Origin: Streptomyces sp. SID10853
GTDB taxonomy: Bacteria; Actinomycetota; Actinomycetes; Streptomycetales; Streptomycetaceae
DNA length: 64,000 nucleotides
Assembly (NCBI RefSeq): GCF_010548145.1
Contig: NZ_JAAGLN010000008.1
Span: 1 to 64,000 of the forward strand
Direction: 5' to 3'
The notes under the pieces were generated by a model that searched no databases, was not told the origin of the DNA, and saw only the letters and a list, made by a program, of their open reading frames with translations. This document shows, piece by piece, positions 1-64,000 of the stretch. Made by a program: the position numbers and the translations under genes. How positions within the stretch are numbered: the stretch's first letter is position 1; each line of letters opens with the position of its first letter.

Positions 1-739
1 CCGGCCGGTGCATCAGGATTTCGCCGCCCCGGGCGCGGACCGCGTCGGCCACGGCGGGCGGCAGGCTGCCGATGCCGCCGTCGAGCCCCATGAAGACCGG
101 GCCGGACGCGGGGGTGGCACGCTCCTGGAGCGAGCGCACGGCGGCACCGAGCGTGGGGTTGCTGCGGGCGGCCTCGTAGAGGGCGGGGACCGCGGCGCGC
201 ATCGAGGTGCGGTAGACGTCTCCCGCGTAGACCCCGCCGAGCAGCGGCTCGACGAGCCGGTCGACGACCTCGCGGCCCATCCGGCCGGCCACGTACTCGC
301 CCAGTGCGATGTCCTCGCCGATCTCGGCGGGCGGCAGTTCGGCGTCCAGGCCGATCCGGCGCAGCCCCTCGTCGGAGAGCACGCCGCCGAGCCCGTCGGG
401 GCCCGCCGGTACGCCCATGACATGGCCGGTGGGCATGGGGGTCAGCGTGCCCCTGTTCCAGAGGGCGGCGCCGCTGGTGGCGGGCGGCTGGAGCGCGTCC
501 GCCAGACCGGCCTCGCGTGCGAGGGCCACGGCTTCGGGGCGCCGGGCGAGCATCGACTCGGCGCCGAGGTCGACCCGTACGCCCTCGATCTCGCCCGTGT
601 GCAGCTTTCCGCCGACCCGGCCGGCGCCCTCCAGGACCGTCACCCGGGCCCCGGTGCCGGCCAGCCGGTGTGCTGCCGCGAGACCCGAGATCCCGCCTCC
701 GATGACGACGACATGGGCCGCACGCGTGTCCGCATTCAT
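1..739 (-). CDS. hemG: Protoporphyrinogen oxidase (HemG/HemY type), 3' end off the window
   Basis: This FAD-dependent oxidase makes protoporphyrin (or coproporphyrin III in the actinobacterial branch) late in haem synthesis. The frame reads leftward from ATG 739. Residues about 9-30 form the FAD-binding Rossmann start (VVVIGGGISGLAAAHRL), followed by the acidic strand end VLEGAGRVGG and then DLGAESMLARRPEA, typical of the HemY family. About 246 residues of a usual ~470 are present, and the C-terminal half lies beyond position 1. It is divergent from the flavoprotein at 896 across about 155 bp that should hold both promoters. hemE lies 1.6 kb away on the same strand, which supports a haem assignment. 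Certain at family level; whether it acts on the coproporphyrinogen or protoporphyrinogen form cannot be told here. Confidence 0.9.
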   Translation of the reverse strand, partial: MNADTRAAHVVVIGGGISGLAAAHRLAGTGARVTVLEGAGRVGGKLHTGEIEGVRVDLGAESMLARRPEAVALAREAGLADALQPPATSGAALWNRGTLTPMPTGHVMGVPAGPDGLGGVLSDEGLRRIGLDAELPPAEIGEDIALGEYVAGRMGREVVDRLVEPLLGGVYAGDVYRTSMRAAVPALYEAARSNPTLGAAVRSLQERATPASGPVFMGLDGGIGSLPPAVADAVRARGGEILMHRP

Positions 740-895
740 GCCCCCACTCTCTCAAACCCGTTCCGGGGGCCGGACGTGACGGTTCGGAATCAGTGGCGTG
801 GGGCGGTGTTCCGCCTCCCGCGCACGTACCGTCCAGGAGGAGTCCGGAGCGGGAAGTCCCGCCCCGGAGCGGCGACAGTCCCGGAGGGAAGCGCA

Positions 896-2275
896 ATGGC
901 AGCGGAGCGACTGGTGGTCATCGGCGGGGACGCGGCGGGCATGTCCGCCGCGTCCAGGGCCCGCAGGCTCAAGGGCCCGGATGAGCTGGAGATCACCGCC
1001 TTCGAGCGCGGCCGCTTCACCTCGTTCTCCGCGTGCGGCATCCCCTACTGGGTGGGCGGCGAGGTCGGTGAGCGCGACGACCTCGTGGCACGCACCCCCG
1101 AGGACCACCGTGCGCGCTCGATCGATCTGCGGATGCGGACCGAGGTGACGGAGATCGACGTCGGCGGGCAGCGGGTGCACGCCCGCGACCTGGAGTCGGG
1201 CGCGGCCGGCTGGACCCCGTACGACAAGCTCGTCATCGCGACGGGGGCGCGCCCGGTGCGCCCTCCGCTGCCCGGTATCGAAGCGCCGGGCGTGCACGGC
1301 GTACAGACACTGGGCGACGGCCAGGCCCTGATCGACGCGCTGCGCGCGGCGTCCGGCAGCCGGGCCGTCATCGTCGGGGCCGGGTACATCGGCGTCGAGA
1401 TGGCGGAGGCGCTCCTGCACCGCGGGTACGAGGTGACGGTCCTGACCCGCGCCGCCCAGCCGATGTCCACACTCGACCCGGACATGGGCAGGCTGGTCCA
1501 CGACGCGATGGACGGCATGGGCATCACCACGGTGACCGGCGCCGAGGTCACCGCGATCCGTACCGACGAGCGGGGCCGGGCCCGCGCGGTCGCCACCGGG
1601 GACACCGAATACCCGGCGGACATCGTGGTCCTGGGGATCGGTGTGGAGCCGCAGACCGACCTGGCGGCCGCCGCCGGGCTGCCGCTGGGCGAGTACGGCG
1701 GGCTGCTGACGGATCCGTCGATGCGGGTGCGCGGCCACGAGAACATCTGGGCGGGCGGCGACTGCGTCGAGGTGCTCGACCTGGTCTCCGGCCGCACCCG
1801 GCACATCGCGCTCGGCACGCACGCGAACAAGCACGGCCAGATCATCGGCGCCAACGCGGGCGGTGACTACGGCACCTTTCCCGGTGTCGTGGGCACCGCG
1901 GTGAGCAAGGTGTGCGATCTGGAGATCGCCAGGACCGGGCTGCGCGAGAAGGACGCGGACGCGGCCGGGCTGCGGTACGTCACGGCGACCATCGAGTCGA
2001 CGAACAGCGCGGGCTACTACCCGGGCGCGGCCCTGATGACGGTGAAGATGCTCGCCGAGCTGCGGACCGGGCGGCTGCTCGGCACCCAGATCGTGGGGCG
2101 GCAGGGCGCGGCGAAGCGGGTGGACATCGCGGCCGTCGCGCTGACCGCGGGGATGACGGTGGAGCAGATGGTCGCGCTCGACCTGGGGTACGCGCCGCCG
2201 TTCTCACCGGTGTGGGACCCGGTGCTGGTCGCGGCGCGGAAGGCGGTCACCGAGGTGCGCGGGGCGGGCGCGTAG
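896..2275 (+). CDS. FAD-dependent pyridine nucleotide-disulfide oxidoreductase, CoA-disulfide reductase-like
   Basis: A 459-residue flavoprotein. ATG 896 is preceded by GGAGG at 882-886; the open frame extends further upstream but without family similarity. It has an FAD Rossmann motif at the N-terminus (VVIGGDAAGMSAASRAR), a single catalytic-type cysteine at about residue 43 in SFSACGIPYWVGG, an NAD(P)H Rossmann motif near residue 157 (RAVIVGAGYIGVEMAEAL), the second FAD motif IWAGGDCVEV, and a C-terminal dimerisation domain. The one-cysteine pattern is that of CoA-disulfide reductases and NADH oxidases rather than the CxxxxC of lipoamide dehydrogenases. A role in thiol redox balance or peroxide handling is inferred. 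It converges with hemE. Confidence 0.85.
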   Translation: MAAERLVVIGGDAAGMSAASRARRLKGPDELEITAFERGRFTSFSACGIPYWVGGEVGERDDLVARTPEDHRARSIDLRMRTEVTEIDVGGQRVHARDLESGAAGWTPYDKLVIATGARPVRPPLPGIEAPGVHGVQTLGDGQALIDALRAASGSRAVIVGAGYIGVEMAEALLHRGYEVTVLTRAAQPMSTLDPDMGRLVHDAMDGMGITTVTGAEVTAIRTDERGRARAVATGDTEYPADIVVLGIGVEPQTDLAAAAGLPLGEYGGLLTDPSMRVRGHENIWAGGDCVEVLDLVSGRTRHIALGTHANKHGQIIGANAGGDYGTFPGVVGTAVSKVCDLEIARTGLREKDADAAGLRYVTATIESTNSAGYYPGAALMTVKMLAELRTGRLLGTQIVGRQGAAKRVDIAAVALTAGMTVEQMVALDLGYAPPFSPVWDPVLVAARKAVTEVRGAGA

Positions 2276-2324
2276 GGCCCGGCGGTCACGCTCGGGCGCA
2301 GGCCCTTGGCCCGGCGATCACGTT

Positions 2325-2364
2325 CCCGGTGCGGTGGACGGTACGTGCCGCCCGCCGCACCGGG
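2325..2364. terminator. Hairpin between convergent oxidoreductase and hemE genes
   Basis: Perfect 10-bp arms (CCCGGTGCGG and CCGCACCGGG) flank a 20-nt loop, midway between the stop at 2275 and the hemE stop at 2378. No T-run is present, as is usual in Streptomyces. Its location between convergent genes suggests a bidirectional terminator. Confidence 0.6.
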
Positions 2365-2377
2365 AGCGTACGGAGCT

Positions 2378-3442
2378 TCAGCGGGCCGTACGGGTGTGGA
2401 CGTGCTCCACCAGCCGGGTCAGCGCGTCGGGGTCGGTCGTCGGCAGGACGCCGTGACCGAGGTTGAAGACATGCCCTTCGAGCCCCTCGGCCGCGGCCAG
2501 CACCTCGTCCGCCTTGGCCGCGACGGCCTGCGGGGTGGAGAAGAGGACAGCCGGGTCGAGGTTGCCCTGGAGCGCCTTGCCGGGGCCGACCCGGCGGGCG
2601 GCCTCGTCCAGCGGCACCCGCCAGTCGACGCCGACGACATCCGCGCCGGCCTCGCCCATCAGCCCGAGCAGCTCGCCGGTGCCGACACCGAAGTGGATGC
2701 GCGGCACACCGTACGGAGCCACCGCGTCGAAGACCTTCGCCGAAGCGGGCAGCACCGAGCGCCGGTAGTCGGCCGGGGCGAGCGCCCCCACCCAGGAGTC
2801 GAAGAGCTGGACGGCGCTCGCGCCCGCCTCGATCTGGATACGGAGGAAGGCGGAGGTGATGTCGGCGAGCCGGTCGAGCAGGTCGGCCCAGAGCTCCGGG
2901 TCGCCGTACATCATCGCCTTGGTGTTCTCGTGGTTGCGGGACGGGCCGCCCTCCACGAGGTAGCTGGCGAGCGTGAAGGGCGCACCGGCGAAGCCGATGA
3001 GCGGTGTCCCGCCCAGCTCGGCCGTGAGCATGCCCATCGCCTCGGTGACGTACCAGACGTCGGCGGGCTCCAGGTCGCGCAGCTGCGCGAGGTCGGCGCG
3101 GGTGCGGACCGGCCGGGCGATCACCGGGCCCACCCCGGGCTTGATGTCGAGGTCGATCCCGATGGCCTTGAGCGGTACGACGATGTCGCTGAAGTAGACC
3201 GCGGCGTCCACCTTGTGGCGGCGGACCGGCTGGAGGGTGATCTCGGTGACCATGTCGGGCCGCGCGCACGAGTCGAGCATGGCCGTCCCCTCCCGCACCT
3301 TCAGGTACTCGGGGAGTGAGCGCCCGGCCTGCCGCATGAACCAGACAGGGGTGTAGGGCACCGGCTCACGCCTGCACGCCTTGAGGAAGACCGAGTCGGC
3401 CGGGGGGTTCTGGGCGCCCATGGGGCGGTCGTTGGCACTCAC
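2378..3442 (-). CDS. hemE: Uroporphyrinogen decarboxylase
   Basis: This cytosolic enzyme decarboxylates uroporphyrinogen III four times to coproporphyrinogen III. The 354-residue protein has the family length. The N-terminal signature [15 protein letters not shown] (about residues 31-45) carries the substrate-binding arginine region. [13 protein letters not shown] provides the catalytic aspartate region, and [14 protein letters not shown] and the GVDWR-to-GNLDP motifs follow. The start is GTG 3442; an in-frame ATG lies seven codons later, so the exact N-terminus is open. hemG is on the same strand further on. In many actinobacteria hemE, hemG and hemQ are neighbours, so hemQ is expected just left of the window. 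Confidence 0.96.
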
Positions 3443-3534
3443 GCCGAGAAGTTTCGCATGAGCGGGGGAAGCGGTTGCCCCCGGCAGGGTGTCCTTCCCC
3501 CCGCAACTGCCTCGTTCCGCCTAGTCTTCCCGGC

Positions 3535-4185
3535 ATGGCTGCGGCTCAAGGACGATTTTCAGATGGCGCTGACGAAATGAACAGCACGGAGACGGACACC
3601 GTCCCGCCCGCCTTCAGGCAGGCGGTCGACGCCCTGCAGTCGGCGCGCCTGCGTCCGGAGATGGAGATCGACCCGACCAAGCCGCCGCGCAAGCTCGCGC
3701 CGTACGCGTACGCGCTGGAGGCCGCGGTCGTCGAGAACGACAACGACCTGGCCGACGGCAGGCTCGTCCTGCTGCACGACCCGGCCGGGCACGACGCCTG
3801 GCAGGGCTCCTTCCGGCTGGTGACCCTCGTCCGGGCGGAGCTGGAACCCGAGATGGCCGCCGACCCGCTGCTGCCCGAGGTCTGCTGGTCGTGGCTGACC
3901 GGGGCGCTGCAGGGGCGAGGACTGTCGTACGGGGAGGCCAGCGGCACCGTCACCCGCGCCGGGTCGCACTATTTCGGCGGTCTCGCGGAGCGCAAGCCGG
4001 CCACCCAGATCGAGATCCGGGCGTCCTGGACCCCGCGCGAGGGCCTGGGCGGGGTGCCGGACGCCGGGGCGCATCTGGCCGCCTGGTGCGATCTGCTGTG
4101 CCAGATCGCCGGACTGCCGCCGGTCGGGCCCCCGGACGCCGGAGTGGTCTCGCTGCCGCAGCGGCGCGGACCGCGCACGCACTGA
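3535..4185 (+). CDS. DUF3000 domain protein
   Basis: A 216-residue soluble protein of the actinobacterial DUF3000 family, whose function is unknown. I recognise the family from the internal stretch DPTKPPRKLAPYAYAL (about residues 42-57), the LVLLHDPAGHDAWQGSFRLVTLV segment and the C-terminal AWCDLLCQIAGLPP. ATG 3535 sits 7 nt after TAGTCT (3522-3527), so the mRNA may be leaderless; I see no Shine-Dalgarno sequence. An earlier GTG-type extension reads as low-complexity sequence and was discarded. It is divergent from hemE across about 90 bp, a pairing I remember in other Streptomyces. Confidence 0.8.
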   Translation: MAAAQGRFSDGADEMNSTETDTVPPAFRQAVDALQSARLRPEMEIDPTKPPRKLAPYAYALEAAVVENDNDLADGRLVLLHDPAGHDAWQGSFRLVTLVRAELEPEMAADPLLPEVCWSWLTGALQGRGLSYGEASGTVTRAGSHYFGGLAERKPATQIEIRASWTPREGLGGVPDAGAHLAAWCDLLCQIAGLPPVGPPDAGVVSLPQRRGPRTH

Positions 4186-4612
4186 CCCGCACCCGCACGT
4201 CCTGACACCCACCCACACACGCCCGCACCCTGGCGTACGCGCTGACACGCACTGATACATGCACCGGCACACACGGGCACAGGCGGACGGGTGGTCGCGC
4301 GGTGGCGCACGGACCGTCGCTCCGGCAACCACTCCCCCGCGTACGCCCGCGCACTACCCGAGGCCCCGGTCCGCGCGCCGCGTGACGCGCCGATCGACGC
4401 AACCCCCGCACGAACAGCGACTTCGCGGACGCGGGCATCTTTCGAATGATCGGTCAGGCATCCGATTTGCCCGAATTGTTACTCACTAATTCGTGATCAT
4501 TCTCTAAAGGCAAGCGGGTTTGCTGCCGAAGAAGTCTGTGACCCTTCAAGCACGGTTCGCCCCCGGCTCTTCCCCCGGCCGGCACTCGTTCCGCACCTTC
4601 CCAGGAGGCCTG
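4186..4612. other. Non-coding gap with nested inverted repeats before the response regulator
   Basis: No convincing gene is visible. The first 150 bp is rich in CA-type alternating sequence. An AT-richer patch follows at about 4440-4510 holding two nested inverted repeats: GAATGATC (4444-4451) with GATCATTC (4495-4502), and inside it CGAATT (4472-4477) with AATTCG (4488-4493). This is probably the control region of the regulator starting at 4613. Confidence 0.5.
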
Positions 4613-5269
4613 GTGTCCGTTCTCCTTGAGCAGCCCGCAAGCCTGGTCGCCTACCGCCCGAACAAGCCGACGGCCATGGTCGTCGTGGCCGACCCACGCG
4701 TCCGCTCCACCGTCACCCGCCATCTGTGGGCCCTTGGAGTACGTGACGTCATCGAGGCATCGTCCATCGCGGAGGCCCGTCCCCGCGTCGGCAAACCACG
4801 TGACATCTGCGTGGCCGACGTCCACCTGCCCGACGGTTCCGGGCTGACCCTGCTGTCCGAGACCCGGGCCGCAGGCTGGCCCAACGGTCTGGCACTGTCC
4901 GCCGCCGACGACATCGGCGCCGTGCGCAACGCCCTCGCGGGCGGCGTCAAGGGCTATGTCGTCACCGGCACCCGCAACAACATCGGCCATCCCACCCGGC
5001 CCGGTGCCGCCCCCATCGGCGCCGCCCGGATGCAGCGCCGCCCCCCGGGTACCCCGAGCCACCCGGGCGGCTACCGCGAGCTCTCCGGCCGTGAGGTCGA
5101 GGTGCTGCGCCTGGTCGCCGAAGGCCAGTCCAACAAGGCCATCGGCGTCTCCATGGGGCTCTCGGCCCTCACCGTCAAGAGCCACCTCGCCCGCATCGCG
5201 CGCAAGCTCGGCACGGGCGACAGGGCCGGGATGGTCGCGGTGGCACTCCGTACCGGAATCATCCACTGA
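4613..5269 (+). CDS. Orphan NarL/LuxR-type response regulator
   Basis: A 218-residue two-domain regulator. GTG 4613 is preceded by AGGAGG at 4603-4608, which decides the start over the longer open frame. The N-terminal receiver (about residues 15-125) keeps one acidic-pocket aspartate in VVVADPRVR, the phospho-acceptor aspartate in CVADVHLPDGSG and the lysine in GGVKGYVV. A proline/glycine-rich linker follows. The C-terminal LuxR HTH (about 150-210) reads LSGREVEVLRLVAEGQSNKAIGVSMG. No sensor kinase is adjacent, so its input is unknown. The receiver is divergent around the Thr/Ser switch position, which may mean atypical activation. Confidence 0.85.
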   Translation: MSVLLEQPASLVAYRPNKPTAMVVVADPRVRSTVTRHLWALGVRDVIEASSIAEARPRVGKPRDICVADVHLPDGSGLTLLSETRAAGWPNGLALSAADDIGAVRNALAGGVKGYVVTGTRNNIGHPTRPGAAPIGAARMQRRPPGTPSHPGGYRELSGREVEVLRLVAEGQSNKAIGVSMGLSALTVKSHLARIARKLGTGDRAGMVAVALRTGIIH

Positions 5270-5387
5270 CCCGGTCCGCCCGGCAGGGCGGCCCGTGACA
5301 CGGCACTGACTGGTTTCAGCCCCCTCGGCACCCGTCGACGCAGCGTTACGTCGGCGGGTGCTGTGTGTTCACCGATACCCTTGACGG

Positions 5388-6671
5388 GTGACCGACGCTC
5401 AAGAGACCGCAGCAGAGACAGCACTGCGAACCACCGGGGGCGCTCCCCCGGCCGACGTCGAACAGGCGCCGATCCCCTTGCTGGAGCCCCGCGAGGGCAT
5501 TCCGCCGGTGGTTGCCACCGATGAGGCACTGGCCGATGTCGTCGCGGCGTTCGCCGCGGGGACCGGGCCTGTCGCCGTCGACGCCGAGCGCGCGTCCGGC
5601 TACCGGTACGGCCAGCGCGCCTATCTGGTGCAGCTGCGCCGCGAGGGCGCGGGCAGCGCGCTCGTCGACCCGGTCGGCTGCCCCGACCTCTCCGCCCTCG
5701 GCGCGGCCATCGCCGACGCCGAGTGGGTGCTGCACGCCGCCACGCAGGACCTCCCCTGCCTGCGGGAAATAGGCATGATTCCCAGCCGGATCTTCGACAC
5801 CGAGCTGGCCGGGCGCCTGGCGGGCTTCCCGCGGGTCGGCCTCGGCGCGATGGTCGAGAGCGTGCTCGGCTTCACACTGGAGAAGGGCCACTCGGCGGTC
5901 GACTGGTCGACCCGGCCGCTGCCCGAGCCCTGGCTGCGCTATGCCGCGCTCGACGTGGAGCTGCTGGTGGACCTCCGGGACGCCCTGGAGGAGGAGCTGG
6001 ACCGGCAGGGGAAGCTGGGCTGGGCGATGGAGGAGTTCGACGCCATCGCGTCGGCGCCGCCCGCCCCGCCGCGCAAGGACCCCTGGCGCCGCACGTCGGG
6101 GATGCACAAGGTCCGCAGGCGCCGTCAGATGGCGGTCGTACGGGAGCTGTGGACCACCCGGGACGCGGTGGCGCAGCGGCGCGACGTCTCCCCCGGGAAG
6201 GTCCTCGGCGACGGTGCCATCGTCGAGGCGGCCCTCGGCCTCCCGGTGAATCTCCAGGAGCTCACCGCGCTGCCCGGTTTCGGCCACCGTATGGGCAAGC
6301 GCCAGCTGGAACAGTGGCAGGCCGCCGTCGACCGGGCCAAGGCGCTCCCGGACGCCGCGCTTCCGCAGCCGGGCCGGCAGGTGGCGGGACCGCCGCCGCC
6401 GCGCGCCTGGGCCGACAAGGACCCGGCGGCCGCGGCCCGGCTCTCCGCGGCGCGGGCGGCCGTGTCGGCCCTCGCCGATGAACTGAACATGCCGCAGGAG
6501 AATCTGATGACCCCGGACACGGTGCGCCGGGTGTGCTGGGAGCCGCCGCGCGAGCGGACGGTGGAGAAGGTCTCGGCGGTCCTCGCCGGGCTCGGCGCGC
6601 GGAACTGGCAGATCGAGCAGGTCGCCCCACTGCTGACCGCCGCGGTCCAGGACCCGCCCGCCCAGAGCTGA
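5388..6671 (+). CDS. rnd: RNase D-like 3'-5' exonuclease with HRDC domain
   Basis: A 427-residue ribonuclease D family protein thought to trim 3' ends of structured RNAs such as tRNA precursors. The DEDDy exonuclease domain (about residues 35-210) shows motif I in VAVDAERAS, motif II around LHAATQDLPCL and motif III in YAALDVELLVDL with the catalytic tyrosine spacing. The HRDC domain (about 240-325) contains VLGDGAIVEAALGLP and LPGFGHRMGKRQ. GTG 5388 lies 6 nt after TACCCT (5376-5381) with no Shine-Dalgarno sequence, so a leaderless transcript is likely. It follows the response regulator on the same strand after 118 bp. Confidence 0.92.
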   Translation: MTDAQETAAETALRTTGGAPPADVEQAPIPLLEPREGIPPVVATDEALADVVAAFAAGTGPVAVDAERASGYRYGQRAYLVQLRREGAGSALVDPVGCPDLSALGAAIADAEWVLHAATQDLPCLREIGMIPSRIFDTELAGRLAGFPRVGLGAMVESVLGFTLEKGHSAVDWSTRPLPEPWLRYAALDVELLVDLRDALEEELDRQGKLGWAMEEFDAIASAPPAPPRKDPWRRTSGMHKVRRRRQMAVVRELWTTRDAVAQRRDVSPGKVLGDGAIVEAALGLPVNLQELTALPGFGHRMGKRQLEQWQAAVDRAKALPDAALPQPGRQVAGPPPPRAWADKDPAAAARLSAARAAVSALADELNMPQENLMTPDTVRRVCWEPPRERTVEKVSAVLAGLGARNWQIEQVAPLLTAAVQDPPAQS

Positions 6672-7090
6672 CGCCCCGGGTCTGCGGCGAGGCCGCCGCG
6701 GACCCGGACATCACCACCCCCTGCGTCCGGTACGTCCGGCAGCCGGTGGACCACGCGCACGCCGAAGGGCCGGACATCGGCGGACACGACCCGTGCCCGC
6801 GGGGCTTCGACTGCCCAACTCCGGACAAGTAGAGCGGACTGCCCGATCTCTCCGGCTCGGAGAAGACCGGGTAACCGCTATTTCTGGCCGAATTCCAGAA
6901 CACCCAGGTCCTGGACCTGGCCGTCGGCGACGCCGGGGGCTCCTTCACTGCTCCGTCCGGCGTGTGACCTTCGACGCTCCCGCCCCAAGGACTGGGCAGC
7001 ATGGTTACCCGTGGGTAGCATGGCCTTGTGCAGCGCGCCCCGGCGTGCCCGCAGCAGCAGTGCCATCCCGCACCCTGGAGGAGAGCCATC
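6672..7090. other. Non-coding gap carrying the fadAB control region
   Basis: About 420 bp without a convincing gene. Frames that cross it have no family similarity. Its right end holds an inverted repeat (7004-7019) overlapping a candidate -10 box, described separately. The rest shows nothing I can name. Confidence 0.5.
7004..7021 (+). promoter_or_regulatory. Inverted repeat overlapping the fadAB -10 region
   Basis: GTTACCC (7004-7010), two bases, then GGGTAGC (7013-7019) form a near-perfect repeat with one mismatch. TAGCAT at 7016-7021 fits a Streptomyces -10 box, so a protein bound here would block transcription. It lies 70 bp before the fadA start. A fatty-acid-responsive TetR-type repressor is a reasonable guess, but no such gene is adjacent. 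Confidence 0.4.
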
Positions 7091-8320
7091 GTGCCTCGTA
7101 CCATCCGGGACGTCGTCTTCGTCGACGGCGTCCGCACCCCGTTCGGCAAAGCGGGCCCGAAGGGCATCTACCACGAGACCCGCGCCGACGATCTCGTCGT
7201 GAAGGCGATCCGGGAGCTGCTGCGCCGCAACCCGGATCTCGACCCCGCGAAGATCGACGAGGTGGCCATCGCGGCCACCACGCAGATCGGCGACCAGGGG
7301 CTGACCCTCGGGCGCACCGCGGGCATCCTGGCCGGGCTGCCGCAGTCCGTGCCCGGCTTCTCCGTCGACCGCATGTGCGCGGGCGCCATGACCGCCGTGA
7401 CCGCGACCGCAGGATCGATCGCCTTCGGCGCGTACGACATCGTCCTCGCGGGCGGCGTCGAGCACATGGGACGCCACCCGATGGGCGAGGGCGTCGACCC
7501 GAACCCGCGGTTCGTCTCCGAGAAGCTGGTCGACGAGTCCGCCCTCTTCATGGGCATGACCGCGGAGAACCTGCACGACCGCTACCCGACCATCACCAAG
7601 CAGCGCACCGACGAGTACGCGGTGCGCTCGCAGGAGAAGGCCGCCAAGGCGTACGCCAACGGCAAGATCCAGCAGGACCTGGTGCCCGTGTCGGTGCGCC
7701 GTACCAACCCCGAGGCCGGCGAGACCGGCTGGGGCCTGGCCACCGCCGACGAGCCGATGCGTCCGGGCACCAGCCTGGAGTCGCTCGCCGGTCTCAAGAC
7801 GCCGTTCCGTGCGCACGGCCGGGTCACCGCCGGCAACGCCGCGGGGCTCAACGACGGCGCCACCGCCTCGCTGCTCGCGTCCGAGGAGACCGCGCGCGAG
7901 CTCGGGCTGCCGGTCAGGATGCGTCTGGTGTCGTACGCGTACGCGGGTGTCGAGCCCGAGGTCATGGGGTACGGCCCGATCCCGTCGACCGAGAAGGCCC
8001 TCGCCAAGGCCGGCCTCTCCATCGACGACATCGGCCTCTTCGAGATCAATGAGGCGTTCGCCGTCCAGGTGCTCGCCTTCCTGGAGCACTACGGCATCGC
8101 CGACGACGACGCGCGGGTCAACCAGTACGGCGGCGCCATCGCCTTCGGTCACCCCCTCGCCTCGTCCGGTGTGCGGCTGATGACGCAGCTGGCGCGGCAG
8201 TTCGAGGAGCAGCCCGAGGTCCGCTACGGCCTGACCACCATGTGTGTCGGCTTCGGTATGGGCGCATCGGTCATCTGGGAGAACCCCCACTTCGACACCA
8301 CCGCCGGAGGCACCAAGTGA
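7091..8320 (+). CDS. fadA: Acetyl-CoA C-acyltransferase (3-ketoacyl-CoA thiolase)
   Basis: A 409-residue thiolase that cleaves 3-ketoacyl-CoA in beta-oxidation. GTG 7091 follows a GGAGGAG ribosome site about 8 nt upstream. The acyl-accepting cysteine sits in SVDRMCAGAMTAV (about residue 95). The catalytic histidine is in AIAFGHPLASSG, and the second cysteine in TTMCVGFGMGAS near the C-terminus. NEAFAVQVLAF is the usual loop. The last codon overlaps the start of fadB (GTGA at 8317-8320), so the two are translationally coupled and probably form the alpha2beta2 multifunctional complex. Confidence 0.95.
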   Translation: MPRTIRDVVFVDGVRTPFGKAGPKGIYHETRADDLVVKAIRELLRRNPDLDPAKIDEVAIAATTQIGDQGLTLGRTAGILAGLPQSVPGFSVDRMCAGAMTAVTATAGSIAFGAYDIVLAGGVEHMGRHPMGEGVDPNPRFVSEKLVDESALFMGMTAENLHDRYPTITKQRTDEYAVRSQEKAAKAYANGKIQQDLVPVSVRRTNPEAGETGWGLATADEPMRPGTSLESLAGLKTPFRAHGRVTAGNAAGLNDGATASLLASEETARELGLPVRMRLVSYAYAGVEPEVMGYGPIPSTEKALAKAGLSIDDIGLFEINEAFAVQVLAFLEHYGIADDDARVNQYGGAIAFGHPLASSGVRLMTQLARQFEEQPEVRYGLTTMCVGFGMGASVIWENPHFDTTAGGTK

Positions 8321-10449
8321 GCACCACCACCTCCGATCTCCTGAAGGGCGCGGCCGAGCTGTTCCCCGGCGAGGTCGTCACCCAGGCACACGTACGCCAC
8401 CTCGAACTGCCGGGCGGCGCGGGCAGGTTCGCGCTCATCACGCTCGACAACGGCCTGGACCACACCAAGCCGACCACCTTCGGCCCGCAGTCGCTGGCGA
8501 ACCTCGACGCCGCCATCGACCAGGTCGAGAAAGAGGCCGCCGACGGTGCGATCGTCGGTATCGGCATCACGGGCAAGCCGTTCATCTTCGCGGTCGGCGC
8601 CGACCTCAAGGGTGTCGAGCTGCTGAAGAACCACTCGGACGCGCTCGCCATCGGCAAGGGCGGCCACGACGTCTTCAAGCGGCTGTCCACGCTGGCCGTC
8701 CCCACCTTCGCGTACTACAACGGCGCGGCGATGGGCGGTGGCGTCGAGGTCGGTCTGCACTGCGCCTACCGCACGGTGACCAAGTCGCTGCCCGCCTTCT
8801 CGCTCCCCGAGGTCTTCCTCGGTCTGGTACCCGGCTGGGGCGGCTGTGCGCTGCTGCCCAATCTGATCGGCGCGGACCGCGCGGTCTCGGTCATCATCGA
8901 GAACTCGCTGAACCAGAACCGGCAGTTGAAGGGCAAGCAGGTCCACGAGCTGGGGATCGCCGACGCGATCTTCGAGGGCGCCGACTTCCTGGAGCAGTCG
9001 CTGATCTGGACCTCCGCGGTCCTGCGCGGCGAGATCGAGGTCGTACGCCCGGAGATCGACCGCGGCGACGCCTGGGACCAGGCCGTCGAGCGCGGCAGGG
9101 CCATCGCCGACTCCAAGGTGCACGGCGCGGCCCCGGCCGCCTACCGCGCCCTTGACATCATCGCCGCCGCCAAGGACGGCGACCTGGACCGGGGCTTCGC
9201 CTCGGAGGACCAGGCCCTCGCCGACCTGATCATGGGCGGCGAACTGCGCAGCGGCATCTACGCGTTCAACCTGGTCCAGAAGCGCGCCAAGCGCCCGGCC
9301 GGCGCCCCGGACAAGAACCTGGCTCGCCCGGTCACCAAGGTCGGCGTCGTCGGCGCCGGCCTGATGGCCTCGCAGCTGGCGCTGCTCTTCCTGCGCCGCC
9401 TCGAAGTGCCGGTGGTGCTCACCGACATCGACCAGGAGCGTGTCGACAAGGGTGTGGGCTATGTGCACGCCGAGATCGACAAGCTGCTGCTGAAGTCCCG
9501 TATCAACCAGGACAAGGCCAACCGCCTCAAGGCCCTGGTGAGCGGTGTGCTCGACAAGGCCGAGGGCTTCGCGGACGCCGACTTCATCATCGAGGCGGTC
9601 TTCGAGGAGATCGGCGTCAAGCAGCAGGTGTTCGCGGAGGTCGAGGCGGTCGCCCCGGCGCACGCGATCCTCGCCACCAACACCTCCTCGCTCTCGGTCT
9701 CCGAGATGGCGTCGAAGCTGAAGCACCCCGAGCGGGTCGTCGGCTTCCACTTCTTCAACCCGGTCGCGATCCTGCCGCTCCTGGAGATCGTCCGCGGCGA
9801 GCAGACCGACGACGCCTCGCTGGCCACCGCGTTCGGTGTGGCGCGGAAGCTGAAGAAGACCGCGGTCCTGGTGAAGGACGCCCCGGCGTTCGTCGTCAAC
9901 CGCATCCTCACCCGCTTCATGGGCGAGATCCAGAACGTCATCGACGAGGGCACCCCGGTCGAGGTCGCCGAGAGGGCCGTCGAGCCGCTCGGCCTTCCGA
10001 TGTCGCCGCTGGTGCTGCTCGAACTGGTCGGCCCCGCCATCGGTCTGCACGTCTCGGAGACCCTGCACCGCGCCTTCCCCGAGCGCTTCACCGTCTCGGA
10101 GAACCTGGCCGCCGTCGTCAAGGCGGGCAAGCGCGGCTTCTACGTCTACGAGTCGGGCAAGCCCGAGCTGGACCCGGAGGTCGCCGCACTCCTCAAGCAG
10201 GGCACGTCGGTGCTCTCCGAGGAGCAGACCCGCGACCGTGTCCTGGACGCGGTGGCGCAGGAGATCGGTCTGATGCTGGAGGAGGGTGTCGTGGCCGAGG
10301 CCCAGGACATCGACCTCTGCCTGATCACCGGCGCCGGCTGGCCCTTCCACCTGGGCGGCATCACGCCGTACCTGGACCGTGAGGGCGTGTCGACGCGGGT
10401 GAACGGCAAGCCGTTCCTCGCCCGCGGTGTCGCGAGCATCCCTGCCTGA
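8317..10449 (+). CDS. fadB: Fatty acid oxidation complex alpha subunit (enoyl-CoA hydratase / 3-hydroxyacyl-CoA dehydrogenase)
   Basis: A 710-residue bifunctional enzyme catalysing hydration of enoyl-CoA and NAD-dependent oxidation of 3-hydroxyacyl-CoA. The N-terminal crotonase half shows the oxyanion-hole region FIFAVGADLKG (about residue 92) and GAAMGGGVEVGLH (about 138). The dehydrogenase half begins near residue 340 with KVGVVGAGLMASQLALLFL and carries the NAD-domain motif VVGFHFFNPVAILPL and APAFVVNRIL. Two C-terminal dehydrogenase domains complete it. GTG 8317 overlaps the fadA stop. The pair matches the core fadAB operon I remember from S. coelicolor (SCO6027-6026). Confidence 0.95.
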   Translation: MSTTTSDLLKGAAELFPGEVVTQAHVRHLELPGGAGRFALITLDNGLDHTKPTTFGPQSLANLDAAIDQVEKEAADGAIVGIGITGKPFIFAVGADLKGVELLKNHSDALAIGKGGHDVFKRLSTLAVPTFAYYNGAAMGGGVEVGLHCAYRTVTKSLPAFSLPEVFLGLVPGWGGCALLPNLIGADRAVSVIIENSLNQNRQLKGKQVHELGIADAIFEGADFLEQSLIWTSAVLRGEIEVVRPEIDRGDAWDQAVERGRAIADSKVHGAAPAAYRALDIIAAAKDGDLDRGFASEDQALADLIMGGELRSGIYAFNLVQKRAKRPAGAPDKNLARPVTKVGVVGAGLMASQLALLFLRRLEVPVVLTDIDQERVDKGVGYVHAEIDKLLLKSRINQDKANRLKALVSGVLDKAEGFADADFIIEAVFEEIGVKQQVFAEVEAVAPAHAILATNTSSLSVSEMASKLKHPERVVGFHFFNPVAILPLLEIVRGEQTDDASLATAFGVARKLKKTAVLVKDAPAFVVNRILTRFMGEIQNVIDEGTPVEVAERAVEPLGLPMSPLVLLELVGPAIGLHVSETLHRAFPERFTVSENLAAVVKAGKRGFYVYESGKPELDPEVAALLKQGTSVLSEEQTRDRVLDAVAQEIGLMLEEGVVAEAQDIDLCLITGAGWPFHLGGITPYLDREGVSTRVNGKPFLARGVASIPA

Positions 10450-10486
10450 CCCGGGCCGCTCCGGACCACCGGAGCCCCTCGCGCGT

Positions 10487-10517
10487 GTGCCCGTCCCGGT
10501 GATCCCGGGGCGGGCAC
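10487..10517 (+). terminator. Hairpin downstream of fadB
   Basis: Arms of 13 bp with a single mismatch (GTGCCCGTCCCGG against CCGGGGCGGGCAC) enclose a short loop 38 bp after the fadB stop. No T-run follows. It is placed as a terminator for fadAB before the oppositely oriented Lrp gene. Confidence 0.65.
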
Positions 10518-10702
10518 TCGCCGTTGAGGAGGGGGAATGGTGGTGGGACACGATGGTCTTTCCCCGGGTTCGTGGGAGTGGGGAGCCGACGGCCTGCCGG
10601 AGGGCGGCCAGGCCGGTGGGTATCTCGCCGCGGGGCGGCCCGTAGCACGGCATGGTGGTCGGTCGGTCAGAGTTCGCTCCCGACCAGTGAGGTCCGACGT
10701 GC

Positions 10703-11698
10703 TCACACCAGGCGGCCGCCCGTCACTCGGGTGGCGGCCTGCTTGAGCCTGCTGAGCAACGGGACGATCTCGACATGGGCCACTCCGGGGAGGCTGCCCA
10801 ACTGCTCAGTGACATAGCTGAAGAGTTCGGTGCTGTCGCGGCAGGTCACCGCGGCCACGATGTTCGCGGCGCCCGTGACCGCGGCGACCCAACTGGTCTG
10901 TCGATCAGCGGAGAGCGTTTCGCAGACCGCGACGATCCGGTCCGGTGAGACATGGAGGAGCAGCGTGGCCGAGGTGTGGTAGCCGAACGCTTCCAGCATC
11001 ACGTCCACGTCCACTGTGACCGCGCCACTGTCCAGTAGCGCCTGGAGACGGCCTCTGACGCGCGAGAGCGGCCAGTCGAGGGTGCGGGCCAGTGCTGACG
11101 CGGTGGCTCTGCCGTCCTTGCTCAGTTCCTCCAACAGCGGGCGGTCTCCGGGGAGGACCGGACTGTACGTCGCCTTCCGTCGGCGTGGATCGCAGCCCTG
11201 AAGAAGATCTCGTTTCGCGTCCTCCCCCAGCGGTTCCTCGAAGCCCGACCATTCGGCAGGGCCGCCGGAGTACGAGTGCAGCACCAGGTGGGTGGTGAAC
11301 GAGAGCACTTCTGATGTATGCGAGATCCGGGGCAGCACTCCCGTGCCTCCCGCAGTATCGGCGGGCAGGCTCGTGGTGCACATCAGCTCCGCGCCGCCGG
11401 AGTGCAGAGCGACCCAAAAGACATCGTTGCGTGCGGCCAGCGCATTGCCGAGGCGTGCGGCGGCAGCGGGGCGGCACTGCAACCGCAGCAGCCAGAGCGG
11501 ATGTCTGGCGGAGGCGGCCGCCTCGCTGACCAGGACGCGGAGCACACCTGCCTCGCGCATGGTGCGGTAGCGGCGGGTCACGGTCTGCTCCGATACCCCC
11601 ACCACCTCGGCGATTCGTCTCATCGGGGCTCGCCCGTCGAGCATGAGGCATTGGAGGATCTGCTGATCTACAACATCCATCACAGAAGTTTCGTTCAT
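10703..11698 (-). CDS. Lrp/AsnC family transcriptional regulator with two HTH domains
   Basis: A 331-residue regulator, about twice the length of a classical Lrp. Two AsnC-type winged HTHs are visible: one at about residues 8-55 (DQQILQCLMLDGRAPMRRIAEVVGVSEQ) and one at about 178-225 (LLEELSKDGRATASALARTLDW). Each is followed by a region resembling the ligand-binding RAM fold. This tandem architecture is common in actinobacteria. ATG 11698 is used here; ATG 11680 is an alternative and neither has a clear ribosome site. It is divergent from the VOC gene at 11781, so that gene and itself are the likeliest targets. Confidence 0.85.
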   Translation of the reverse strand: MNETSVMDVVDQQILQCLMLDGRAPMRRIAEVVGVSEQTVTRRYRTMREAGVLRVLVSEAAASARHPLWLLRLQCRPAAAARLGNALAARNDVFWVALHSGGAELMCTTSLPADTAGGTGVLPRISHTSEVLSFTTHLVLHSYSGGPAEWSGFEEPLGEDAKRDLLQGCDPRRRKATYSPVLPGDRPLLEELSKDGRATASALARTLDWPLSRVRGRLQALLDSGAVTVDVDVMLEAFGYHTSATLLLHVSPDRIVAVCETLSADRQTSWVAAVTGAANIVAAVTCRDSTELFSYVTEQLGSLPGVAHVEIVPLLSRLKQAATRVTGGRLV

Positions 11699-11780
11699 CT
11701 GGGCGGATCACATGGGAGTTATTGGCAAGTTCCAGTCGCCTTCCTGGAGCTTTCTCCGTTGCGTGGCGAACACTCGGTGC

Positions 11781-12245
11781 ATGAGCGTTTTGAACCACCA
11801 GATCGTCCGGTCCCGCGACGCAGGGGCCTCCGCCCGTTTTCTGGCCGACATGATGGGCTTCGGGCTTCCGGTGCAGCTGGGCCACTTCGTGATGGTGCGC
11901 GTGAGCCCTGACGTCACCTTCGATTTCATGAGCACCGACCGCGACATCACGGCGCAGCACTACGCCTTCCTGGTCAGCGAGGCGGAGTTCGATGTGATCT
12001 TCGCCCGGGTTCAGGAGCGGGGCCTGGAGTACTGGGCTGACCCCCGGCATCAGGACGCGGGGCACATCAACCGCCTCGACGACGGCCGCGGCGTCTACTT
12101 CAACGACCCCAGCGGTCATGAGCTGGAGATCGTCACACGCCCCTACGGCAGTGGCGGGCTCGATGCCGAGCACGTCAACCCGCTGTTGGTCGAGGAGATC
12201 ACGGTGAACGGGAAGTTGCCGGATCTGTCAGCACCGAGCCGTTGA
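11781..12245 (+). CDS. VOC/glyoxalase-fold protein
   Basis: A 154-residue protein of the vicinal oxygen chelate superfamily, probably a metal-dependent dioxygenase or a binding protein. It has the paired beta-alpha-beta modules: NHQIVRSRDAGASARFLADMMGF at the N-terminus and HYAFLVSEAEFDVIFARVQERG in the middle. It ends with FNDPSGHELEIVTRPYG, where the glutamate is a typical metal ligand; His in LNHQIV and His in AQHYAF are the other candidates. ATG 11781 begins at the fold; the frame opens 23 codons earlier. Substrate unknown. It is divergent from the Lrp-type regulator. Confidence 0.75.
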   Translation: MSVLNHQIVRSRDAGASARFLADMMGFGLPVQLGHFVMVRVSPDVTFDFMSTDRDITAQHYAFLVSEAEFDVIFARVQERGLEYWADPRHQDAGHINRLDDGRGVYFNDPSGHELEIVTRPYGSGGLDAEHVNPLLVEEITVNGKLPDLSAPSR

Positions 12246-12424
12246 CCGACCCTCCCCTCGTCCAGGTCCCGATCGCCGGCACCCGGCCGAACCGTGCGGG
12301 CAGGCCCACGGCTCGGTGGGTCGTCGAACAGGCCGCCGGGAGCGGCGTCCTCGGCATCGAGGCCGTCGGCCTGCCGAGACCGACCTGGGTCACAGACCGC
12401 GCGGCAGCCTGCATCGCGGCCTGA
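12242..12424 (+). pseudogene. Truncated NADPH-dependent FMN reductase remnant
   Basis: A 60-codon frame opening with TTG across the stop of the VOC gene. Its first ~30 residues, VQVPIAGTRPNRAGRPTARWVVEQA, match the FMN-binding N-terminus of SsuE/ArsH-like flavin reductases, where a G-S-T-R-x-x-R loop binds the flavin phosphate. After residue 35 the similarity stops, and the rest of the ~190-residue domain, including the YN motif, is absent in every frame. I read it as a deletion relic. The next gene begins 44 bp on. Confidence 0.4.
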
Positions 12425-12468
12425 ACCGAGCGCCGGATCACCCCGCCAGTCTCCGAAAGAGAGCCATC

Positions 12469-12840
12469 ATGCCGAAATTCCACGAGTTGGACGCCCGCGT
12501 TGCCCTCGCTGACCAGCTCAACGAGGAGGGCGGACCGGTCATCCTCGTCAACGTCCTGTCCGTCGCCCCCGAAGATGTCGACCAGCTGCTGCTGGCCTGG
12601 TCCACCGACGCGGCCGCTCTGAAGAACCAACCGGGCTTCATCTTCACCCAGTTGTACCGCGGTATCGCAGGCAGCAGCACGTTCCTCAATCACGCCGTCT
12701 GGGAGTCGACGGACCACTACCGTGCGGCCCGGCTCGACGACAGCGTGCGCGCGGCCGCTCGCGAGCTCTACCCGGCCAGCCTCGTCGCCACCCCGCACCT
12801 GTTCCGAGCGCAGGCCGTGCCGGGGATTTGCGTCGCCTGA
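12469..12840 (+). CDS. Antibiotic biosynthesis monooxygenase (ABM) domain protein
   Basis: A 123-residue protein with the ferredoxin-like ABM fold, usually a cofactor-free monooxygenase or haem-degrading dimer. ATG 12469 follows GAAAGAGAGCC. The strand PVILVNVLSVAPEDVDQLL (about residues 21-39) and QPGFIFTQLYRGIAGSSTFLNHAVWES (about 53-79), with its conserved tryptophan and the following Y-x-A, are the family pattern. The substrate is not predictable. It is probably co-transcribed with the VOC gene and the flavin-reductase relic, which would once have made a small oxidation cassette. Confidence 0.7.
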   Translation: MPKFHELDARVALADQLNEEGGPVILVNVLSVAPEDVDQLLLAWSTDAAALKNQPGFIFTQLYRGIAGSSTFLNHAVWESTDHYRAARLDDSVRAAARELYPASLVATPHLFRAQAVPGICVA

Positions 12841-13078
12841 CGCATTGGCGCGCACCGCACGGCAAGGGCAGTAAACGCCGCACAACAGCCCCTGCAGTCC
12901 TCAGCCCGCGTCTGCGTCGGGCACGCCAACGCCGGCCCACGGCAGTGGGCCCCGATGCGCCGGTGCACCGGACGCCGCGACGCCTTCGCCCGGACCGGCG
13001 AGCGATCAGCGGACTGATCTCCGACCGGGCCGTGGAACGGCCCACCCGCGAGCACAGCACCGGACCGATGGTGCGGGG

Positions 13079-14080
13079 TCAGCGCAGCGGCAGGCTTTCG
13101 AGGGTGAAGACCGGGCTGGTCAGCGGATCGCCGTAAAGGAAGGTGTCCATCTGGGAGTTGGTCACCAGCAGCTGGTCCTGGCGCACGGCGACGCCGGTGG
13201 TGGTGTCGGCCCCGGGGAAGGTGCGGGCGGAGAGGACGTCGGCCCGGGTGGCGTCGCCGGACAGCCGCACGACGTCGACCTCGTTGTTCACGGAACGGGC
13301 GACGTACAAGGTGTTCCCTTGCCGTGTTATCCCGTCGGCGCCGGCCAGGGCTGGTGCGGCGATCTTGTGGATCTCGCCGGTGGCGAGGGTGAGCCGGTAG
13401 AGCGCGCCGCTGTACCAGTAGCCGATGATCAACGACTTGCCGTCGGGGGTGGTGACGATGCCGTTGCCGTTGGACTGGCCGGCCACGTAGTCCGGCAGGC
13501 GGTAGGCCACCTCCAGGGCCCGATGGGCGCCGGTGGCGGGGGCGTTCACCTCGGCGGCCGGGATCCGGTAGACGACGGCGCGGAAGGAGTCGGTGATGTA
13601 GACGTCCCCGTCGGGGGTGACAGTCGCGTCGTTGACGAGGGTCGGCTCGCCCGTGTCGGCGACGGTGTAGGAGGAGACGAGTTTCCCGGTGTTCGTGTAG
13701 ACGAAGAAACGCCCGGTGAAGGCACCGGCGACCAGCAGGCGGTTGCCGGTCGTCTTGATCCCGGTGGCCTGGGTACGGCCGTCCTGGCCGCCCGGCAGAA
13801 AGGGGTTGAGCGTCTTCGCCCCGGGGCGCCCACGATAGACGGTGCCGTCGGCGATGCTGGCGGTGTAGACGTAGTGGCGGTCGGCCGCGACGCTCTCCGG
13901 GAAGGCCCGGCTGCCGTTGACCGTGATCGTGCGGCCGTCGCCCTCACGGTTATGGGCGGGCGGGGTATGGGCGGGAGCGGCGACGGCGGGAAGCGTGGGA
14001 GCCGCCAGGGTGGCGGACGTCGCGATGAGGGCGAGGAGCGCGCGCCGCCAAGCGGAGTGCGCGGTGGTGCGGGTGGACAT
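13079..14080 (-). CDS. Secreted SMP-30/NHL-type beta-propeller protein
   Basis: A 333-residue protein starting at ATG 14080 with a Sec signal peptide: basic RRALLALIATSATLA, then AVAA-PA as a likely cleavage site near residue 34. The mature part repeats strand motifs such as DRHYVYTASIADGTVYRG, NDATVTPDGDVYITDSF, NGIVTTPDGKSLIIGYW and GADGITRQGNTLYVARS. That is a six-bladed propeller of the gluconolactonase/SMP-30 superfamily. Metal ligands of true lactonases are not obvious, so enzymatic activity is uncertain. Such proteins are sometimes labelled superoxide dismutase in Streptomyces genomes; nothing here supports that. It is divergent from the HxlR gene, its likely regulator. Confidence 0.75.
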   Translation of the reverse strand: MSTRTTAHSAWRRALLALIATSATLAAPTLPAVAAPAHTPPAHNREGDGRTITVNGSRAFPESVAADRHYVYTASIADGTVYRGRPGAKTLNPFLPGGQDGRTQATGIKTTGNRLLVAGAFTGRFFVYTNTGKLVSSYTVADTGEPTLVNDATVTPDGDVYITDSFRAVVYRIPAAEVNAPATGAHRALEVAYRLPDYVAGQSNGNGIVTTPDGKSLIIGYWYSGALYRLTLATGEIHKIAAPALAGADGITRQGNTLYVARSVNNEVDVVRLSGDATRADVLSARTFPGADTTTGVAVRQDQLLVTNSQMDTFLYGDPLTSPVFTLESLPLR

Positions 14081-14253
14081 CGTGCAGGACCTTTCCCTGG
14101 GGAACCGGAGGGACGTGGACAAGTGGGGAAAGGGGACGTGCGCCGGCTCGGCGGGCAGGCCGGCGCCGGCGACAACCATCGACATGGAGGCCCCCCTTCC
14201 TGCCGCGGACCTCCCGCGGCACGAACCCCAGGATGACCTGGTCACTCTCCTTT

Positions 14254-14278
14254 GGTAAGGGACCACTTCCAGGTAAGG
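14254..14278. promoter_or_regulatory. Direct-repeat operator candidate for the HxlR regulator
   Basis: GGTAAGG occurs at 14254-14260 and again at 14272-14278, 18 bp apart in the same orientation. Each copy is followed by GACCAC (after zero or one extra base). They lie in the divergent promoter region between the secreted propeller gene and the HxlR gene, the usual location for HxlR sites. Confidence 0.4.
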
Positions 14279-14312
14279 TGACCACCCGGACGAAAGCATC
14301 GAGGTGAGCACA

Positions 14313-14714
14313 GTGGCGACCGCTGAGGATGTGATCGAGCCCATACCGTCATGGGACCCGTACGCGCGCGGCTGCCCCTCGCGTGACGTGCTCGACCAGA
14401 TCGGCAGCAAGTGGGCGGTTCTCGTACTGGGCGAACTCGGCAAGCACGGAGCGTGCCGGTCCACCCAACTGCGGCACCGGCTGGCGGGAGTGAGCGAGAA
14501 GATGCTCACCCGGACGCTGCGCACCCTCGAACGCGACGGACTGGTCCTGCGGACGGTGTACCCGGAGGTCCCGGCCCGCGTGGAGTACGAGTTGACCCCG
14601 CTCGGCCAGACGCTGCGCGATCCCCTGAGGGCGCTCACGGAGTGGTCGGTACGGCACATCGAGGAAGTCCTCGCCGCCCGTGAGGAGTACGACGGCCGCA
14701 CCACGAGACGCTAG
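14313..14714 (+). CDS. HxlR-family transcriptional regulator
   Basis: A 133-residue winged-HTH regulator. GTG 14313 has GAGGTGA at 14301-14307 with 5-nt spacing; GTG 14304 is the alternative. The family hallmark is complete: CPSRDVLDQIGSKWAVLVLGEL with the conserved cysteine, then HRLAGVSEKMLTRTLRTLERDGL as recognition helix and wing approach, and YELTPLGQTL. The cysteine suggests thiol or aldehyde sensing as in HxlR/YodB relatives, which is inferred only. It is divergent from the secreted propeller gene. Confidence 0.88.
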   Translation: MATAEDVIEPIPSWDPYARGCPSRDVLDQIGSKWAVLVLGELGKHGACRSTQLRHRLAGVSEKMLTRTLRTLERDGLVLRTVYPEVPARVEYELTPLGQTLRDPLRALTEWSVRHIEEVLAAREEYDGRTTRR

Positions 14715-15434
14715 TACTGCAACGGTCTGTGTCGTTCCGAACGGAAACGGTGCGGACGGTGCCGCTGGCACATGGGCTGACGTCGTCACCGACCGGATAC
14801 GGGTGCTGGGCCCAGCGGCCTCGTGGGATACGTACGAGTGTCTGCCAAGGGGCAGTTGCCCGACCGGCAGAGCCGGGACCCCGGAGGAAAGCAGCCGTCG
14901 CCGAGCTGAAGCAGTAGAGGGAGGGAAGTTACCCGGTGACCACCGGGTGGCTGTCACCGCCTGCGGCCCAGAACGTGTCGTGCCGATGGGGCTGCCGTTC
15001 CTCGCAGGTCTCCTTCGGTGGCCGAGCGAGCACCACCCTGGCCTTGTGCCGGAGGCCGTAGACCTCCACCACCGCTTGCCCGTCAACGGGTGCGGCCTGT
15101 AGAGGATCCGGACCGGTTCCCGCTGGTTCAGCAGCGGCCCGGAGCGCGGCGCAAGCGGCGGCGGCGGTACGGCGCTGCTCGGTGCCGCGGCCCCGGCGGG
15201 CGCGGCCGCAACGAGCAGCGCCGCGGCGGATCCCCCTTGGCGCACACCAGCACGACAGACACACACAGGACGCACACATTTGCCTATATGCTCTGGTGCC
15301 AATCGAAACCGGCGGCAACGACGTCCCCCCTTTTTCGCGCCGTCGCACCCGACCGATCGCCAGTCCCCCCATGCCAGACGCGGTCGTCACTCCGCCACAA
15401 CCGCCGATTCCCGGGATCAGAGGACAACCACGGC
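14715..15434. other. Gene-poor gap with a possible decayed small ORF
   Basis: About 720 bp without an intact gene. On the minus strand near 15030-15120 one frame reads VRILYRPHPLTG and the neighbouring frame continues VVEVYGLRHKARVVL, as if one small protein had been broken by a frameshift. The sequence right after the HxlR stop (AGTACTGCAACGG at about 14713) resembles insertion-sequence ends I have seen in Streptomyces. No transposase is present. The promoter of the LCP gene is probably near 15280-15300 (TATATGCT). Confidence 0.35.
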
Positions 15435-16496
15435 ATGACTGAGGCCACCACCACCCCGCCCCACTCACGCAAGGCCCCCCGGCAGCGCCGTCGTGGGCTC
15501 CGCATCGCTCTGCTCGTACTCCTGGTGCTGGTCCTCGCCGCGGGCGGGACCGCATGGTGGCTGTACAGCAGCCTGAACGGCAACATCAAGGGCGTCGACA
15601 TCAACAAGTCGCTCGGCAAGGACCGTCCGGAGAAGCTGCCCACCACCGGGCAGAACCTGCTGGTCCTGGGGTCCGACTCACGGGCCGGGGAGAACGGGAG
15701 GATCGCGGGCGGCAACGTCAGCGGGGCCCGCTCCGACACCGCGCTGGTGATCCATGTGCCCGAGGGGCGCAGCAGGGCGACCGCGGTCAGTATCCCGCGG
15801 GACACCCTGGTGACCCGGCCCGAGTGCGCCAAGCCGGACGGCTCGTCGATGCCCGCCGCGCACCGGGTGATGTTCAACTCGGTCTACTCGCAGGTCGGTC
15901 CGGCCTGTGTGGTGAAGACCGTGGAGCAGATGTCCCATGTACGGATCGACCACTACATGGAGATCGACTTCGCCGGTTTCAAGGGACTCGTGGACGCGAT
16001 GGGCGGGGTGACCGTCGACGTCCCGCAGGACATCCACGACGGAGCGGGCGGCCTCAGCCTCAAGGCGGGTCCGCAGAAGCTGAACGGCACCCAGTCCCTG
16101 GAGTTCGTACGGACCAGGCACGGCATAGGGGACGGCAGCGACCTGGGCAGGATCGGGCTCCAGCAGCAGTTCCTGCTCGACCTGTTGAGCGAGGTGCAGA
16201 AGCAGGACATGCTGAGCAGCCCCTCCAAGACGTACAAGATCGCCAACTCCGCGACCAAGTCCCTGACCACCGACTCGGATCTGGCCTCGCTCACCTCGCT
16301 CGCCGAGTTCGCCCGCAGCATGAAGGGCGTCAACCCGGACACCATGGAGACGATCATGCTCCCGGTGGCGTACGACAAGACCGACCCCAACCGCGTGGTG
16401 GCGGCCGAGCCGCAGGCCACCCAGTTGTGGAAGGCGATCCGCACGGACACCGAGGTCCCCGATGCGGCGAAGAAGTCCCCGGCACACGGCGGTTGA
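15435..16496 (+). CDS. LytR-CpsA-Psr (LCP) family cell-wall glycopolymer ligase
   Basis: A 353-residue membrane-anchored enzyme that transfers teichoic acid-like or other glycopolymers from a lipid carrier to peptidoglycan. The N-terminus is cytoplasmic and basic, with one transmembrane helix at about residues 24-42 (LRIALLVLLVLVLAAGG). The extracellular LCP domain shows LLVLGSDSRAG, the arginine/aspartate motif ARSDTALVIHV, AVSIPRDTLV, FAGFKGLVDAMGGV and FVRTRHGIGDGSDLGRIGLQQQFL, all phosphate/lipid-binding elements. There is no C-terminal LytR_C domain. ATG 15435 is the only good start. No wall-polymer genes are adjacent, so the polymer is unknown. Confidence 0.9.
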   Translation: MTEATTTPPHSRKAPRQRRRGLRIALLVLLVLVLAAGGTAWWLYSSLNGNIKGVDINKSLGKDRPEKLPTTGQNLLVLGSDSRAGENGRIAGGNVSGARSDTALVIHVPEGRSRATAVSIPRDTLVTRPECAKPDGSSMPAAHRVMFNSVYSQVGPACVVKTVEQMSHVRIDHYMEIDFAGFKGLVDAMGGVTVDVPQDIHDGAGGLSLKAGPQKLNGTQSLEFVRTRHGIGDGSDLGRIGLQQQFLLDLLSEVQKQDMLSSPSKTYKIANSATKSLTTDSDLASLTSLAEFARSMKGVNPDTMETIMLPVAYDKTDPNRVVAAEPQATQLWKAIRTDTEVPDAAKKSPAHGG

Positions 16497-16530
16497 CCGT
16501 CGCGGCCCGGCCTCCGGGGCTGCTGCCGCC

Positions 16531-16650
16531 CAGAACCGGGGCGGCCGCTCAGAACCCGGGGCGGCTGTTCAGAGCCCAGGGCGGCTCAGAGCCCGGGGCC
16601 GCTCAGAGCCCGGGACGGCCGCTCACGCCCAGCCCGGGGCGGCCGCTCAC
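16531..16650. repeat. Degenerate tandem repeat between convergent genes
   Basis: About six imperfect copies of a 17-24-bp unit of the form CAGAGCCCGGGGCGGCCGCT start at 16531, 16550, 16570, 16587, 16604 and 16624. They fill the space between the LCP stop and the stop of the minus-strand gene at 16647 and run a few bases into it. Each unit is self-complementary in part, so the array could fold and act as a terminator. Confidence 0.6.
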
Positions 16651-17693
16651 GCCCGGGTCCACGCCGCGAGCGCGAGACCCGGTTCCGCCTTCTGGCGTGC
16701 CACCCGCAGCGTGCCGTCAACAGCGATGGCGCCGAGCACCACCCGGCCCTCGGCGTCCACGGCGAGCGCCGGCGCGCCCAGGGACGGCTCGCCGGTCTCC
16801 GTCCACCACAGACCGTCCGCCTCGCCCTCGGTGGGGCACGCGGCGATGGCGGGGCGGCCGTTGCTCGCGCGGTAGGCGAGGACCGTGCAGTCGAAACCCT
16901 CTATGGGGGTACGCAGCACCGCCACCGGCCCCCCGTCGGGCGCCCCGCCGAGCTCCAGGGCCGGGCCTCCCGTGCGGTGCGCGGTCACCCCGGCGCCGTC
17001 CGAGGCGCAGCCGTAGTACGTGGCGCGGCCGTCCGCGGTGCACAGGCCGGTGACGGATCCGGCGGCGGCCGTGGCGGCGAAGGGCTCCGCTTCGGCGAAG
17101 TCGCCGCCGGGCTCCTCCTGGCACCAGCGTGACAGCTGCTTCCCGGCCGGGGCGAGCAGCTCGACCCGGCTGCCGACGGCGACCGCGGCGGGCATCGCTT
17201 CCGGGACGTGACTGCCCTTCAGGTCCTTCCACCCCTCCCACTTGCCGGACTTGCCCTGTCTGCGGAGGCTGACTCCCCCGCCCGCGTTGCGTACGAAGAC
17301 ATGGACGCGCCCGTCGTCGGCGACCACGGCCGCCGGGGCCCCGATCGCGCGGGCGCGGTTCTCGTCCTTGTGCGGGTTGCCGAGGGAGTGCCAGGGGCCG
17401 AACGGCCGGCCCGTCTGGTACTGCGTCGCGTGCATCAGCTCGACGCCACGGGCGGTGGTACGCCTGGTGACCAGATGGACGTAGCGGTCCTGGCCCTGGG
17501 CGAGGGTGGCGTGGGTGAGGCCGGGGGCCTCGATGAACTGCGGATCCGTCCAGTCGGGCCCGCCGGGCCGCTGTTCGGTCCAGCGGAGCAGACCGCCCTC
17601 CGCCGGGGCGTAGGCACTGAGGCTGCCGTCGTTGCCCCGCAGCAGCCAGCAGCTCGTGGCCGGACCTGCGGCCTGTGCGGAATGCGACGACAT
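16647..17693 (-). CDS. Predicted cytosolic lectin-like beta-propeller protein
   Basis: A 348-residue protein with no signal peptide from ATG 17693. An upstream in-frame ATG at 17747 would add 18 residues but lacks a good ribosome site. The sequence is a run of repeats of the type THATLAQGQDRYVHLVTRRT, VVADDGRVHVFVRNAGGG and ALAVDAEGRVVLGAIAVDGTLRVAR, about 50-60 residues each. This resembles PLL/sialidase-like propellers that bind carbohydrates. There are no catalytic residues I can name. Its stop lies in the tandem repeat shared with the LCP gene end. Function unknown. Confidence 0.6.
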   Translation of the reverse strand: MSSHSAQAAGPATSCWLLRGNDGSLSAYAPAEGGLLRWTEQRPGGPDWTDPQFIEAPGLTHATLAQGQDRYVHLVTRRTTARGVELMHATQYQTGRPFGPWHSLGNPHKDENRARAIGAPAAVVADDGRVHVFVRNAGGGVSLRRQGKSGKWEGWKDLKGSHVPEAMPAAVAVGSRVELLAPAGKQLSRWCQEEPGGDFAEAEPFAATAAAGSVTGLCTADGRATYYGCASDGAGVTAHRTGGPALELGGAPDGGPVAVLRTPIEGFDCTVLAYRASNGRPAIAACPTEGEADGLWWTETGEPSLGAPALAVDAEGRVVLGAIAVDGTLRVARQKAEPGLALAAWTRA

Positions 17694-17805
17694 GGCTGGC
17701 TGCCAGCCTTCCCTCAGCCGGTCGAACGGTACCGCTGAGAATAACATTCCGGCTGGTGAGAGCGGTGGGTGCCCGAGCCGGCCGCAGCCCGGGCACCGGG
17801 CACGG

Positions 17806-19281
17806 CTACTTCGGCTCCGGCTCGGCCATCCGGCTGTGCTTGCGCCCGTACCAGACATACACCACACCGCCGATGACCATCCAGATCCCGAACCTGATCC
17901 AGGTCTCGGCCGGCAGGTTGAGCATCAGCCACAGCGAGGCGAGCGCCGAGACGACGGGCACCAGCGGGACCAGCGGGGTCCGGAAGGCGCGCGGCAGGTC
18001 GGGGCGCTTCTTGCGCAGGATGATGACGCCGACGGCGACCAGGATGAAGGCGAACAGCGTCCCGATGTTGACCAGTTCGGCGAGTTCGCTGATCGAGGTG
18101 AAGCCCGCCACCAGGGCCACGATCAGGCCGAGCAGGATCGTGGAGCGGTAGGGCGTACCGAACTTGGGGTGCACCCGTGAGAAGACCTGGGGCAGCAGCC
18201 CGTCACGGCTCATGGCGAAGAAGACCCGGCTCTGGCCGAGCAGCAGGATCATACAGACGGAGGTGAGGCCGACGGCCGCGCCGAAGCTGATCACGCCCGC
18301 CCAGAAGGGGTGGCCCACCGACTTGAAGGCGTCGGCGAGCGGGGCGTCCGTGGAGAGCTGGGTGTACTTCTGCATACCGGTGACGACGATGGAGACCGCC
18401 ACGTACAGCACGGTGCAGACCGCCAGCGAGCCGAGGATGCCGCGCGGCACGTCGCGCTGCGGGTTGCGGGTCTCCTCCGCCGCTGTGGCGACGATGTCGA
18501 AGCCGATGAAGGCGAAGAACACGACGGCGGCCGCGGTGAAGATGCCCATCACACCGAAGGCGCCGGGCGCGAAGCCGAAGAGCTGTACGAGCGGGTCCTT
18601 GAGGCTGCCGCCGGCCGAGCCGGGCACGGAGTGCGGGATGAAGGGGTGGTAGTTCGACCCGGTGATGTAGAACGCGCCCACGATGATCACCAGCAGGACG
18701 ACGGTGACCTTCACGGCCACGATGACGGTCGTCACGCGCGAGGACAGCTTCATGCCGAGGACCAGGATCCCGGTCAGCACCAGGACCAGCAGGGCGGCCA
18801 GCAGGTCGAAGCCGAACTTTCCGTTCTGCGTCCCGGAGAGTGCCTGCGGCATGCCGATTCCGGCCGTGTCCATCAGCGAACGCACATATCCGGACCAGCC
18901 GACCGCCACCACCGCGCAGCCCAGGGCGAGTTCGAGGACCAGGTCCCAGCCGATGATCCAGGCCGGCACTTCACCGAGCGATGCGTACGAGAAGGTGTAG
19001 GCGGAGCCGGCGACGGGCACTGTCGAAGCGAACTCGGCATAGCAGAGCGCCGCGAGGGCGCAGACGACACCCGCGACCACGAAGGCCAGGGCCACGGACG
19101 GGCCGGCGGTCTGTTTGGCGATCAGACCGGTCAGGACGAAGATCCCGGTACCGATGACGACCCCGATACCGAAGACCGTCAGATCCAGTGCGGACAGGGA
19201 TTTCCTGAGTGCGTGCTCCGGTTCCTCCGTGTCCCGGATCGACTGCTCCACGGATTTCGTCCGGAAGAGACTGGTGCTCAC
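17806..19281 (-). CDS. APC-family amino acid permease (CAT/YfnA-like)
   Basis: A 491-residue integral membrane transporter with about 12 predicted helices. GTG 19281 has GGAGGT 6 nt upstream. The unwound first helix reads FGIGVVIGTGIFVLTG (about residues 37-52). Further APC motifs are SAYTFSYASLGEVPAWIIGWDLVLE, FFAFIGFDIVATAAEETRNPQRDVP and a long amphipathic loop before helix 8. The glutamate after GFD is the typical substrate/proton-coupling region. A basic or branched amino acid is the likeliest cargo, but that is not certain. It is a single-gene unit between the propeller gene and dxs. Confidence 0.9.
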   Translation of the reverse strand: MSTSLFRTKSVEQSIRDTEEPEHALRKSLSALDLTVFGIGVVIGTGIFVLTGLIAKQTAGPSVALAFVVAGVVCALAALCYAEFASTVPVAGSAYTFSYASLGEVPAWIIGWDLVLELALGCAVVAVGWSGYVRSLMDTAGIGMPQALSGTQNGKFGFDLLAALLVLVLTGILVLGMKLSSRVTTVIVAVKVTVVLLVIIVGAFYITGSNYHPFIPHSVPGSAGGSLKDPLVQLFGFAPGAFGVMGIFTAAAVVFFAFIGFDIVATAAEETRNPQRDVPRGILGSLAVCTVLYVAVSIVVTGMQKYTQLSTDAPLADAFKSVGHPFWAGVISFGAAVGLTSVCMILLLGQSRVFFAMSRDGLLPQVFSRVHPKFGTPYRSTILLGLIVALVAGFTSISELAELVNIGTLFAFILVAVGVIILRKKRPDLPRAFRTPLVPLVPVVSALASLWLMLNLPAETWIRFGIWMVIGGVVYVWYGRKHSRMAEPEPK

Positions 19282-19366
19282 GGGTGTACCTCCACGCTTG
19301 TAGTCCTCGCCATGATTGGAGCGCGTGGGTTCGATGTACCCCCAGGTGAGGACCTTTCACACGAAT

Positions 19367-19406
19367 GAGCCGGCGGGACCACCCGTACAGGTAGGCTCGC
19401 CGGCTC
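19367..19406 (-). terminator. Hairpin downstream of dxs
   Basis: Perfect 9-bp arms GAGCCGGCG and CGCCGGCTC with a 22-nt loop, 39 bp after the dxs stop and before the permease ribosome site. It is likely the dxs terminator. Confidence 0.55.
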
Positions 19407-19444
19407 GTCCGGTGCCGCGCGGCCGGGCGCGGAGGTGGTCCGGG

Positions 19445-21367
19445 TCAGTCGCGGGCGGGCTCCGCCGAAGCGGCCGACGGGCTCTCGTACCGGCCGTCGA
19501 TCTTCGCGACGAGGCCGGTGACCTGGCGTGCGATGTCCGGCGCCGTCAGCCCGATCTCGGCCATGACCTCCTTGCGCGACGCGTGGTCGAGGAAGCGCGG
19601 CGGGATACCGAAGTCCCGCAGCGGTACGTCGACCCCGGCGTCGCGGAGCGCCTGGGCGACCGCCGAACCGACCCCTCCGGCACGGCTGTTGTCCTCGACG
19701 GTGACGACCACCCGGTGCTGCTCGGCGAGCGGGGCGAGCGCCTCGTCGACGGGCTTGACCCAGCGCGGGTCGACCACGGTGGTGGAGATGCCCTGCTTGT
19801 TGAGCAGTCCGGCGATCTCCAGGCACATCGGGGCGAGCGCGCCGACGGAGACGAGCAGGACGTCGGGCGCCGTGGTGCCCGCCTCGCGCAGCACGTCCAT
19901 CCCGCCGACCCTGCCCACGGCGGGGACGGCCGGGCCGACGACGCCCTTGGAGTAACGCACCACGGTCGGCGCGTCCTCGACCTGGACGGCCTCGCGCAGC
20001 TGGGCGCGCACCTGCTCGGCGTCGCGCGGAGCGGCGATGCGCAGCGTCGGAACGCACTGGAGGATGGACATGTCCCACATGCCGTTGTGGGAGGCGCCGT
20101 CCGTGCCGGTGACACCGGCACGGTCCAGGACGAAGGTGACACCGCACTTGTGCAGGGCGACGTCCATCAGTACCTGGTCGAACGCCCGGTTGAGGAAGGT
20201 CGCGTAGACCGCGAAGACGGGGTGCAGTCCCCCGGTCGCCAGGCCCGCCGCCGAGACCGCGGCGTGCTGCTCGGCGATGCCCACGTCGTAGATGCGGTCC
20301 GGGAACGCCTTCTCGAACTTCTCCAGGCCGAGCGGCTGGAGCATGGCCGCGGTGATGGCGACGATATCGGAGCGCTCGTGGCCGAGCTTGACCATCTCCT
20401 CGCCGAAGACCGACGTCCAGTCCATGCCCGCGGCCGCGATGGGCAGGCCGGTGTCGGGGTGGATGGGGCCGATCCCGTGGAAGTGGTCGGCCTCGTCCTG
20501 CTCGGCGGGCTTGTATCCGCGGCCCTTCTCGGTGATGCAGTGCACGATGACCGGTCCGCCGAAGCCCTTGGCGCGCTCCAGCGCGGACTCCAGGGCCTCG
20601 ATGTCGTGGCCGTCGATCGGGCCCACGTACTTCAGGCCGAGGTCCTCGAACATGCCCTGGGGTGCGATGAAGTCCTTGAGGCCCTTCTTCGCGCCGTGCA
20701 GCGTCTCGTACAGCGGCTTGCCGACGACCGGGGTGCGGCCCAGGAGGTCCTTGCCACGGGCCAGGAAGCGCTCGTAGCCGTCGGTCGTGCGGAGGGTGGC
20801 CAGGTGATTGGCCATCCCGCCGATGGTGGGCGCGTAGGAGCGCTCGTTGTCGTTGACGACGATCACCAGCGGGCGGTCCTTGGCGGCGGCGATGTTGTTC
20901 AGCGCCTCCCAGGCCATACCGCCGGTCAGTGCGCCGTCGCCGATCACCGCGACGACGTGGTCGTCCTTCTCGCGGATCTCGTTGGCCTTGGCGAGGCCGT
21001 CGGCCCAGCCGAGGACGGTCGAAGCGTGCGAGTTCTCGATGACGTCGTGGTCGGACTCGGCGCGCGAGGGGTAGCCGGACAGGCCGCCCTTGCCCTTGAG
21101 CTTCGAGAAGTCCTGGCGGCCGGTGAGCAGCTTGTGCACATAGCTCTGGTGACCGGTGTCGAAGAGCACCCGGTCCTTCGGCGAGTCGAAAACGCGGTGC
21201 AGGGCGATGGTCAGCTCGACGACACCCAGATTCGGGCCGAGATGGCCACCGGTCTTGGACACGGCGTCGACGAGGAAGGTCCGGATCTCCCCGGCCAGCT
21301 GTTCCAGCTGCTCCGGGCCCAGCCTGTCCAGATCGCGCGGTCCCCTGATGCGGGTCAGCAGCGGCAC
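19445..21367 (-). CDS. dxs: 1-deoxy-D-xylulose-5-phosphate synthase
   Basis: This thiamine-diphosphate enzyme condenses pyruvate and glyceraldehyde 3-phosphate to DXP, the first step of the MEP isoprenoid pathway. GTG 21367 with AAGGAGG 5 nt upstream gives 640 residues, the family length; the frame opens 34 codons earlier without support. Motifs are [28 protein letters not shown], the ThDP signature [38 protein letters not shown] with the catalytic glutamate, and [18 protein letters not shown]. It is followed by a hairpin at 19367-19406. The gene is isolated, not in an operon with other isoprenoid genes. Confidence 0.97.
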
Positions 21368-21496
21368 CCGTGCCTCCTTGCGTTCGAACTGTGATCGAGC
21401 TTTGCCGGGTCTGTCGAGTCTAATGTTCCATCCGGGGCAGTCGTCATCGGGCGGTGCGTCGTACGTCACCCGTTCGGCGTACCGGGACGCACGGGA

Positions 21497-21525
21497 GCCC
21501 GGCGCGGGAGTTCCCCCGGCCGGGC
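21497..21525 (-). terminator. Weak hairpin downstream of xylH
   Basis: Arms GCCCGGC and GCCGGGC (7 bp) with a 15-nt loop, about 30 bp after the xylH stop. It is a modest candidate for the end of the xylFGH transcript. Confidence 0.35.
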
Positions 21526-21555
21526 GTCCGATGTGCGGTGTCGTGCCGCGTGTGG

Positions 21556-22851
21556 TCAGGCGCGGCCCGCGGACTTCTGGGTCTTGCGGGTCACGGCGTC
21601 GATGACGACCGTGGCGAGCAGCACACCACCGGTGATCATGTACTGGATCGGCGAGGCGATGCCCTGCAGCGACAGGCCGTACTGGATCGACACGATCACG
21701 AGTACGCCGAGCAGCGCGTTCCAGGTGCGGCCGCGCCCGCCGAAGAGGCTGGTGCCGCCGATGACGGCCGCCGCGATGGCGTTCATCAGCAGGTCACCGC
21801 TGCCGGCGCCCTGGTTGGCCGTGGCGATCTTGGAGGCGAGGAAGAGACCGCCGACCGCTGCGAACGTACCGGCGATGGCGAAGACCGAGATCCGGATCAG
21901 CGTGACGTTGATACCGGCCCGGCGGGACGCCTCGACGCTGCCGCCGAGCGCGAAGACCTTACGGCCGTACGTGGTGCGGCGGAGCAGGAAGTCCGTGCCG
22001 ACCAGCACCACCAGGAAGATCATGACGGCGAGCGGCAGACCCTTGTACTGGTTGTAGATGAAGGCGACGGCGAAGCCCACGACCGCCAGCACCGCGGTAC
22101 GCAGCAGGATCTCGCTGAGCGGCCTGGAGGGCACACCCGCGGCCTCACGGCGCCGGGCGTCGACGAACGAGGTGAGGAAGAAGACCACCACGCCGAGCAG
22201 GGCGAAGCCGTAGGCCACCGCCACGTCGGAGAAGTAGTAGCCGGTCATGTTGGCGATGGGGCCGTCGCCGGGCAGGTTGATCGTTCCGTTGTCGCCGAGC
22301 ACCTGGAGCATGAAGCCGTTCCAGAACAGCAGACCTGCCAGGGTCACGGCGAACGCCGGAACACCGATCCGGGCGAAGAAGAAGCCGTGGATCGCGCCGG
22401 CGACCGTGCCGGTGAGGATGGAGAGGACCAGGGCCAGCCACTGGTTCATCCCGTGTGTGACGTTCAGCACGGCGAAGGCCGCGCCGGCGACGCCGCTGAC
22501 CGAGCCGACCGAGAGGTCGATCTCACCGAGCAGCAGGACGAAGACGATACCGACCGCGATCATGCCCGTACCGACCATGGTGACGGAGATGTCGGTCAGG
22601 TTGCCCGCGGTGAGGAAGCGGGAGTTCACGCTCTGGAAGATCGCGGCGATGACGATCAGGCCGACGACCACCGGGATGGAGCCGAGCTCACCGGCGCGTA
22701 TCTTGCGCTTGAACTCCGACAGATAGCCGGCGAAACCCTGCTCGCGTACGACCAGCCGGGGGTCGACAGCGGTGACCGCTTCGGCGGCCGCGGCCGGGGC
22801 GTCGACCGCGCCGGGCGCGGCGTCCTTGGCAGGGGACTTGTCGATGCTCAC
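21556..22851 (-). CDS. xylH: Xylose-type sugar ABC transporter permease
   Basis: A 431-residue permease of the ribose/xylose class, with about ten helices after a ~50-residue cytoplasmic N-terminus. GTG 22851 overlaps the stop of the ATPase gene (GTGA), so the two are coupled. The segments [28 protein letters not shown] and [13 protein letters not shown] belong to the BPD_transp_2 family, and [14 protein letters not shown] is the conserved EAA-like loop that meets the ATPase. It forms the channel for the XylF-delivered pentose. Confidence 0.92.
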
Positions 22852-23627
22852 TTCTGAACCTCCACACCGCGCGACGCACGACGGGTCACAGCGTTGTCCG
22901 TGGCGCCGGTGATGGCGGCGATGATCTCTTCCTGCGAGGTGGTCTTCACGTCGAAGACACCGTTGTTGCGCCCGAGCCTGAGCACCGCGACCTTGTCGGC
23001 CACGGCCTTCACGTCGGCCATGTTGTGGCTGATGAGCAGGACGGCGTGGCCGCGCTCGCGGAGCCGCTCGACGAGGTCGAGCACCTGCGCGGTCTGCTCG
23101 ACACCGAGGGCCGCCGTCGGCTCGTCGAGGATGACGAGCTGGGGCTCACCGAGCATGGAGCGCGCGATGGCCACGGTCTGGCGCTGGCCGCCGGAGAGCG
23201 AGGCGATCGGGATGCGCACGCTGGGGATGCGGATCGAGAGCGTGGTCAGCAGCTCGCGGGAGCGGCGCTCCATCTCGACCTCGTCGAGGACACCGCGCTT
23301 GCGCAGCTCACGGCCGAGGTAGAGGTTGCCGACGACGTCGATGTTGTCGCAGAGCGAGAGGTCCTGGTAGACGGTCGCGATGCCCAGGTTCTGCGCGTCG
23401 TGCGGCTTGTTGATCTGTACTGCCTTGCCTTGCCACTCGATGACGCCGTCATCGATGGGGTGCACGCCTGCGATCGTCTTGACCAGCGTGGACTTTCCGG
23501 CTCCGTTGTCGCCGACGAGGGCGAGCACTTCACCGCCGTGAGCCTCAAGCTCCACATCGGTGAGCGCCTGGACGGCACCGAATCGCTTGGAGACCCCACG
23601 CAACGCCAGCACGGGCGTAGCGGACAC
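22848..23627 (-). CDS. xylG: Xylose-type sugar ABC transporter ATP-binding protein
   Basis: A 259-residue ATPase. The start is GTG 23627, chosen because AAGGAG lies 9 nt upstream; the ATG at 23636 is too close to that site. Walker A is LVGDNGAGKSTLVKT (about residue 36), the Q-loop VYQDLSLCDN, the signature LSGGQRQTVAIARSM, Walker B LVILDEPTAALG and the H-loop LLISHNMADVK. It has one nucleotide-binding domain rather than the two of enteric XylG/RbsA, the usual Streptomyces form, so the transporter should use a homodimer. It overlaps xylH by the GTGA and is separated from xylF by a strong hairpin. Confidence 0.93.
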   Translation of the reverse strand: MSATPVLALRGVSKRFGAVQALTDVELEAHGGEVLALVGDNGAGKSTLVKTIAGVHPIDDGVIEWQGKAVQINKPHDAQNLGIATVYQDLSLCDNIDVVGNLYLGRELRKRGVLDEVEMERRSRELLTTLSIRIPSVRIPIASLSGGQRQTVAIARSMLGEPQLVILDEPTAALGVEQTAQVLDLVERLRERGHAVLLISHNMADVKAVADKVAVLRLGRNNGVFDVKTTSQEEIIAAITGATDNAVTRRASRGVEVQK

Positions 23628-23704
23628 TTGAACCATCTCCTTCGCCGCCTGACCGGCGGGGATACCGCGCTGCCATGAGGACGCGGTGGTCTGGGGGGGT
23701 ACCA

Positions 23705-23753
23705 TCCGGCGCCCCGCCCCGGCAGCGGGACGGTTGGGGGGCGGGGCGCCGGA
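23705..23753 (-). terminator. Intercistronic hairpin between xylF and xylG
   Basis: Perfect 16-bp GC arms (23705-23720 against 23738-23753) with a 17-nt loop lie between the xylF stop and the xylG start. Placed inside an operon after a binding-protein gene, such a stem usually protects or partially terminates the mRNA so that XylF is made in excess. Confidence 0.7.
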
Positions 23754-23794
23754 CGGGCTTCAGTGATGCGTAATTCCCTTGCGGGGCAGGGGGA

Positions 23795-24913
23795 TTACTT
23801 CAGTCCGATCTTGTTGCACGCGGCCTTGTAGGCCGGGGTGCAGATGTCGCCGACCGTGTAGATGCCGTCCTTGATGACGGTGTCCTTGATGTTGGCCTTG
23901 GTCAGGGAGTAGACCGGGAAGATCACCGAGGGGATGTTCTTCTGGCTGGTGCTGTCGACCTTGGTCTTGACGATCGAGTCGAGCTTCTGGCCCTTGGCGA
24001 GCGCCACAGCCATCTCGGCCGCGACCGGGCCCTCCCGGAGGTAGGGCTTGTAGACGCTCATGTACTGCGTACCGGCCACGATGCGCTGCACACCGGCGAG
24101 CTCGGCGTCCTGTCCGGTGACCGGCGGGATCGGGCTGACACCGGCGGACTTGAGGGCGGTGATGACGCCGCCGGCCATGCCGTCGTTGGCGGAGAGAACG
24201 CCGATGACGTTCTTCTTGCCGATGGCGGTGATCGCGCCCTCCATGTTGGAGTTGGCGTTCTCCGGCTTCCACTCCTTGGTGTCGTACTCCTTGCCGATGT
24301 TCACCTTGCCGTCGAGGACGGAGTGCGCGCCCTTCTTGTAGTCGGCGGCGTTCGGGTCGGTGGAGGAGCCGTTCATCATGACGATCTTGCCGGACTTGGC
24401 CTTGGTGCCGAGCGCCTTCAGCAGCGCGGTGCCCTGCGTCTTTCCGACGGTCTGGTTGTCGAAGGAGACGTACGAGTCGATCGGGCCCTCGGCGAGGCGG
24501 TCGAAGGCGACGACCGGGATGCCGGCCTCCTTGGCCTTCTTGACCGAGGAGGCTATGGACTTGGCGTCGACGGCGTCCACGATGATGGCGTCCACCTGGT
24601 TGGTGACCATGGTGTCCATCTGCTGGCTCTGGGTGTCGGCCTGCTGCTTGGCGTTGACGTAGGTGACCTTGCCCTTGCCGTTCGTCAGCTCCTTGACCTT
24701 CTTCTCGATCAGGGGCTTGTCGAACTTCTCGTACCGGGCGGTCTGGTTCTCCGGCAGGAGCAGACCGATGTTGAGGGCATCGCCCTTCTTGGCGGAGTTC
24801 GAGGACGCCTTGTCCTTCCCGCCCGACTCCTTGGCGCTGCCACAGGCGGCGAGAGAGACAGCCATCGCGGTGACGGCCACGGCCACGGCGGCACGACGCA
24901 TCTGCGTGTTCAC
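23795..24913 (-). CDS. xylF: Xylose-type periplasmic-binding lipoprotein
   Basis: A 372-residue solute-binding protein of the ribose/xylose class (Peripla_BP_4). GTG 24913 has GGGAGG 8 nt upstream. It has a lipoprotein signal with lipobox SLAACGS, cysteine at about residue 25. The mature protein has the two-lobe pattern: LNIGLLLPENQTARYEKFD at the first strand, AIIVDAVDAKSIASSVKKAKEAGIPVVAFDR at the hinge approach, and IGVLSANDGMAGGVITALKSAG plus PPVTGQDAELAGVQRI in lobe two. It delivers the pentose to XylGH. The gene follows the ROK regulator on the same strand. Confidence 0.93.
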   Translation of the reverse strand: MNTQMRRAAVAVAVTAMAVSLAACGSAKESGGKDKASSNSAKKGDALNIGLLLPENQTARYEKFDKPLIEKKVKELTNGKGKVTYVNAKQQADTQSQQMDTMVTNQVDAIIVDAVDAKSIASSVKKAKEAGIPVVAFDRLAEGPIDSYVSFDNQTVGKTQGTALLKALGTKAKSGKIVMMNGSSTDPNAADYKKGAHSVLDGKVNIGKEYDTKEWKPENANSNMEGAITAIGKKNVIGVLSANDGMAGGVITALKSAGVSPIPPVTGQDAELAGVQRIVAGTQYMSVYKPYLREGPVAAEMAVALAKGQKLDSIVKTKVDSTSQKNIPSVIFPVYSLTKANIKDTVIKDGIYTVGDICTPAYKAACNKIGLK

Positions 24914-24989
24914 TTCAGAAACCTCCCTGACGAGGCCGCGACTTTGCGGCCGAGGTGCCTGGAGTCAACTCGGCTGCCAGGCCAGCGTC

Positions 24990-25004
24990 AAGGAGTAAAT
25001 CCTT
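24990..25004 (-). promoter_or_regulatory. Candidate operator before xylF
   Basis: AAGGA, five bases, TCCTT: a perfect 5-bp inverted repeat in an AT-rich patch 77 bp before the xylF start and just after the ROK gene stop. TTGACG immediately adjoining it could be a -35 box. The adjacent ROK repressor is the obvious candidate binder; this is inferred. Confidence 0.45.
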
Positions 25005-25033
25005 AACGAGATGGCAACGGTGTCATTCGTTAT

Positions 25034-26233
25034 CTAAGTGAAGGCAGGAGCGCCGGTGGGCAGTGCCGCGTCCAAAAGACTTGAATCGCCCATTTCACTG
25101 AGGACGAGCGCCAGCGCGCCCAGCACCTCGGCCCGGCCGCCGAGCGCCCCGGGGAGCACCGACAGCTGCCGTGCCGCACTGGGGATCGCGTACCGGCCGA
25201 CCGACTCCCGGATCGGGCCGAGCACCAGCTCACCGGCCTCGGCGAGGTCCCCGCCGAGCACCACACGGGTGGGGTTCAGGAGGTTGCAGAGGTTGGCCAC
25301 ACCGCTGCCGATGTGCCGGCCGACGTCCGCGATCACCCGGCGGCAGCCCGGATCGCCGCCGCGGGCGAGCTGGACGACCCGCTCGATGGTCAGACCGGTG
25401 CCGTGGCTGGACTCCAGGAGGGGCAGGACGTACCGGGCGGCCGTGAAGGTCTCCAGGCACCCCCGGTTGCCGCAGCGGCAGACAGGGCCCGACTCGTCGA
25501 GCGTGATGTGCCCGATCTCGCCCGCGGTGCCGCCGGGGCCCCGGTAGATCTGCCCGTCGATCACCAGACCGGCGCCCACCCCGCTGGCGACCTTGATGTA
25601 CGCGAGGTCCCTGACCCCCCGCCCGCTCCCCCAGACCAGCTCGCCGAGCGCGCCCAGGTTGGCGTCGTTGTCGACGTACACGGGCACTCCGAGCCTGGAG
25701 GCCAGCTCGTCGCTCGGGTTGATGCCCGACCACCCCGGCAGGATCGATGTGGAGCCGAGGGTGCCCGACTCGACGTCGATGGGCCCCGGCACCCCGAGCC
25801 CCACCCCGACGACCTTGTCGGCGCCGATACCGGTGGCCTCGATCAGCCGGTTGACCAGCTCCTCGGCCCGGCCGAAGCCCTCCGCGGACGAGGCGTCCAC
25901 GTCGAGCGGCTCGGACTCCTCGGCGAGCACCTGGTGGGCGAGGTTCCCCACCGCGACGCGCAGATGCGTGTGCCCGAAATCGACCCCGATCACGATGCCC
26001 GCGGAACCGCTCAGCGAGACGCTGCGGGCCCGCCGGCCGCCTGCGGAGGTCGGGGTGACCTCGACCGTGCCGCCCTCTTTCAGTTCGCGAACGATATTGG
26101 AGACCGTGGCTGCCGAGAGCCCCGTGCTGCGGGCGATCTCCGCCTGGGTGAGCGAGCCCGCCATACGCACCGCGCGCACGACCCGCTCGAGGTTGGCCCG
26201 GTGCAGAGACGTCTGCGATCCCGGAGTCTCCAT
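25034..26233 (-). CDS. rok7B7: ROK-family regulator, Rok7B7/XylR-like
   Basis: A 399-residue regulator: MarR-like winged HTH at about residues 15-70 (LTQAEIARSTGLSAATVSNIV), then the ROK sugar-kinase-like fold with VIGVDFGHTHLRVAVG, GVGLGVPGPID, VYVDNDANLGALGE and the zinc motif CRCGNRGCLETF. ATG 26233 has AGGAG 11 nt upstream; GTG 26254 is the alternative start. The location between ngcEFG and xylFGH matches, from memory, S. coelicolor SCO6008 (Rok7B7). That protein is reported to influence xylose uptake, carbon catabolite repression and antibiotic production. The kinase active-site aspartate is in VDNDAN but the family acts as a repressor. Confidence 0.88.
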   Translation of the reverse strand: METPGSQTSLHRANLERVVRAVRMAGSLTQAEIARSTGLSAATVSNIVRELKEGGTVEVTPTSAGGRRARSVSLSGSAGIVIGVDFGHTHLRVAVGNLAHQVLAEESEPLDVDASSAEGFGRAEELVNRLIEATGIGADKVVGVGLGVPGPIDVESGTLGSTSILPGWSGINPSDELASRLGVPVYVDNDANLGALGELVWGSGRGVRDLAYIKVASGVGAGLVIDGQIYRGPGGTAGEIGHITLDESGPVCRCGNRGCLETFTAARYVLPLLESSHGTGLTIERVVQLARGGDPGCRRVIADVGRHIGSGVANLCNLLNPTRVVLGGDLAEAGELVLGPIRESVGRYAIPSAARQLSVLPGALGGRAEVLGALALVLSEMGDSSLLDAALPTGAPAFT

Positions 26234-26415
26234 CGACTCATCCACTCCTGCCACTGGCGGACGGCACGACGGCCGTCCCCGCGCGGGGCGCGTGTGTTGA
26301 GCCCCGCCCTATCTCCAACATGTGAACTCTCAGCTGACCCTTTGGCCCTCTCTCCCGTCAAGACCTTGAGCGTGGGCAGACACGGATGAGCGGGCGGCCG
26401 CCGGGGTGAAACGGA

Positions 26416-26451
26416 CGAACCGCCCGACAGCGGATGCCGTCGGGCGGTTCG
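26416..26451 (-). terminator. Strong hairpin downstream of ngcG
   Basis: Perfect 13-bp arms CGAACCGCCCGAC and GTCGGGCGGTTCG with a 10-nt loop, 78 bp after the ngcG stop and before the ROK gene. It is a likely terminator of ngcEFG. Confidence 0.7.
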
Positions 26452-26455
26452 GATA

Positions 26456-26507
26456 CTGAACGGAGGTCCTGAACAGAGGTCCTGAACGGAGGCGCTGAAC
26501 AGAGGTG
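26456..26507. repeat. Four tandem copies of a 13-bp unit
   Basis: CTGAACGGAGGTC, CTGAACAGAGGTC, CTGAACGGAGGCG and CTGAACAGAGGTG lie head to tail at 26456, 26469, 26482 and 26495, immediately after the ngcG terminator hairpin. The copies alternate between two versions (G/A at position 7), as if a 26-bp unit had been doubled. Confidence 0.8.
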
Positions 26508-26528
26508 TGCAGAGCGGAAGGGGAAGCT

Positions 26529-27446
26529 CTACTTCAGCGCTCCCGCGGTCAGACCGGCGACGACCTGTCGCTGGAAGATGATGTACGCCGCGAGGACCGG
26601 CAGCATCGCCATCACCAGACCGGCGAACAGGCCGGAGTAGTCGCCCTTGTATCCCTGGCTGGTGGCCAGTTCGACCAGGCCCTGGGCCAGCACCCGCTGC
26701 TTCGGGTCGGTGTTCAGCACGGTGGGCAGCAGGTACTGGTTCCACTGGCCGAGGAAGTTGAAGATGCCCACGCTGATCAGGCCCGGCTTCGCCATCGGCA
26801 GCATCACCTGGAAGAAGGTCCTGGTGTGCGAGGCCCCGTCGAGCGTGGCCGCCTCGGCCACTTCTCCCGGCAGCGTCCGGAAGAAGGAGGTGAGGAAGAA
26901 GACGGTGAACGGCAGTGAGTAGGCGATGTAGACCAGGACCAGGCCCTGGGTCGTGTTCAGCAGACTCATGTTGTTCATGACGAAGAACAACGGCACCAGC
27001 GCCAGGATGATCGGGAAGCTCATCCCTCCGACGAACAGGAAGTAGATGAACCGGTTCCCCGGGAAGTCGAAGCGCGCCAGCACATAGGCCGCCATGGAGC
27101 CGAGCAGCAGCGTGCCGACGAGCGAACAGCCGACGACCACGATGGTGTGCCCGAAGTACTGCCCCATGTGCGCCTGGCCCCAGGCGCGGGACCAGTTCTC
27201 GAAGTGCATCCGGTCCGGCAGCTTCCACGGCTCGGCGAGGATGTCGTGGTCGTTCTTGAAGGAGGACATCACCGCCCACAGCAGCGGTACGACGACCAGC
27301 ACCGCCCAGATGATGAGCACGCCGTGCGAGAAGACGTTGAGGGTGCCGCCGCTCTTCTTCTCCGGGGGCGCCACGGGCGCGGCCGGCGGCGGCGCGGGCT
27401 CGCTCTCCTTGGTGAGGTCGGCCGGAGGGGTGTCAGTGGTCTTCAT
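26529..27446 (-). CDS. ngcG: Aminosugar ABC transporter permease (NgcG-like, MalG type)
   Basis: A 305-residue inner-membrane permease. ATG 27446 overlaps the upstream permease stop (TGATG), so translation is coupled. There is a ~35-residue proline-rich cytoplasmic N-terminus followed by six helices. The EAA loop reads EVAEAATLDGASHTRTFFQVMLPMAKPG (about residues 200-227), which contacts the shared ATPase. No ATPase gene is in the operon; in Streptomyces these carbohydrate uptake systems commonly share MsiK. From memory the three-gene set corresponds to S. coelicolor SCO6005-6007, reported to take up GlcNAc and chitobiose. Confidence 0.88.
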   Translation of the reverse strand: MKTTDTPPADLTKESEPAPPPAAPVAPPEKKSGGTLNVFSHGVLIIWAVLVVVPLLWAVMSSFKNDHDILAEPWKLPDRMHFENWSRAWGQAHMGQYFGHTIVVVGCSLVGTLLLGSMAAYVLARFDFPGNRFIYFLFVGGMSFPIILALVPLFFVMNNMSLLNTTQGLVLVYIAYSLPFTVFFLTSFFRTLPGEVAEAATLDGASHTRTFFQVMLPMAKPGLISVGIFNFLGQWNQYLLPTVLNTDPKQRVLAQGLVELATSQGYKGDYSGLFAGLVMAMLPVLAAYIIFQRQVVAGLTAGALK

Positions 27447-28369
27447 CAGAACTCCAGCCGCTCGCGCCGGCCCAGTCGCATCACGATGGCGGCGAACACC
27501 ATGGTGAGCACGAGAAGGGCGACGCCGATCGTTGTCGCGTATCCGGCCGCTCCGTCGCGGAACGCCGTCTGGTAGACGAACAGCGGCAGCACGGTGGTGG
27601 ACTGGGCGGGGCCGCCGGGGCCCACACTCATGATGTTCACGGCGGCGAACGCCTCGGCCCCGAGGGACAGGATGCCCATGTACACCCAGCCCGACTGCAC
27701 GGTGTCCCAGAGCAGCGGAAGGGTGATCCGGAAGAATGTCGTGACCCGGCTCGCGCCGTCCAGCAGCGCCGCCTCGTAGAAGTCCTTCGGAATGGACGCC
27801 ATACCGGCGGAGAAGAGCACCACGAAGAAGCCGACCTGCGACCAGACCAGGACCGCGAAGATGCACCAGAGGGCCAGCTTCGGGTCGCCGAGCCAGTTCG
27901 GCTGGATGCTGTCGAGATGGACCGCGCTCAGGGCGCCGTTGAGGATGCCCCCGTCGGGGTTGTAGATGAACCTGAAGAGCAGGGCGACGATCGCGATCGA
28001 CAGCACCTGCGGGAAGAAGTACGCGATCTTGTAGAACCCCGAACCGCGTACGCCCGCGATGGCCGCGCCCTTACGGCGGCGGCCACCGACATTCAGCATG
28101 AAGGCGAAGAACAGCGCGAGGCCGAGCGTCACCAGCGGCAGCAACAGCACGAAAAGGACGCTGTGTTCCAGCGACTTCCAGAAAGTGGAGTCGTGGAGCA
28201 TCCGGCTGTAGTTGTCGAAGCCGACCATTTTGAAGTCCGGGCTCAAGCCGGTCCAGTCGGTGAACGAGTAATAGATCGACTGAATGAACGGCCATATGAC
28301 GAAGACTGCGTACAACGCCAGTGGGAGTATCAAGAACCCCACAATGAACCGGTACTTACCTTGTTGCAT
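27446..28369 (-). CDS. ngcF: Aminosugar ABC transporter permease (NgcF-like, MalF type)
   Basis: A 307-residue permease with six helices, beginning FIVGFLILPLALYAVFVIWPFIQSIYYSF. The EAA loop is DFYEAALLDGASRVTTFFRITLPLL (about residues 205-229). It partners NgcG in the membrane channel and is fed by the lipoprotein encoded 49 bp upstream. The ribosome site is weak (GGTAACC before ATG 28369), which suggests coupling to ngcE. Confidence 0.88.
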   Translation of the reverse strand: MQQGKYRFIVGFLILPLALYAVFVIWPFIQSIYYSFTDWTGLSPDFKMVGFDNYSRMLHDSTFWKSLEHSVLFVLLLPLVTLGLALFFAFMLNVGGRRRKGAAIAGVRGSGFYKIAYFFPQVLSIAIVALLFRFIYNPDGGILNGALSAVHLDSIQPNWLGDPKLALWCIFAVLVWSQVGFFVVLFSAGMASIPKDFYEAALLDGASRVTTFFRITLPLLWDTVQSGWVYMGILSLGAEAFAAVNIMSVGPGGPAQSTTVLPLFVYQTAFRDGAAGYATTIGVALLVLTMVFAAIVMRLGRRERLEF

Positions 28370-28418
28370 GGTTACCGACCCCGATCTTCCGGCGGGTGCC
28401 GCCGCTGGTGACGCGTGC

Positions 28419-29861
28419 TCACTGGTGCTTGTAGTGCTTGATCGACGAGTCCTTGGCCGCCGCGTCCGCGTACTGCTGACACTTCTTGACGGCCTCGGCC
28501 GGGGTCATACGGCCGGCCATCATCTCGCCGAGGACGGACACGCCGATCTGCTCCTTCTGGAGCTTCACGTACCAGTCCTGGAGCCTCGGGTTGACCACGT
28601 TGTCGCCCGCGGCCTTCAGCACGTCCAGGCCCGACTGGAGGGCCGTCGAGAGCTGCAGGCCCTCGGTGCCGCCGTTGAAGGCGGACAGCGACTTCACCTT
28701 GGTGGTGAACGTCTTGGAGGACTCCTCGCTGAGCATGATGCGCAGCTGCTCCATGCCCGCCTCGGGGTTCTTCGCATTCCGCGGCACGATGAAGGGCTCA
28801 CCGCCGGAGGCCCAGATGGTGCCGTACGGCATCTTGTCCGACGAGTCCAGGCTGGACGGCGCGCCGACCTTCATCTGGAAGTCCTTGGGCGTGGTCTTCG
28901 CCGCCTCGTTCTCCACCCAGGAGCCGTTGGGGATGAAGAGCGCCTTGCCCTCGGTCCAGGCCGTCTGGGACTGGATGTGGTCGATGCCGGGCGTGCCCTT
29001 GAGGATGTAGCCCTTCTTGAAGAGCTCGTAGTAGGCGTCGAAGCCGGCCTTGACCGCGGGGTGCTTCCAGGCGTTCGGCGCCAGGTCGTCGATGTCGTCG
29101 AGGACCTTGCGGCCGCCGATCTTGCCGATGAAGGGGAAGAGCGAGAAGGGGATGTAGTAAGGGTACTTGCCCGCGTACGTCCAGCCCGCGATGCCCTTCT
29201 TCTTCGCCTTCGCGCAGACGGCGAGCATGTCGTCCCAGGTCTTCGGGTACTCGACGCCGAGCTTGTCCAGGTTGGTCTGCGAGTACCAGACCCCGTAGAC
29301 GGTGTACGCGTAGTTCATGATCCAGCACGGCTGACCGTCGTACTGGCCCATCTCCACGATGCCCGGCCGCAGGGTGTCCCTGACCTTCTTGTTCGGGTCG
29401 TCGATGGATGGCGCGTCCAGCAGCGGCGTGAGGTCGGTGAGCTGCTTCTTGCCGACGAGGACGCCCATGTCCATCTGCTCGGCGCCCGAGTTGTCGATCA
29501 GGTCAGGCGGGGTGCCGCCGTTGAAGCGCGGCTGCAGCTCGGACTGGATCTTCTGCGTGGACGAGAAGCTCACCTTGGACTTCGGGTGCGCCTTCTTGTA
29601 CAGCGTGTTGGCGGCCTTGGCGTAGTCGGTGCCGAAACCACCGTCGAAGATGACCATGTCGAGCGGGGCGGTCTCGTTCATACCCAGCGGGTTGGCGGCC
29701 GTCTTCTTGCCCTTTTTGACCTGCTTATCGCCGCCGTCGCTGCTCGCGCAGGCGGAGAGGAAGCTCATCGTCGGAACGGTGATCAGGCCGAGAGCGGCAG
29801 ACCGCTTGATCAGATCACGACGGCCGAGGCCCTCATTGGTGCGGGCGGAGGTGGATCCCAT
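28419..29861 (-). CDS. ngcE: Aminosugar-binding lipoprotein (NgcE-like), Tat exported
   Basis: A 480-residue extracellular solute-binding protein of family 1. ATG 29861 is chosen because the signal begins soon after: LGRRDLIKRSAALGLITVP is a twin-arginine signal, and SFLSACASS is a lipobox with the cysteine at about residue 37. Both features match NgcE proteins, known Tat lipoproteins for GlcNAc/chitobiose. The mature protein has MVIFDGGFGTDYAKAANTLYKKAHP near the N-terminus and conserved aromatic residues (WIMNYAYTVYGVWYSQ) expected to stack on sugar rings. A DasR-like site overlaps the putative promoter about 220 bp upstream. Confidence 0.88.
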   Translation of the reverse strand: MGSTSARTNEGLGRRDLIKRSAALGLITVPTMSFLSACASSDGGDKQVKKGKKTAANPLGMNETAPLDMVIFDGGFGTDYAKAANTLYKKAHPKSKVSFSSTQKIQSELQPRFNGGTPPDLIDNSGAEQMDMGVLVGKKQLTDLTPLLDAPSIDDPNKKVRDTLRPGIVEMGQYDGQPCWIMNYAYTVYGVWYSQTNLDKLGVEYPKTWDDMLAVCAKAKKKGIAGWTYAGKYPYYIPFSLFPFIGKIGGRKVLDDIDDLAPNAWKHPAVKAGFDAYYELFKKGYILKGTPGIDHIQSQTAWTEGKALFIPNGSWVENEAAKTTPKDFQMKVGAPSSLDSSDKMPYGTIWASGGEPFIVPRNAKNPEAGMEQLRIMLSEESSKTFTTKVKSLSAFNGGTEGLQLSTALQSGLDVLKAAGDNVVNPRLQDWYVKLQKEQIGVSVLGEMMAGRMTPAEAVKKCQQYADAAAKDSSIKHYKHQ

Positions 29862-30078
29862 GCTCAAGTCCTCGCCTTCTACAGGACTCAGGCGGTGTAC
29901 CGGTCGCCCGTCGATAATTCGCCTCAGGCGAAGGGCCCCGCCACCGCGGTCAGTTGACGCTGGGGTTGCACTGGCTGCAGGAGGGAAAGCTGGGAATGCG
30001 GCCGGGGTGCCATGAAGCCCCCGCCCCCGATCCCCGCCCCCCTGGTCCGCCGCCAAAGACACGGCTAGGCGGACGTCG

Positions 30079-30111
30079 ACAGGTATAGTCCACTTTCCTT
30101 CGACTGGGCAA
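30079..30111 (-). promoter_or_regulatory. ngcE promoter with DasR-responsive-element-like site
   Basis: On the minus strand AGTGGACTATACCTGT (30094 to 30079) matches 13 of 16 positions of the dre consensus A(C/G)TGGTCTAGACCA(C/G)T. It overlaps a -10-like TATACC (30087-30082), with TTGCCC (30111-30106) as -35 at 18-bp spacing. Repression by DasR, relieved by glucosamine-6-phosphate, would suit an aminosugar importer. The implied leader is about 210 nt. Confidence 0.55.
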
Positions 30112-30290
30112 GATCGAATGCAGGTTTGAACGTCAGTCTTTCCCGAGTTGAGACCTCACAGACATCTGGTGCACTCCGCCCACCGAGTGACACCCTCATG
30201 TGGGAGCGCGACCAATTCTTCCGCCCGCGCGCCGTCAACACCCTTGACTCAGATGTCACTTACCTTCCTACTGGACCTTGCGCAGCAGTC

Positions 30291-30313
30291 TGACAACGTT
30301 GTCCAAAGCGCTT
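30291..30313 (+). promoter_or_regulatory. LacI-type operator and palindrome before the GH92 gene
   Basis: TGACAACGTTGTCC (30291-30304) is a near-perfect palindrome with the central CG step typical of LacI-family operators. It is followed directly by the perfect palindrome AAGCGCTT (30306-30313). TTGACT at 30244-30249 with CCTACT 17 bp on is a candidate promoter, so bound repressor would sit just downstream. No LacI gene is adjacent. Confidence 0.5.
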
Positions 30314-30333
30314 AGGTGAGAGGAAAGACCCTC

Positions 30334-33300
30334 ATGCAGACCAGACCTCGGCACAGGGCCGGCCCGGCCGCCGCCCTGGTGGCGACCGCTTTTGTGCTCG
30401 TCGTGACGGGGCAGGGCGCCGCCGTCGCCCAACCCGCCCAACCCAAGGGAGCGGACAAGGGGTTCAGCTCCTCGTTCGAAGCGGACCAGCCGCAGCCGGA
30501 CTGGCGCAATACCGTTGAAGTAGGCCCTGACGGCCATAAACGCTCCTCCGGTATCGATGGCACCATCAATGCGGGAATACCCGGCAATGTCACGGACCAT
30601 GTGGTCACCCTGCGCGCCAGTGACGAGAACGCCGGAAGCGGCGAGGGCAAAGGCAGCCTCGTCGACATCAACCCGGACACCAAGTGGCTGGCGTTCCACC
30701 CCACCGCATGGGTGGAGTTCGATCTTGACGAGGCGGTCAAGCTCAAGACGTACGCCATGACGTCCGCCAACGATCACGACGAGCGCGACCCGAAGGACTG
30801 GACCCTCCAGGGCTCCACCGACGGCAAGGACTGGAAGACCCTCGACACCCAGCAGGGCCAGAAGTTCGACAAGCGGCTGCAGACGAAGTCGTACGACATC
30901 GCGGGCGCCGCCACCGCGTACGCGCACTACCGCCTCGACATCACCGCCAACAACGGGGGCACCGACGCGGTTCAGCTCGCCGACGTCCAGTTCTCCAACG
31001 GCGACACCAGCACTCCCCCGCCGTCGGACATGATCACCCGGGAGGACAGCGGACCCACCTCGTCGCCGACCGCCAAGACGGGCGCCGGGTTCACCGGCAC
31101 CAGGTCACTGCGGTACGAGGGCACCCAGAAGGGCACGGGCCGCGCCTACTCGTACAACAAGGTCTTCGACGTCAATACCCGGATCAGCCGGAACACCGAG
31201 CTGTCGTACAAGGTCTTCCCGGAGATGGGGAAGACCGATCTGAACTATCCGTCCACCAATGTGGCGGTCGATCTGGCCTTCACGGACGGCACCTATCTGA
31301 GTGATCTGAAGGCCACCGACTCCAACGGCGGGCTGCTGACCCCGCAGGGGCAGGGGGCGGCCAAGCGGCTGTACGTCAACCAGTGGAACGCGGTCTCGGC
31401 GGACATCGGGTCGGTCGCGGCCGGCAAGACCGTCGACCGGATCCTGGTGGCGTACGACTCCCCCAAGGGCCCGGCGACGTTCCGCGGCTGGATCGACGAC
31501 ATCGCGCTGGCGGCCAAGAAGGCCGAGAAGCCGTCCGCGCATCTGTCGGACTACGCCCTCACCACGCGGGGCACCAATTCGAGCGGCTCCTTCTCGCGCG
31601 GCAACAACTTCCCGGCGACCGCGGTCCCCAACGGCTTCAACTTCTGGACACCGGTCACCGACGCGGGCTCCACCAGCTGGCTCTACAACTACGCGAACGG
31701 CAACAACGCCGACAATCTGCCCACCCTCCAGGCGTTCAGCGCCAGCCATGAGCCGAGCCCCTGGATGGGCGACCGGCAGACCTTCCAGGTGATGCCGTCG
31801 GTGGCCTCCGGAACCCCGGACGCCTCCCGCACCAAGCGCGCCCTCCCCTTCAAGCACGAGAACGAGGTCGCGAAGCCCGACTACTACGGGGTCACCTTCG
31901 AGAACGGCCTCAAGGCCGAGATGACGCCGACCGACCACGCGGCGATGATGCGGTTCACCTACCCCGGTGACAACGCCAGCATGATCTTCGACAACATCTC
32001 CAACGCCGGCGGCCTCACGCTGGACCCGAAGACCGGCACCTTCAGCGGCTACTCGGACGTCAAGAGCGGCGGCTCCACCGGCGCCACCCGGATGTTCGTG
32101 TACGGCGTCGCCGACACCCCGGTCACCGCGAGCTCGAAGCTCACCGGCGGGGGCGGCGACAACGTCACCGGCTATATGCGCTTCAAGCCGGGCAGGAACC
32201 ACACGGTCACCCTGCGCCTGGCCACCTCGCTCATCGGCGTCGACCAGGCGAAGGCCAACCTCGCCCAGGAACTCCCCGCGTCGTCCACCTTCGCGGGGAC
32301 CGAGGCGAAGGCCCGCGCCCAGTGGGACAAGATCCTCGGCAAGATCGAGGTGCAGGGCGCCACGCACGACCAGCTGACCTCGCTCTACTCCTCGATGTAC
32401 CGGCTGTATCTCTACCCCAACTCGGGCTCGGAGAAGGTCGGTTCGAAGACGCAGTACGCGAGCCCCTTCTCGGCCGAGGCCGGCGACAACACCCCGACAC
32501 ACACGGGCGCCAAGGTCGTGGACGGTTCGGTGTACGTCAACAACGGCTTCTGGGACACCTACCGGACGACCTGGCCTGCGTACTCCTTCCTCACACCGAA
32601 GAAGGCCGGGAAGCTGGTCGACGGCTTCGTCCAGCAGTACAAGGACGGCGGCTGGATCTCCCGCTGGTCGTCCCCCGGCTACTCGGACCTGATGACCGGC
32701 ACCAGCTCGGACGTGGCGTTCGCGGACGCCTATGTCAAGGGCGTGAAGTTCGACGCGAAGGCGGCGTACGAGGCGGCCCTGAAGAACGCCACGGTCGTCC
32801 CGCCCAGCTCGGGCGTGGGCCGCAAGGGCATGGACACCTCGCCGTTCACCGGTTACGCCTCCACCGCGACCGACGAGGGTATGTCGTGGTCGATGGAGGG
32901 CTACGTCAACGACTACGGCATCGCACAGATGGGCAAGGCGCTCTACAAGAAGACGCATGAGGCCCGTTACAAGGAGGAGTCGGAGTACTTCCTCAACCGG
33001 GCGCAGAACTACGTGAAGCTCTTCGACCCCGAGGTCGGCTTCTTCCAGGGCAGGACCCCGGACGGCGACTGGCGGCTCCCGGCCGACAAGTACGACCCGA
33101 GGGTCTGGGGGTACGACTACACCGAGACCGACGGCTGGGGGTACGCGTTCACCGCTCCGCAGGACTCGCGCGGTCTGGCCAATCTCTACGGTGGCCAGGC
33201 GGGTCTGGCGAAGAAGCTGGACACCTACTTCTCGACACCCGAGACGGCGGGCCCCGAGTACACGGGGTCGTACGGCGGAGTCATCCACGAGATGACCGAG

Positions 33301-34158
33301 GCGCGTGACGTACGGATGGGCCAGTACGGCCACAGCAACCAGGTGGCGCACCACGTCACCTATATGTACGACGCGGCGGGCCAGCCCTGGAAGGCGCAGG
33401 AGAAGATCCGCGAGGTGCTCGGCCGGCTCTACACCGGCAGTGACATCGGGCAGGGCTACCACGGCGACGAGGACAACGGCGAGCAGTCGGCCTGGTACAT
33501 CTTCTCCTCGCTCGGCTTCTACCCGCTGGTGATGGGCAGCGGTGAATTCGCCGTCGGCTCCCCGCAGTTCACCAAGGCCACCGTGCACCTGGACAACGGC
33601 AGGGACCTGGTCGTCAAGGCTCCGCAGAACAGCAGCAAGAACATCTATGTGCAGGGGCTCAAGGTGAACGGCAAGGCGTGGAACTCCACCGCGCTGCCGA
33701 ACGACGTACTGCAGCACGGCGGCACCCTCGACTTCGCCATGGGTCCCCGGCCGTCGAAGTGGGGCACCGGCAAGAAGGCGGCGCCCGTCTCCATCGCCAA
33801 GGACGACAAGGTGCCGTCGCCGCGCGAGGACGCCACCAGCGGTTCCGGTGCGCTCTTCGACAACACGTCGAAGACGGACGCCTCGTTCACCTCGGCCGAC
33901 CTGCCGGTGAAGTCGGCGACGCGGGCCGTCCAGTACACGCTCACCTCGTCGGACAAGGCCAAGGCCCCGACCGGGTGGAAGCTGGAGGGCTCGGCAGACG
34001 GTACGAAGTGGACCACGCTGGACAAGCGCTCCGGTGAGTCGTTCGGCTACGACAAGCAGACGCGGGTCTTCTCGGTGGACCACCCGGGCACCTACAAGAA
34101 GTACCGCCTGGTGAGCACGGGCACGGCGACTCTGGCGGAGGTGGAGCTGCTCTCCTGA
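30334..34158 (+). CDS. Secreted GH92 alpha-mannosidase with F5/8-type (CBM32-like) domains
   Basis: A 1274-residue secreted glycosidase. ATG 30334 follows AGGAAAG. A signal peptide runs to about residue 37 (AAALVATAFVLVVTG then AVAQPAQ). A discoidin-like domain lies at about 90-225 (WLAFHPTAWVEFDL, DWTLQGSTDGKDWKTL). A second jelly-roll module is at about 235-385. The GH92 domains run from about 400 (NFPATAVPNGFNFWTPVTDAG) to 1130, with the conserved GYHGDEDNGEQSAWYIFSSLG near residue 1042 holding the catalytic carboxylates. A second partial F5/8-like module (GWKLEGSADGTKWTTL) closes the protein. GH92 enzymes cut alpha-mannosides of fungal or yeast glycans. Placement beside ngcEFG suggests cell-wall scavenging. 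Confidence 0.93.
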   Translation: MQTRPRHRAGPAAALVATAFVLVVTGQGAAVAQPAQPKGADKGFSSSFEADQPQPDWRNTVEVGPDGHKRSSGIDGTINAGIPGNVTDHVVTLRASDENAGSGEGKGSLVDINPDTKWLAFHPTAWVEFDLDEAVKLKTYAMTSANDHDERDPKDWTLQGSTDGKDWKTLDTQQGQKFDKRLQTKSYDIAGAATAYAHYRLDITANNGGTDAVQLADVQFSNGDTSTPPPSDMITREDSGPTSSPTAKTGAGFTGTRSLRYEGTQKGTGRAYSYNKVFDVNTRISRNTELSYKVFPEMGKTDLNYPSTNVAVDLAFTDGTYLSDLKATDSNGGLLTPQGQGAAKRLYVNQWNAVSADIGSVAAGKTVDRILVAYDSPKGPATFRGWIDDIALAAKKAEKPSAHLSDYALTTRGTNSSGSFSRGNNFPATAVPNGFNFWTPVTDAGSTSWLYNYANGNNADNLPTLQAFSASHEPSPWMGDRQTFQVMPSVASGTPDASRTKRALPFKHENEVAKPDYYGVTFENGLKAEMTPTDHAAMMRFTYPGDNASMIFDNISNAGGLTLDPKTGTFSGYSDVKSGGSTGATRMFVYGVADTPVTASSKLTGGGGDNVTGYMRFKPGRNHTVTLRLATSLIGVDQAKANLAQELPASSTFAGTEAKARAQWDKILGKIEVQGATHDQLTSLYSSMYRLYLYPNSGSEKVGSKTQYASPFSAEAGDNTPTHTGAKVVDGSVYVNNGFWDTYRTTWPAYSFLTPKKAGKLVDGFVQQYKDGGWISRWSSPGYSDLMTGTSSDVAFADAYVKGVKFDAKAAYEAALKNATVVPPSSGVGRKGMDTSPFTGYASTATDEGMSWSMEGYVNDYGIAQMGKALYKKTHEARYKEESEYFLNRAQNYVKLFDPEVGFFQGRTPDGDWRLPADKYDPRVWGYDYTETDGWGYAFTAPQDSRGLANLYGGQAGLAKKLDTYFSTPETAGPEYTGSYGGVIHEMTEARDVRMGQYGHSNQVAHHVTYMYDAAGQPWKAQEKIREVLGRLYTGSDIGQGYHGDEDNGEQSAWYIFSSLGFYPLVMGSGEFAVGSPQFTKATVHLDNGRDLVVKAPQNSSKNIYVQGLKVNGKAWNSTALPNDVLQHGGTLDFAMGPRPSKWGTGKKAAPVSIAKDDKVPSPREDATSGSGALFDNTSKTDASFTSADLPVKSATRAVQYTLTSSDKAKAPTGWKLEGSADGTKWTTLDKRSGESFGYDKQTRVFSVDHPGTYKKYRLVSTGTATLAEVELLS

Positions 34159-34234
34159 CCGGTCGGAGTTGACCCCGGAGCGGAGTTCGGACCGAAGTCC
34201 GGACTGGACTCCGGAGTGAAGTCCGGAGTGAACT

Positions 34235-34270
34235 GAGGGGCGGGGCCGGGAAGTTCCGGGCCCGCCCCTC
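34235..34270 (+). terminator. GC-rich hairpin after the GH92 gene
   Basis: GAGGGGCGGG and CCCGCCCCTC form a 10-bp stem that extends inward imperfectly, about 77 bp after the GH92 stop. The stretch before it (about 34173-34230) is made of overlapping short repeats of GGAGTGAAGTCC type. Confidence 0.55.
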
Positions 34271-34319
34271 GGTCCGTCCCGAGCCGCGTCCCCTTTCGGC
34301 CACACCGGAGGGACGGCGC

Positions 34320-34350
34320 TTGACCTGGAGTGCGCTCCAACATCTACGGT
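34320..34350 (+). promoter_or_regulatory. MerR-type promoter of the aldo/keto reductase gene
   Basis: TTGACC (34320-34325) and TACGGT (34345-34350) are separated by 19 bp, the lengthened spacer that MerR-family activators need. Inside the spacer GGAGTGCGCTCC (34327-34338) is the dyad operator. The predicted start of transcription falls on the ATG at 34358, so the mRNA would be leaderless. Confidence 0.65.
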
Positions 34351-34357
34351 CGGCTCC

Positions 34358-35347
34358 ATGGATTCCACGCTTCCCGTCCGCCGTCTCGGCGCACTGACCG
34401 TCTCCGCCCAGGGCCTCGGCTGCATGGGCATGAGTCATGGCTACGGCGCATCGGACGACGACCAGTCGATCGCGACCATCCACCGCGCCATCGAACTGGG
34501 CGTCACCCTGCTCGACACATCGGATTTCTACGGCTCGGGCCACAACGAGGAGCTGGTCGGCCGCGCGCTGGCCGGGCGCCGCGAACAGGCCGTGGTGGCC
34601 ACGAAGTTCGGCTTCGCCAGCCGGCTGGGTGAGCCCACCCGTATCCGTGGCGACGCCGCGTATGTGCGGCAGTCCTGCGAGGCGTCGCTGCGCAGGCTCG
34701 GCACCGACCACATCGATCTCTACTACCAGCACCGGGTCGACCCGGACGTCCCGATCGAGGAGACGGTCGGCGCGATGGCGGAGCTGGTGACGGCGGGGAA
34801 GGTCCGCCATCTGGGGCTCTCCGAGGCGAGCGCCAGGACCCTGCGGCGGGCCCATGCGGTGCATCCGATCGCCGCGCTGCAGAGCGAGTGGTCGCTGTGG
34901 ACCAGGGACCTGGAGCAGGAGATCGCGCCGGTCTGCCGTGAGCTCGGGATCGGCCTGGTGCCGTTCTCGCCGCTCGGCCGCGGTTTCCTGACCGGCCGGT
35001 ACACCTCGCTCGACGGTCTGCCGGACACCGATCTGCGCCGCACCCAGCCCCGCTTCACCGACGGCAATCTGGAGCGGAACCTGGCCATCGTGGACCGGCT
35101 CAACGAGCTGGCCGCGGCGCGTGGGGTGACGGCCGGGCAGCTCGCGCTGGCCTGGGTGCAGCACCGGGGATCCGATGTCGTCCCGATTCCGGGGACCCGC
35201 AGGCAGAAGTACCTGGAGGAGAACGTCGCGGCGGCGGCCCTGGAGCTGTCGGCCGCCGATCTGACGGCGATCGACGAGGCGGCCCCCGCGGGGTCGGTCG
35301 CGGGCACCCGTTACGACCAGGGCAGCCTGGGCTTCGTCAACCGCTGA
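34358..35347 (+). CDS. Aldo/keto reductase
   Basis: A 329-residue NADPH-dependent reductase with the TIM-barrel AKR fold. The catalytic tetrad is visible: Asp in [11 protein letters not shown] (about residue 50), Tyr in DFYG, Lys in VVATKFGF (about 85) and His in LYYQHRVDP (about 126). [15 protein letters not shown] and [14 protein letters not shown] form the cofactor end. The closest relatives by pattern are the YakC/pyridoxal-reductase-like AKR13 group. A MerR-type promoter controls it, so it probably answers an electrophile or drug. No MerR gene is in the window. Confidence 0.92.
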
Positions 35348-35525
35348 CCAGGCGCCGGTTCCTGATTTCGGCCACGTAGACAACAAAACAGAGGAAGACA
35401 GCGGTCCGGGGGCTCGAACCCTGGAAACATCCACGGCGATAGCGTATTAGTACTGTCGGCAAACAAATTACACCCGGGTGGCGGTGAACGGCCGTCCCCG
35501 GGCCCTCGTGGACAAGAGGCCGAGC
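35348..35525. other. Upstream region of xylA
   Basis: The gap holds an AT-rich stretch (about 35440-35475, TATTAGTACTG and GCAAACAAATTAC) likely to contain the xylA promoter and operator. A T-arm-like 17-mer lies at 35407-35423 on the minus strand. I see no gene. Confidence 0.4.
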
Positions 35526-36701
35526 ATGCCGGACCGCATCACCCTCACCCCCAGCCCCGCGGACAGGTTCACCTTCGGTCTGTGGACCGTCGGCTGGAAG
35601 GGCAACGACCCCTTCGGCGACCCGACCCGACCCGCCCTTGACCCCGTCGAATCCGTGGAGCGCCTGGCGGAACTGGGCGCGTACGGGGTGACCTTCCATG
35701 ACGACGACCTGATCCCGTTCGGCTCGTCCGACAGCGAGCGCTCGGCCCGCGTCGCGCGCTTCAAGGACGCGCTGGACCGCACCGGTCTCACGGTCCCGAT
35801 GGCCACGACCAACCTGTTCACCCACCCGGTCTTCAAGGACGGCGGCTTCACCTCCAACGACCGCGATGTGCGGCGCTTCGCACTGCGGAAGGTCATCCGC
35901 AACATCGATCTCGCGGTGGAGCTGGGTGCGCGGACCTATGTGGCCTGGGGCGGCCGTGAGGGCGCCGAGTCGGGCGCGGCCAAGGACGTCCCGGTGGCGC
36001 TCGACCGGATGAAGGAGGCGTTCGACCTGCTCGGCGACTACGTCGTGGAGCAGGGGTACGACCTGCGCTTCGCCATCGAGCCCAAGCCGAACGAGCCGCG
36101 CGGCGACATCCTGCTGCCCACCGTCGGCCATGCCCTCGCGTTCATCGAGCGGCTGGAGCGCCCGGAGCTGTACGGGGTGAACCCGGAGGTCGGCCACGAG
36201 CAGATGGCCGGGCTGAACGCCACCCACTCCATCGCTCAGGCGATCTGGGCGGGCAAGCTCTTCCACATCGACCTCAACGGCCAGTCCGGCATCAAGTACG
36301 ACCAGGACCTGCGCTTCGGCGCGGGCGACCTGCGCCAGGCGTTCTGGCTGGTCGACCTGCTGGAGAGCTCCGGATACACCGGGCCGCGCCACTTCGACTT
36401 CAAGCCGGTCCGTACCGACGGCTTCGACGGCGTCTGGGAGTCGGCGAAGAACTGCATGCGCAACTACCTGATCCTCAAGGAGCGTGCGCTGGCCTTCCGC
36501 GCGGACCCCGCCGTCCAGGAGGCGCTGGCCGCATCGCGTCTGGACCAGCTGGCCGTGCCCACCGCCGCCGACGGGCTCAAGGCCCTGCTGGCCGACCGCA
36601 CCGCGTACGAGGAGTTCGACACCGGGAAGGCCGCTGAGCGCTCCATGGCGTTCGAGGCGCTCGACCAGCTGGCCATGGAGCACCTGCTCGGCGTCCGCTG
36701 A
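35526..36701 (+). CDS. xylA: Xylose isomerase
   Basis: A 391-residue metal-dependent isomerase converting D-xylose to D-xylulose (and glucose to fructose). ATG 35526 has AGAGG 8 nt upstream; the frame opens 16 codons earlier. Signatures are [30 protein letters not shown] with the catalytic histidine, [12 protein letters not shown] with metal ligands, [11 protein letters not shown] and [24 protein letters not shown]. This is the compact class I (actinobacterial) form. No xylulokinase gene is adjacent. The importer xylFGH is 12 kb away on the other strand. It ends at a strong bidirectional terminator. Confidence 0.96.
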
Positions 36702-36735
36702 CGTCCGCTGCCCCACCCCGGCACGGGGAATGGAG

Positions 36736-36780
36736 AAGGGCCGCACCCCAGCCGTGATCTCCGGCTGGGGTGCGGCCCTT
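36736..36780. terminator. Bidirectional terminator between xylA and acnA
   Basis: Perfect 19-bp arms (36736-36754 against 36762-36780) with a 7-nt loop sit between the convergent xylA and acnA stops. It is the longest perfect stem I found in the window. Confidence 0.85.
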
Positions 36781-36802
36781 CGCGGCCTCGCGGCCCGTCC
36801 GC

Positions 36803-39938
<3,136 letters not shown>

Positions 39939-40568
39939 TCAGCCCCCGTCCGGCCTGGGATCGCGGTCGCGCTCGCGCCGTCCGAGGGCCAGTTTGACGG
40001 GGACCAGGACCAGCCAGGTCCACATGGCGGCCCGGGGTGAGACGAACGCGACCGGCACGGTCGCACCGAAGACCAGGACGGTCGAGCCCAGGTCCAGGAC
40101 GATGTTCCGGCCGACACCGGCGGAGATCGGACGGGCCGTCCAGGGGCGGCGCCAGATAGTGAGGAACAGCGCGAGTTCCAGCAGGTCGATGACAGCGACG
40201 GTCACCGCGTAACAGGCCACGGCCAGCGGTTGCGAGGCGTAGTCCGACAGCAGGGTGGTGGGGAAGGGGACCAGCGCGATGGCCCCCAGCCCGGTCAGGG
40301 CGAACCGCAGAGTCAGCCCGTCCACGCGGTGCGCCAGGTTCAGGATCCGCCGGTGATCGCGCCAGAAGCCCGCGAGGATGGTGAAGCTCAGCGCATAGGC
40401 ACCGAGGGCCGGCAGCAGCCGGTGCACCGCATCGCGGAAGGCGGCCGCGTCCAGGCCCTCCTTCACCCGGATGTCGAGCACCAGGAGCGTCATGGCGATG
40501 GCGAAGATCCCGTCGGAGAGCGCGACGAGCCGCTCCGGGCTCTTGCGGTCCGCTCCCAGGTTCGTCAT
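39939..40568 (-). CDS. TMEM175-family potassium channel-like protein (DUF1211)
   Basis: A 209-residue protein with six predicted helices. It opens with the family signature ERLVALSDGIFAIAMTLLVLDIRV (about residues 12-35), where the xSDGIFAIAxT motif of bacterial TMEM175 lines the ion path. The second half (WTARPISAGVG, TVLVFGATVPVAFVSP) is less conserved. Bacterial members are leak-type K+ channels; the role in Streptomyces is unknown. ATG 40568. It is divergent from the HTH-MurA gene by 170 bp. Confidence 0.85.
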   Translation of the reverse strand: MTNLGADRKSPERLVALSDGIFAIAMTLLVLDIRVKEGLDAAAFRDAVHRLLPALGAYALSFTILAGFWRDHRRILNLAHRVDGLTLRFALTGLGAIALVPFPTTLLSDYASQPLAVACYAVTVAVIDLLELALFLTIWRRPWTARPISAGVGRNIVLDLGSTVLVFGATVPVAFVSPRAAMWTWLVLVPVKLALGRRERDRDPRPDGG

Positions 40569-40709
40569 CCGGCTCAGCGTGACCGCGCGGGGCGCGGGAC
40601 CCGCCCATTACGCCGACAGCGGGCAAGCCGGACAACGTCCGCCGTCAGCCGGGCCGTCGCCCCGCCGACACGCCGCCCTCACTCCAATGGCCTACCCGGA
40701 AGAGTCGGC

Positions 40710-40730
40710 ATCTCATATGTGAGATAGCGT
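40710..40730 (+). promoter_or_regulatory. Palindrome overlapping the leaderless murA2 promoter
   Basis: ATCTCATATGTGAGAT (40710-40725) has perfect 6-bp arms. It abuts and overlaps TAGCGT (40725-40730), which fits a -10 box; 7 nt later is ATG 40738. The gene downstream encodes its own HTH domain, so autoregulation is plausible. Confidence 0.6.
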
Positions 40731-40737
40731 CGGACGC

Positions 40738-42267
40738 ATGGCAGATGACTACCTCGTACGCATCGGCAAGCTCATCCGTGACGCCCGTCAGCACCGGGGC
40801 TGGACACAGACTCAGCTGGCCGATGCGCTCGCCACAAGCCAGAGCGCCGTGAACCGTATCGAGCGCGGAAACCAGAACATCAGCCTTGAGATGATCGCCC
40901 GGATCGGCGAGGCTCTCGACAGCGAGATCGTCTCGCTCGGCTATGCCGGACCGATGCATCTGCGGGTGGTCGGCGGCCGCCGGCTCTCGGGCGCGATCGA
41001 CGTCAAGACGAGCAAGAACGCCTGTGTGGCGCTGCTCTGCGGCTCGTTGCTCAACAAGGGGCGGACGGTGCTGCGCAGAGTCGCACGCATCGAGGAGGTG
41101 TACCGGCTCCTGGAGGTGCTCAACTCCATCGGTGTGCGCACCCGTTGGATCAACGACGGCAAGGACCTGGAGATCGCCCCGGGCGCCGACGTGGACATGG
41201 CCGCCATCGACGCGTCGGCCGCGCGCCGCACCCGCTCGATCATCATGTTCCTCGGCCCGCTGCTGCACCGCCTGGACAACTTCAAGCTGCCGTACGCGGG
41301 CGGCTGCGACCTGGGCACCCGCACCATCGAGCCCCATATGATCGCGCTGCGCCGCTTCGGGCTGGAGATCACCGCGACGGAGGGCCTCTACCACGCACAG
41401 GTGGAGCGGGGCGCCGCCCCCGACCGCCCGATCGTGCTGACCGAGCGGGGCGACACGGTCACCGAGAACGCTCTGCTCGCGGCGGCCCGCAGCGACGGCG
41501 TGACCGTCATCCGTAACGCCTCCTCCAACTACATGGTCCAGGACCTGTGTTTCTTCCTGGAGGCGCTGGGCGTACGGGTCGACGGCGTGGGGACGACGAC
41601 GCTGACCGTGCACGGGGTGCCGGACATCGACATGGACGTCGACTACTCCCCGTCCGAGGACCCGGTCGAGGCGATGAGCCTGCTGGCCGCGGCCGTGGTG
41701 ACGGAGTCGGAGCTGACGATCCGCCGGGTCCCCGTCGAGTTCATGGAGATCGAGCTGGCGGTCCTGGAGGAGATGGGCCTCGACCACGACCGCAGCGCCG
41801 AGTACGCGGCCGACAACGGCCGGACCCGGCTGGTGGACCTGACCGTGCGGCCCTCCAAGCTCGAAGCCCCGATCGACAAGATCCACCCGATGCCCTTCCC
41901 CGGGCTCAACATCGACAACGTGCCGTTCTTCGCGGCCATCGCGGCGGTCGCGCAGGGCCAGACCCTGATCCACGACTGGGTCTACGACAACCGCGCGATC
42001 TATCTGACGGACCTCAACCGGCTGGGCGGCAGGCTGCAACTCCTCGACCCGCACCGGGTGTTGGTGGAGGGGCCGACCAGGTGGCGCGCGGCCGAGATGA
42101 TGTGCCCGCCCGCGCTTCGGCCGGCGGTGGTGGTGCTGCTGGCGATGATGGCGGCCGAGGGCACGTCGGTGCTGCGCAATGTGTATGTGATCAACCGCGG
42201 CTACGAGGAACTGGCCGAGCGGCTCAACTCGGTGGGCGCGCAGATCGAGATCTTCCGGGACATTTGA
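40738..42267 (+). CDS. murA2: UDP-N-acetylglucosamine 1-carboxyvinyltransferase-like protein fused to an N-terminal XRE HTH
   Basis: A 509-residue fusion. Residues about 7-62 are a complete XRE/Cro-type HTH (IGKLIRDARQHRGWTQTQLADALATSQSAVNRIERG). From about 75 the EPSP-synthase-like MurA fold follows (GGRRLSGAIDVKTSKNACVALLC). The MurA catalytic cysteine loop is kept as YAGGCDLGTRTIEPH (about residue 187), and the lysine in KTSKNA is present. MurA transfers enolpyruvate from PEP to UDP-GlcNAc in the first peptidoglycan step. It may be a second MurA, a regulator, or both. From memory it corresponds to S. coelicolor SCO5998. The transcript appears leaderless. There is no partner gene. Confidence 0.88.
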   Translation: MADDYLVRIGKLIRDARQHRGWTQTQLADALATSQSAVNRIERGNQNISLEMIARIGEALDSEIVSLGYAGPMHLRVVGGRRLSGAIDVKTSKNACVALLCGSLLNKGRTVLRRVARIEEVYRLLEVLNSIGVRTRWINDGKDLEIAPGADVDMAAIDASAARRTRSIIMFLGPLLHRLDNFKLPYAGGCDLGTRTIEPHMIALRRFGLEITATEGLYHAQVERGAAPDRPIVLTERGDTVTENALLAAARSDGVTVIRNASSNYMVQDLCFFLEALGVRVDGVGTTTLTVHGVPDIDMDVDYSPSEDPVEAMSLLAAAVVTESELTIRRVPVEFMEIELAVLEEMGLDHDRSAEYAADNGRTRLVDLTVRPSKLEAPIDKIHPMPFPGLNIDNVPFFAAIAAVAQGQTLIHDWVYDNRAIYLTDLNRLGGRLQLLDPHRVLVEGPTRWRAAEMMCPPALRPAVVVLLAMMAAEGTSVLRNVYVINRGYEELAERLNSVGAQIEIFRDI

Positions 42268-42282
42268 TACGCGGCTGCTGCT

Positions 42283-42324
42283 GCGCCCCGCCTGACCTGC
42301 TGTTCAGCGAGTCAGACGGGGCGC
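42283..42324 (+). terminator. Hairpin after murA2
   Basis: Fourteen-base arms with one mismatch (42283-42296 against 42311-42324) and a 14-nt loop lie between the convergent murA2 and SDR genes. Confidence 0.65.
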
Positions 42325-42378
42325 GGTGGCATCTCCGGGACTTCTCAGAGCCGGCTGGGCCGGGTCCGGCGCCCCGGC

Positions 42379-43203
42379 TCAGCCCTGTGCCAGATCCGCC
42401 ACGGGCTGCCACTTCTCCCACCCCGCGAGACGCTGCTCGTAGTCGGCCTTGGCGATGCCCAGCGGCGCCGAACCGAAGAAGCAGCGCAGCGGCGGCTCGT
42501 CGGCATCGACGATCTCCAGCACTGCCGCGGCGGACGCGGTCGGATCACCCGGCGTACCGACGCGCTTGCGGCGCTGCTCCTGCACCTCCTTGTGGAAGTC
42601 GGCGTACGCGGGCAACGGCTCGGATGTGCTGGACGACGAGCCCGCCCAGTCGGTGGCGAACCCACCGGGCTCGATGAGCGTGACCTTGACGCCGAACGGT
42701 GCCACTTCCTGGGCCAGCGCCTGGCTCATGCCTTCGAGCGCCCACTTCGACGCGTGGTAGATCCCGACCAGCGGGAAGGCGCTGATGCCTCCGATGGAAG
42801 AGACCTGGAGAATGTGGCCGCTGCCCTGCTCGCGCAGGATCGGCAGCGCCGCCTGCGTGATCCACAGGGCACCGAACAGGTTGGTCTCCAGTTGTGCGCG
42901 CGCCTCGGCCTCGGTGAGTTCCTCGATCATGCCGAAGTGCCCGTAACCGGCGTTGTTGACCACCACGTCGAGTCGCCCGAACCGCTCGTGTGCCTGCTGC
43001 ACGGCGGCGAAGTCGGCGTCACGGTCCGTCACGTCGAGACGCAGGGGCAGCAGACGTTCCCCGTACTTCTCGCGAAGGTCCCCCAGCGTGGAGAGATCGC
43101 GCGCGGTCGCGGCCACGGAGTCGCCGCGTTCGAGGGCTGCGATGGCCCACTCACGGCCGAAGCCACGTGAGGCACCGGTGATGAACCAGGTCTTCTGCGT
43201 CAT
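42379..43203 (-). CDS. Short-chain dehydrogenase/reductase
   Basis: A 274-residue classical SDR. ATG 43203 has GAGGAG 7 nt upstream; the longer frame to 43296 was rejected. It has the cofactor motif TGASRGFGREWAIAAL, NNAGYGHFGMIEEL, catalytic Ser in VSSIGGISAFP and the YHASK catalytic Tyr/Lys (about residues 152-156), then PGGFATDWAG. The glutamine-free ASRGFG and following arginine point to NADPH. The substrate is unknown. It is a single-gene unit between murA2 and the small membrane protein. Confidence 0.9.
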   Translation of the reverse strand: MTQKTWFITGASRGFGREWAIAALERGDSVAATARDLSTLGDLREKYGERLLPLRLDVTDRDADFAAVQQAHERFGRLDVVVNNAGYGHFGMIEELTEAEARAQLETNLFGALWITQAALPILREQGSGHILQVSSIGGISAFPLVGIYHASKWALEGMSQALAQEVAPFGVKVTLIEPGGFATDWAGSSSSTSEPLPAYADFHKEVQEQRRKRVGTPGDPTASAAAVLEIVDADEPPLRCFFGSAPLGIAKADYEQRLAGWEKWQPVADLAQG

Positions 43204-43446
43204 GGTGTGCTCCTCAGGGAAACTCGTCATCCGTACGATCAGCACGTCGCGGTGTTTCTCCCACCAGCCAACACCTTCGAGTGGACTCGAAGGCAACCTC
43301 AGTCCTCCGCCCCGCCTCCGTTTCCTCCCTGCCTCCGTTTCCTCGGAAGGGAGGCAGATACCGAGAGCGAGACCTCGCCGCCCTCCTGTTTTCCGGCCGC
43401 TGAGCAGACCGGATTGCGGAGCCTCCGGACCCAGTACCTCACCACC

Positions 43447-43965
43447 TCAGTGGATCAGGATGTTCGCGGTCACGATGAAGAGCCCGATCAGCATGTCCAT
43501 CCCGCCGGTCCTGGACGCCTTGCCCCAGCTGCGGCCCGCCACGCGTGCGGCCCAGAACCCCCAGCCGAACAGCGCCACCGTGTTGATGAGCAGGGCGACC
43601 GCGATCGCTCCGTCCTCCCCCCACCAGCCTTCGTGCGCACCCAGCAGGGCCGCCACGGTGGGGAGCACCGCGGCGATGAGCGGCCACTCGGTGAGCACCG
43701 ACCGTACGGTGCTGGTGGTCACCGGCACCCCGTCGGCCGTCCGGTGGGCGATGGCGTGGGCGTAACCGTGCGCCGCCGCCGAAGCGAGCGAGGTGAGCAG
43801 GATCCAGAGCGCGTCGTACGCGGGATTCGGGCTGCCGTGGTCGTTGTCCAGGGCGGCCGCCAGCGCGCTGGCGAGAATCGTTCCGTAGATGCCGCCGAAC
43901 AGCAGCCGTTGCAGTGGCTCGGCGCGCCGAGCCGGGGGCACGGGGACAGTCGGGCTCGCGGGCAA
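43447..43965 (-). CDS. Small integral membrane protein of unknown function
   Basis: A 172-residue protein with about five hydrophobic segments: LLFGGIYGTILASALAAAL, ALWILLTSLASAAAHGYAHAIA, WPLIAAVLPTVAALLG, AIAVALLINTVALFGWGFWAARVA and GMDMLIGLFIVTANILIH. TTG 43965 is chosen because GGGAGGAA lies 5 nt upstream; GTG 43941 is the alternative. The pattern resembles VIT/DUF-type proteins but I cannot name a family. It is downstream of, and in the same direction as, the amidohydrolase after 150 bp. Confidence 0.65.
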   Translation of the reverse strand: MPASPTVPVPPARRAEPLQRLLFGGIYGTILASALAAALDNDHGSPNPAYDALWILLTSLASAAAHGYAHAIAHRTADGVPVTTSTVRSVLTEWPLIAAVLPTVAALLGAHEGWWGEDGAIAVALLINTVALFGWGFWAARVAGRSWGKASRTGGMDMLIGLFIVTANILIH

Positions 43966-44117
43966 GGCGCTTCCTCCCAGGACGAAAGAGTCATTCCGTA
44001 CAGGGATACAACCGCACAAAGCCGTGATTCGCCCGCATCCGGGGCAGTGCGGCCCGCCCCTGCCGGGACACCGCCCGCACGGGGCTGGAGGCGGGGCAGG
44101 AGGGGGATACGGCCGGG

Positions 44118-45041
44118 TTACAGGGAGAACAGCCGCGCCGCGTTGTCGTGGCAGACGGCGCGCAACCAGGGAGCGCCGAGACCGGTGGCCTCCAGGGCGT
44201 CGAGCGCGTCCGCGTAGGTGTACGGGATGTTGGGGAAATCCGTCCCCAGCAGGATGCGCTCGCCCAGGTCGCCCAGCCGGGGCAGCGCGGTCCGGGGGAA
44301 GGGGGCGGCAGCCTCGCTGAACGGTGTGAACGCCATCGTGGTGTCCAGCATGACGCGCCCGAAGCGCTCGGCCAGCCCGAGGAACTCCTCGTACTCCGGC
44401 ATCCCCAGGTGCGCGACGACCAGGCGGAGCCGCGGGTACCGGGTGAGCAGGGCCTCGATCGGCCCCGGCCCCGTGAACGCTCCGGGCGCCGGGCCCGACC
44501 CGCAGTGCGTCACCACCGGTGTGCCGGTCTCGGCGAGCAGCCCCCAGACGTCGTCCAGCAGCGGGTCGTTCGGGTCGAACGCCCCCACCTGCAGATGGCA
44601 CTTGAACACCCGTGCACCCTGGCGCAGCGCGCGCCGCACGTCCTCGGGCGCGGTCGGCTCCGCGAAGAACGTCGCCGAGTGCAGGCAGTCGTCGGTCCGT
44701 GCGGCGAAGTCCGCGGCCCAGTCGTTGAGCCAGCGCGCCATGCCCGGCTTGTGCGGATAGAGCAAGGAGGTGAAGGCCCGGACGCCGAAGTCCCGCAGCA
44801 CCTCGATGCGGCGCTGCTCCTCGTCCCGGTAGGCGATCGGCCAGGGGCGGCCGACGAGCGGACCGGCGGCGTCGAAGTACGCCCATACCTTGGCCAGCAC
44901 CCGGTCGGGCATGAAGTGGGTGTGGACGTCGATGAGGCTGTCCAGTCCCAGCGCCTCACGGAACGCCGCGACCCGGGCCCGTTCCTCGTCCCGGCCGGAG
45001 CGGTCGTACACCGGGCGGGCGGACTCAGTGGGACTGGGCAT
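44118..45041 (-). CDS. Amidohydrolase-2 family metal-dependent hydrolase
   Basis: A 307-residue TIM-barrel hydrolase/decarboxylase of the ACMSD-like group. ATG 45041 has GGGTGG just upstream; GTG 45050 is possible. Metal-binding motifs are IDVHTHFMPD (about residue 37), a lysine/histidine pair in VFKCHLQVGAFDPND, TPVVTHCGSG, VVAHLGMPEY and the catalytic aspartate in ILLGTDFPNIPY near the C-terminus. The substrate is not predictable. Decarboxylation of an aromatic or branched acid, or hydrolysis of a cyclic amide, would fit. Confidence 0.85.
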   Translation of the reverse strand: MPSPTESARPVYDRSGRDEERARVAAFREALGLDSLIDVHTHFMPDRVLAKVWAYFDAAGPLVGRPWPIAYRDEEQRRIEVLRDFGVRAFTSLLYPHKPGMARWLNDWAADFAARTDDCLHSATFFAEPTAPEDVRRALRQGARVFKCHLQVGAFDPNDPLLDDVWGLLAETGTPVVTHCGSGPAPGAFTGPGPIEALLTRYPRLRLVVAHLGMPEYEEFLGLAERFGRVMLDTTMAFTPFSEAAAPFPRTALPRLGDLGERILLGTDFPNIPYTYADALDALEATGLGAPWLRAVCHDNAARLFSL

Positions 45042-45169
45042 GACAGCCACCCTATCGGCGCGGGCCGGCGGAGAGACGGGCGGACCGGCGGACCGGCGGA
45101 CAGGGAGGCGGACCTGGGCAGGCGGAGCGGTGGACAGGCGGACGCGGATTCTGTGAGGTATCCAGAGAT

Positions 45170-46318
45170 ATGAGCCCGCTGCGGATACTGCGCCCGCTCC
45201 ACGAGGACCTGCCGCGCCCCAGGGCGCTCATCGTGGTGCCGCTCGCCCTGATCGCCGCCGTGACGGTGCTCGACATCACCGCACCGCCCGACATTCACCT
45301 CGGCCCCTTCCTCGTGGCGGCCCCGGCGCTCACCGCGTCGTTCGCCGGCCCCCGTACGACGGCGATCGTCGGCGCGGTCGCCGTCCTGGCCCAGTCACTG
45401 GTGGGCTTCGTGCGCACCAGCATCAACGATCTCAATCACACCTACCAGATCGCCGCACTGTTCCTGATCTCCGTGATCGTGACCTTCTTCGCCCATGTGC
45501 GGGTGCGGCACGCACGGGAGATGAGTCACCTCCGCTGGGTGGCGCAGGCGGTGCAGCGTGTGGTGATGCCCGCGCTGCCCGAGCGGACCGGGACGCTGCG
45601 TATCGCATCGCGCTATCTGGCCGCGGAGGCGGAGGCGCAGCTCGGCGGCGATCTGTACGCGCTCGCCCGCACGTCCGGCGGCACCCGCGTGATCATCGGG
45701 GACGTACGCGGCAAGGGGCTCGAAGCGATGGGGGAGGCCGCCCAAGTCCTGGGCGCCTTCCGGTCGCTGACCCGCCAGGAGCCGAGCCTTCCGCATGCTG
45801 TGGCACAGCTGGAGGCCGGGGTCGCCGCGGGCCGCGACGGGCTGCCGGCGGACGGGGACACCGACCGCGGTACGGAGAGTTTCGTGACCGCAGCGGTGCT
45901 GGACATCCCGGACACCGGCCCGGAATTCAGCCTGGTCAGCTGTGGTCATCCGGCGCCGCTGCTGCTGCGCTCCGGCCAGGTGCGCACGCTCGGCGTCGAC
46001 GAGCCCGCGCCGCCGCTGGGGCTGGGGTCACTGCTGGCAGGTGCCGCCGGTACAGGCGGTGCGGCTCCGACGCCCTTCACCGCCCAGACATTCCCTTTCG
46101 GCGTCGGTGACATCCTGCTCCTGTTCACGGACGGCGTCATCGAGTCCCGGGACTCCGCGGGCCGCTTCTACCCGCTGTCCGAACGGATCGCGACGTTCCG
46201 TGCCGCAGGGCCCGACGCACTGCTGGGGGACCTCTGCGCCGACCTGCTGCGGCACGCGGACGGCAGCCTGGGCGACGACGCGGCGATGGTCGCCATCGAG
46301 CGGCTGCCGGCGCCCTGA
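45170..46318 (+). CDS. Membrane-bound PP2C-type (SpoIIE/RsbU) serine phosphatase
   Basis: A 382-residue protein. Four short hydrophobic segments occupy about residues 18-110 (LIVVPLALIAAVTVLDI, FLVAAPALTASFAG, TAIVGAVAVLAQSLVGFV, IAALFLISVIVTFFAHV). The cytosolic PP2C domain follows: QLGGDLYALARTSGGTRVIIGDVRGKGLEA, VTAAVLDIPDTG, LVSCGHPAPLLL, ILLLFTDGVIESRD and the closing metal motif GDDAAMVAIER. Such phosphatases act on anti-anti-sigma (STAS) proteins in partner-switching pathways. No STAS gene is adjacent, though an RsbW-like ATPase lies 14 kb away. ATG 45170. Confidence 0.9.
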   Translation: MSPLRILRPLHEDLPRPRALIVVPLALIAAVTVLDITAPPDIHLGPFLVAAPALTASFAGPRTTAIVGAVAVLAQSLVGFVRTSINDLNHTYQIAALFLISVIVTFFAHVRVRHAREMSHLRWVAQAVQRVVMPALPERTGTLRIASRYLAAEAEAQLGGDLYALARTSGGTRVIIGDVRGKGLEAMGEAAQVLGAFRSLTRQEPSLPHAVAQLEAGVAAGRDGLPADGDTDRGTESFVTAAVLDIPDTGPEFSLVSCGHPAPLLLRSGQVRTLGVDEPAPPLGLGSLLAGAAGTGGAAPTPFTAQTFPFGVGDILLLFTDGVIESRDSAGRFYPLSERIATFRAAGPDALLGDLCADLLRHADGSLGDDAAMVAIERLPAP

Positions 46319-46725
46319 AAGCCCCACGGCGCCGCCGGACATTCATCCCGAAGAATTAATAATCATGATCAATCGGGCACGTCCGGCAAATAGTCAACGC
46401 CCACAAGACCCCATATGAGCACCTTGCTGAATTTCCGTCAGATGCCAGAAAGATAACGGTTCCCCAGGAACGGCACCCCATCTCGTGGTGCTAAGATCAT
46501 CACGCTTGCCAGGCGGTACCAAACCCGCTATGGCGCTTAATCGCGCAGCGCGTCGGGCCAGAATTCCGCCACCCCGGGGGGAACTTTGCCATCAGCCGGG
46601 CCTTTCAAGGCAGTCGGGCAGGAGAACGCGCGCGACCGATCCCGTATGTCTGCGGCCACGAGTGCACTCGACCGCGCCCCCGAGACATTCAGAACCCGGC
46701 GGCCCCGCCACCCGAAGAGAGCCTT
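46319..46725. other. Gap with a long hairpin and the conservon promoter region
   Basis: About 400 bp of lower GC content. A nested stem at 46334-46387 (GCCGGAC/GTCCGGC outside, CCCGA/TCGGG inside) encloses an AT-rich loop shortly after the phosphatase stop. The sequence around 46480-46500 (GTGCTAAGATCATCAC) could belong to the conservon promoter. No gene is visible. Confidence 0.5.
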
Positions 46726-47877
46726 ATGACTCAGTACCTCCAGGATCCAGCGCTCTGGGCTTTGATAGCTGGCACTCCTGTCGCCGCTACCGCGATCGCT
46801 CGCGGAAGAAAGTCGATTTCAAAGCTCCGCACGGAAAAGCAGGAACTCAAAAGCCACTACGCCACTCTGGAAGAACACTACGCGGAATCCGTGGAAGAGG
46901 CGAAGGAGCGGGCCGAAGAAGCCACCAAATCCGCTCTGAAATCCGCCATGCGGACCCTGCAGGGTCTTGCGAGTGAGCAGCAGCTCGCCATTTCCAAACT
47001 CCAGGGAAAATACGGCGAGCTGCAAATTCTCCAGGACCTCCTGGACATCGACCACATGAATTCCCAGTTCGCACGGCGCGCCCAGTCCATTGCCGTGCTC
47101 TGCGACGGCTGGCTCGGCCGTCAGCGTACGGACGCGTCGCTCTACGACGTGGTCCGCAGCGCGAAGGGCCGTATCCGCCACTTCACCCGTGTGGAGATCC
47201 GGACCCAGAGCCATTTCGCCATCGTGAGCCGCGCCGTCGAACCGGTCGCGCTGACACTCGCGGAACTGCTCGACAACGCCACCAGTTACTCGGCGCCGGA
47301 AACCATGATCGAGATCAACATCCGGCCGGTGCCCAAGGGCGTCTGCATCATCGTCGACGACGCCGGTGTCGGTATGAACGAGGAGGAGAAGAGCCGCGCG
47401 GCCAAGCTCCTCTCCAGCGAGCGCTCCCCCGGCGTCGCCGGCCTCGGCAACCCTCCGCAGTTCGGATTCACCGTGATCGGCGTGCTCGCCGCACGCTACG
47501 GATTCAGTGTCTCCGTGGACACCACATCGCCCTACGGCGGTGTGCGCGCGGTCGTGCTCCTGCCCGACGACCTCCTCACGTCCATGCCGGAGCCCGCCCC
47601 CCAGCCCCAGGCGAAGGAGATTCCCACCGTGGCCGCGTCATCCCCGATGCCGCCCGAAGAGGATTCGGCGGCAACACAGGCCCCTGCGACCACCTTCGGC
47701 GGTCTGCCCAAACGCAGCAGAAGGGGGCCGATCTCCATCGTGCCGGAAGCCGACGCGGGGGCCGCCCCTGCCAGGTCGACCGAGCAGATCGCCTCAGTGA
47801 TGGGTGCGTTCCAGCGCGGGACCCAGTCAGGACGCCGTTCCACCAGTGCAAGCAGCGAAGGGCCTGAGACTCAGTGA
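46726..47877 (+). CDS. cvnA: Conservon sensor-kinase-like protein CvnA
   Basis: A 383-residue histidine-kinase-like ATPase. A short hydrophobic stretch near the N-terminus (DPALWALIAGTPVAATAIA) is followed by a coiled coil at about 32-85 (KLRTEKQELKSHYATLEEHYAESVEEAKERAE). The HATPase domain shows the N box LAELLDNATSYSAPE, the G1 box VDDAGVGMNEEE and GFTVIGVLAARYGFSVSV. The C-terminal 100 residues are low-complexity and proline-rich. No canonical H box with phospho-histidine is evident, as in other CvnA/nitrate-sensor-like proteins. It heads a GTGA-coupled operon with cvnB. Confidence 0.92.
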   Translation: MTQYLQDPALWALIAGTPVAATAIARGRKSISKLRTEKQELKSHYATLEEHYAESVEEAKERAEEATKSALKSAMRTLQGLASEQQLAISKLQGKYGELQILQDLLDIDHMNSQFARRAQSIAVLCDGWLGRQRTDASLYDVVRSAKGRIRHFTRVEIRTQSHFAIVSRAVEPVALTLAELLDNATSYSAPETMIEINIRPVPKGVCIIVDDAGVGMNEEEKSRAAKLLSSERSPGVAGLGNPPQFGFTVIGVLAARYGFSVSVDTTSPYGGVRAVVLLPDDLLTSMPEPAPQPQAKEIPTVAASSPMPPEEDSAATQAPATTFGGLPKRSRRGPISIVPEADAGAAPARSTEQIASVMGAFQRGTQSGRRSTSASSEGPETQ

Positions 47878-48284
47878 ACTACGACCTGTCATGGATGCTT
47901 GACAGCGCCCTCGAAGTCCCCGAAGCGCGGCACGCGATCCTCGTCTCGGCCGACGGCCTGCTCATGGCCCGCTCGAAGGATGTCGGCAAGGACCACGGCG
48001 ACACCATCGCCGCCGCGATGAGCGGGATGCAGTCCCTGAGCCGCACGGTGGCCGACTTCTGCGGCGGACCGCCCAGCGACCGGCCCCAGTGGCGCCAGAC
48101 ACTGGTCGAGTTCGAGCACGGCTGGGTGTTCCTCATCTCCGCCGGAGAGGGCGCCTACCTCGCCGTCTCGGCCTCCCCCGAGGTCGACATGGCGGAGATC
48201 ACCTTCCGTATGCAGCAGCTCGTGGGCCAGCTCGGCAAGGCGCTCACCAGTCCCCCGCGCGAGATTGCCGACGCCGGCGCATGA
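47874..48284 (+). CDS. cvnB: Conservon roadblock/LC7 protein CvnB
   Basis: A 136-residue roadblock/LC7 protein, expected to act as a GTPase-activating or scaffold partner of CvnD. GTG 47874 overlaps the cvnA stop. The fold signature is LDSALEVPEARHAILVSADGLLMARS at the N-terminus, AAMSGMQSLSRTVADFCGG in the helix and WVFLISAGEGAYLAVSASPEVDMAEITF at the end. The stop overlaps cvnC by ATGA. Confidence 0.93.
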   Translation: MNYDLSWMLDSALEVPEARHAILVSADGLLMARSKDVGKDHGDTIAAAMSGMQSLSRTVADFCGGPPSDRPQWRQTLVEFEHGWVFLISAGEGAYLAVSASPEVDMAEITFRMQQLVGQLGKALTSPPREIADAGA

Positions 48285-48661
48285 CCACTACAGAGGACCC
48301 GGACCAGGAGCCGGAAGCCCCGCAATTAGTGCGTCCGTACGTCATCACCAACGGCCGCAGTCTGGTGGACGACCACGAGTTCTCGCTGATCACGCTGGTC
48401 ACCGTGGCCGAGAACTGCCCCGCGATCGGCCATCTCGACCCGGAGAAGCGCCGGTTGGTCGAGCTCTGCTCGGGGGGCTACCTCGCGGTCGCCGAGATCG
48501 CAGGACACACCCAGCTGCCCGTCGGCATTGTCCGCGTCCTGCTCGCCGATCTCACCGATGCGGGATACCTCTATACGCGCAAACCCATTCCGCGGGCCGA
48601 GCGTGTCGAACGACGCATACTCGAGGAGGTGCTGAATGGCCTTCAGGCCCGTTTCGGATAG
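48281..48661 (+). CDS. cvnC: Conservon DUF742 protein CvnC, with a TTA codon
   Basis: A 126-residue DUF742 protein. ATG 48281 overlaps cvnB (ATGA). The family motif VRPYVITNGRSL begins at residue 17, then ALITLV-like SLITLVTVAEN and a winged-helix-like C-terminus (YLAVAEIAGHTQLPVGIVRVLLADLTDAGYL). Codon 16 is TTA (48326-48328), the rare leucine codon read by the bldA tRNA. CvnC, and by coupling CvnD and the P450, may therefore be made only late in development. The 3' end overlaps cvnD by 26 bp. Confidence 0.92.
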   Translation: MTTTEDPDQEPEAPQLVRPYVITNGRSLVDDHEFSLITLVTVAENCPAIGHLDPEKRRLVELCSGGYLAVAEIAGHTQLPVGIVRVLLADLTDAGYLYTRKPIPRAERVERRILEEVLNGLQARFG

Positions 48662-49226
48662 CGGCGTCTATCTGAGCGAATCAGTACAGACCGCGGCGAA
48701 GATCCTGGTGGTCGGGCATTTCGCAGTCGGGAAGACCACTTTCATCGGCACCATGTCGGAGATTCCTCCGCTGCGGACCGAGGAAGTCATGACACGGGCC
48801 GGCGAGGACATAGACGACCTCAAAGGGACGCGCGGCAAGACCACGACAACCGTAGCGATGGACTTCGGCCGTCTCACGCTCAGTGAGAATCTGGTGCTCT
48901 ATCTCTTCGGAACACCCGGCCAGCAGCGCTTCGTCCAGGTGTGGGAAGACATGTCGCGCGGGGCGCTCGGAGCCCTCGTACTGGTCGATCCCGAGCGTCT
49001 CGAGGAGTCGTTCCCCGTGATGGACCTGGTCGAGCAGTACGGCATTCCGTACACCATCGCGGTCAACCGGTTCGACATCGGGACGCACCACGAGGACACG
49101 GAGATCAGGGAAGCCCTCGACCTGCTCCCCGAGACGCCTCTGGTGAGCTGCGACGCGCGCGATCAGCGCTCGTCGGCGAATGCTCTGATCGTCCTCGTGC
49201 GCTACCTCCAATCCCGCCTCAGCTAG
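48636..49226 (+). CDS. cvnD: Conservon small GTPase CvnD
   Basis: A 196-residue Ras-like GTPase of the conservon/MglA-related group. The P-loop is VVGHFAVGKTTFIG (about residues 26-39). The switch region is DLKGTRGKTTTTVAMDFG, G3 is LFGTPGQQRF, and G4 is VNRFD in place of the usual NKxD. It starts within cvnC, indicating translational coupling. Cvn complexes are thought to work like eukaryotic G-protein modules at the membrane, with CvnA as exchange partner and CvnB as scaffold. Confidence 0.93.
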   Translation: MAFRPVSDSGVYLSESVQTAAKILVVGHFAVGKTTFIGTMSEIPPLRTEEVMTRAGEDIDDLKGTRGKTTTTVAMDFGRLTLSENLVLYLFGTPGQQRFVQVWEDMSRGALGALVLVDPERLEESFPVMDLVEQYGIPYTIAVNRFDIGTHHEDTEIREALDLLPETPLVSCDARDQRSSANALIVLVRYLQSRLS

Positions 49227-49238
49227 GAGTTCCACCCC

Positions 49239-50603
49239 ATGCAATCCCCCTCCGAGCCTTCCCCGCCACCCGGCTGCCCGGCGCACGGCGCCGGCCCGCG
49301 CACCCCCCTGTACACCCAGGAATTCGCCAAGGACCCGAAGGCCCACTACGCCTACCTGCGGACGTTCGGGCCCGTCGCACCCGTCGAGCTGGCCCCGGGC
49401 GTGGACGCCGCGCTCGTCACCGACTACGCCGCGGCGCTCCACGTACTGCAGAGCCCCGACACCTTCGTCCGTGACTCGCGCCGCTGGCGCGCGCTGAACG
49501 AAGGACAGGTGCCGCTGGACAGCCCCGTGCTGCCGATGATGGCGTACCGTCCGGGTCCGCTGTTCGAGGACGGGGCCCGGCATCTGAGGCTCCGTCAGGC
49601 AGTGACGGACAGTCTGGCGAAGCTCGACACGCACCAGTTGACCCGGTGGGTGGAGCGCACCGCCACCTATCTGATCAGCCAGTTCAGCAGTCGGGGCAAG
49701 GTCGACCTGATCGGCGACTACGCGCGCCTCGTACCGCTGCTGGTCTTCAACGACCTCTTCGGCTGCCCGGGCGATCTGGGCGACCGGGTCGCCTTCGGCA
49801 TTTCCGGCATCTTCGACGGGACCGACGCACAGAGTGCGAACGATGTCCTGGTGGAGGCGCTGCTGGAGCTGGTCACGCTGAAGCGGGCCCAGCCCGGCGA
49901 CGACATCCTCACCCATCTGCTGCAGCACCCTGCCGGGCTGAGCGACGAGGAGATGATCCCGCAGCTCATCCAGCTCATCGGCGGCGGGTTCGAGCCGATG
50001 TCGAATCTGATCGGAAACGCCCTGCAGATCCTGCTCTCCCAGGGGAGCCAGGCCGACGGTCCGCAGGGCGGCGTCATCCTCGTGGAAGACGCCATCAACG
50101 ACGTTCTGTGGAACAGCTGCCCGATAGCCAACTACGCCACGCATTTCCCCCTGTACGACGTCGAACTGTCGGGCATCAGGCTCAACGCCGGCGACCCGGT
50201 GCTCATCTCCTTCGCCGCCGCCAACTCCGACCCGAACCTCTCCGCGGGCCGGGGCACGGTGAGCAGGCGCGCCCACCTGGCCTGGGGTGCGGGCCCGCAC
50301 GCCTGCCCGGCGAAGGACCCGGCGATGATCATCGCCGTTCAGGCCATTGAGAAACTGCTCAACGAACTGCCGGACATCGAGATGTCGGTGGACCCCGACG
50401 CACTCGTGTACCGGCCAGGCCCCTTCCACCGCGCACTCGGCTCGCTGCCGGCCCGGTTCACCCCGGTCCGCAGCACACGGCCGCGAACCGGCCTGAACCC
50501 AGGCGCAGTCCAGACCCCGCAGGGCGGCCGGGCGGAGGCAGCGCCTGCCGCCGCGCAGAAGGGCAAGTTCTGGAGCGGCTTCCTGGCCTGGTGGAAGGGG
50601 TGA
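49239..50603 (+). CDS. Conservon cytochrome P450 (CYP157-like) lacking ExxR
   Basis: A 454-residue P450 encoded 12 bp after cvnD, in the position of CvnE/RarE proteins. The haem-thiolate loop is intact: WGAGPHACPAKDP with the cysteine at about residue 353. The I-helix reads LIGGGFEPMSNLIG, with proline where the oxygen-activating threonine normally is. The K-helix ExxR motif is replaced by DVLW in AINDVLWNSCP; loss of ExxR is what I recall for the CYP157 family. A ~45-residue C-terminal tail ends in FWSGFLAWWKG, a possible membrane or protein contact. Monooxygenase activity is therefore doubtful and a haem-sensing role conceivable. Confidence 0.88.
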   Translation: MQSPSEPSPPPGCPAHGAGPRTPLYTQEFAKDPKAHYAYLRTFGPVAPVELAPGVDAALVTDYAAALHVLQSPDTFVRDSRRWRALNEGQVPLDSPVLPMMAYRPGPLFEDGARHLRLRQAVTDSLAKLDTHQLTRWVERTATYLISQFSSRGKVDLIGDYARLVPLLVFNDLFGCPGDLGDRVAFGISGIFDGTDAQSANDVLVEALLELVTLKRAQPGDDILTHLLQHPAGLSDEEMIPQLIQLIGGGFEPMSNLIGNALQILLSQGSQADGPQGGVILVEDAINDVLWNSCPIANYATHFPLYDVELSGIRLNAGDPVLISFAAANSDPNLSAGRGTVSRRAHLAWGAGPHACPAKDPAMIIAVQAIEKLLNELPDIEMSVDPDALVYRPGPFHRALGSLPARFTPVRSTRPRTGLNPGAVQTPQGGRAEAAPAAAQKGKFWSGFLAWWKG

Positions 50604-50611
50604 TCAGGCCA

Positions 50612-52543
50612 CTAACGCCCCACCGGCTCCCGAATGCCTGATGTGCGCAGGTGCCATGTGGACCAGGTGTCTTCCTCGTCTCCGATCCGTCCGCCACTGG
50701 CGATCGGCACGGCGGCGAGGAATTCATCCGGCAGGTCGAAGGCATCCACCAGCGTCAGCATGTGAGGCGCGAGCGCGGCGATCACGTCGGTCGTCGCACC
50801 GTGGAACGCGCGTACGTGGTCCGCGGTCAGCAGGCCCTCCGCGAGCAACTCCCCGGTGTGGGCGCTCAGCTGACGGAGCAGGAACAGCCGGCACAGATCC
50901 TCCAGCAGGGTCCGCGCCACCGGATCCGCCGTCCGGGCCGCGGCATCGATGAACGCGTCGGCGGCCAGGCGGCAGGCGTGCACCGAGACCATGTCGAGAG
51001 CGGGCGTGGACGCCGCGTTCCAGCGTCCGAGCGGATCGCCCGCCGGGCCGCGGCGCAGAGCGGTCCTCGCCCGGTCCTGCGCGGCGGACTCGGCCTCCAC
51101 GAGGAGAGCGCGCAGAAAGGAGAGATCGGTCAGCGACCGCTCCTCAAGCGGCACAGCGGACCGATGGCCCCGCTCCACCTCATGGCCGAAGATCATTTCG
51201 GCCCCCGCCTTCACCCAGATGACGAGATTGTCGCCTTCCGCCGTGATGCCGCCCTCTATGTTCAACGGCAGATCCGAAATCCCGTTGACCGGGAAGAGCC
51301 CCTGCGCCCCGCACCGCTCCCGGGACTCGATCGCGATCTCCCTGGCCTGCCAGCTGATCCAGCCCTTCGCAACAGCGACCAGACGCTCGGTCTCCGCCCG
51401 GTTCTCCGCCGTGTGCCCGACCCATCGGGAGACGACCTCCCGGTGCAGGAACGTCATGGCGTACGCCGTCGCTGTCGCGTCCAGCAGCCTGCCGTGATGG
51501 CTGCGGTGCGCCACCAACGGCACCCGCTCCCCGAGCTTCGGCCCGCTGATGTGCCGGGTATGAGCGTGCCGTACCGCGATGGTCAGTGCGGCGCGCGACA
51601 TCCCGAGGGTGCCCGCGCTCATGCACAGCTTGCCGATGGTGACGCGCCCGATCGAGTGCAGGAACCGCTTCCGCGCACTGCCCAGGCTGCTGTGCAGTGT
51701 TCCGTCCCGGTCGAGCCGGCCGTGCTCCGCCTCCAGCAACGCCTCGCGAGGTAAACGCACTTGGTCGAACGAGGTGAGGCAGTGGTCCACCGGGGTGCCG
51801 GTACGGTCCGGAAGCTCCCGGACATGGACCCCGGGCACCCGGCCGGCCTCGTCGCTCAGCGGCGTCAGGAAGAGGAAGCACCCCTGGTCCACTCCGTCGA
51901 CCAGCAGCCGGGCCGCGACGACCGCGCTCTTCGGACCGCCGGCCAGGCTGGTGTTCGGCATGAACTTCTGGGCGCCGGGCGTGGGGGTGTGCAGGATGAA
52001 CCCGCCGGTCTCCCGGTCGAGTTCGGCGGTCGTCCCCAGCGCCGGAGCGTCATTGCCGTGGTCCAGCTCCGTACAGAGGAAGGTCCCTATGCGGCGCATC
52101 GACGTGAACTCGGAGACGTCGCGCCCGGCGGTGCCGGCACTCTGGTCGAGCAGGCTTCCCAGGAACAGGTTGTAGTGGATGCTGGCCAGCGTGCAGAGGC
52201 CGCCGTCCACCACCCCGGTCCACTCGTGCAGCGCGCAGAGCCGCCGGATGTCGAAGGCCAGGGCCGCGGCATCACCGGCCGCTTCGTTGACCATACGCAG
52301 CCGGGAGTACGAGAGCTGGACACGCTCTGCGGGGGTGAGCCCGGGACGGTGCCGGAATGCCTCCGTGGCGATGAGATCCCGCCAGGGTCCATGCACCCGT
52401 GCCTGCTCCTCGCCGTCGAAGAGGAGACGGGCCAACCCACGGCTCCGGGCGGGCACCTCTACCGCTCCCCCCTCCTTCGGCAAATAGCTCCGTTCCGACG
52501 CGACTTCAAGGAGATCCTTGTCGTAGACAGGCTGCATGGTCAC
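50612..52543 (-). CDS. Acyl-CoA oxidase/dehydrogenase family protein, with a TTA codon
   Basis: A 643-residue flavoprotein of the acyl-CoA oxidase type. GTG 52543 has GGAG 6 nt upstream; ATG 52537 is also possible. FAD-domain cues are GTFLCTELDHGND, GAQKFMPNTSLAGGPKSAVVAARLLVDG and the helical domain with ARHAHTRHISGPKLGE-like sequence. A long C-terminal helical region is typical of peroxisomal-type oxidases. The base glutamate is not certain, with LNIEGGITAEGDNLV in the expected area. Codon 264 is TTA (51752-51754). It converges with the conservon P450, the two stops being 8 bp apart. Confidence 0.8.
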   Translation of the reverse strand: MTMQPVYDKDLLEVASERSYLPKEGGAVEVPARSRGLARLLFDGEEQARVHGPWRDLIATEAFRHRPGLTPAERVQLSYSRLRMVNEAAGDAAALAFDIRRLCALHEWTGVVDGGLCTLASIHYNLFLGSLLDQSAGTAGRDVSEFTSMRRIGTFLCTELDHGNDAPALGTTAELDRETGGFILHTPTPGAQKFMPNTSLAGGPKSAVVAARLLVDGVDQGCFLFLTPLSDEAGRVPGVHVRELPDRTGTPVDHCLTSFDQVRLPREALLEAEHGRLDRDGTLHSSLGSARKRFLHSIGRVTIGKLCMSAGTLGMSRAALTIAVRHAHTRHISGPKLGERVPLVAHRSHHGRLLDATATAYAMTFLHREVVSRWVGHTAENRAETERLVAVAKGWISWQAREIAIESRERCGAQGLFPVNGISDLPLNIEGGITAEGDNLVIWVKAGAEMIFGHEVERGHRSAVPLEERSLTDLSFLRALLVEAESAAQDRARTALRRGPAGDPLGRWNAASTPALDMVSVHACRLAADAFIDAAARTADPVARTLLEDLCRLFLLRQLSAHTGELLAEGLLTADHVRAFHGATTDVIAALAPHMLTLVDAFDLPDEFLAAVPIASGGRIGDEEDTWSTWHLRTSGIREPVGR

Positions 52544-53011
52544 GAGGCACTCCGCAAGAACGCTTTACACCAGTGAATAGAAAGCTGAAACAAGTGAATA
52601 CCGGCCGACGCGCCTTCTCCAGAGCTGGCGTGATCTTTTTTTGAGCGGAAGATCACTGCGGAAATGGCTTGATGAAGAGGGCGGTCTCTATTACCCTCGG
52701 CGCTCACCCGACTCCAGTGCGTAAGATGACAGATCGGGCAAAAATAGAAATTTAACTGGATATCGCCGGAGCGGCAGGCGATGTTTATCCATCGGGTCAC
52801 GCGGGGTATTCTCTTCGGTGGCGGTGCGAAACGGCACCTCATTCACCACGTAAAGCAACGCGTCCGCCGGGGCGGCAGTTTCCATCGCCGTCCTTATTCA
52901 GAGTCTCAAAAGAAAGATTCCCTGTAAAGGAAATAGCCGGATAACTTACCTGCGGTACGGCGAATCGTTGCATGGAATGCCGCGGCCGGCCCCAGCCGGC
53001 CGGGCGTGGAT
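52544..53011. other. Low-GC gap upstream of the acyl-CoA oxidase gene
   Basis: This 470-bp stretch is visibly AT-richer than the rest. It holds an inverted repeat with perfect 8-bp arms (GTGATCTT 52630-52637, AAGATCAC 52649-52656) 87 bp before the oxidase start. It also holds short minus-strand frames with unusual codon use: 64 codons from ATG 52885 with AAGGA upstream, and 44 codons from ATG 52973. None resembles a family I know. Confidence 0.45.
52691..52885 (-). CDS. Possible small ORF in the low-GC gap (doubtful)
   Basis: A 64-residue frame from ATG 52885, preceded by AAGGA at 5-6 nt spacing. The product starts METAAPADALLYVVNEV and has no motif I recognise. Third-position GC is low for Streptomyces, so it may be foreign, regulatory or not translated. 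It is listed because the ribosome site is good and no other gene covers the stretch. Confidence 0.2.
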   Translation of the reverse strand: METAAPADALLYVVNEVPFRTATEENTPRDPMDKHRLPLRRYPVKFLFLPDLSSYALESGERRG

Positions 53012-53845
53012 TCAGCCGGTGGCGGCGATGAACTCCCGCAGTACCGCGACCAGTTGTTCCGGCCGGTCCTCGGCGATCAGTGTGCCGCTGTCCTCGATCT
53101 CCACGAGCCGCCCCTGCGGCAGTAGTTCGGCCAGACGCCGTCCGTGCGCCCTGGGCATCATCCGGTCCTCCGGCGCCCACACGACGAGCGCGGGCCTGTC
53201 GAACGTCCGCAGTCCTTCGGCGGCCTCCAGCAGCTCCGTCCTGCGTACGCCGAGCCCGTAGCGGCGGAAGTCCTCACGGATCGCCCTGTCGGTGAGCAGC
53301 GGGCGCAGCCAGCCGTCGACGATCCCGTCGGGGACCGGCCGCTTGGTGAGCGCACCGAAGCCGACCGGCAGCCGGCGCAGCGGTCTGATCGCGAGCGTAC
53401 GGACCAGCAGGGGGATGCCGCCCGGCACCCGGCAGGCCAGCGTGATCAGCTTGCCCGGGATTCCCGGCGGGTAGTTGTCGAACGCCTCACAGGCCGTCAG
53501 GACCAGCCGGGCGAGCCGCTCCGGGTGCCGGACGGCGACGGACTGGGCGCGGCCGCAGTCGTTCTCGACCAGGGTGACGTCACTCAGCTCCAGCCGGTCG
53601 AGGAACTCGGCGATGAGCTCCACCACCGAATCCGGCGTCAGCGGTACGTCCCGGCGCATGGGGGTGCGGTGCGCGCCGTACGGCAGGGTGGGCGCGAGCA
53701 CGCGGTGGCCGGGGCGCAGCCCCTCGATCACCTTGCGCCAGACGGTGGCGTCGTGCACGAGCCCATGGAGGAGGACGACGACGGGGCCTGAGCCGCCGGT
53801 GTCCACGTAGTCGACGGTGCCTGCGGTGAGTGTGATCTCGGGCAT
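53012..53845 (-). CDS. Alpha/beta-fold hydrolase of the anthranilate cluster
   Basis: A 277-residue alpha/beta hydrolase. ATG 53845 lies 1 bp after the RidA stop, so the genes are co-translated. The oxyanion motif is VVVLLHGLVHDATVW (about residue 27). The nucleophile elbow reads LVENDCGRAQSV, with aspartate rather than serine, as in epoxide hydrolases and haloalkane dehalogenases. The acid region is VVWAPEDRMMP. Where the catalytic histidine is expected the sequence is EDSGTLIAEDRP, with no histidine. It might hydrolyse a ring-opened or CoA intermediate of the pathway, but a non-hydrolytic role cannot be excluded. Confidence 0.78.
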   Translation of the reverse strand: MPEITLTAGTVDYVDTGGSGPVVVLLHGLVHDATVWRKVIEGLRPGHRVLAPTLPYGAHRTPMRRDVPLTPDSVVELIAEFLDRLELSDVTLVENDCGRAQSVAVRHPERLARLVLTACEAFDNYPPGIPGKLITLACRVPGGIPLLVRTLAIRPLRRLPVGFGALTKRPVPDGIVDGWLRPLLTDRAIREDFRRYGLGVRRTELLEAAEGLRTFDRPALVVWAPEDRMMPRAHGRRLAELLPQGRLVEIEDSGTLIAEDRPEQLVAVLREFIAATG

Positions 53846-53846
53846 G

Positions 53847-54245
53847 TCAGGACAGTACGGCCACTCCATCGATTTCGACCATCGCCTGCTCGTCCCAGAG
53901 CCGCGTGGCGCCGATCACCGCCATCGCCGGGTAGTCGCGGCCTGCCAGCCTGCGCCAGATACGGCCCAGTTCGGCGGCGTGGGCACGGTAGTCGGCGACA
54001 TCGGTGGCGTACACCGTGACCCGTGCGAGGTCGGCCGGGCCGCCGCCCGCGGCGCGCAGCGCGGTGAGCAGATTCGTGAGGGCCACCTCGAACTGGGCCG
54101 GGAGGGTGGCCCCGGCGACCCGGCCCGCACCGTCCAGGGCGGTCTGCCCGGCCAGGAAGACCAGCCGGTTCCCGGTGGCGGTGACGGCGTGCGAGAACCC
54201 GGCGGGCGGGGAGAGCTGCGGCGGGTTGACCCGGTCGAGGCTCAT
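53847..54245 (-). CDS. RidA (YjgF/UK114) family enamine/imine deaminase
   Basis: A 132-residue trimeric RidA-type protein. It shows NRLVFLAGQTALDGAGRVAG, QFEVALTNLLTALRAAGGGPADLARVTVYATDVADY and the C-terminal AMVEIDGVAVL. The conserved arginine of true RidA (in the R-x-C/A-x-E motif) is not clear, so it may belong to an Rid2-7 subgroup. It sits between an acyl-CoA dehydrogenase and a hydrolase in a 2-aminobenzoate pathway whose ring-reduced product is an enamine, which suggests it releases ammonia from that intermediate. Confidence 0.85.
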   Translation of the reverse strand: MSLDRVNPPQLSPPAGFSHAVTATGNRLVFLAGQTALDGAGRVAGATLPAQFEVALTNLLTALRAAGGGPADLARVTVYATDVADYRAHAAELGRIWRRLAGRDYPAMAVIGATRLWDEQAMVEIDGVAVLS

Positions 54246-54290
54246 ACGGACAGCTCCTTGGCGTCGGCTCGGTCAGGACTCATCCATCAC

Positions 54291-55418
54291 TCATCCGTGC
54301 GGTTCATCGGCCGCGTACAGCTCCTTGGCGATGATGGTCCGCTGGACCTCGGTCGCGCCCTCGTAGATCCGCGGGGCGCGGACCTCGCGGTAGAGGTGTT
54401 CGAGGAGGTGGCCGCGCTGGAGGGCGCGGGCGCCGTGCAGCTGGACTGCGGCGTCCACGACGTACTGGGCGGTCTCGGTGGCGAAGAGTTTGGCCATGGC
54501 GGAGCGTTTCGCGATGCCGGGGTCGCCCGCGTCGCAGGCGGCAGCGGCCGCGTGGACCAGCAGACGTGCGGCCTCGGTACGGGTGGCCATCTCGGCGACC
54601 TGGTGGGCCACGGTCTGCAGGTCCTTCAGCGGCCCGCCGAACGCGGTGCGCCGTGCGGTGTGCCCGATGGTCGCGTCCAGGGCGGCCTGTGCCATCCCGA
54701 CCGCGAAGGCGCCGACGCTGGGACGGAAGAGGTTCAGGGTGTTCATCGCGACCCGGAAGCCGCGGTCGGGCTCACCCAGGACGTCCTGCGGGCCGACCGG
54801 CACCGCGTCGAAGTGCAGTGTGCCGATGGGGTGCGGCGAGAGCATGTCGAGCCGGGCGCCGGTCAGGCCCTGCCGGCTGGCCGGCACCAGGAACGCGGTG
54901 ATCCCACGGGCCCCCGCCCCCTCGGTCGTACGGGCGAAGACGGTGTAGAAGTCGGCGTCGGGGGCGTTGGAGATCCAGCACTTCTCGCCGGTGAGCCGCC
55001 ATCCCCCGCCGTCCGGTGCGGCTCTGAGCTCCAGGGCGGCGGCGTCCGACCCCGCGCCGGGCTCGCTCAGCGCGAACGCGGCGACGGTCCGGCCCGCGAT
55101 CACCCCGGGAAGGAGGCGTTCGCGCTGGCGCGCGGTGCCGGCCTGGACGAGGGGGAAGCTGCCGAGGCCCTGGAGGGCCAGCGCGGTCTCCGCCTCCGTG
55201 CAGCCGTACGCCAGGGACTCCCGCAGCAGACAGAGGTCAACCGCACCGGCCCTGAACAGCCGCTCCAGCAGGCCGGATGCGCCGAGTGCGGCGACCAGGG
55301 GCCGGTTGACCCGGCCGGGCTCACCGGCCGCGGCGAGCGGGCCGAACTCCTCGGCGGCCAGGGTGCGCAGCTCGGCGCACCACTTCCGCTGGTCCGGGTC
55401 CAGCGCGAATGCGGTCAT
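54291..55418 (-). CDS. Acyl-CoA dehydrogenase
   Basis: A 375-residue flavin dehydrogenase with the standard three-domain order. FAD/substrate motifs are ALSEPGAGSDAAALE (about residue 117), EKCWISNAPDADFYTVFAR, GFRVAMNTLNLFRP and RTAFGGPLKDLQTVAHQVAEMA. The catalytic-base region near the C-terminus reads YREVRAPRIYEGATEVQRTIIAKEL, with the glutamate of YEGATE. ATG 55418. It heads a minus-strand unit with ridA and the hydrolase and is divergent from the aryl-CoA ligase across 85 bp containing the shared operator-like motif. Confidence 0.92.
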   Translation of the reverse strand: MTAFALDPDQRKWCAELRTLAAEEFGPLAAAGEPGRVNRPLVAALGASGLLERLFRAGAVDLCLLRESLAYGCTEAETALALQGLGSFPLVQAGTARQRERLLPGVIAGRTVAAFALSEPGAGSDAAALELRAAPDGGGWRLTGEKCWISNAPDADFYTVFARTTEGAGARGITAFLVPASRQGLTGARLDMLSPHPIGTLHFDAVPVGPQDVLGEPDRGFRVAMNTLNLFRPSVGAFAVGMAQAALDATIGHTARRTAFGGPLKDLQTVAHQVAEMATRTEAARLLVHAAAAACDAGDPGIAKRSAMAKLFATETAQYVVDAAVQLHGARALQRGHLLEHLYREVRAPRIYEGATEVQRTIIAKELYAADEPHG

Positions 55419-55443
55419 CCCCGATCCCCTCTATCGTGAACCG

Positions 55444-55471
55444 TTGACTGTCGTCACGCAAACGATACGCT
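55444..55471 (+). promoter_or_regulatory. Ligase promoter with the cluster motif TGACTnnCGTCACG
   Basis: TTGACT (55444-55449) and TACGCT (55466-55471) at 16-bp spacing make a good promoter for the ligase. TGACTGTCGTCACG (55445-55458) overlaps its -35 box. The same 14-bp element, 12 of 14 positions identical, occurs at 60492-60505 before the hydratase. Confidence 0.55.
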
Positions 55472-55503
55472 CCATGTGCGATGCCGCCTAAGGGGGCGAT
55501 CCT

Positions 55504-57105
55504 GTGATGGAGCTGAAAACCTCAGCGCACGTCGACACTTTTCCCCGTGAGCAGTTGCCGCCCGCCGACCAGTGGCCCCGGCTCCTCCTCGACGACCTGC
55601 CGGGACCGGCGTATCCGGACCGGCTCAACTGCGGCGTGGAACTGCTGAACGGGACCATCGAGCGCTTCGGCGCCGACCGCCCCGCCTTCCGCACCGGCTC
55701 CGGTGAGCTGTGGACGTACGGCGAACTACGGGCCCAGGTCGGCCGTATCGCCCACGTCCTCACATCGGACCTCGGGGTCGTGCCGGGCAACCGGGTGCTG
55801 CTGCGCGGCCCCACCACACCCCATCTGGCCGCCTGCTGGCTCGCGGTGATGAAGGCCGGCGGTGTCGCGGTGACCGTACTGGCCACCCAGCGCCCGCACG
55901 AACTGGCCGAGGTGTGCTCGCTCGCCCGGATCAGCCACGCGCTGTGCGACATCCGCTCCGCCGAGGACCTGGTTAAGGCGGAGGTGCCGGGGCTGCGGAT
56001 CACGACGTACGGCGGCGGGGGGCCGCAGGACCTGCAGCGGCTGGCCGCGGCCAGACCGGCGCTGTATCCGGCCGTCGCGACCTCGGCCGACGATGTGGCG
56101 CTGATCGCCTTCACATCGGGCACCACCGGGCGCCCCAAGGGCTGTATGCACTTCCACCGCGATGTGCTGGCCGTCGCGGACACCTTCGCGCGGCACGTGC
56201 TGAAGCCCAGGCCCGACGATGTCTTCGCCGGCAGTCCGCCGCTCGGGTTCACCTTCGGCCTGGGTGGTCTGGTGATCTTCCCGCTGCGCGCCGGAGCGTC
56301 GGCGCTGCTGCTCGAACGGTCCGGGCCGCGCCAGCTGCTGCCCGCGCTCGCCCGGCACCGGGTGTCGGTGCTGTTCACGGCGCCGACCGCGTACCGCACC
56401 ATGCTGGACGAGCTGGACCGGTACGACATCTCGGCCCTGCGCCGCTGTGTATCGGCCGGTGAGAACCTGCCGGCGGCCACCTGGCATGCCTGGCACGAGC
56501 GGACCGGGCTGCGCCTCATCAACGGCATCGGTGCCACGGAGCTGCTGCACATCTTCGTGTCGGCGGCGGACGGGGCGGCGCGCCCCGGGACGACGGGGGT
56601 CGCGGTGCCCGGCTGGCAGGCCAGGGTGGTGGACCGCGCCGGCCACCCGGTGCCCGACGGCGAGCCCGGCCTGCTCGCGGTGCGCGGCCCGGTGGGCTGC
56701 CGCTATCTGGCCGACGAGCGCCAGTCGGAGTACGTACGGGACGGCTGGAACATCACCGGCGACACCTATCTGCGCGACGGGGACGGCTACTTCACCTATG
56801 TGGCACGCGCCGACGACATGATCATCTCCTCCGGCTACAACATCGCGGGCCCCGAGGTCGAGGACGCCCTGCTGCGCCATCCCGACGTCCTGGAGGCGGC
56901 GGTGGTCGGCCGCCCGGACGCAGAGCGGGGGCAGGTGGTGGTGGCCCATGTGGTGCTGCGCGAGGGAGCGGTACGGGAGGCGGAGCCGCTGCGGGAGTTC
57001 GTGAAGTCGGAGCTGTCGCCGCACAAGTGCCCCCGGGAGGTGGTGTTCGCGGAGTCCCTGCCCCGGACCGGCACGGGCAAGCTCCAGCGGTTCCGGCTGG
57101 AGTGA
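55504..57105 (+). CDS. Aryl-CoA ligase, probably 2-aminobenzoate-CoA ligase
   Basis: A 533-residue AMP-forming acyl-CoA synthetase. GTG 55504 has AAGGGGG 7 nt upstream; ATG 55507 is equally possible. The P-loop is LIAFTSGTTGRPKGCMHFHRD (about residue 200). Other core motifs are LINGIGATELLHIF, WNITGDTYLRDGDGYFTYVARADDMI and the C-terminal lysine in PRTGTGKLQRFRLE. The N-terminal DRLNCGVELLNG pattern belongs to the benzoate/2-aminobenzoate ligase group. With the neighbouring fused monooxygenase/reductase, activation of anthranilate is the best-supported role; salicylate is the alternative. Confidence 0.88.
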   Translation: MMELKTSAHVDTFPREQLPPADQWPRLLLDDLPGPAYPDRLNCGVELLNGTIERFGADRPAFRTGSGELWTYGELRAQVGRIAHVLTSDLGVVPGNRVLLRGPTTPHLAACWLAVMKAGGVAVTVLATQRPHELAEVCSLARISHALCDIRSAEDLVKAEVPGLRITTYGGGGPQDLQRLAAARPALYPAVATSADDVALIAFTSGTTGRPKGCMHFHRDVLAVADTFARHVLKPRPDDVFAGSPPLGFTFGLGGLVIFPLRAGASALLLERSGPRQLLPALARHRVSVLFTAPTAYRTMLDELDRYDISALRRCVSAGENLPAATWHAWHERTGLRLINGIGATELLHIFVSAADGAARPGTTGVAVPGWQARVVDRAGHPVPDGEPGLLAVRGPVGCRYLADERQSEYVRDGWNITGDTYLRDGDGYFTYVARADDMIISSGYNIAGPEVEDALLRHPDVLEAAVVGRPDAERGQVVVAHVVLREGAVREAEPLREFVKSELSPHKCPREVVFAESLPRTGTGKLQRFRLE

Positions 57106-57110
57106 GGGGG

Positions 57111-57257
57111 ATGACGCGAGTTTCGCGGCGATGGGGTGCTGCGCCGTCCCCCGTACTGCTCTTCACCGACATCGCGAACCCGACCAGCAACGGCGTGTAC
57201 CGGCGCATCGGATACCGGCCCCTGGCCGAGCGGGTCGTCGTCACCCGGGCGGCCTGA
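57111..57257 (+). pseudogene. C-terminal fragment of a GNAT acetyltransferase
   Basis: A 48-codon frame starting 5 bp after the ligase stop. Its second half, VLLFTDIANPTSNGVYRRIG followed by YRPLAERVVV, is the acceptor-side end of a GNAT domain (N-x-x-S-N-x-x-Y-x-x-x-G-Y). The acetyl-CoA-binding Q/RxxGxG/A part is missing, and no upstream frame supplies it because the ligase occupies that DNA. It is a relic of a deleted gene. Confidence 0.55.
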
Positions 57258-57264
57258 CCATCCG

Positions 57265-59568
57265 TCACATCAGTGTGAGCCGGGGTTTCGGGGCGTCCGT
57301 GCGGCCCGTCATCGGGGGGCGGCTGCCCGCGCGGTACGGGAGGGGCCAGGGTGCGGCCGGGCCCGTGTAGCCCTGTTCCGCTGCCGCGTGCAGGGTCCAG
57401 TGCGGGTCGTACAGGTGCGGGCGGGCCAGCGCGCAGAGGTCCGTACGGCCCGCCAGCAGCAGGGAGTTGACGTCGTCCCAGGACGAGATCGCGCCCACCG
57501 CGATCACCGGCACGCCCAGTTCGTTGCGGATGCGGTCGGCGAACGGGGTCTGGTACGAGCGGCCGTACGCGGGTTTCTCGCCGGGCACGACCTGCCCGGT
57601 CGAGACGTCGATCGCGTCGGCCCCGTGGGCGGCGAAGGCGCGGGCGATCGCGACCGCCTCATCCGGTGTCGTGCCGCCCGGCGCCCAGTCGGCCGCCGAG
57701 ATACGGACTGTCATCGGCCGGTCTCCGGGCCACTCGGCCCGTACCGCGTCGAAGACCTCCAGCGGGAAGCGCAGCCGGCCCCTGAGCGAGCCGCCGTAGC
57801 CGTCGGTGCGCCGGTTGGTGAGCGGGGAGAGGAAGCCGGAGAGCAGATAGCCGTGCGCGCAGTGCAGTTCGATGAGGTCGAAGCCGGCGCTCGCGGCACG
57901 GCGGGCCGCCGCGGTGAACTCCTCGCGCACCGCCGCGAGTCCGGCTCCGTCCAGTTCGGCCGGGATCTGGCTGACACCGGGGCGGTACGGGAGCGGGGAG
58001 GCGGCCGACAGTGGCCAGTTGCCCTCGGGAAGTGGCTCGTCCATGCCGTCCCACATGAGCCGGGTGGAGCCCTTGCGCCCGGAGTGCCCCAGCTGGACCC
58101 CGACGGCGGTACCGGGCGACTGCGTGTGCACGAAGGAGGTCACGCGCCGCCAGGCCGCCGCCTGTTCGCCGGTGTAGAGGCCGGTACAGCCGGGGGTGAT
58201 ACGGCCGTCGGCGCTCACACACACCATCTCGGTCATGACCAGACCGGCGCCGCCGAGTGCACGGGCGCCCAGATGGACGAGGTGGAAGTCGCCGGGCACA
58301 CCGTCGTGCGCCGAGTACATGTCCATCGGTGAGACGACGACACGGTTGCGCAGTTCGAGACCGCGCAGCCGCAGCGGCGTGAACATCGGCGGTGTGCCGT
58401 CCGGGCAGCCGAAGTCGCGCTCCACCGTGTCCGTGAAGCCGCTGTCGCGCAGCCGCAGATTGCCGTGGGTGACCCGGCGGCTGCGGGTCAGCAGGTTGAA
58501 GGCGAACTGCCGTGGCGGCTGGCCGAGATACATGTCCAGCTGCTCGAACCACTCCAGGCTGGCCGCGGCCGCCCGCTGGGTGGAGGCGACGACCGGGCGG
58601 CGCTCGCTCTCGTACGCCTCCAGGGCCGACGGCAGGTCGGGCTGCTCCTCGATGTTCGCCGCCAGGGCCAGGGCGTCCTCGACGGCGAGCTTGGTGCCGG
58701 AGCCGATGGAGAAGTGCGCGGTGTGGGCCGCGTCGCCGATCAGCACCGTGTTCCCGTGCGACCAGCGATCGTTGACGACGGTACGGAACGCCGTCCAGGC
58801 GGAGTTGTTCCCGGTGAGCGGCCGGCCGCCGAGCGCGCCCGCGAAGATCCGGGCGCAGCGCTCGGTGGACTCCTTTTCGTCGCAGCGGTCGAGTCCGGCG
58901 GCCTGCCAGACCTCCTCGCGCATCTCGACGATGACGGTGGAGGCGGCGGGCCCGTACGGGTACCCGTGCAGCTGCATCACCCCGTGCTCGGTCTCGGCGA
59001 TCTCGAAGCGGAAGGCGTCGAAGGCGAAGGGCGCGGAGAGCCAGATGTAGCGGCAGCGGTGGGTGGTGATCCGGGGTGCGAAGACGTCGGCGTGGGCGCG
59101 GCGGGTGGCGCTGTGCACTCCGTCGGCCGCTACCACCAGGTCGTGGGTCGCGGCCAGTTCGGCGGGGGGCGGCGCTTCGGCGCGGAAGCGGATCCGTACG
59201 CCGAGGGAGCGGCAGCGCTCGTGCAGGATCTCCAGGAGCCGGCGCCTGCCGAGCGCGGCGAATCCGTGGCCGCCCGAGGTCAGGGTCGTGCCGCGGTGGA
59301 CGATGTCGATGTCGTCCCAGCGTACGAACTCGGCCTGGAGGGCGCGGTGGACGGCCGGGTCCGCCTGCTCGATGCCGCCGAGGGTCTCGTCGGAGAGGAC
59401 GACGCCGAAGCCGAAGGTGTCGTCGGGGGCGTTGCGCTCCCAGACGGTGACGGACCTGGCCGGGTCGAGCCGCTTCAGGAGGGCTGCGGCGTAGAGGCCG
59501 CCGGGTCCGCCGCCGACGACCGCGACCCGCAGGGCGGGGCGGGTGCGCTCGCCGGTGCCGGCCGGCAC
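57265..59568 (-). CDS. Bifunctional anthraniloyl-CoA monooxygenase/reductase
   Basis: A 767-residue fusion of two flavoenzymes. The N-terminal half is a class A flavin monooxygenase: FAD motif VAVVGGGPGGLYAAALL, DG-type VVAADGVHSATRR (about residue 150) and GD motif TVLIGDAAHTAHFSIGSG. From about residue 395 the rest is an Old-Yellow-Enzyme/2,4-dienoyl-CoA-reductase-like barrel with FTPLRLRGLELRNRVVVSPM and HCAHGYLLSGFLSPLTNRRTD. This pairing is that of 2-aminobenzoyl-CoA monooxygenase/reductase, which hydroxylates and reduces the ring. Salicylyl-CoA 5-hydroxylases share only the first half. GTG 59568 lies just after the hydratase stop; GTG 59586 is the other start. Confidence 0.88.
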   Translation of the reverse strand: MPAGTGERTRPALRVAVVGGGPGGLYAAALLKRLDPARSVTVWERNAPDDTFGFGVVLSDETLGGIEQADPAVHRALQAEFVRWDDIDIVHRGTTLTSGGHGFAALGRRRLLEILHERCRSLGVRIRFRAEAPPPAELAATHDLVVAADGVHSATRRAHADVFAPRITTHRCRYIWLSAPFAFDAFRFEIAETEHGVMQLHGYPYGPAASTVIVEMREEVWQAAGLDRCDEKESTERCARIFAGALGGRPLTGNNSAWTAFRTVVNDRWSHGNTVLIGDAAHTAHFSIGSGTKLAVEDALALAANIEEQPDLPSALEAYESERRPVVASTQRAAAASLEWFEQLDMYLGQPPRQFAFNLLTRSRRVTHGNLRLRDSGFTDTVERDFGCPDGTPPMFTPLRLRGLELRNRVVVSPMDMYSAHDGVPGDFHLVHLGARALGGAGLVMTEMVCVSADGRITPGCTGLYTGEQAAAWRRVTSFVHTQSPGTAVGVQLGHSGRKGSTRLMWDGMDEPLPEGNWPLSAASPLPYRPGVSQIPAELDGAGLAAVREEFTAAARRAASAGFDLIELHCAHGYLLSGFLSPLTNRRTDGYGGSLRGRLRFPLEVFDAVRAEWPGDRPMTVRISAADWAPGGTTPDEAVAIARAFAAHGADAIDVSTGQVVPGEKPAYGRSYQTPFADRIRNELGVPVIAVGAISSWDDVNSLLLAGRTDLCALARPHLYDPHWTLHAAAEQGYTGPAAPWPLPYRAGSRPPMTGRTDAPKPRLTLM

Positions 59569-59570
59569 GG

Positions 59571-60398
59571 CTACCTGCCCTGCCACTTGGGGGGCCGCTT
59601 CTCGGTGAAGGCGGCGTGGAACTCTGCGTAGTCCTCGCCGTTCATCAGCAGCGCCTGCGTGGTGGCGTCGAGTTCGACCGCAGCGGCGAGCGGCATGTCG
59701 AGTTCGGCGGTGAGCAGCGCCTTGGTCTGCGCATACGCCAGCGCCGGGCCCTCGGCGAGCCTGCGGGCCAGCGCCGCGGCCCGTTCGTCGGCCCTGCCCT
59801 CGTCCGTCATCTCGCTGATCAGGCCGATGCGCTCGGCCTCGGGCGCCAGGACGGGCTCCCCCAGCATCAGCAGCCGGGTGGCGTGTCCGAGGCCGACGAC
59901 GCGCGGCAGCAGATAGGCGGCGCCCATGTCACCGCCGGACAGCCCCACCCGGGTGAAGAGGAACGCGAAGCGGGCGGTCGGGTCCGCGACCCGGAAGTCG
60001 GCGGCCAGCGCGAGGACGGCGCCGGCGCCCGCGGCGACCCCGTGCACGGCGGCGATCACCGGGAAGGGGCACTCGCGCAGCGCCCGTACGACCTGTCCGG
60101 TCATCCGGTTGAAGTCGAGGAGCTGGGCGGTGTCCAGGGCGAGTGTGGCGCCGATGATCTCCTCGACGTCACCACCCGAGCAGAATCCGCGGCCCTCCCC
60201 GGCGAGGACCAGGGCCCGTACCGACCGCTCGCGGGACAGCTCGGCGAGCAGGTCGCGCAGGTCGGCGTAGGCGCCGAAGGTGAGGGCGTTGAGCTTTCCT
60301 GGGCGCGCGAAGGTGACGGTCGCGACGCCGTCCTGCCGGGCCACCCGGAGGTGGTCCCAGTGCTCCACTCGCTCCGCTGAGCCGGAAAAGGGGCTCAT
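59571..60398 (-). CDS. Enoyl-CoA hydratase/isomerase family protein
   Basis: A 275-residue crotonase-fold enzyme. ATG 60398 begins MSPFSGSAERVEHWDHLRVA; the frame opens earlier without support. The oxyanion elements are GEGRGFCSGGDVEEI (about residue 70) and VHGVAAGAGAVLALAADFRVA (about 120). The catalytic glutamates of the 2-enoyl-CoA hydratase are not both in place (FLFTRVGLSGGDMGAAYLLPR with Gly-Gly-Asp), hinting at a ring-handling homologue. It is directly upstream of the monooxygenase/reductase, in the same operon, and is expected to act on the CoA-bound ring product. Confidence 0.88.
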   Translation of the reverse strand: MSPFSGSAERVEHWDHLRVARQDGVATVTFARPGKLNALTFGAYADLRDLLAELSRERSVRALVLAGEGRGFCSGGDVEEIIGATLALDTAQLLDFNRMTGQVVRALRECPFPVIAAVHGVAAGAGAVLALAADFRVADPTARFAFLFTRVGLSGGDMGAAYLLPRVVGLGHATRLLMLGEPVLAPEAERIGLISEMTDEGRADERAAALARRLAEGPALAYAQTKALLTAELDMPLAAAVELDATTQALLMNGEDYAEFHAAFTEKRPPKWQGR

Positions 60399-60488
60399 GA
60401 GGTGCGGCCTCCTTCGGTCGGGGGCGCGTCCGGCGGCCGGCCGGAGACCCGGTGGAAGAGCGGCGTGCCCCCTCAAATTATCACTCCC

Positions 60489-60506
60489 CCGTGACTACCG
60501 TCACGG
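60489..60506 (-). promoter_or_regulatory. 18-bp palindrome before the hydratase gene
   Basis: CCGTGAC-TACC-GTCACGG has perfect 7-bp arms and contains the motif TGACTACCGTCACG shared with 55445-55458. On the minus strand GTGACG followed 16 bp later by GATAAT looks like a promoter, with the palindrome on the -35 and spacer. It is a probable repressor site for the anthranilate cluster. Confidence 0.55.
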
Positions 60507-60664
60507 GCACGCGATAAAACCTTGGACGGGTCCCCCGGCGGAAGTCCCGTCAGAATGTGGCGCAAGTCCCTTTTCCTCCGGGCCGCTGCCTCTACTCGCA
60601 ACGCCCCCGGCTCCGTATCGTTGAAATCAGGACAACCCCCTCCACACCGAACGGAACACCAGCC

Positions 60665-61096
60665 GTGCCGGACACCTCACGCCCCGCCTCATGGCGCATC
60701 GCACTGCCGCACACCGCGGCCGCGGTGCCGGTGGCGCGTGCGCTGATCCGTACGGTCCTCGCCGACCTGGAGGGCGAGGAGGCCGCGGACACCGACACGG
60801 CCGAGCTCCTGACGTCCGAACTGGTCGCCAACGCCGTGGAGCACACACTCGGCAGCGACCCCATCGAGCTGGTCGTGGAGGTCCTGCACACCGGCTGCCA
60901 GGTCGAGGTGCACGACCGTGATCCGGTCCCGCCCGGTGATCTGATCCGGACACCGCCCACCGGACCGCCCGACCCCTGGCAGGAGCACGGCCGCGGCCTG
61001 CTGCTCATCCGGACACTCAGCTCGTCCTACGGCCACCGCCCGACCGAGCACGGCAAGGCCGTCTGGTTCACGCTTCCGGCGGGTCCTGCGGACTGA
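60665..61096 (+). CDS. RsbW-like ATP-binding (anti-sigma type) regulator
   Basis: A 143-residue GHKL ATPase of the single-domain anti-sigma/SpoIIAB-like group that is abundant in Streptomyces. GTG 60665 is the likely start; TATCGT at 60616-60621 may be the -10 box. The N box is LTSELVANAVEHT (about residue 48), the G1 region VEVHDRDPVPP and the G2 box GRGLLLIRTLSSSYG. Partner sigma or STAS proteins are not adjacent. Its 3' end overlaps that of the permease by 29 bp, tail to tail. Confidence 0.85.
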   Translation: MPDTSRPASWRIALPHTAAAVPVARALIRTVLADLEGEEAADTDTAELLTSELVANAVEHTLGSDPIELVVEVLHTGCQVEVHDRDPVPPGDLIRTPPTGPPDPWQEHGRGLLLIRTLSSSYGHRPTEHGKAVWFTLPAGPAD

Positions 61097-62534
61097 GCTG
61101 CCGCGCGCCGAGCCGCGAGCGGCGGCGCCCGTAGAGTGCGTAGACGGCCGCGCCCACCAGCAGGAAGAGCGCGAATTCCAGCCAGGTGCGCCGACCGGTC
61201 CCGTACATCAGATACACACAGAACGCGACGCCGAGCACCGGGCTGACGGGGAACAGCGGCACCCGGAAGGTGCGCGGGAGCGCGGGGTGGCTGCGGCGCA
61301 GCGCGAGCACCGCGACATTCACGGCCACCATCGTGGCCAGCGCCCCGATGGTCGTCAGGTCGACCACGACGTCGAGCGAGGCGAACGCGGCCGGGACGGC
61401 GACGACGGTCGCCACGATCCAGGTGTTGGAGACGGGCGTCGAGGTCTTCGGGGAGACCTTCTCGAAGACCGGGGGAATCAGCCCGTCGCGGGACATCGAC
61501 ATCAGGATGCGGGTCTGCCCGTACATCACGGCGAGCACCACCGACGCGATGGCGACGACCGCGCCGAAGGCGATGACACCGCCGCCGGCCGACGAACCTG
61601 TGACCTGGTTGACGATCAGCGAGAGCGCCGCGGGCCGGTCGGCGACGGCGGGCGCGCCGAACGCGCCGATGGCCGCGACGGCCACCGCGCAGTAGAGCAC
61701 GGTGACGATGCCGATGCAGATCATGATGGCGAGCGGGATGTTGCGCCGCGGGTTCCTGACCTCCTCGCCCGCCGTGGTGATCGCGTCGAATCCGATGTAC
61801 GAGAAGAAGGCGATCGAGGCGCCGGACGTGACGCCGCCGACGCCGCCGGGCGCGAACGGCACCAGGTGGCCGTCCCGGAACGCGGTGAAGGCGACCGCGC
61901 AGAAGACCAGCAGGATGCCGATCTTCAGTACGGCCATCGCGGCGGTGGCCCGGGCGCTCTCGCGGACACCGCGCACCAGCAGCGCGGCGGCGAGCGCGAC
62001 CACCACGACAGCCGGCAGATTGATCACCCCGCCGTCGCCCGGACCGCTGGAGAGCACGGCGGGCAGCTGGTGTCCGACCAGGCTGTTCAGCAGTTCGTTG
62101 AGGTACTGGCTCCACCCGACGGCGACCGCGCTCACCGAGATGCCGTACTCCAGGAGCAGACACCAGCCGACCAGGAAGGCGGTGCGCTCGCCGAGTGTGG
62201 CGTACGCGAAGGAGTACGAGCTGCCCGACACCGGGATCGCGCCGCCCAGCTCGGCGAACGAGAACGCCGTGAAGACACAGGTGACCGCGGCGAGTACGAA
62301 CGAGACGATGACCGCGGGCCCGGACTTGGCCACGGTGTCGGAGAGGCCGACGAAGATACCGGTCCCGACGATGGCCCCGACGCCGAAGCAGACCAGCTGG
62401 AAGAGCCCCATGGTGCGGCGGAGGCCGTGCCCCTCCAGATCCGCGCCGGATTCGGCGATCAGGAGTTCGGGCGACTTGACGCGCAGCCCCGGCCGGTGGG
62501 GCGGCCGGGGTCGTGCGGGGCGGGGAGAGCGCAT
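61068..62534 (-). CDS. APC-family amino acid permease
   Basis: A 488-residue transporter with about 12 helices. ATG 62534 gives MRSPRPARPRPPHRPGLR, a basic cytoplasmic start. The APC core shows VCFGVGAIVGTGIFVGLSD (about residues 46-64), GSSYSFAYATLGERTAFLVGWCLLLEYG and FFSYIGFDAITTAGEEVRNPRRNIP. It is similar to, but distinct from, the permease at 17806. It lies downstream of arcA-argF on the same strand but behind a strong hairpin and a short leader frame rich in Tyr and Trp, so its expression is probably controlled separately. Confidence 0.9.
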   Translation of the reverse strand: MRSPRPARPRPPHRPGLRVKSPELLIAESGADLEGHGLRRTMGLFQLVCFGVGAIVGTGIFVGLSDTVAKSGPAVIVSFVLAAVTCVFTAFSFAELGGAIPVSGSSYSFAYATLGERTAFLVGWCLLLEYGISVSAVAVGWSQYLNELLNSLVGHQLPAVLSSGPGDGGVINLPAVVVVALAAALLVRGVRESARATAAMAVLKIGILLVFCAVAFTAFRDGHLVPFAPGGVGGVTSGASIAFFSYIGFDAITTAGEEVRNPRRNIPLAIMICIGIVTVLYCAVAVAAIGAFGAPAVADRPAALSLIVNQVTGSSAGGGVIAFGAVVAIASVVLAVMYGQTRILMSMSRDGLIPPVFEKVSPKTSTPVSNTWIVATVVAVPAAFASLDVVVDLTTIGALATMVAVNVAVLALRRSHPALPRTFRVPLFPVSPVLGVAFCVYLMYGTGRRTWLEFALFLLVGAAVYALYGRRRSRLGARQLSPQDPPEA

Positions 62535-62665
62535 GGGGGTGGGGGTTCTCTTTCCGGACGTGCGCGGAGCGGCGCGCACTGCGGCACACAGCACAGTGGG
62601 GTCCGGGCGTGCGAGCCCGGACCCCACCAAGGGACGACATAGTAGCCGCCTTGCCGCATATTCAC
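62459..62665 (-). CDS. Candidate leader peptide ORF with Tyr-Tyr and Trp-Trp codons
   Basis: GTG 62665 opens a frame reading MNMRQGGYYVVPWWGPG and continuing into the permease start. The paired Tyr codons and paired Trp codons lie immediately before and inside the 5' arm of the hairpin at 62596-62627. A ribosome waiting on Trp or Tyr tRNA would cover that arm and stop the hairpin forming, the logic of amino-acid attenuation. TATACG at 62680-62675 could be its -10 box. The lack of an early stop codon is atypical. Confidence 0.35.
   Translation of the reverse strand: MNMRQGGYYVVPWWGPGSHARTPLCCVPQCAPLRARPEREPPPPCALPAPHDPGRPTGRGCASSRPNS
62596..62627 (-). terminator. Terminator or attenuator between argF and the permease
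   Basis: Perfect 13-bp arms GTGGGGTCCGGGC and GCCCGGACCCCAC with a 6-nt loop, 55 bp after the argF stop and 62 bp before the permease start. It either ends arcA-argF or acts as the attenuator stem of the leader described at 62459-62665. Confidence 0.75.
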
Positions 62666-62681
62666 CCAACTGGGCGTATAA

Positions 62682-63689
62682 CTATCCCCGACCGGCCAGG
62701 GTGGCGACGAGCACCGCCTTGATCGTGTGCATCCGGTTCTCGGCCTCGTCGAAGACGACCGAGTGCTCCGACTCGAAGACCTCGTCGGTGACCTCCAGCT
62801 CGCTCAGCCCGAACTGCGCGTGGATCTCACGCCCGACCCGCGTCCCCAGATCGTGGAAGGCGGGCAGGCAGTGCAGGAACTTGACCCCGGGGTTACCGGT
62901 GGCGCGCAGCACGTCCATCGTCACGGCGTACGGCGAGAGCGCGGCGATGCGGTCGGCCCAGACCTCCTTCGGCTCCCCCATGGACACCCAGACGTCGGTG
63001 ACGACGAAGTCGCAGCCCTGCACGGCCTCGGTGATGTCCTCGGTGAGGGTGACGGTCCCGCCGCTCTCCGCGGCCAGCTTCCGCGCCTGCGCCACGATGT
63101 CGTCGGCGGGCCAGTAGGCGCGCGGTGCGGCGATCCGGACGTCGAGGCCGAGCAGCGCGCCGGTGATCAGATAGGAGTTGCCCATGTTGAAACGGGCGTC
63201 GCCGAGGTAGGCGAAGACGACCTGCTCCAGCGGCTTGTCGCAGTGCTCGGTCATGGTGAGCACATCGGCCAGCATCTGGGTGGGGTGCCAGTCGTCGGTG
63301 AGTCCGTTGTAGACGGGGACCCCGGCGTGCGCGGCGAGTTCCTCCACCTGCGGCTGGCTGTCGCCGCGGTATTCGATGGCGTCGAACATCCGGCCCAGCA
63401 CCCGCGCGGTGTCCCTGAACGACTCCTTGTGCCCGATCTGGGAGCCCGCGGGGTCGAGGTACGTCGTCGACGCCCCCTGATCGGCCGCGGCCACCTCGAA
63501 GGCGCACCGCGTCCTGGTGGAGGTCTTCTCGAAGATCAGGGCGATGTTCCGGCCGCGCAACCGCTGCACTTCGGCGCCCGACTTCTTGGCCGCCTTGAGC
63601 TCGGCGGCCAGCTCGATCAGAGCGCGGAACTCCTCCGCGGTGAAGTCGAGCTCCTTGAGGAAGTGGCGGCCTGCGAGGTCTATCGCCAT
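62682..63689 (-). CDS. argF: Ornithine carbamoyltransferase
   Basis: A 335-residue trimeric transferase linking carbamoyl phosphate and ornithine to citrulline. ATG 63689 has AGGAG 8 nt upstream. The carbamoyl-phosphate loop is [16 protein letters not shown] (about residue 55). Other motifs are [35 protein letters not shown], the ornithine-binding DVWVSMGEP and [10 protein letters not shown] with the catalytic cysteine. It lies directly downstream of arginine deiminase, so it may work in the catabolic direction (citrulline phosphorolysis), in which case arcB would be the better name. A carbamate kinase is not visible here. Confidence 0.95.
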
Positions 63690-63786
63690 GGTGGCTGCTC
63701 CTGGGTCACGCGGAGAGGGGTCGCGCGTAGCGGGGACGGGGGTCGGTGCGGGATGCCGTACGTGCTGACATCCACGCATGCTGGAA

Positions 63787-63806
63787 TTCTATGCGATTGA
63801 ACGCAT
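63787..63806. promoter_or_regulatory. Inverted repeat between arcA and argF
   Basis: ATGCG and CGCAT (5-bp perfect arms) flank ATTGAA in an AT-rich patch just after the arcA stop. It could be an ArgR or other regulator site or merely a small hairpin; the evidence is weak. Confidence 0.25.
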
Positions 63807-63808
63807 CA

Positions 63809-64000
63809 CTATACGGCATCGCGCTGAACCGGACAGCTCATGCACCGCGGCCCTCCCCTGCCCCGCCCCAGCTCGCTGCCGGGGATCTCGATGACTTCGA
63901 TGCCCTCCTTGCGCAGATGCGTGTTCGTGGTGAAGTTCCGCTCGTACGCCACGACCACACCCGGCTCGACCGCCAGGACGTTGCAGCCGTCGTCCCACTG
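63809..64000 (-). CDS. arcA: Arginine deiminase, C-terminal end only
   Basis: The last 63 residues of arginine deiminase, entering from the right edge of the window. The frame reads [21 protein letters not shown], then [37 protein letters not shown]. The cysteine of GGPRCMSCP is the catalytic nucleophile that attacks the guanidinium carbon; the histidine of TNTHL is also conserved. The enzyme converts arginine to citrulline and ammonia. It is followed after 119 bp by ornithine carbamoyltransferase, the classical ADI pathway order. Confidence 0.9.

Follow-up and report, generated by a model that had tools for sequence, protein, structure and literature searches.

An arginine-less Rid protein as the candidate nitrogen-removing enzyme of a Streptomyces 2-aminobenzoyl-CoA (anthranilate) cluster

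The anthranilate cluster of Azoarcus evansii was reportedly described by Schuehle and co-workers in 2001 as including a 'putative translation inhibitor', a gene of Rid type, and the association of a Rid gene with an anthranilate-CoA cluster is therefore not new. The aerobic 2-aminobenzoyl-CoA pathway of this organism (Azoarcus, or Aromatoleum, evansii) has been described (PMC4539516). Its lower half seems unsolved; when catabolic pathways were curated in 2022, 'a lack of knowledge' kept out tryptophan degradation via anthraniloyl-CoA monooxygenase/reductase (PMC9007349). In Arthrobacter sp. Rue61a, the ligase encoded on plasmid pAL1 was assayed as an anthranilate-CoA ligase, and the strain is reported to use anthranilate, not salicylate, for growth (PMC3534580). 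Rid proteins have been linked to the benzoate and catechol regulons (PMC6449761). The arginine of RidA contacts the carboxylates of bound ligands (PMC4433059), its presence predicts deaminase activity among Rid proteins by a published criterion (PMC5619798), and the R104A variant of RutC was inactive on 3-aminoacrylate (PMC8113886). An arginine-less Rid7 failed to hydrolyse the imine tested, and the arginine-less subfamilies Rid4 to Rid7 are said there to 'remain mysterious' (PMC4433059). No literature joining a Rid protein with the 2-aminobenzoyl-CoA pathway was found by titles, abstract openings and term counts in a search mostly confined to journals without subscription.

The window (the whole stretch of DNA analysed, 64,000 nucleotides) comes from a genome of Streptomyces type. 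All six genes that the initial annotation had placed together at 53012-60398 were found there (Table 1). Together they match an established system, the aerobic 2-aminobenzoyl-CoA (anthranilate) pathway, of which the window holds the Streptomyces version. The genes form three transcription units by direction and no single operon: the crotonase-superfamily gene (ECH) with the fused enzyme, the ligase alone, and the acyl-CoA dehydrogenase (ACAD), Rid and hydrolase genes, divergent from the ligase. The ECH and fused-enzyme genes overlap by 16 bases, and the hydrolase gene starts 1 base past the Rid stop codon. Because the ligase, fused enzyme and Rid recur jointly in loci of Actinomycetota, Pseudomonadota and Deinococcota, the arrangement is not one of chance.

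Table 1. Features of the anthranilate cluster in the window, with positions and the evidence for each.
Feature	Coordinates	Strand	Evidence or remark
Alpha/beta hydrolase, 277 aa	53012..53845	-	Pfam PF00561/PF12697; accessory
Rid-family protein, 132 aa	53847..54245	-	Pfam PF01042
Acyl-CoA dehydrogenase (ACAD), 375 aa, YEGATEVQR motif	54291..55418	-	PF00441/PF02770/PF02771
Presumed PaaX-type operator GTGACGACAGTCAA	55444..55457	-	Between ACAD and ligase, which diverge
Aryl-CoA ligase, 533 aa, presumed anthranilate-CoA ligase	55504 (GTG) or 55507 (ATG)..57105	+	PF00501, PF13193
GNAT-like gene remnant (C-terminal)	57106..57258	+	Translation; tblastn against relatives
Fused FAD monooxygenase and Old-Yellow-Enzyme (OYE) reductase, 773 aa	57265..59586	-	PF01494 and PF00724, NF006101
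Crotonase-superfamily protein (ECH), 275 aa	59571..60398	-	NF006107
Presumed PaaX-type operator GTGACGGTAGTCAC	60491..60504	-	Upstream of ECH

Like the A. evansii pathway, the cluster combines a ligase and a fused monooxygenase/OYE reductase with enzymes of beta-oxidation type and, as reported for A. evansii too, a gene of Rid type; unlike it, the Streptomyces type normally carries a PaaX regulator, lost in the window. The SDR and MarR proteins of the Paracoccus cluster had no match in 47501-64000 of the window. The pAL1 cluster of Rue61a resembles that of the window in its ligase (54% identity, full length), fused enzyme (61%) and Rid (51%), and shares PaaX-type regulators and a TGACGNNCGTCA site with the Streptomyces type, but contains an FAH-family hydrolase, a cupin and a thioesterase, and ECH and ACAD of the window were unmatched within 9 kb of it. 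Related loci were compared in a set of 89 (the best 80 of 592 matches, 8 of 95 plasmid records, and the window), which leans to close relatives, 40 of the 89 being Streptomyces loci of the window's type (window included). Neighbour genes were compared by directed queries, two loci with stops (L019 and L024) were left out of the alignments, and the fused-enzyme alignment comprised 10 rows.

The Rid protein is a member of the Rid superfamily (PF01042, 61.3 bits against a cut-off of 27.3) and is not an archetypal RidA, its score with the archetypal model TIGR00004 being 40.9 bits against a cut-off of 106.25. The AlphaFold2 monomer (pLDDT 95.5) matched YabJ (8yrc) with Z 20.0 and rmsd 1.6 over 124 residues, and AmnE (6izh) appeared in the fold list with Z 18.1 and 20% identity. 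In an alignment with solved Rid proteins, Met108 occupies the position of the RidA catalytic Arg105/107. Among the loci listed, arginine was found at that position in 0 of 71 cluster Rids (methionine in 69, leucine in 2), a count that omits a 72nd, weak match, the second Rid of locus L110, with serine there. Across 155 lineage rows (the 71 cluster Rids, 54 from a first genome draw and 30 from a second, overlapping sets whose rows may share species or, for the window, the gene) there was again no arginine. As the genome-wide Rids were sought with a profile made from arginine-less Rids, the absence of arginine in them is partly by selection, and the cluster loci are the fairer test. An arginine-type Rid hidden in the clusters was sought with 11 own-genome Rids (phmmer, E 1e-4), which recovered only the same 72 frames in the loci listed. 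Met108 as a strict signature was rejected, as T, I, V, L, K or S occupies the position in 16 of the 54 first-draw Rids; the absence of arginine, not methionine itself, is the constant feature of the lineage. The active-site glutamate (Glu124) was kept in all 72 Rid rows from the loci listed. In a tree of 125 sequences, for which the Streptomyces rows were reduced to 6 and the own-genome paralogues of at least 90 residues (8 of the 12) were included, 100 Rids of the lineage were split from 25 other Rids with none misplaced and a support of 0.80; 53 of the rows had been preselected from the first draw with a profile of that lineage. By the published arginine rule, a protein with Met108 should not deaminate; as arginine is absent in every lineage member examined, deamination must proceed by another mechanism, if it takes place at all. 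The earlier statement that a RidA protein was well suited to remove the nitrogen is upheld only in part, the protein being a Rid but no archetypal RidA with the catalytic arginine.

Co-occurrence of the Rid lineage with the fused enzyme was determined in two genome draws, whose phylum names were deduced from the named loci. In the first (the window's phylum, 396 genomes), the query for the fused enzyme was the one protein from the window, with a threshold of 1e-150, and a strong match was present in 42 genomes, all 42 with the Rid lineage. The lineage was found in 52 genomes, and six of the ten extras hold pieces of the fused enzyme or, in one, a full copy, giving 48 genomes with both, 4 with Rid only and 0 with the fused enzyme only. 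This zero is soft, since a fused-enzyme profile was run only on the 23 genomes with a Rid match and no strong fused-enzyme match (pieces in five, a full copy in G170) and skipped the other 331. Thirteen genomes with only weaker Rid matches gave no full fused enzyme with the profile; its OYE half was matched in two of them (G225 and G227). In the second draw (the phylum of a Cupriavidus genome, 398 genomes), where the profile was used throughout, the fused enzyme was found in 71 genomes and Rid in 69, all within the 71 (69 both, 0 Rid only, 2 fused enzyme only).

Synteny agrees with these counts. In 31 of the 42 first-draw genomes, Rid and fused enzyme shared a contig, separated by no more than 7.0 kb. 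Eighteen of the listed loci were Rid-less, ten of which end at contig ends; the other eight were traced (L116 and L123 are likewise truncated, on one side), and a high-scoring Rid was recovered in six of these genomes, none in one MAG, and one was searched on its plasmid only. A cluster type with cupin and thioesterase genes accounted for 22 of 88 loci listed, none with a match to ECH and ACAD of the window inside the locus, and Rid was present in 21 of the 22. Because Rid is kept while the downstream genes vary, its step is placed directly after the fused enzyme. The suggestion that Rid is a dedicated pathway step rather than a housekeeping protein is strongly supported by the co-occurrence in both draws and by synteny.

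The following route is proposed. From family membership and published relatives, the ligase would make anthraniloyl-CoA, which the fused flavoenzyme would oxygenate and reduce to 2-amino-5-oxocyclohex-1-ene-1-carbonyl-CoA. The near-obligate co-occurrence suggests that Rid may then hydrolyse this enamine to 2,5-dioxocyclohexane-1-carbonyl-CoA and ammonia. Ring opening could follow by a C-C bond step, conjecturally through the crotonase-family protein here and other hydrolases in Arthrobacter-type clusters, and the subsequent steps are conjecture. A relative offers a chemical hint: anthranilate-grown Rue61a cells contain a CoA ester of C7H8O4, possibly cyclohexanedione-carboxyl-CoA according to the authors (PMC3534580). 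As formic acid was used for quenching and the presumed source compound is acid-unstable (PMC3534580), this ester could be non-enzymatic in origin. The arginine could be dispensable, on our reading, because in RidA it holds the carboxylate of a free imino acid and the CoA-thioester enamine has none. The window Rid is like RidA and RutC in its Rid fold (Z 20) and conserved glutamate (PMC4433059, PMC8113886), and RutC, a Rid dedicated to catabolism with a beta-enamine as its substrate (PMC8113886), is in our view the nearest chemical analogue; the window Rid differs from both in having methionine for the catalytic arginine and in its proposed substrate, a CoA thioester rather than a free acid. 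In its proposed role it resembles the Rid-type deaminases of other aromatic pathways, such as 2-aminomuconate deaminase, Rid-family proteins that serve as a dedicated nitrogen-removing step in aromatic amine breakdown but act on ring-cleaved free acids (PMC6449761; compared by the fold list). A probability of roughly 0.6 is assigned to the whole scheme, a Streptomyces 2-aminobenzoyl-CoA pathway with Rid as enamine deaminase and arginine lost for want of a carboxylate to bind. For the general claim, that a widespread arginine-less Rid lineage deaminates a CoA-bound vinylogous enamine and supplies the step, so far missing, by which the aerobic 2-aminobenzoyl-CoA pathway sheds its nitrogen, the odds are slightly better than even. 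We know of no earlier enzyme function for any arginine-less Rid group. Whether this Rid deaminates would bear on both the seemingly unsolved lower pathway and the function of Rid4 to Rid7; if it does, the arginine rule for Rid deaminases would hold for carboxylate substrates only, and arginine-less proteins annotated as 'RidA' would need re-examination.

Rid could instead serve in clean-up or at a later step, removing a reactive enamine or imine by-product or deaminating an intermediate after ring opening; the product of the fused enzyme would then lose most of its nitrogen spontaneously or through another enzyme. Damage pre-emption is the best-known role of RidA (PMC4433059), the product of the fused enzyme reportedly loses its amino group by hydrolysis and is acid-labile (PMC3534580), and Rid lay on a different contig from the fused enzyme in 11 of the 42 first-draw genomes, many of which are fragmented drafts. 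A clean-up role does not, however, predict the near one-to-one co-occurrence of Rid and fused enzyme, and the presence of Rid in both cluster types despite their differing downstream enzymes makes a late, type-specific intermediate an improbable substrate. This explanation is held to be unlikely.

That Rid is no deaminase, acting in the pathway as a tautomerase or isomerase, a binding or scaffold protein, or a sensor, would fit the missing arginine in the 71 cluster, 54 first-draw and 30 second-draw Rids, its published value as a predictor of deaminase activity (PMC5619798), and the TIGR00004 score of 40.9 against 106.25. Set against this are the active-site glutamate, kept in every Rid row from the loci listed, and the enamine nitrogen, which must leave and for whose removal the genes common to the clusters (ligase, fused enzyme, Rid) offer no other obvious deaminase. 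We consider a non-enzymatic or isomerase-like Rid quite unlikely, and Rid as the enamine deaminase is retained as the preferred reading.

The substrate assignment itself was examined through the ligase and the fused enzyme. The ligase matched PF00501 (250 bits) and PF13193, and scored 335 bits with the benzoate-CoA ligase family TIGR02262, under its cut-off of 375. The fused enzyme carries PF01494 at residues 20-337 and PF00724 at 401-735, an FAD monooxygenase and an OYE reductase in one protein, scored 1212.5 bits with NF006101 (cut-off 1078), and is presumed from its sequence to be a 2-aminobenzoyl-CoA monooxygenase/reductase. SdgC-type salicylyl-CoA 5-hydroxylase is a free-standing monooxygenase without an OYE domain, and the fused enzyme, having that domain, is set apart from SdgC by its definition. 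Genes for tryptophan 2,3-dioxygenase and kynureninase adjoin each other on another contig of the window genome (C494), which argues for a supply of anthranilate. Taken with the family match and the similarity to the assayed Rue61a ligase, this pair upholds the CoA-dependent anthranilate pathway of the initial annotation. A salicylate or other aryl acid as the true substrate, with Rid unrelated to the ring substituent, is suggested by the NF006101 score and name ('bifunctional salicylyl-CoA 5-hydroxylase/oxidoreductase') and by the benzoate-CoA ligase score, but is very improbable given a relative's ligase assayed with anthranilate in a strain that grows on anthranilate and not on salicylate (PMC3534580), a Rid partner that fits an amine rather than a phenol, and related clusters lying near alkylquinolone genes, on a quinaldine plasmid, or beside tryptophan dioxygenase (Ruegeria).

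Canonical enoyl-CoA hydratase has two catalytic glutamates, E144 and E164 in rat numbering. ECH matched NF006107 (388 bits, cut-off 330) and, over its full length, the solved close homologue 3g64 (507.7 bits); PaaG-like proteins were the nearest solved relatives after it, and a naphthoate synthase scored lower. At the two glutamate positions, which were placed by motif rather than by alignment with the rat hydratase, V, I or M stood first and F second in all 54 homologues above 38% identity, and an aspartate was kept in the same 54. The protein is a candidate ring-opening or isomerising enzyme, a BadI-like ring hydrolase being one candidate reading. ACAD reached the cut-off of none of the NCBIfam models listed; its YEG motif, glutamate included, was kept in 51 of 51 homologues above 40% identity. 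The alpha/beta hydrolase had been proposed to open or release a later intermediate, a role that its distribution does not support: a homologue occurred in 5 of the 89 listed loci, window included (some loci being cut by contig ends), and the usual catalytic histidine position, placed by motif, is threonine in all five. It was accordingly rejected as a general pathway enzyme.

MeqR2 is said to be a PaaX-type repressor that responds to anthraniloyl-CoA and binds TGACGNNCGTCA. Among the loci listed, all 35 other Streptomyces loci that include a ligase have PaaX beside it; the strain of the window has lost PaaX and keeps two presumed operators. The GNAT-like remnant, named from our reading of the translation and not from a family match, sits where relatives have PaaX, and matching stretches lie between the fused enzyme and PaaX in L059, L076, L078 and L080. 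With at most 2 mismatches, GTGACNNNNGTCAC precedes the ligase in 35 of 36 listed Streptomyces loci and ACAD in 34 of 36 (window included), counts that are not independent, as the scanned loci are related; in single-base shuffles, at most 1 mismatch arose in 0.4-0.9% and at most 2 in 9-10%. Upstream of ECH, it was present within 2 mismatches in all 40 listed Streptomyces loci (window included), and exactly in 24 of them.

Across genome samples drawn from two phyla, the 132-aa Rid-family protein of the window cluster (Rid, PF01042) is a nearly fixed partner of the fused FAD monooxygenase/Old-Yellow-Enzyme (OYE) reductase, and their co-occurrence is near-obligate. The second draw covered 398 genomes from the phylum of a Cupriavidus genome, with both proteins searched by profile; the fused enzyme was found in 71 genomes, Rid in 69, both in 69, Rid only in 0 and the fused enzyme only in 2. 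For the first draw (396 genomes of the window's phylum), the fused enzyme was searched with the single window protein (E <= 1e-150) and the Rid lineage was taken at a minimum of 117 bits, the next lower score being 101. The fused enzyme was identified in 42 genomes (G085 and G352 matched in part or in two pieces) and the Rid lineage in 52, including all 42. In the 10 further Rid genomes the fused enzyme was present in pieces in five, absent from 4, and present in G170 as a full copy missed by the single-protein search. Totals were therefore both 48, Rid only 4 and fused enzyme only 0 (Fisher p ~1e-57, uncorrected for shared ancestry); this zero is soft, as the search of the other 331 genomes relied on the single protein and its strict limit alone, and the weight of the co-occurrence is unaffected, as the profile-based second draw carries the point. 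Both genes lay on one contig, with <= 7.0 kb between them, in 31 of the 42 first-draw genomes. One kind of Rid was also present in 71 of 89 fused-enzyme loci (80 genome loci, being the best of 592 matches, 8 plasmid loci and the window). Ten of the 18 loci without Rid were cut short by contig ends and eight were followed up: Rid was elsewhere in six genomes, one MAG lacked it, and for one the search covered a plasmid alone. These counts support the proposal of the initial annotation that Rid is a dedicated part of the pathway.

The window fused enzyme scored 1212.5 bits against NF006101 (cut-off 1078), a model whose name refers to salicylyl-CoA, and was 74-85% identical to those of 38 same-type Streptomyces loci (among the best 80 of 592 matches), which makes the host very probably a Streptomyces. 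The biochemically studied enzyme of this fused build is 2-aminobenzoyl-CoA monooxygenase/reductase. Ligase and fused-enzyme activities are in print for relatives (passages of PMC3534580 and PMC4539516), the latter describing 2-aminobenzoyl-CoA monooxygenase/reductase. For Arthrobacter sp. Rue61a, passages of PMC3534580 report that the expressed ligase of plasmid pAL1 is an anthranilate-CoA ligase, that the strain grows on anthranilate and not on salicylate, and that its chromosome holds a second ligase and fused-enzyme gene. Identities between window and pAL1 proteins were 54% (ligase), 61% (fused enzyme) and 51% (Rid). Related clusters were located on a quinaldine plasmid, near alkylquinolone genes or adjoining a tryptophan dioxygenase, and contig C494 of the draft genome containing the window (G000) carries adjacent tryptophan dioxygenase and kynureninase genes. 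Because of the enzyme class, the Rue61a biochemistry, the pAL1 identities and these settings, the substrate is very probably anthranilate, as initially annotated. Clusters of this kind, Rid included, are already known; the link with Rid was reportedly first described in 2001.

RidA-type deaminases require an Arg (105/107) that touches the carboxylate of bound ligands and whose mutation nearly abolishes activity, and Rid subfamilies lacking it are judged most likely not to be imine hydrolases (passages of PMC4433059 and PMC5619798); the catabolic Rid RutC, whose substrate is 3-aminoacrylate, likewise loses activity without it (PMC8113886). Met108 of the window Rid aligns to the Arg of 3r0p and 3k0t, and 5v4f, the best solved match, has Asn there. 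Arg was found in 0 of 155 rows from overlapping sets: 71 cluster Rids (Met 69, Leu 2), 54 high-scoring first-draw Rids (Met 38, Thr 5, Ile 4, Val 3, Leu 2, Lys 1, Ser 1) and 30 second-draw Rids (Met in all; those given as loci, among 86 matches listed). Genome-wide rows were chosen by a profile of Arg-less Rids; the less biased evidence comes from the cluster rows. No further Rid was found in the 89 loci with the Rids of G000 as queries. Glu, the second active-site residue, was kept in 72/72 Rid rows, and the predicted monomer had the standard Rid fold (pLDDT 95.5, Z 20 to YabJ). Of the earlier view that a RidA protein is well suited to the enamine, the pathway partnership stands and the RidA Arg is missing. 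Our explanation of the loss is that anthranilate's carboxylate is tied up as a CoA thioester, so that a carboxylate-binding Arg would be useless. A tree of 125 Rids separated 100 pathway-type sequences from 25 others with no misplacement (support 0.80). G000 had 13 Rid-family matches, 10 aligned over the key position, and Met occurred there in the cluster Rid alone. New here are the near-obligate co-occurrence, the lineage-wide Arg loss, the separateness in the tree and the CoA-substrate reason; no paper in the literature searched made these points.

Sixteen weaker first-draw Rid matches (L169-L184, 81-100 bits) also had no Arg (Ser 11, Ala 2, Ile 2, Thr 1), the key residue often lying within YPASS; 15 came from genomes without a full fused enzyme, and the exception, G177, has one. 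In the second draw, an extra Rid match (131-137 bits) accompanied the main one in ten genomes (G437, G513, G561, G602, G619, G689, G691, G737, G767, G786).

Clusters with a crotonase-family protein (ECH) and an acyl-CoA dehydrogenase (ACAD) comprised the Streptomyces type and occurred in Paracoccus, Sinorhizobium, Ruegeria and Deinococcus. A cupin and thioesterase type accounted for 22/88 loci, with an FAH-family hydrolase in 17 of the 22 and matches to the window ECH and ACAD inside the locus in 0/22. Rid was present in 21 of these 22, the exception being an 8.3 kb contig. As Rid is kept across both types, its step should precede the divergence of the two routes, with the fused enzyme's own product as the substrate; this comparison would place the Rid step directly after that enzyme. 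Its substrate would be an enamine conjugated to the thioester, and hydrolysis would yield 2,5-dioxocyclohexane-1-carbonyl-CoA, the acid of which is C7H8O4 by our count. A CoA ester of C7H8O4 is reported in Rue61a, only in anthranilate-grown cells (passages of PMC3534580); it is no proof of an enzyme, because the cells were acid-quenched. Since the Rid product would be a beta-keto thioester, retro-Claisen C-C cleavage to 4-oxopimeloyl-CoA would be a natural next step. ECH is the candidate in the window type, because both catalytic glutamates of hydratases were absent and one aspartate was kept in 54/54 homologues; the FAH-family hydrolase could perform the same cleavage in the other type. The solved close homologue 3g64 (507.7 bits over full length) is named 'Putative enoyl-CoA hydratase' and nothing more, and the window cluster supplies its pathway context.

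Presumed operators were conserved. Upstream of ECH, a site resembling GTGACGRCAGTCAC was present in 40/40 same-type Streptomyces loci (window counted, among best-matching loci), GTGACNNNNGTCAC being exact in 24, with one mismatch in 15 and two in 1. Between ACAD and ligase, this site recurred at <=2 mismatches in 35/36 loci when scanned from the ligase side (one mismatch in 33, 0 exact) and in 34/36 from the ACAD side (one mismatch in 32). The rates in shuffled sequences were 0.4-0.9% for <=1 mismatch and 9-10% for <=2. The whole of G000 held five matches to GTGACGNNRGTCAM, two being the window sites (reversed-pattern control, 3). In 20 other-type loci, TGACGNNNGTCA occurred at 16 distinct places (23 matches, both strands) in 12 and was absent from 8 (four control patterns averaged 2.25 matches). 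PaaX homologues were found in 67/88 loci (best 80 of 592 plus 8 plasmid loci), and a PaaX-family gene adjoined the ligase in 35/35 other Streptomyces loci including a ligase (among best-matching loci). The window cluster has no PaaX gene, its ligase-to-fused-enzyme gap being 159 bases. This gap holds the C-terminal end of a putative GNAT-like gene, and in four relatives a similar gene separates the fused enzyme from PaaX; the remnant probably marks a deletion that removed PaaX and kept the two presumed operators. The closest PaaX of G000 (contig C173) was 55% identical to that of locus L047, below the 63-95% of 34 other Streptomyces in-cluster copies. With the cluster PaaX gone and the closest genome copy more divergent, control may be lost or assumed by this paralogue.

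The window is part of a 7.77 Mb draft genome, and all six genes initially annotated at 53012-60398 were located there.

Features of the cluster and its surroundings in the window
Feature	Position	Strand	Remark
EPSP-synthase-family domain fused to N-terminal helix-turn-helix (HTH_3)	40738-42267	(+)	one protein
Acyl-CoA oxidase-like protein (ACOX domains)	50612-52543	(-)	same strand, downstream of cluster
Alpha/beta hydrolase	53012-53845	(-)	start 1 base past Rid stop
ACAD, then Rid, then alpha/beta hydrolase	55418 down to 53012	(-)	divergent from ligase
Presumed operator, ACAD-ligase gap	55444-55457		
Ligase	55504-57105	(+)	
C-terminal end of putative GNAT-like gene	57106-57258	(+)	
Fused flavoenzyme	57265-59586	(-)	reading frame overlaps ECH gene
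ECH	59571-60398	(-)	reading frame overlaps fused-enzyme gene
Presumed operator, upstream of ECH	60491-60504		

In the alpha/beta hydrolase and its 4 homologues, the nucleophile elbow (NDCGR or NDGGR) contains Asp, and the usual position of the catalytic His is occupied by Thr; judged by these motifs, the window protein is perhaps not a normal hydrolase.
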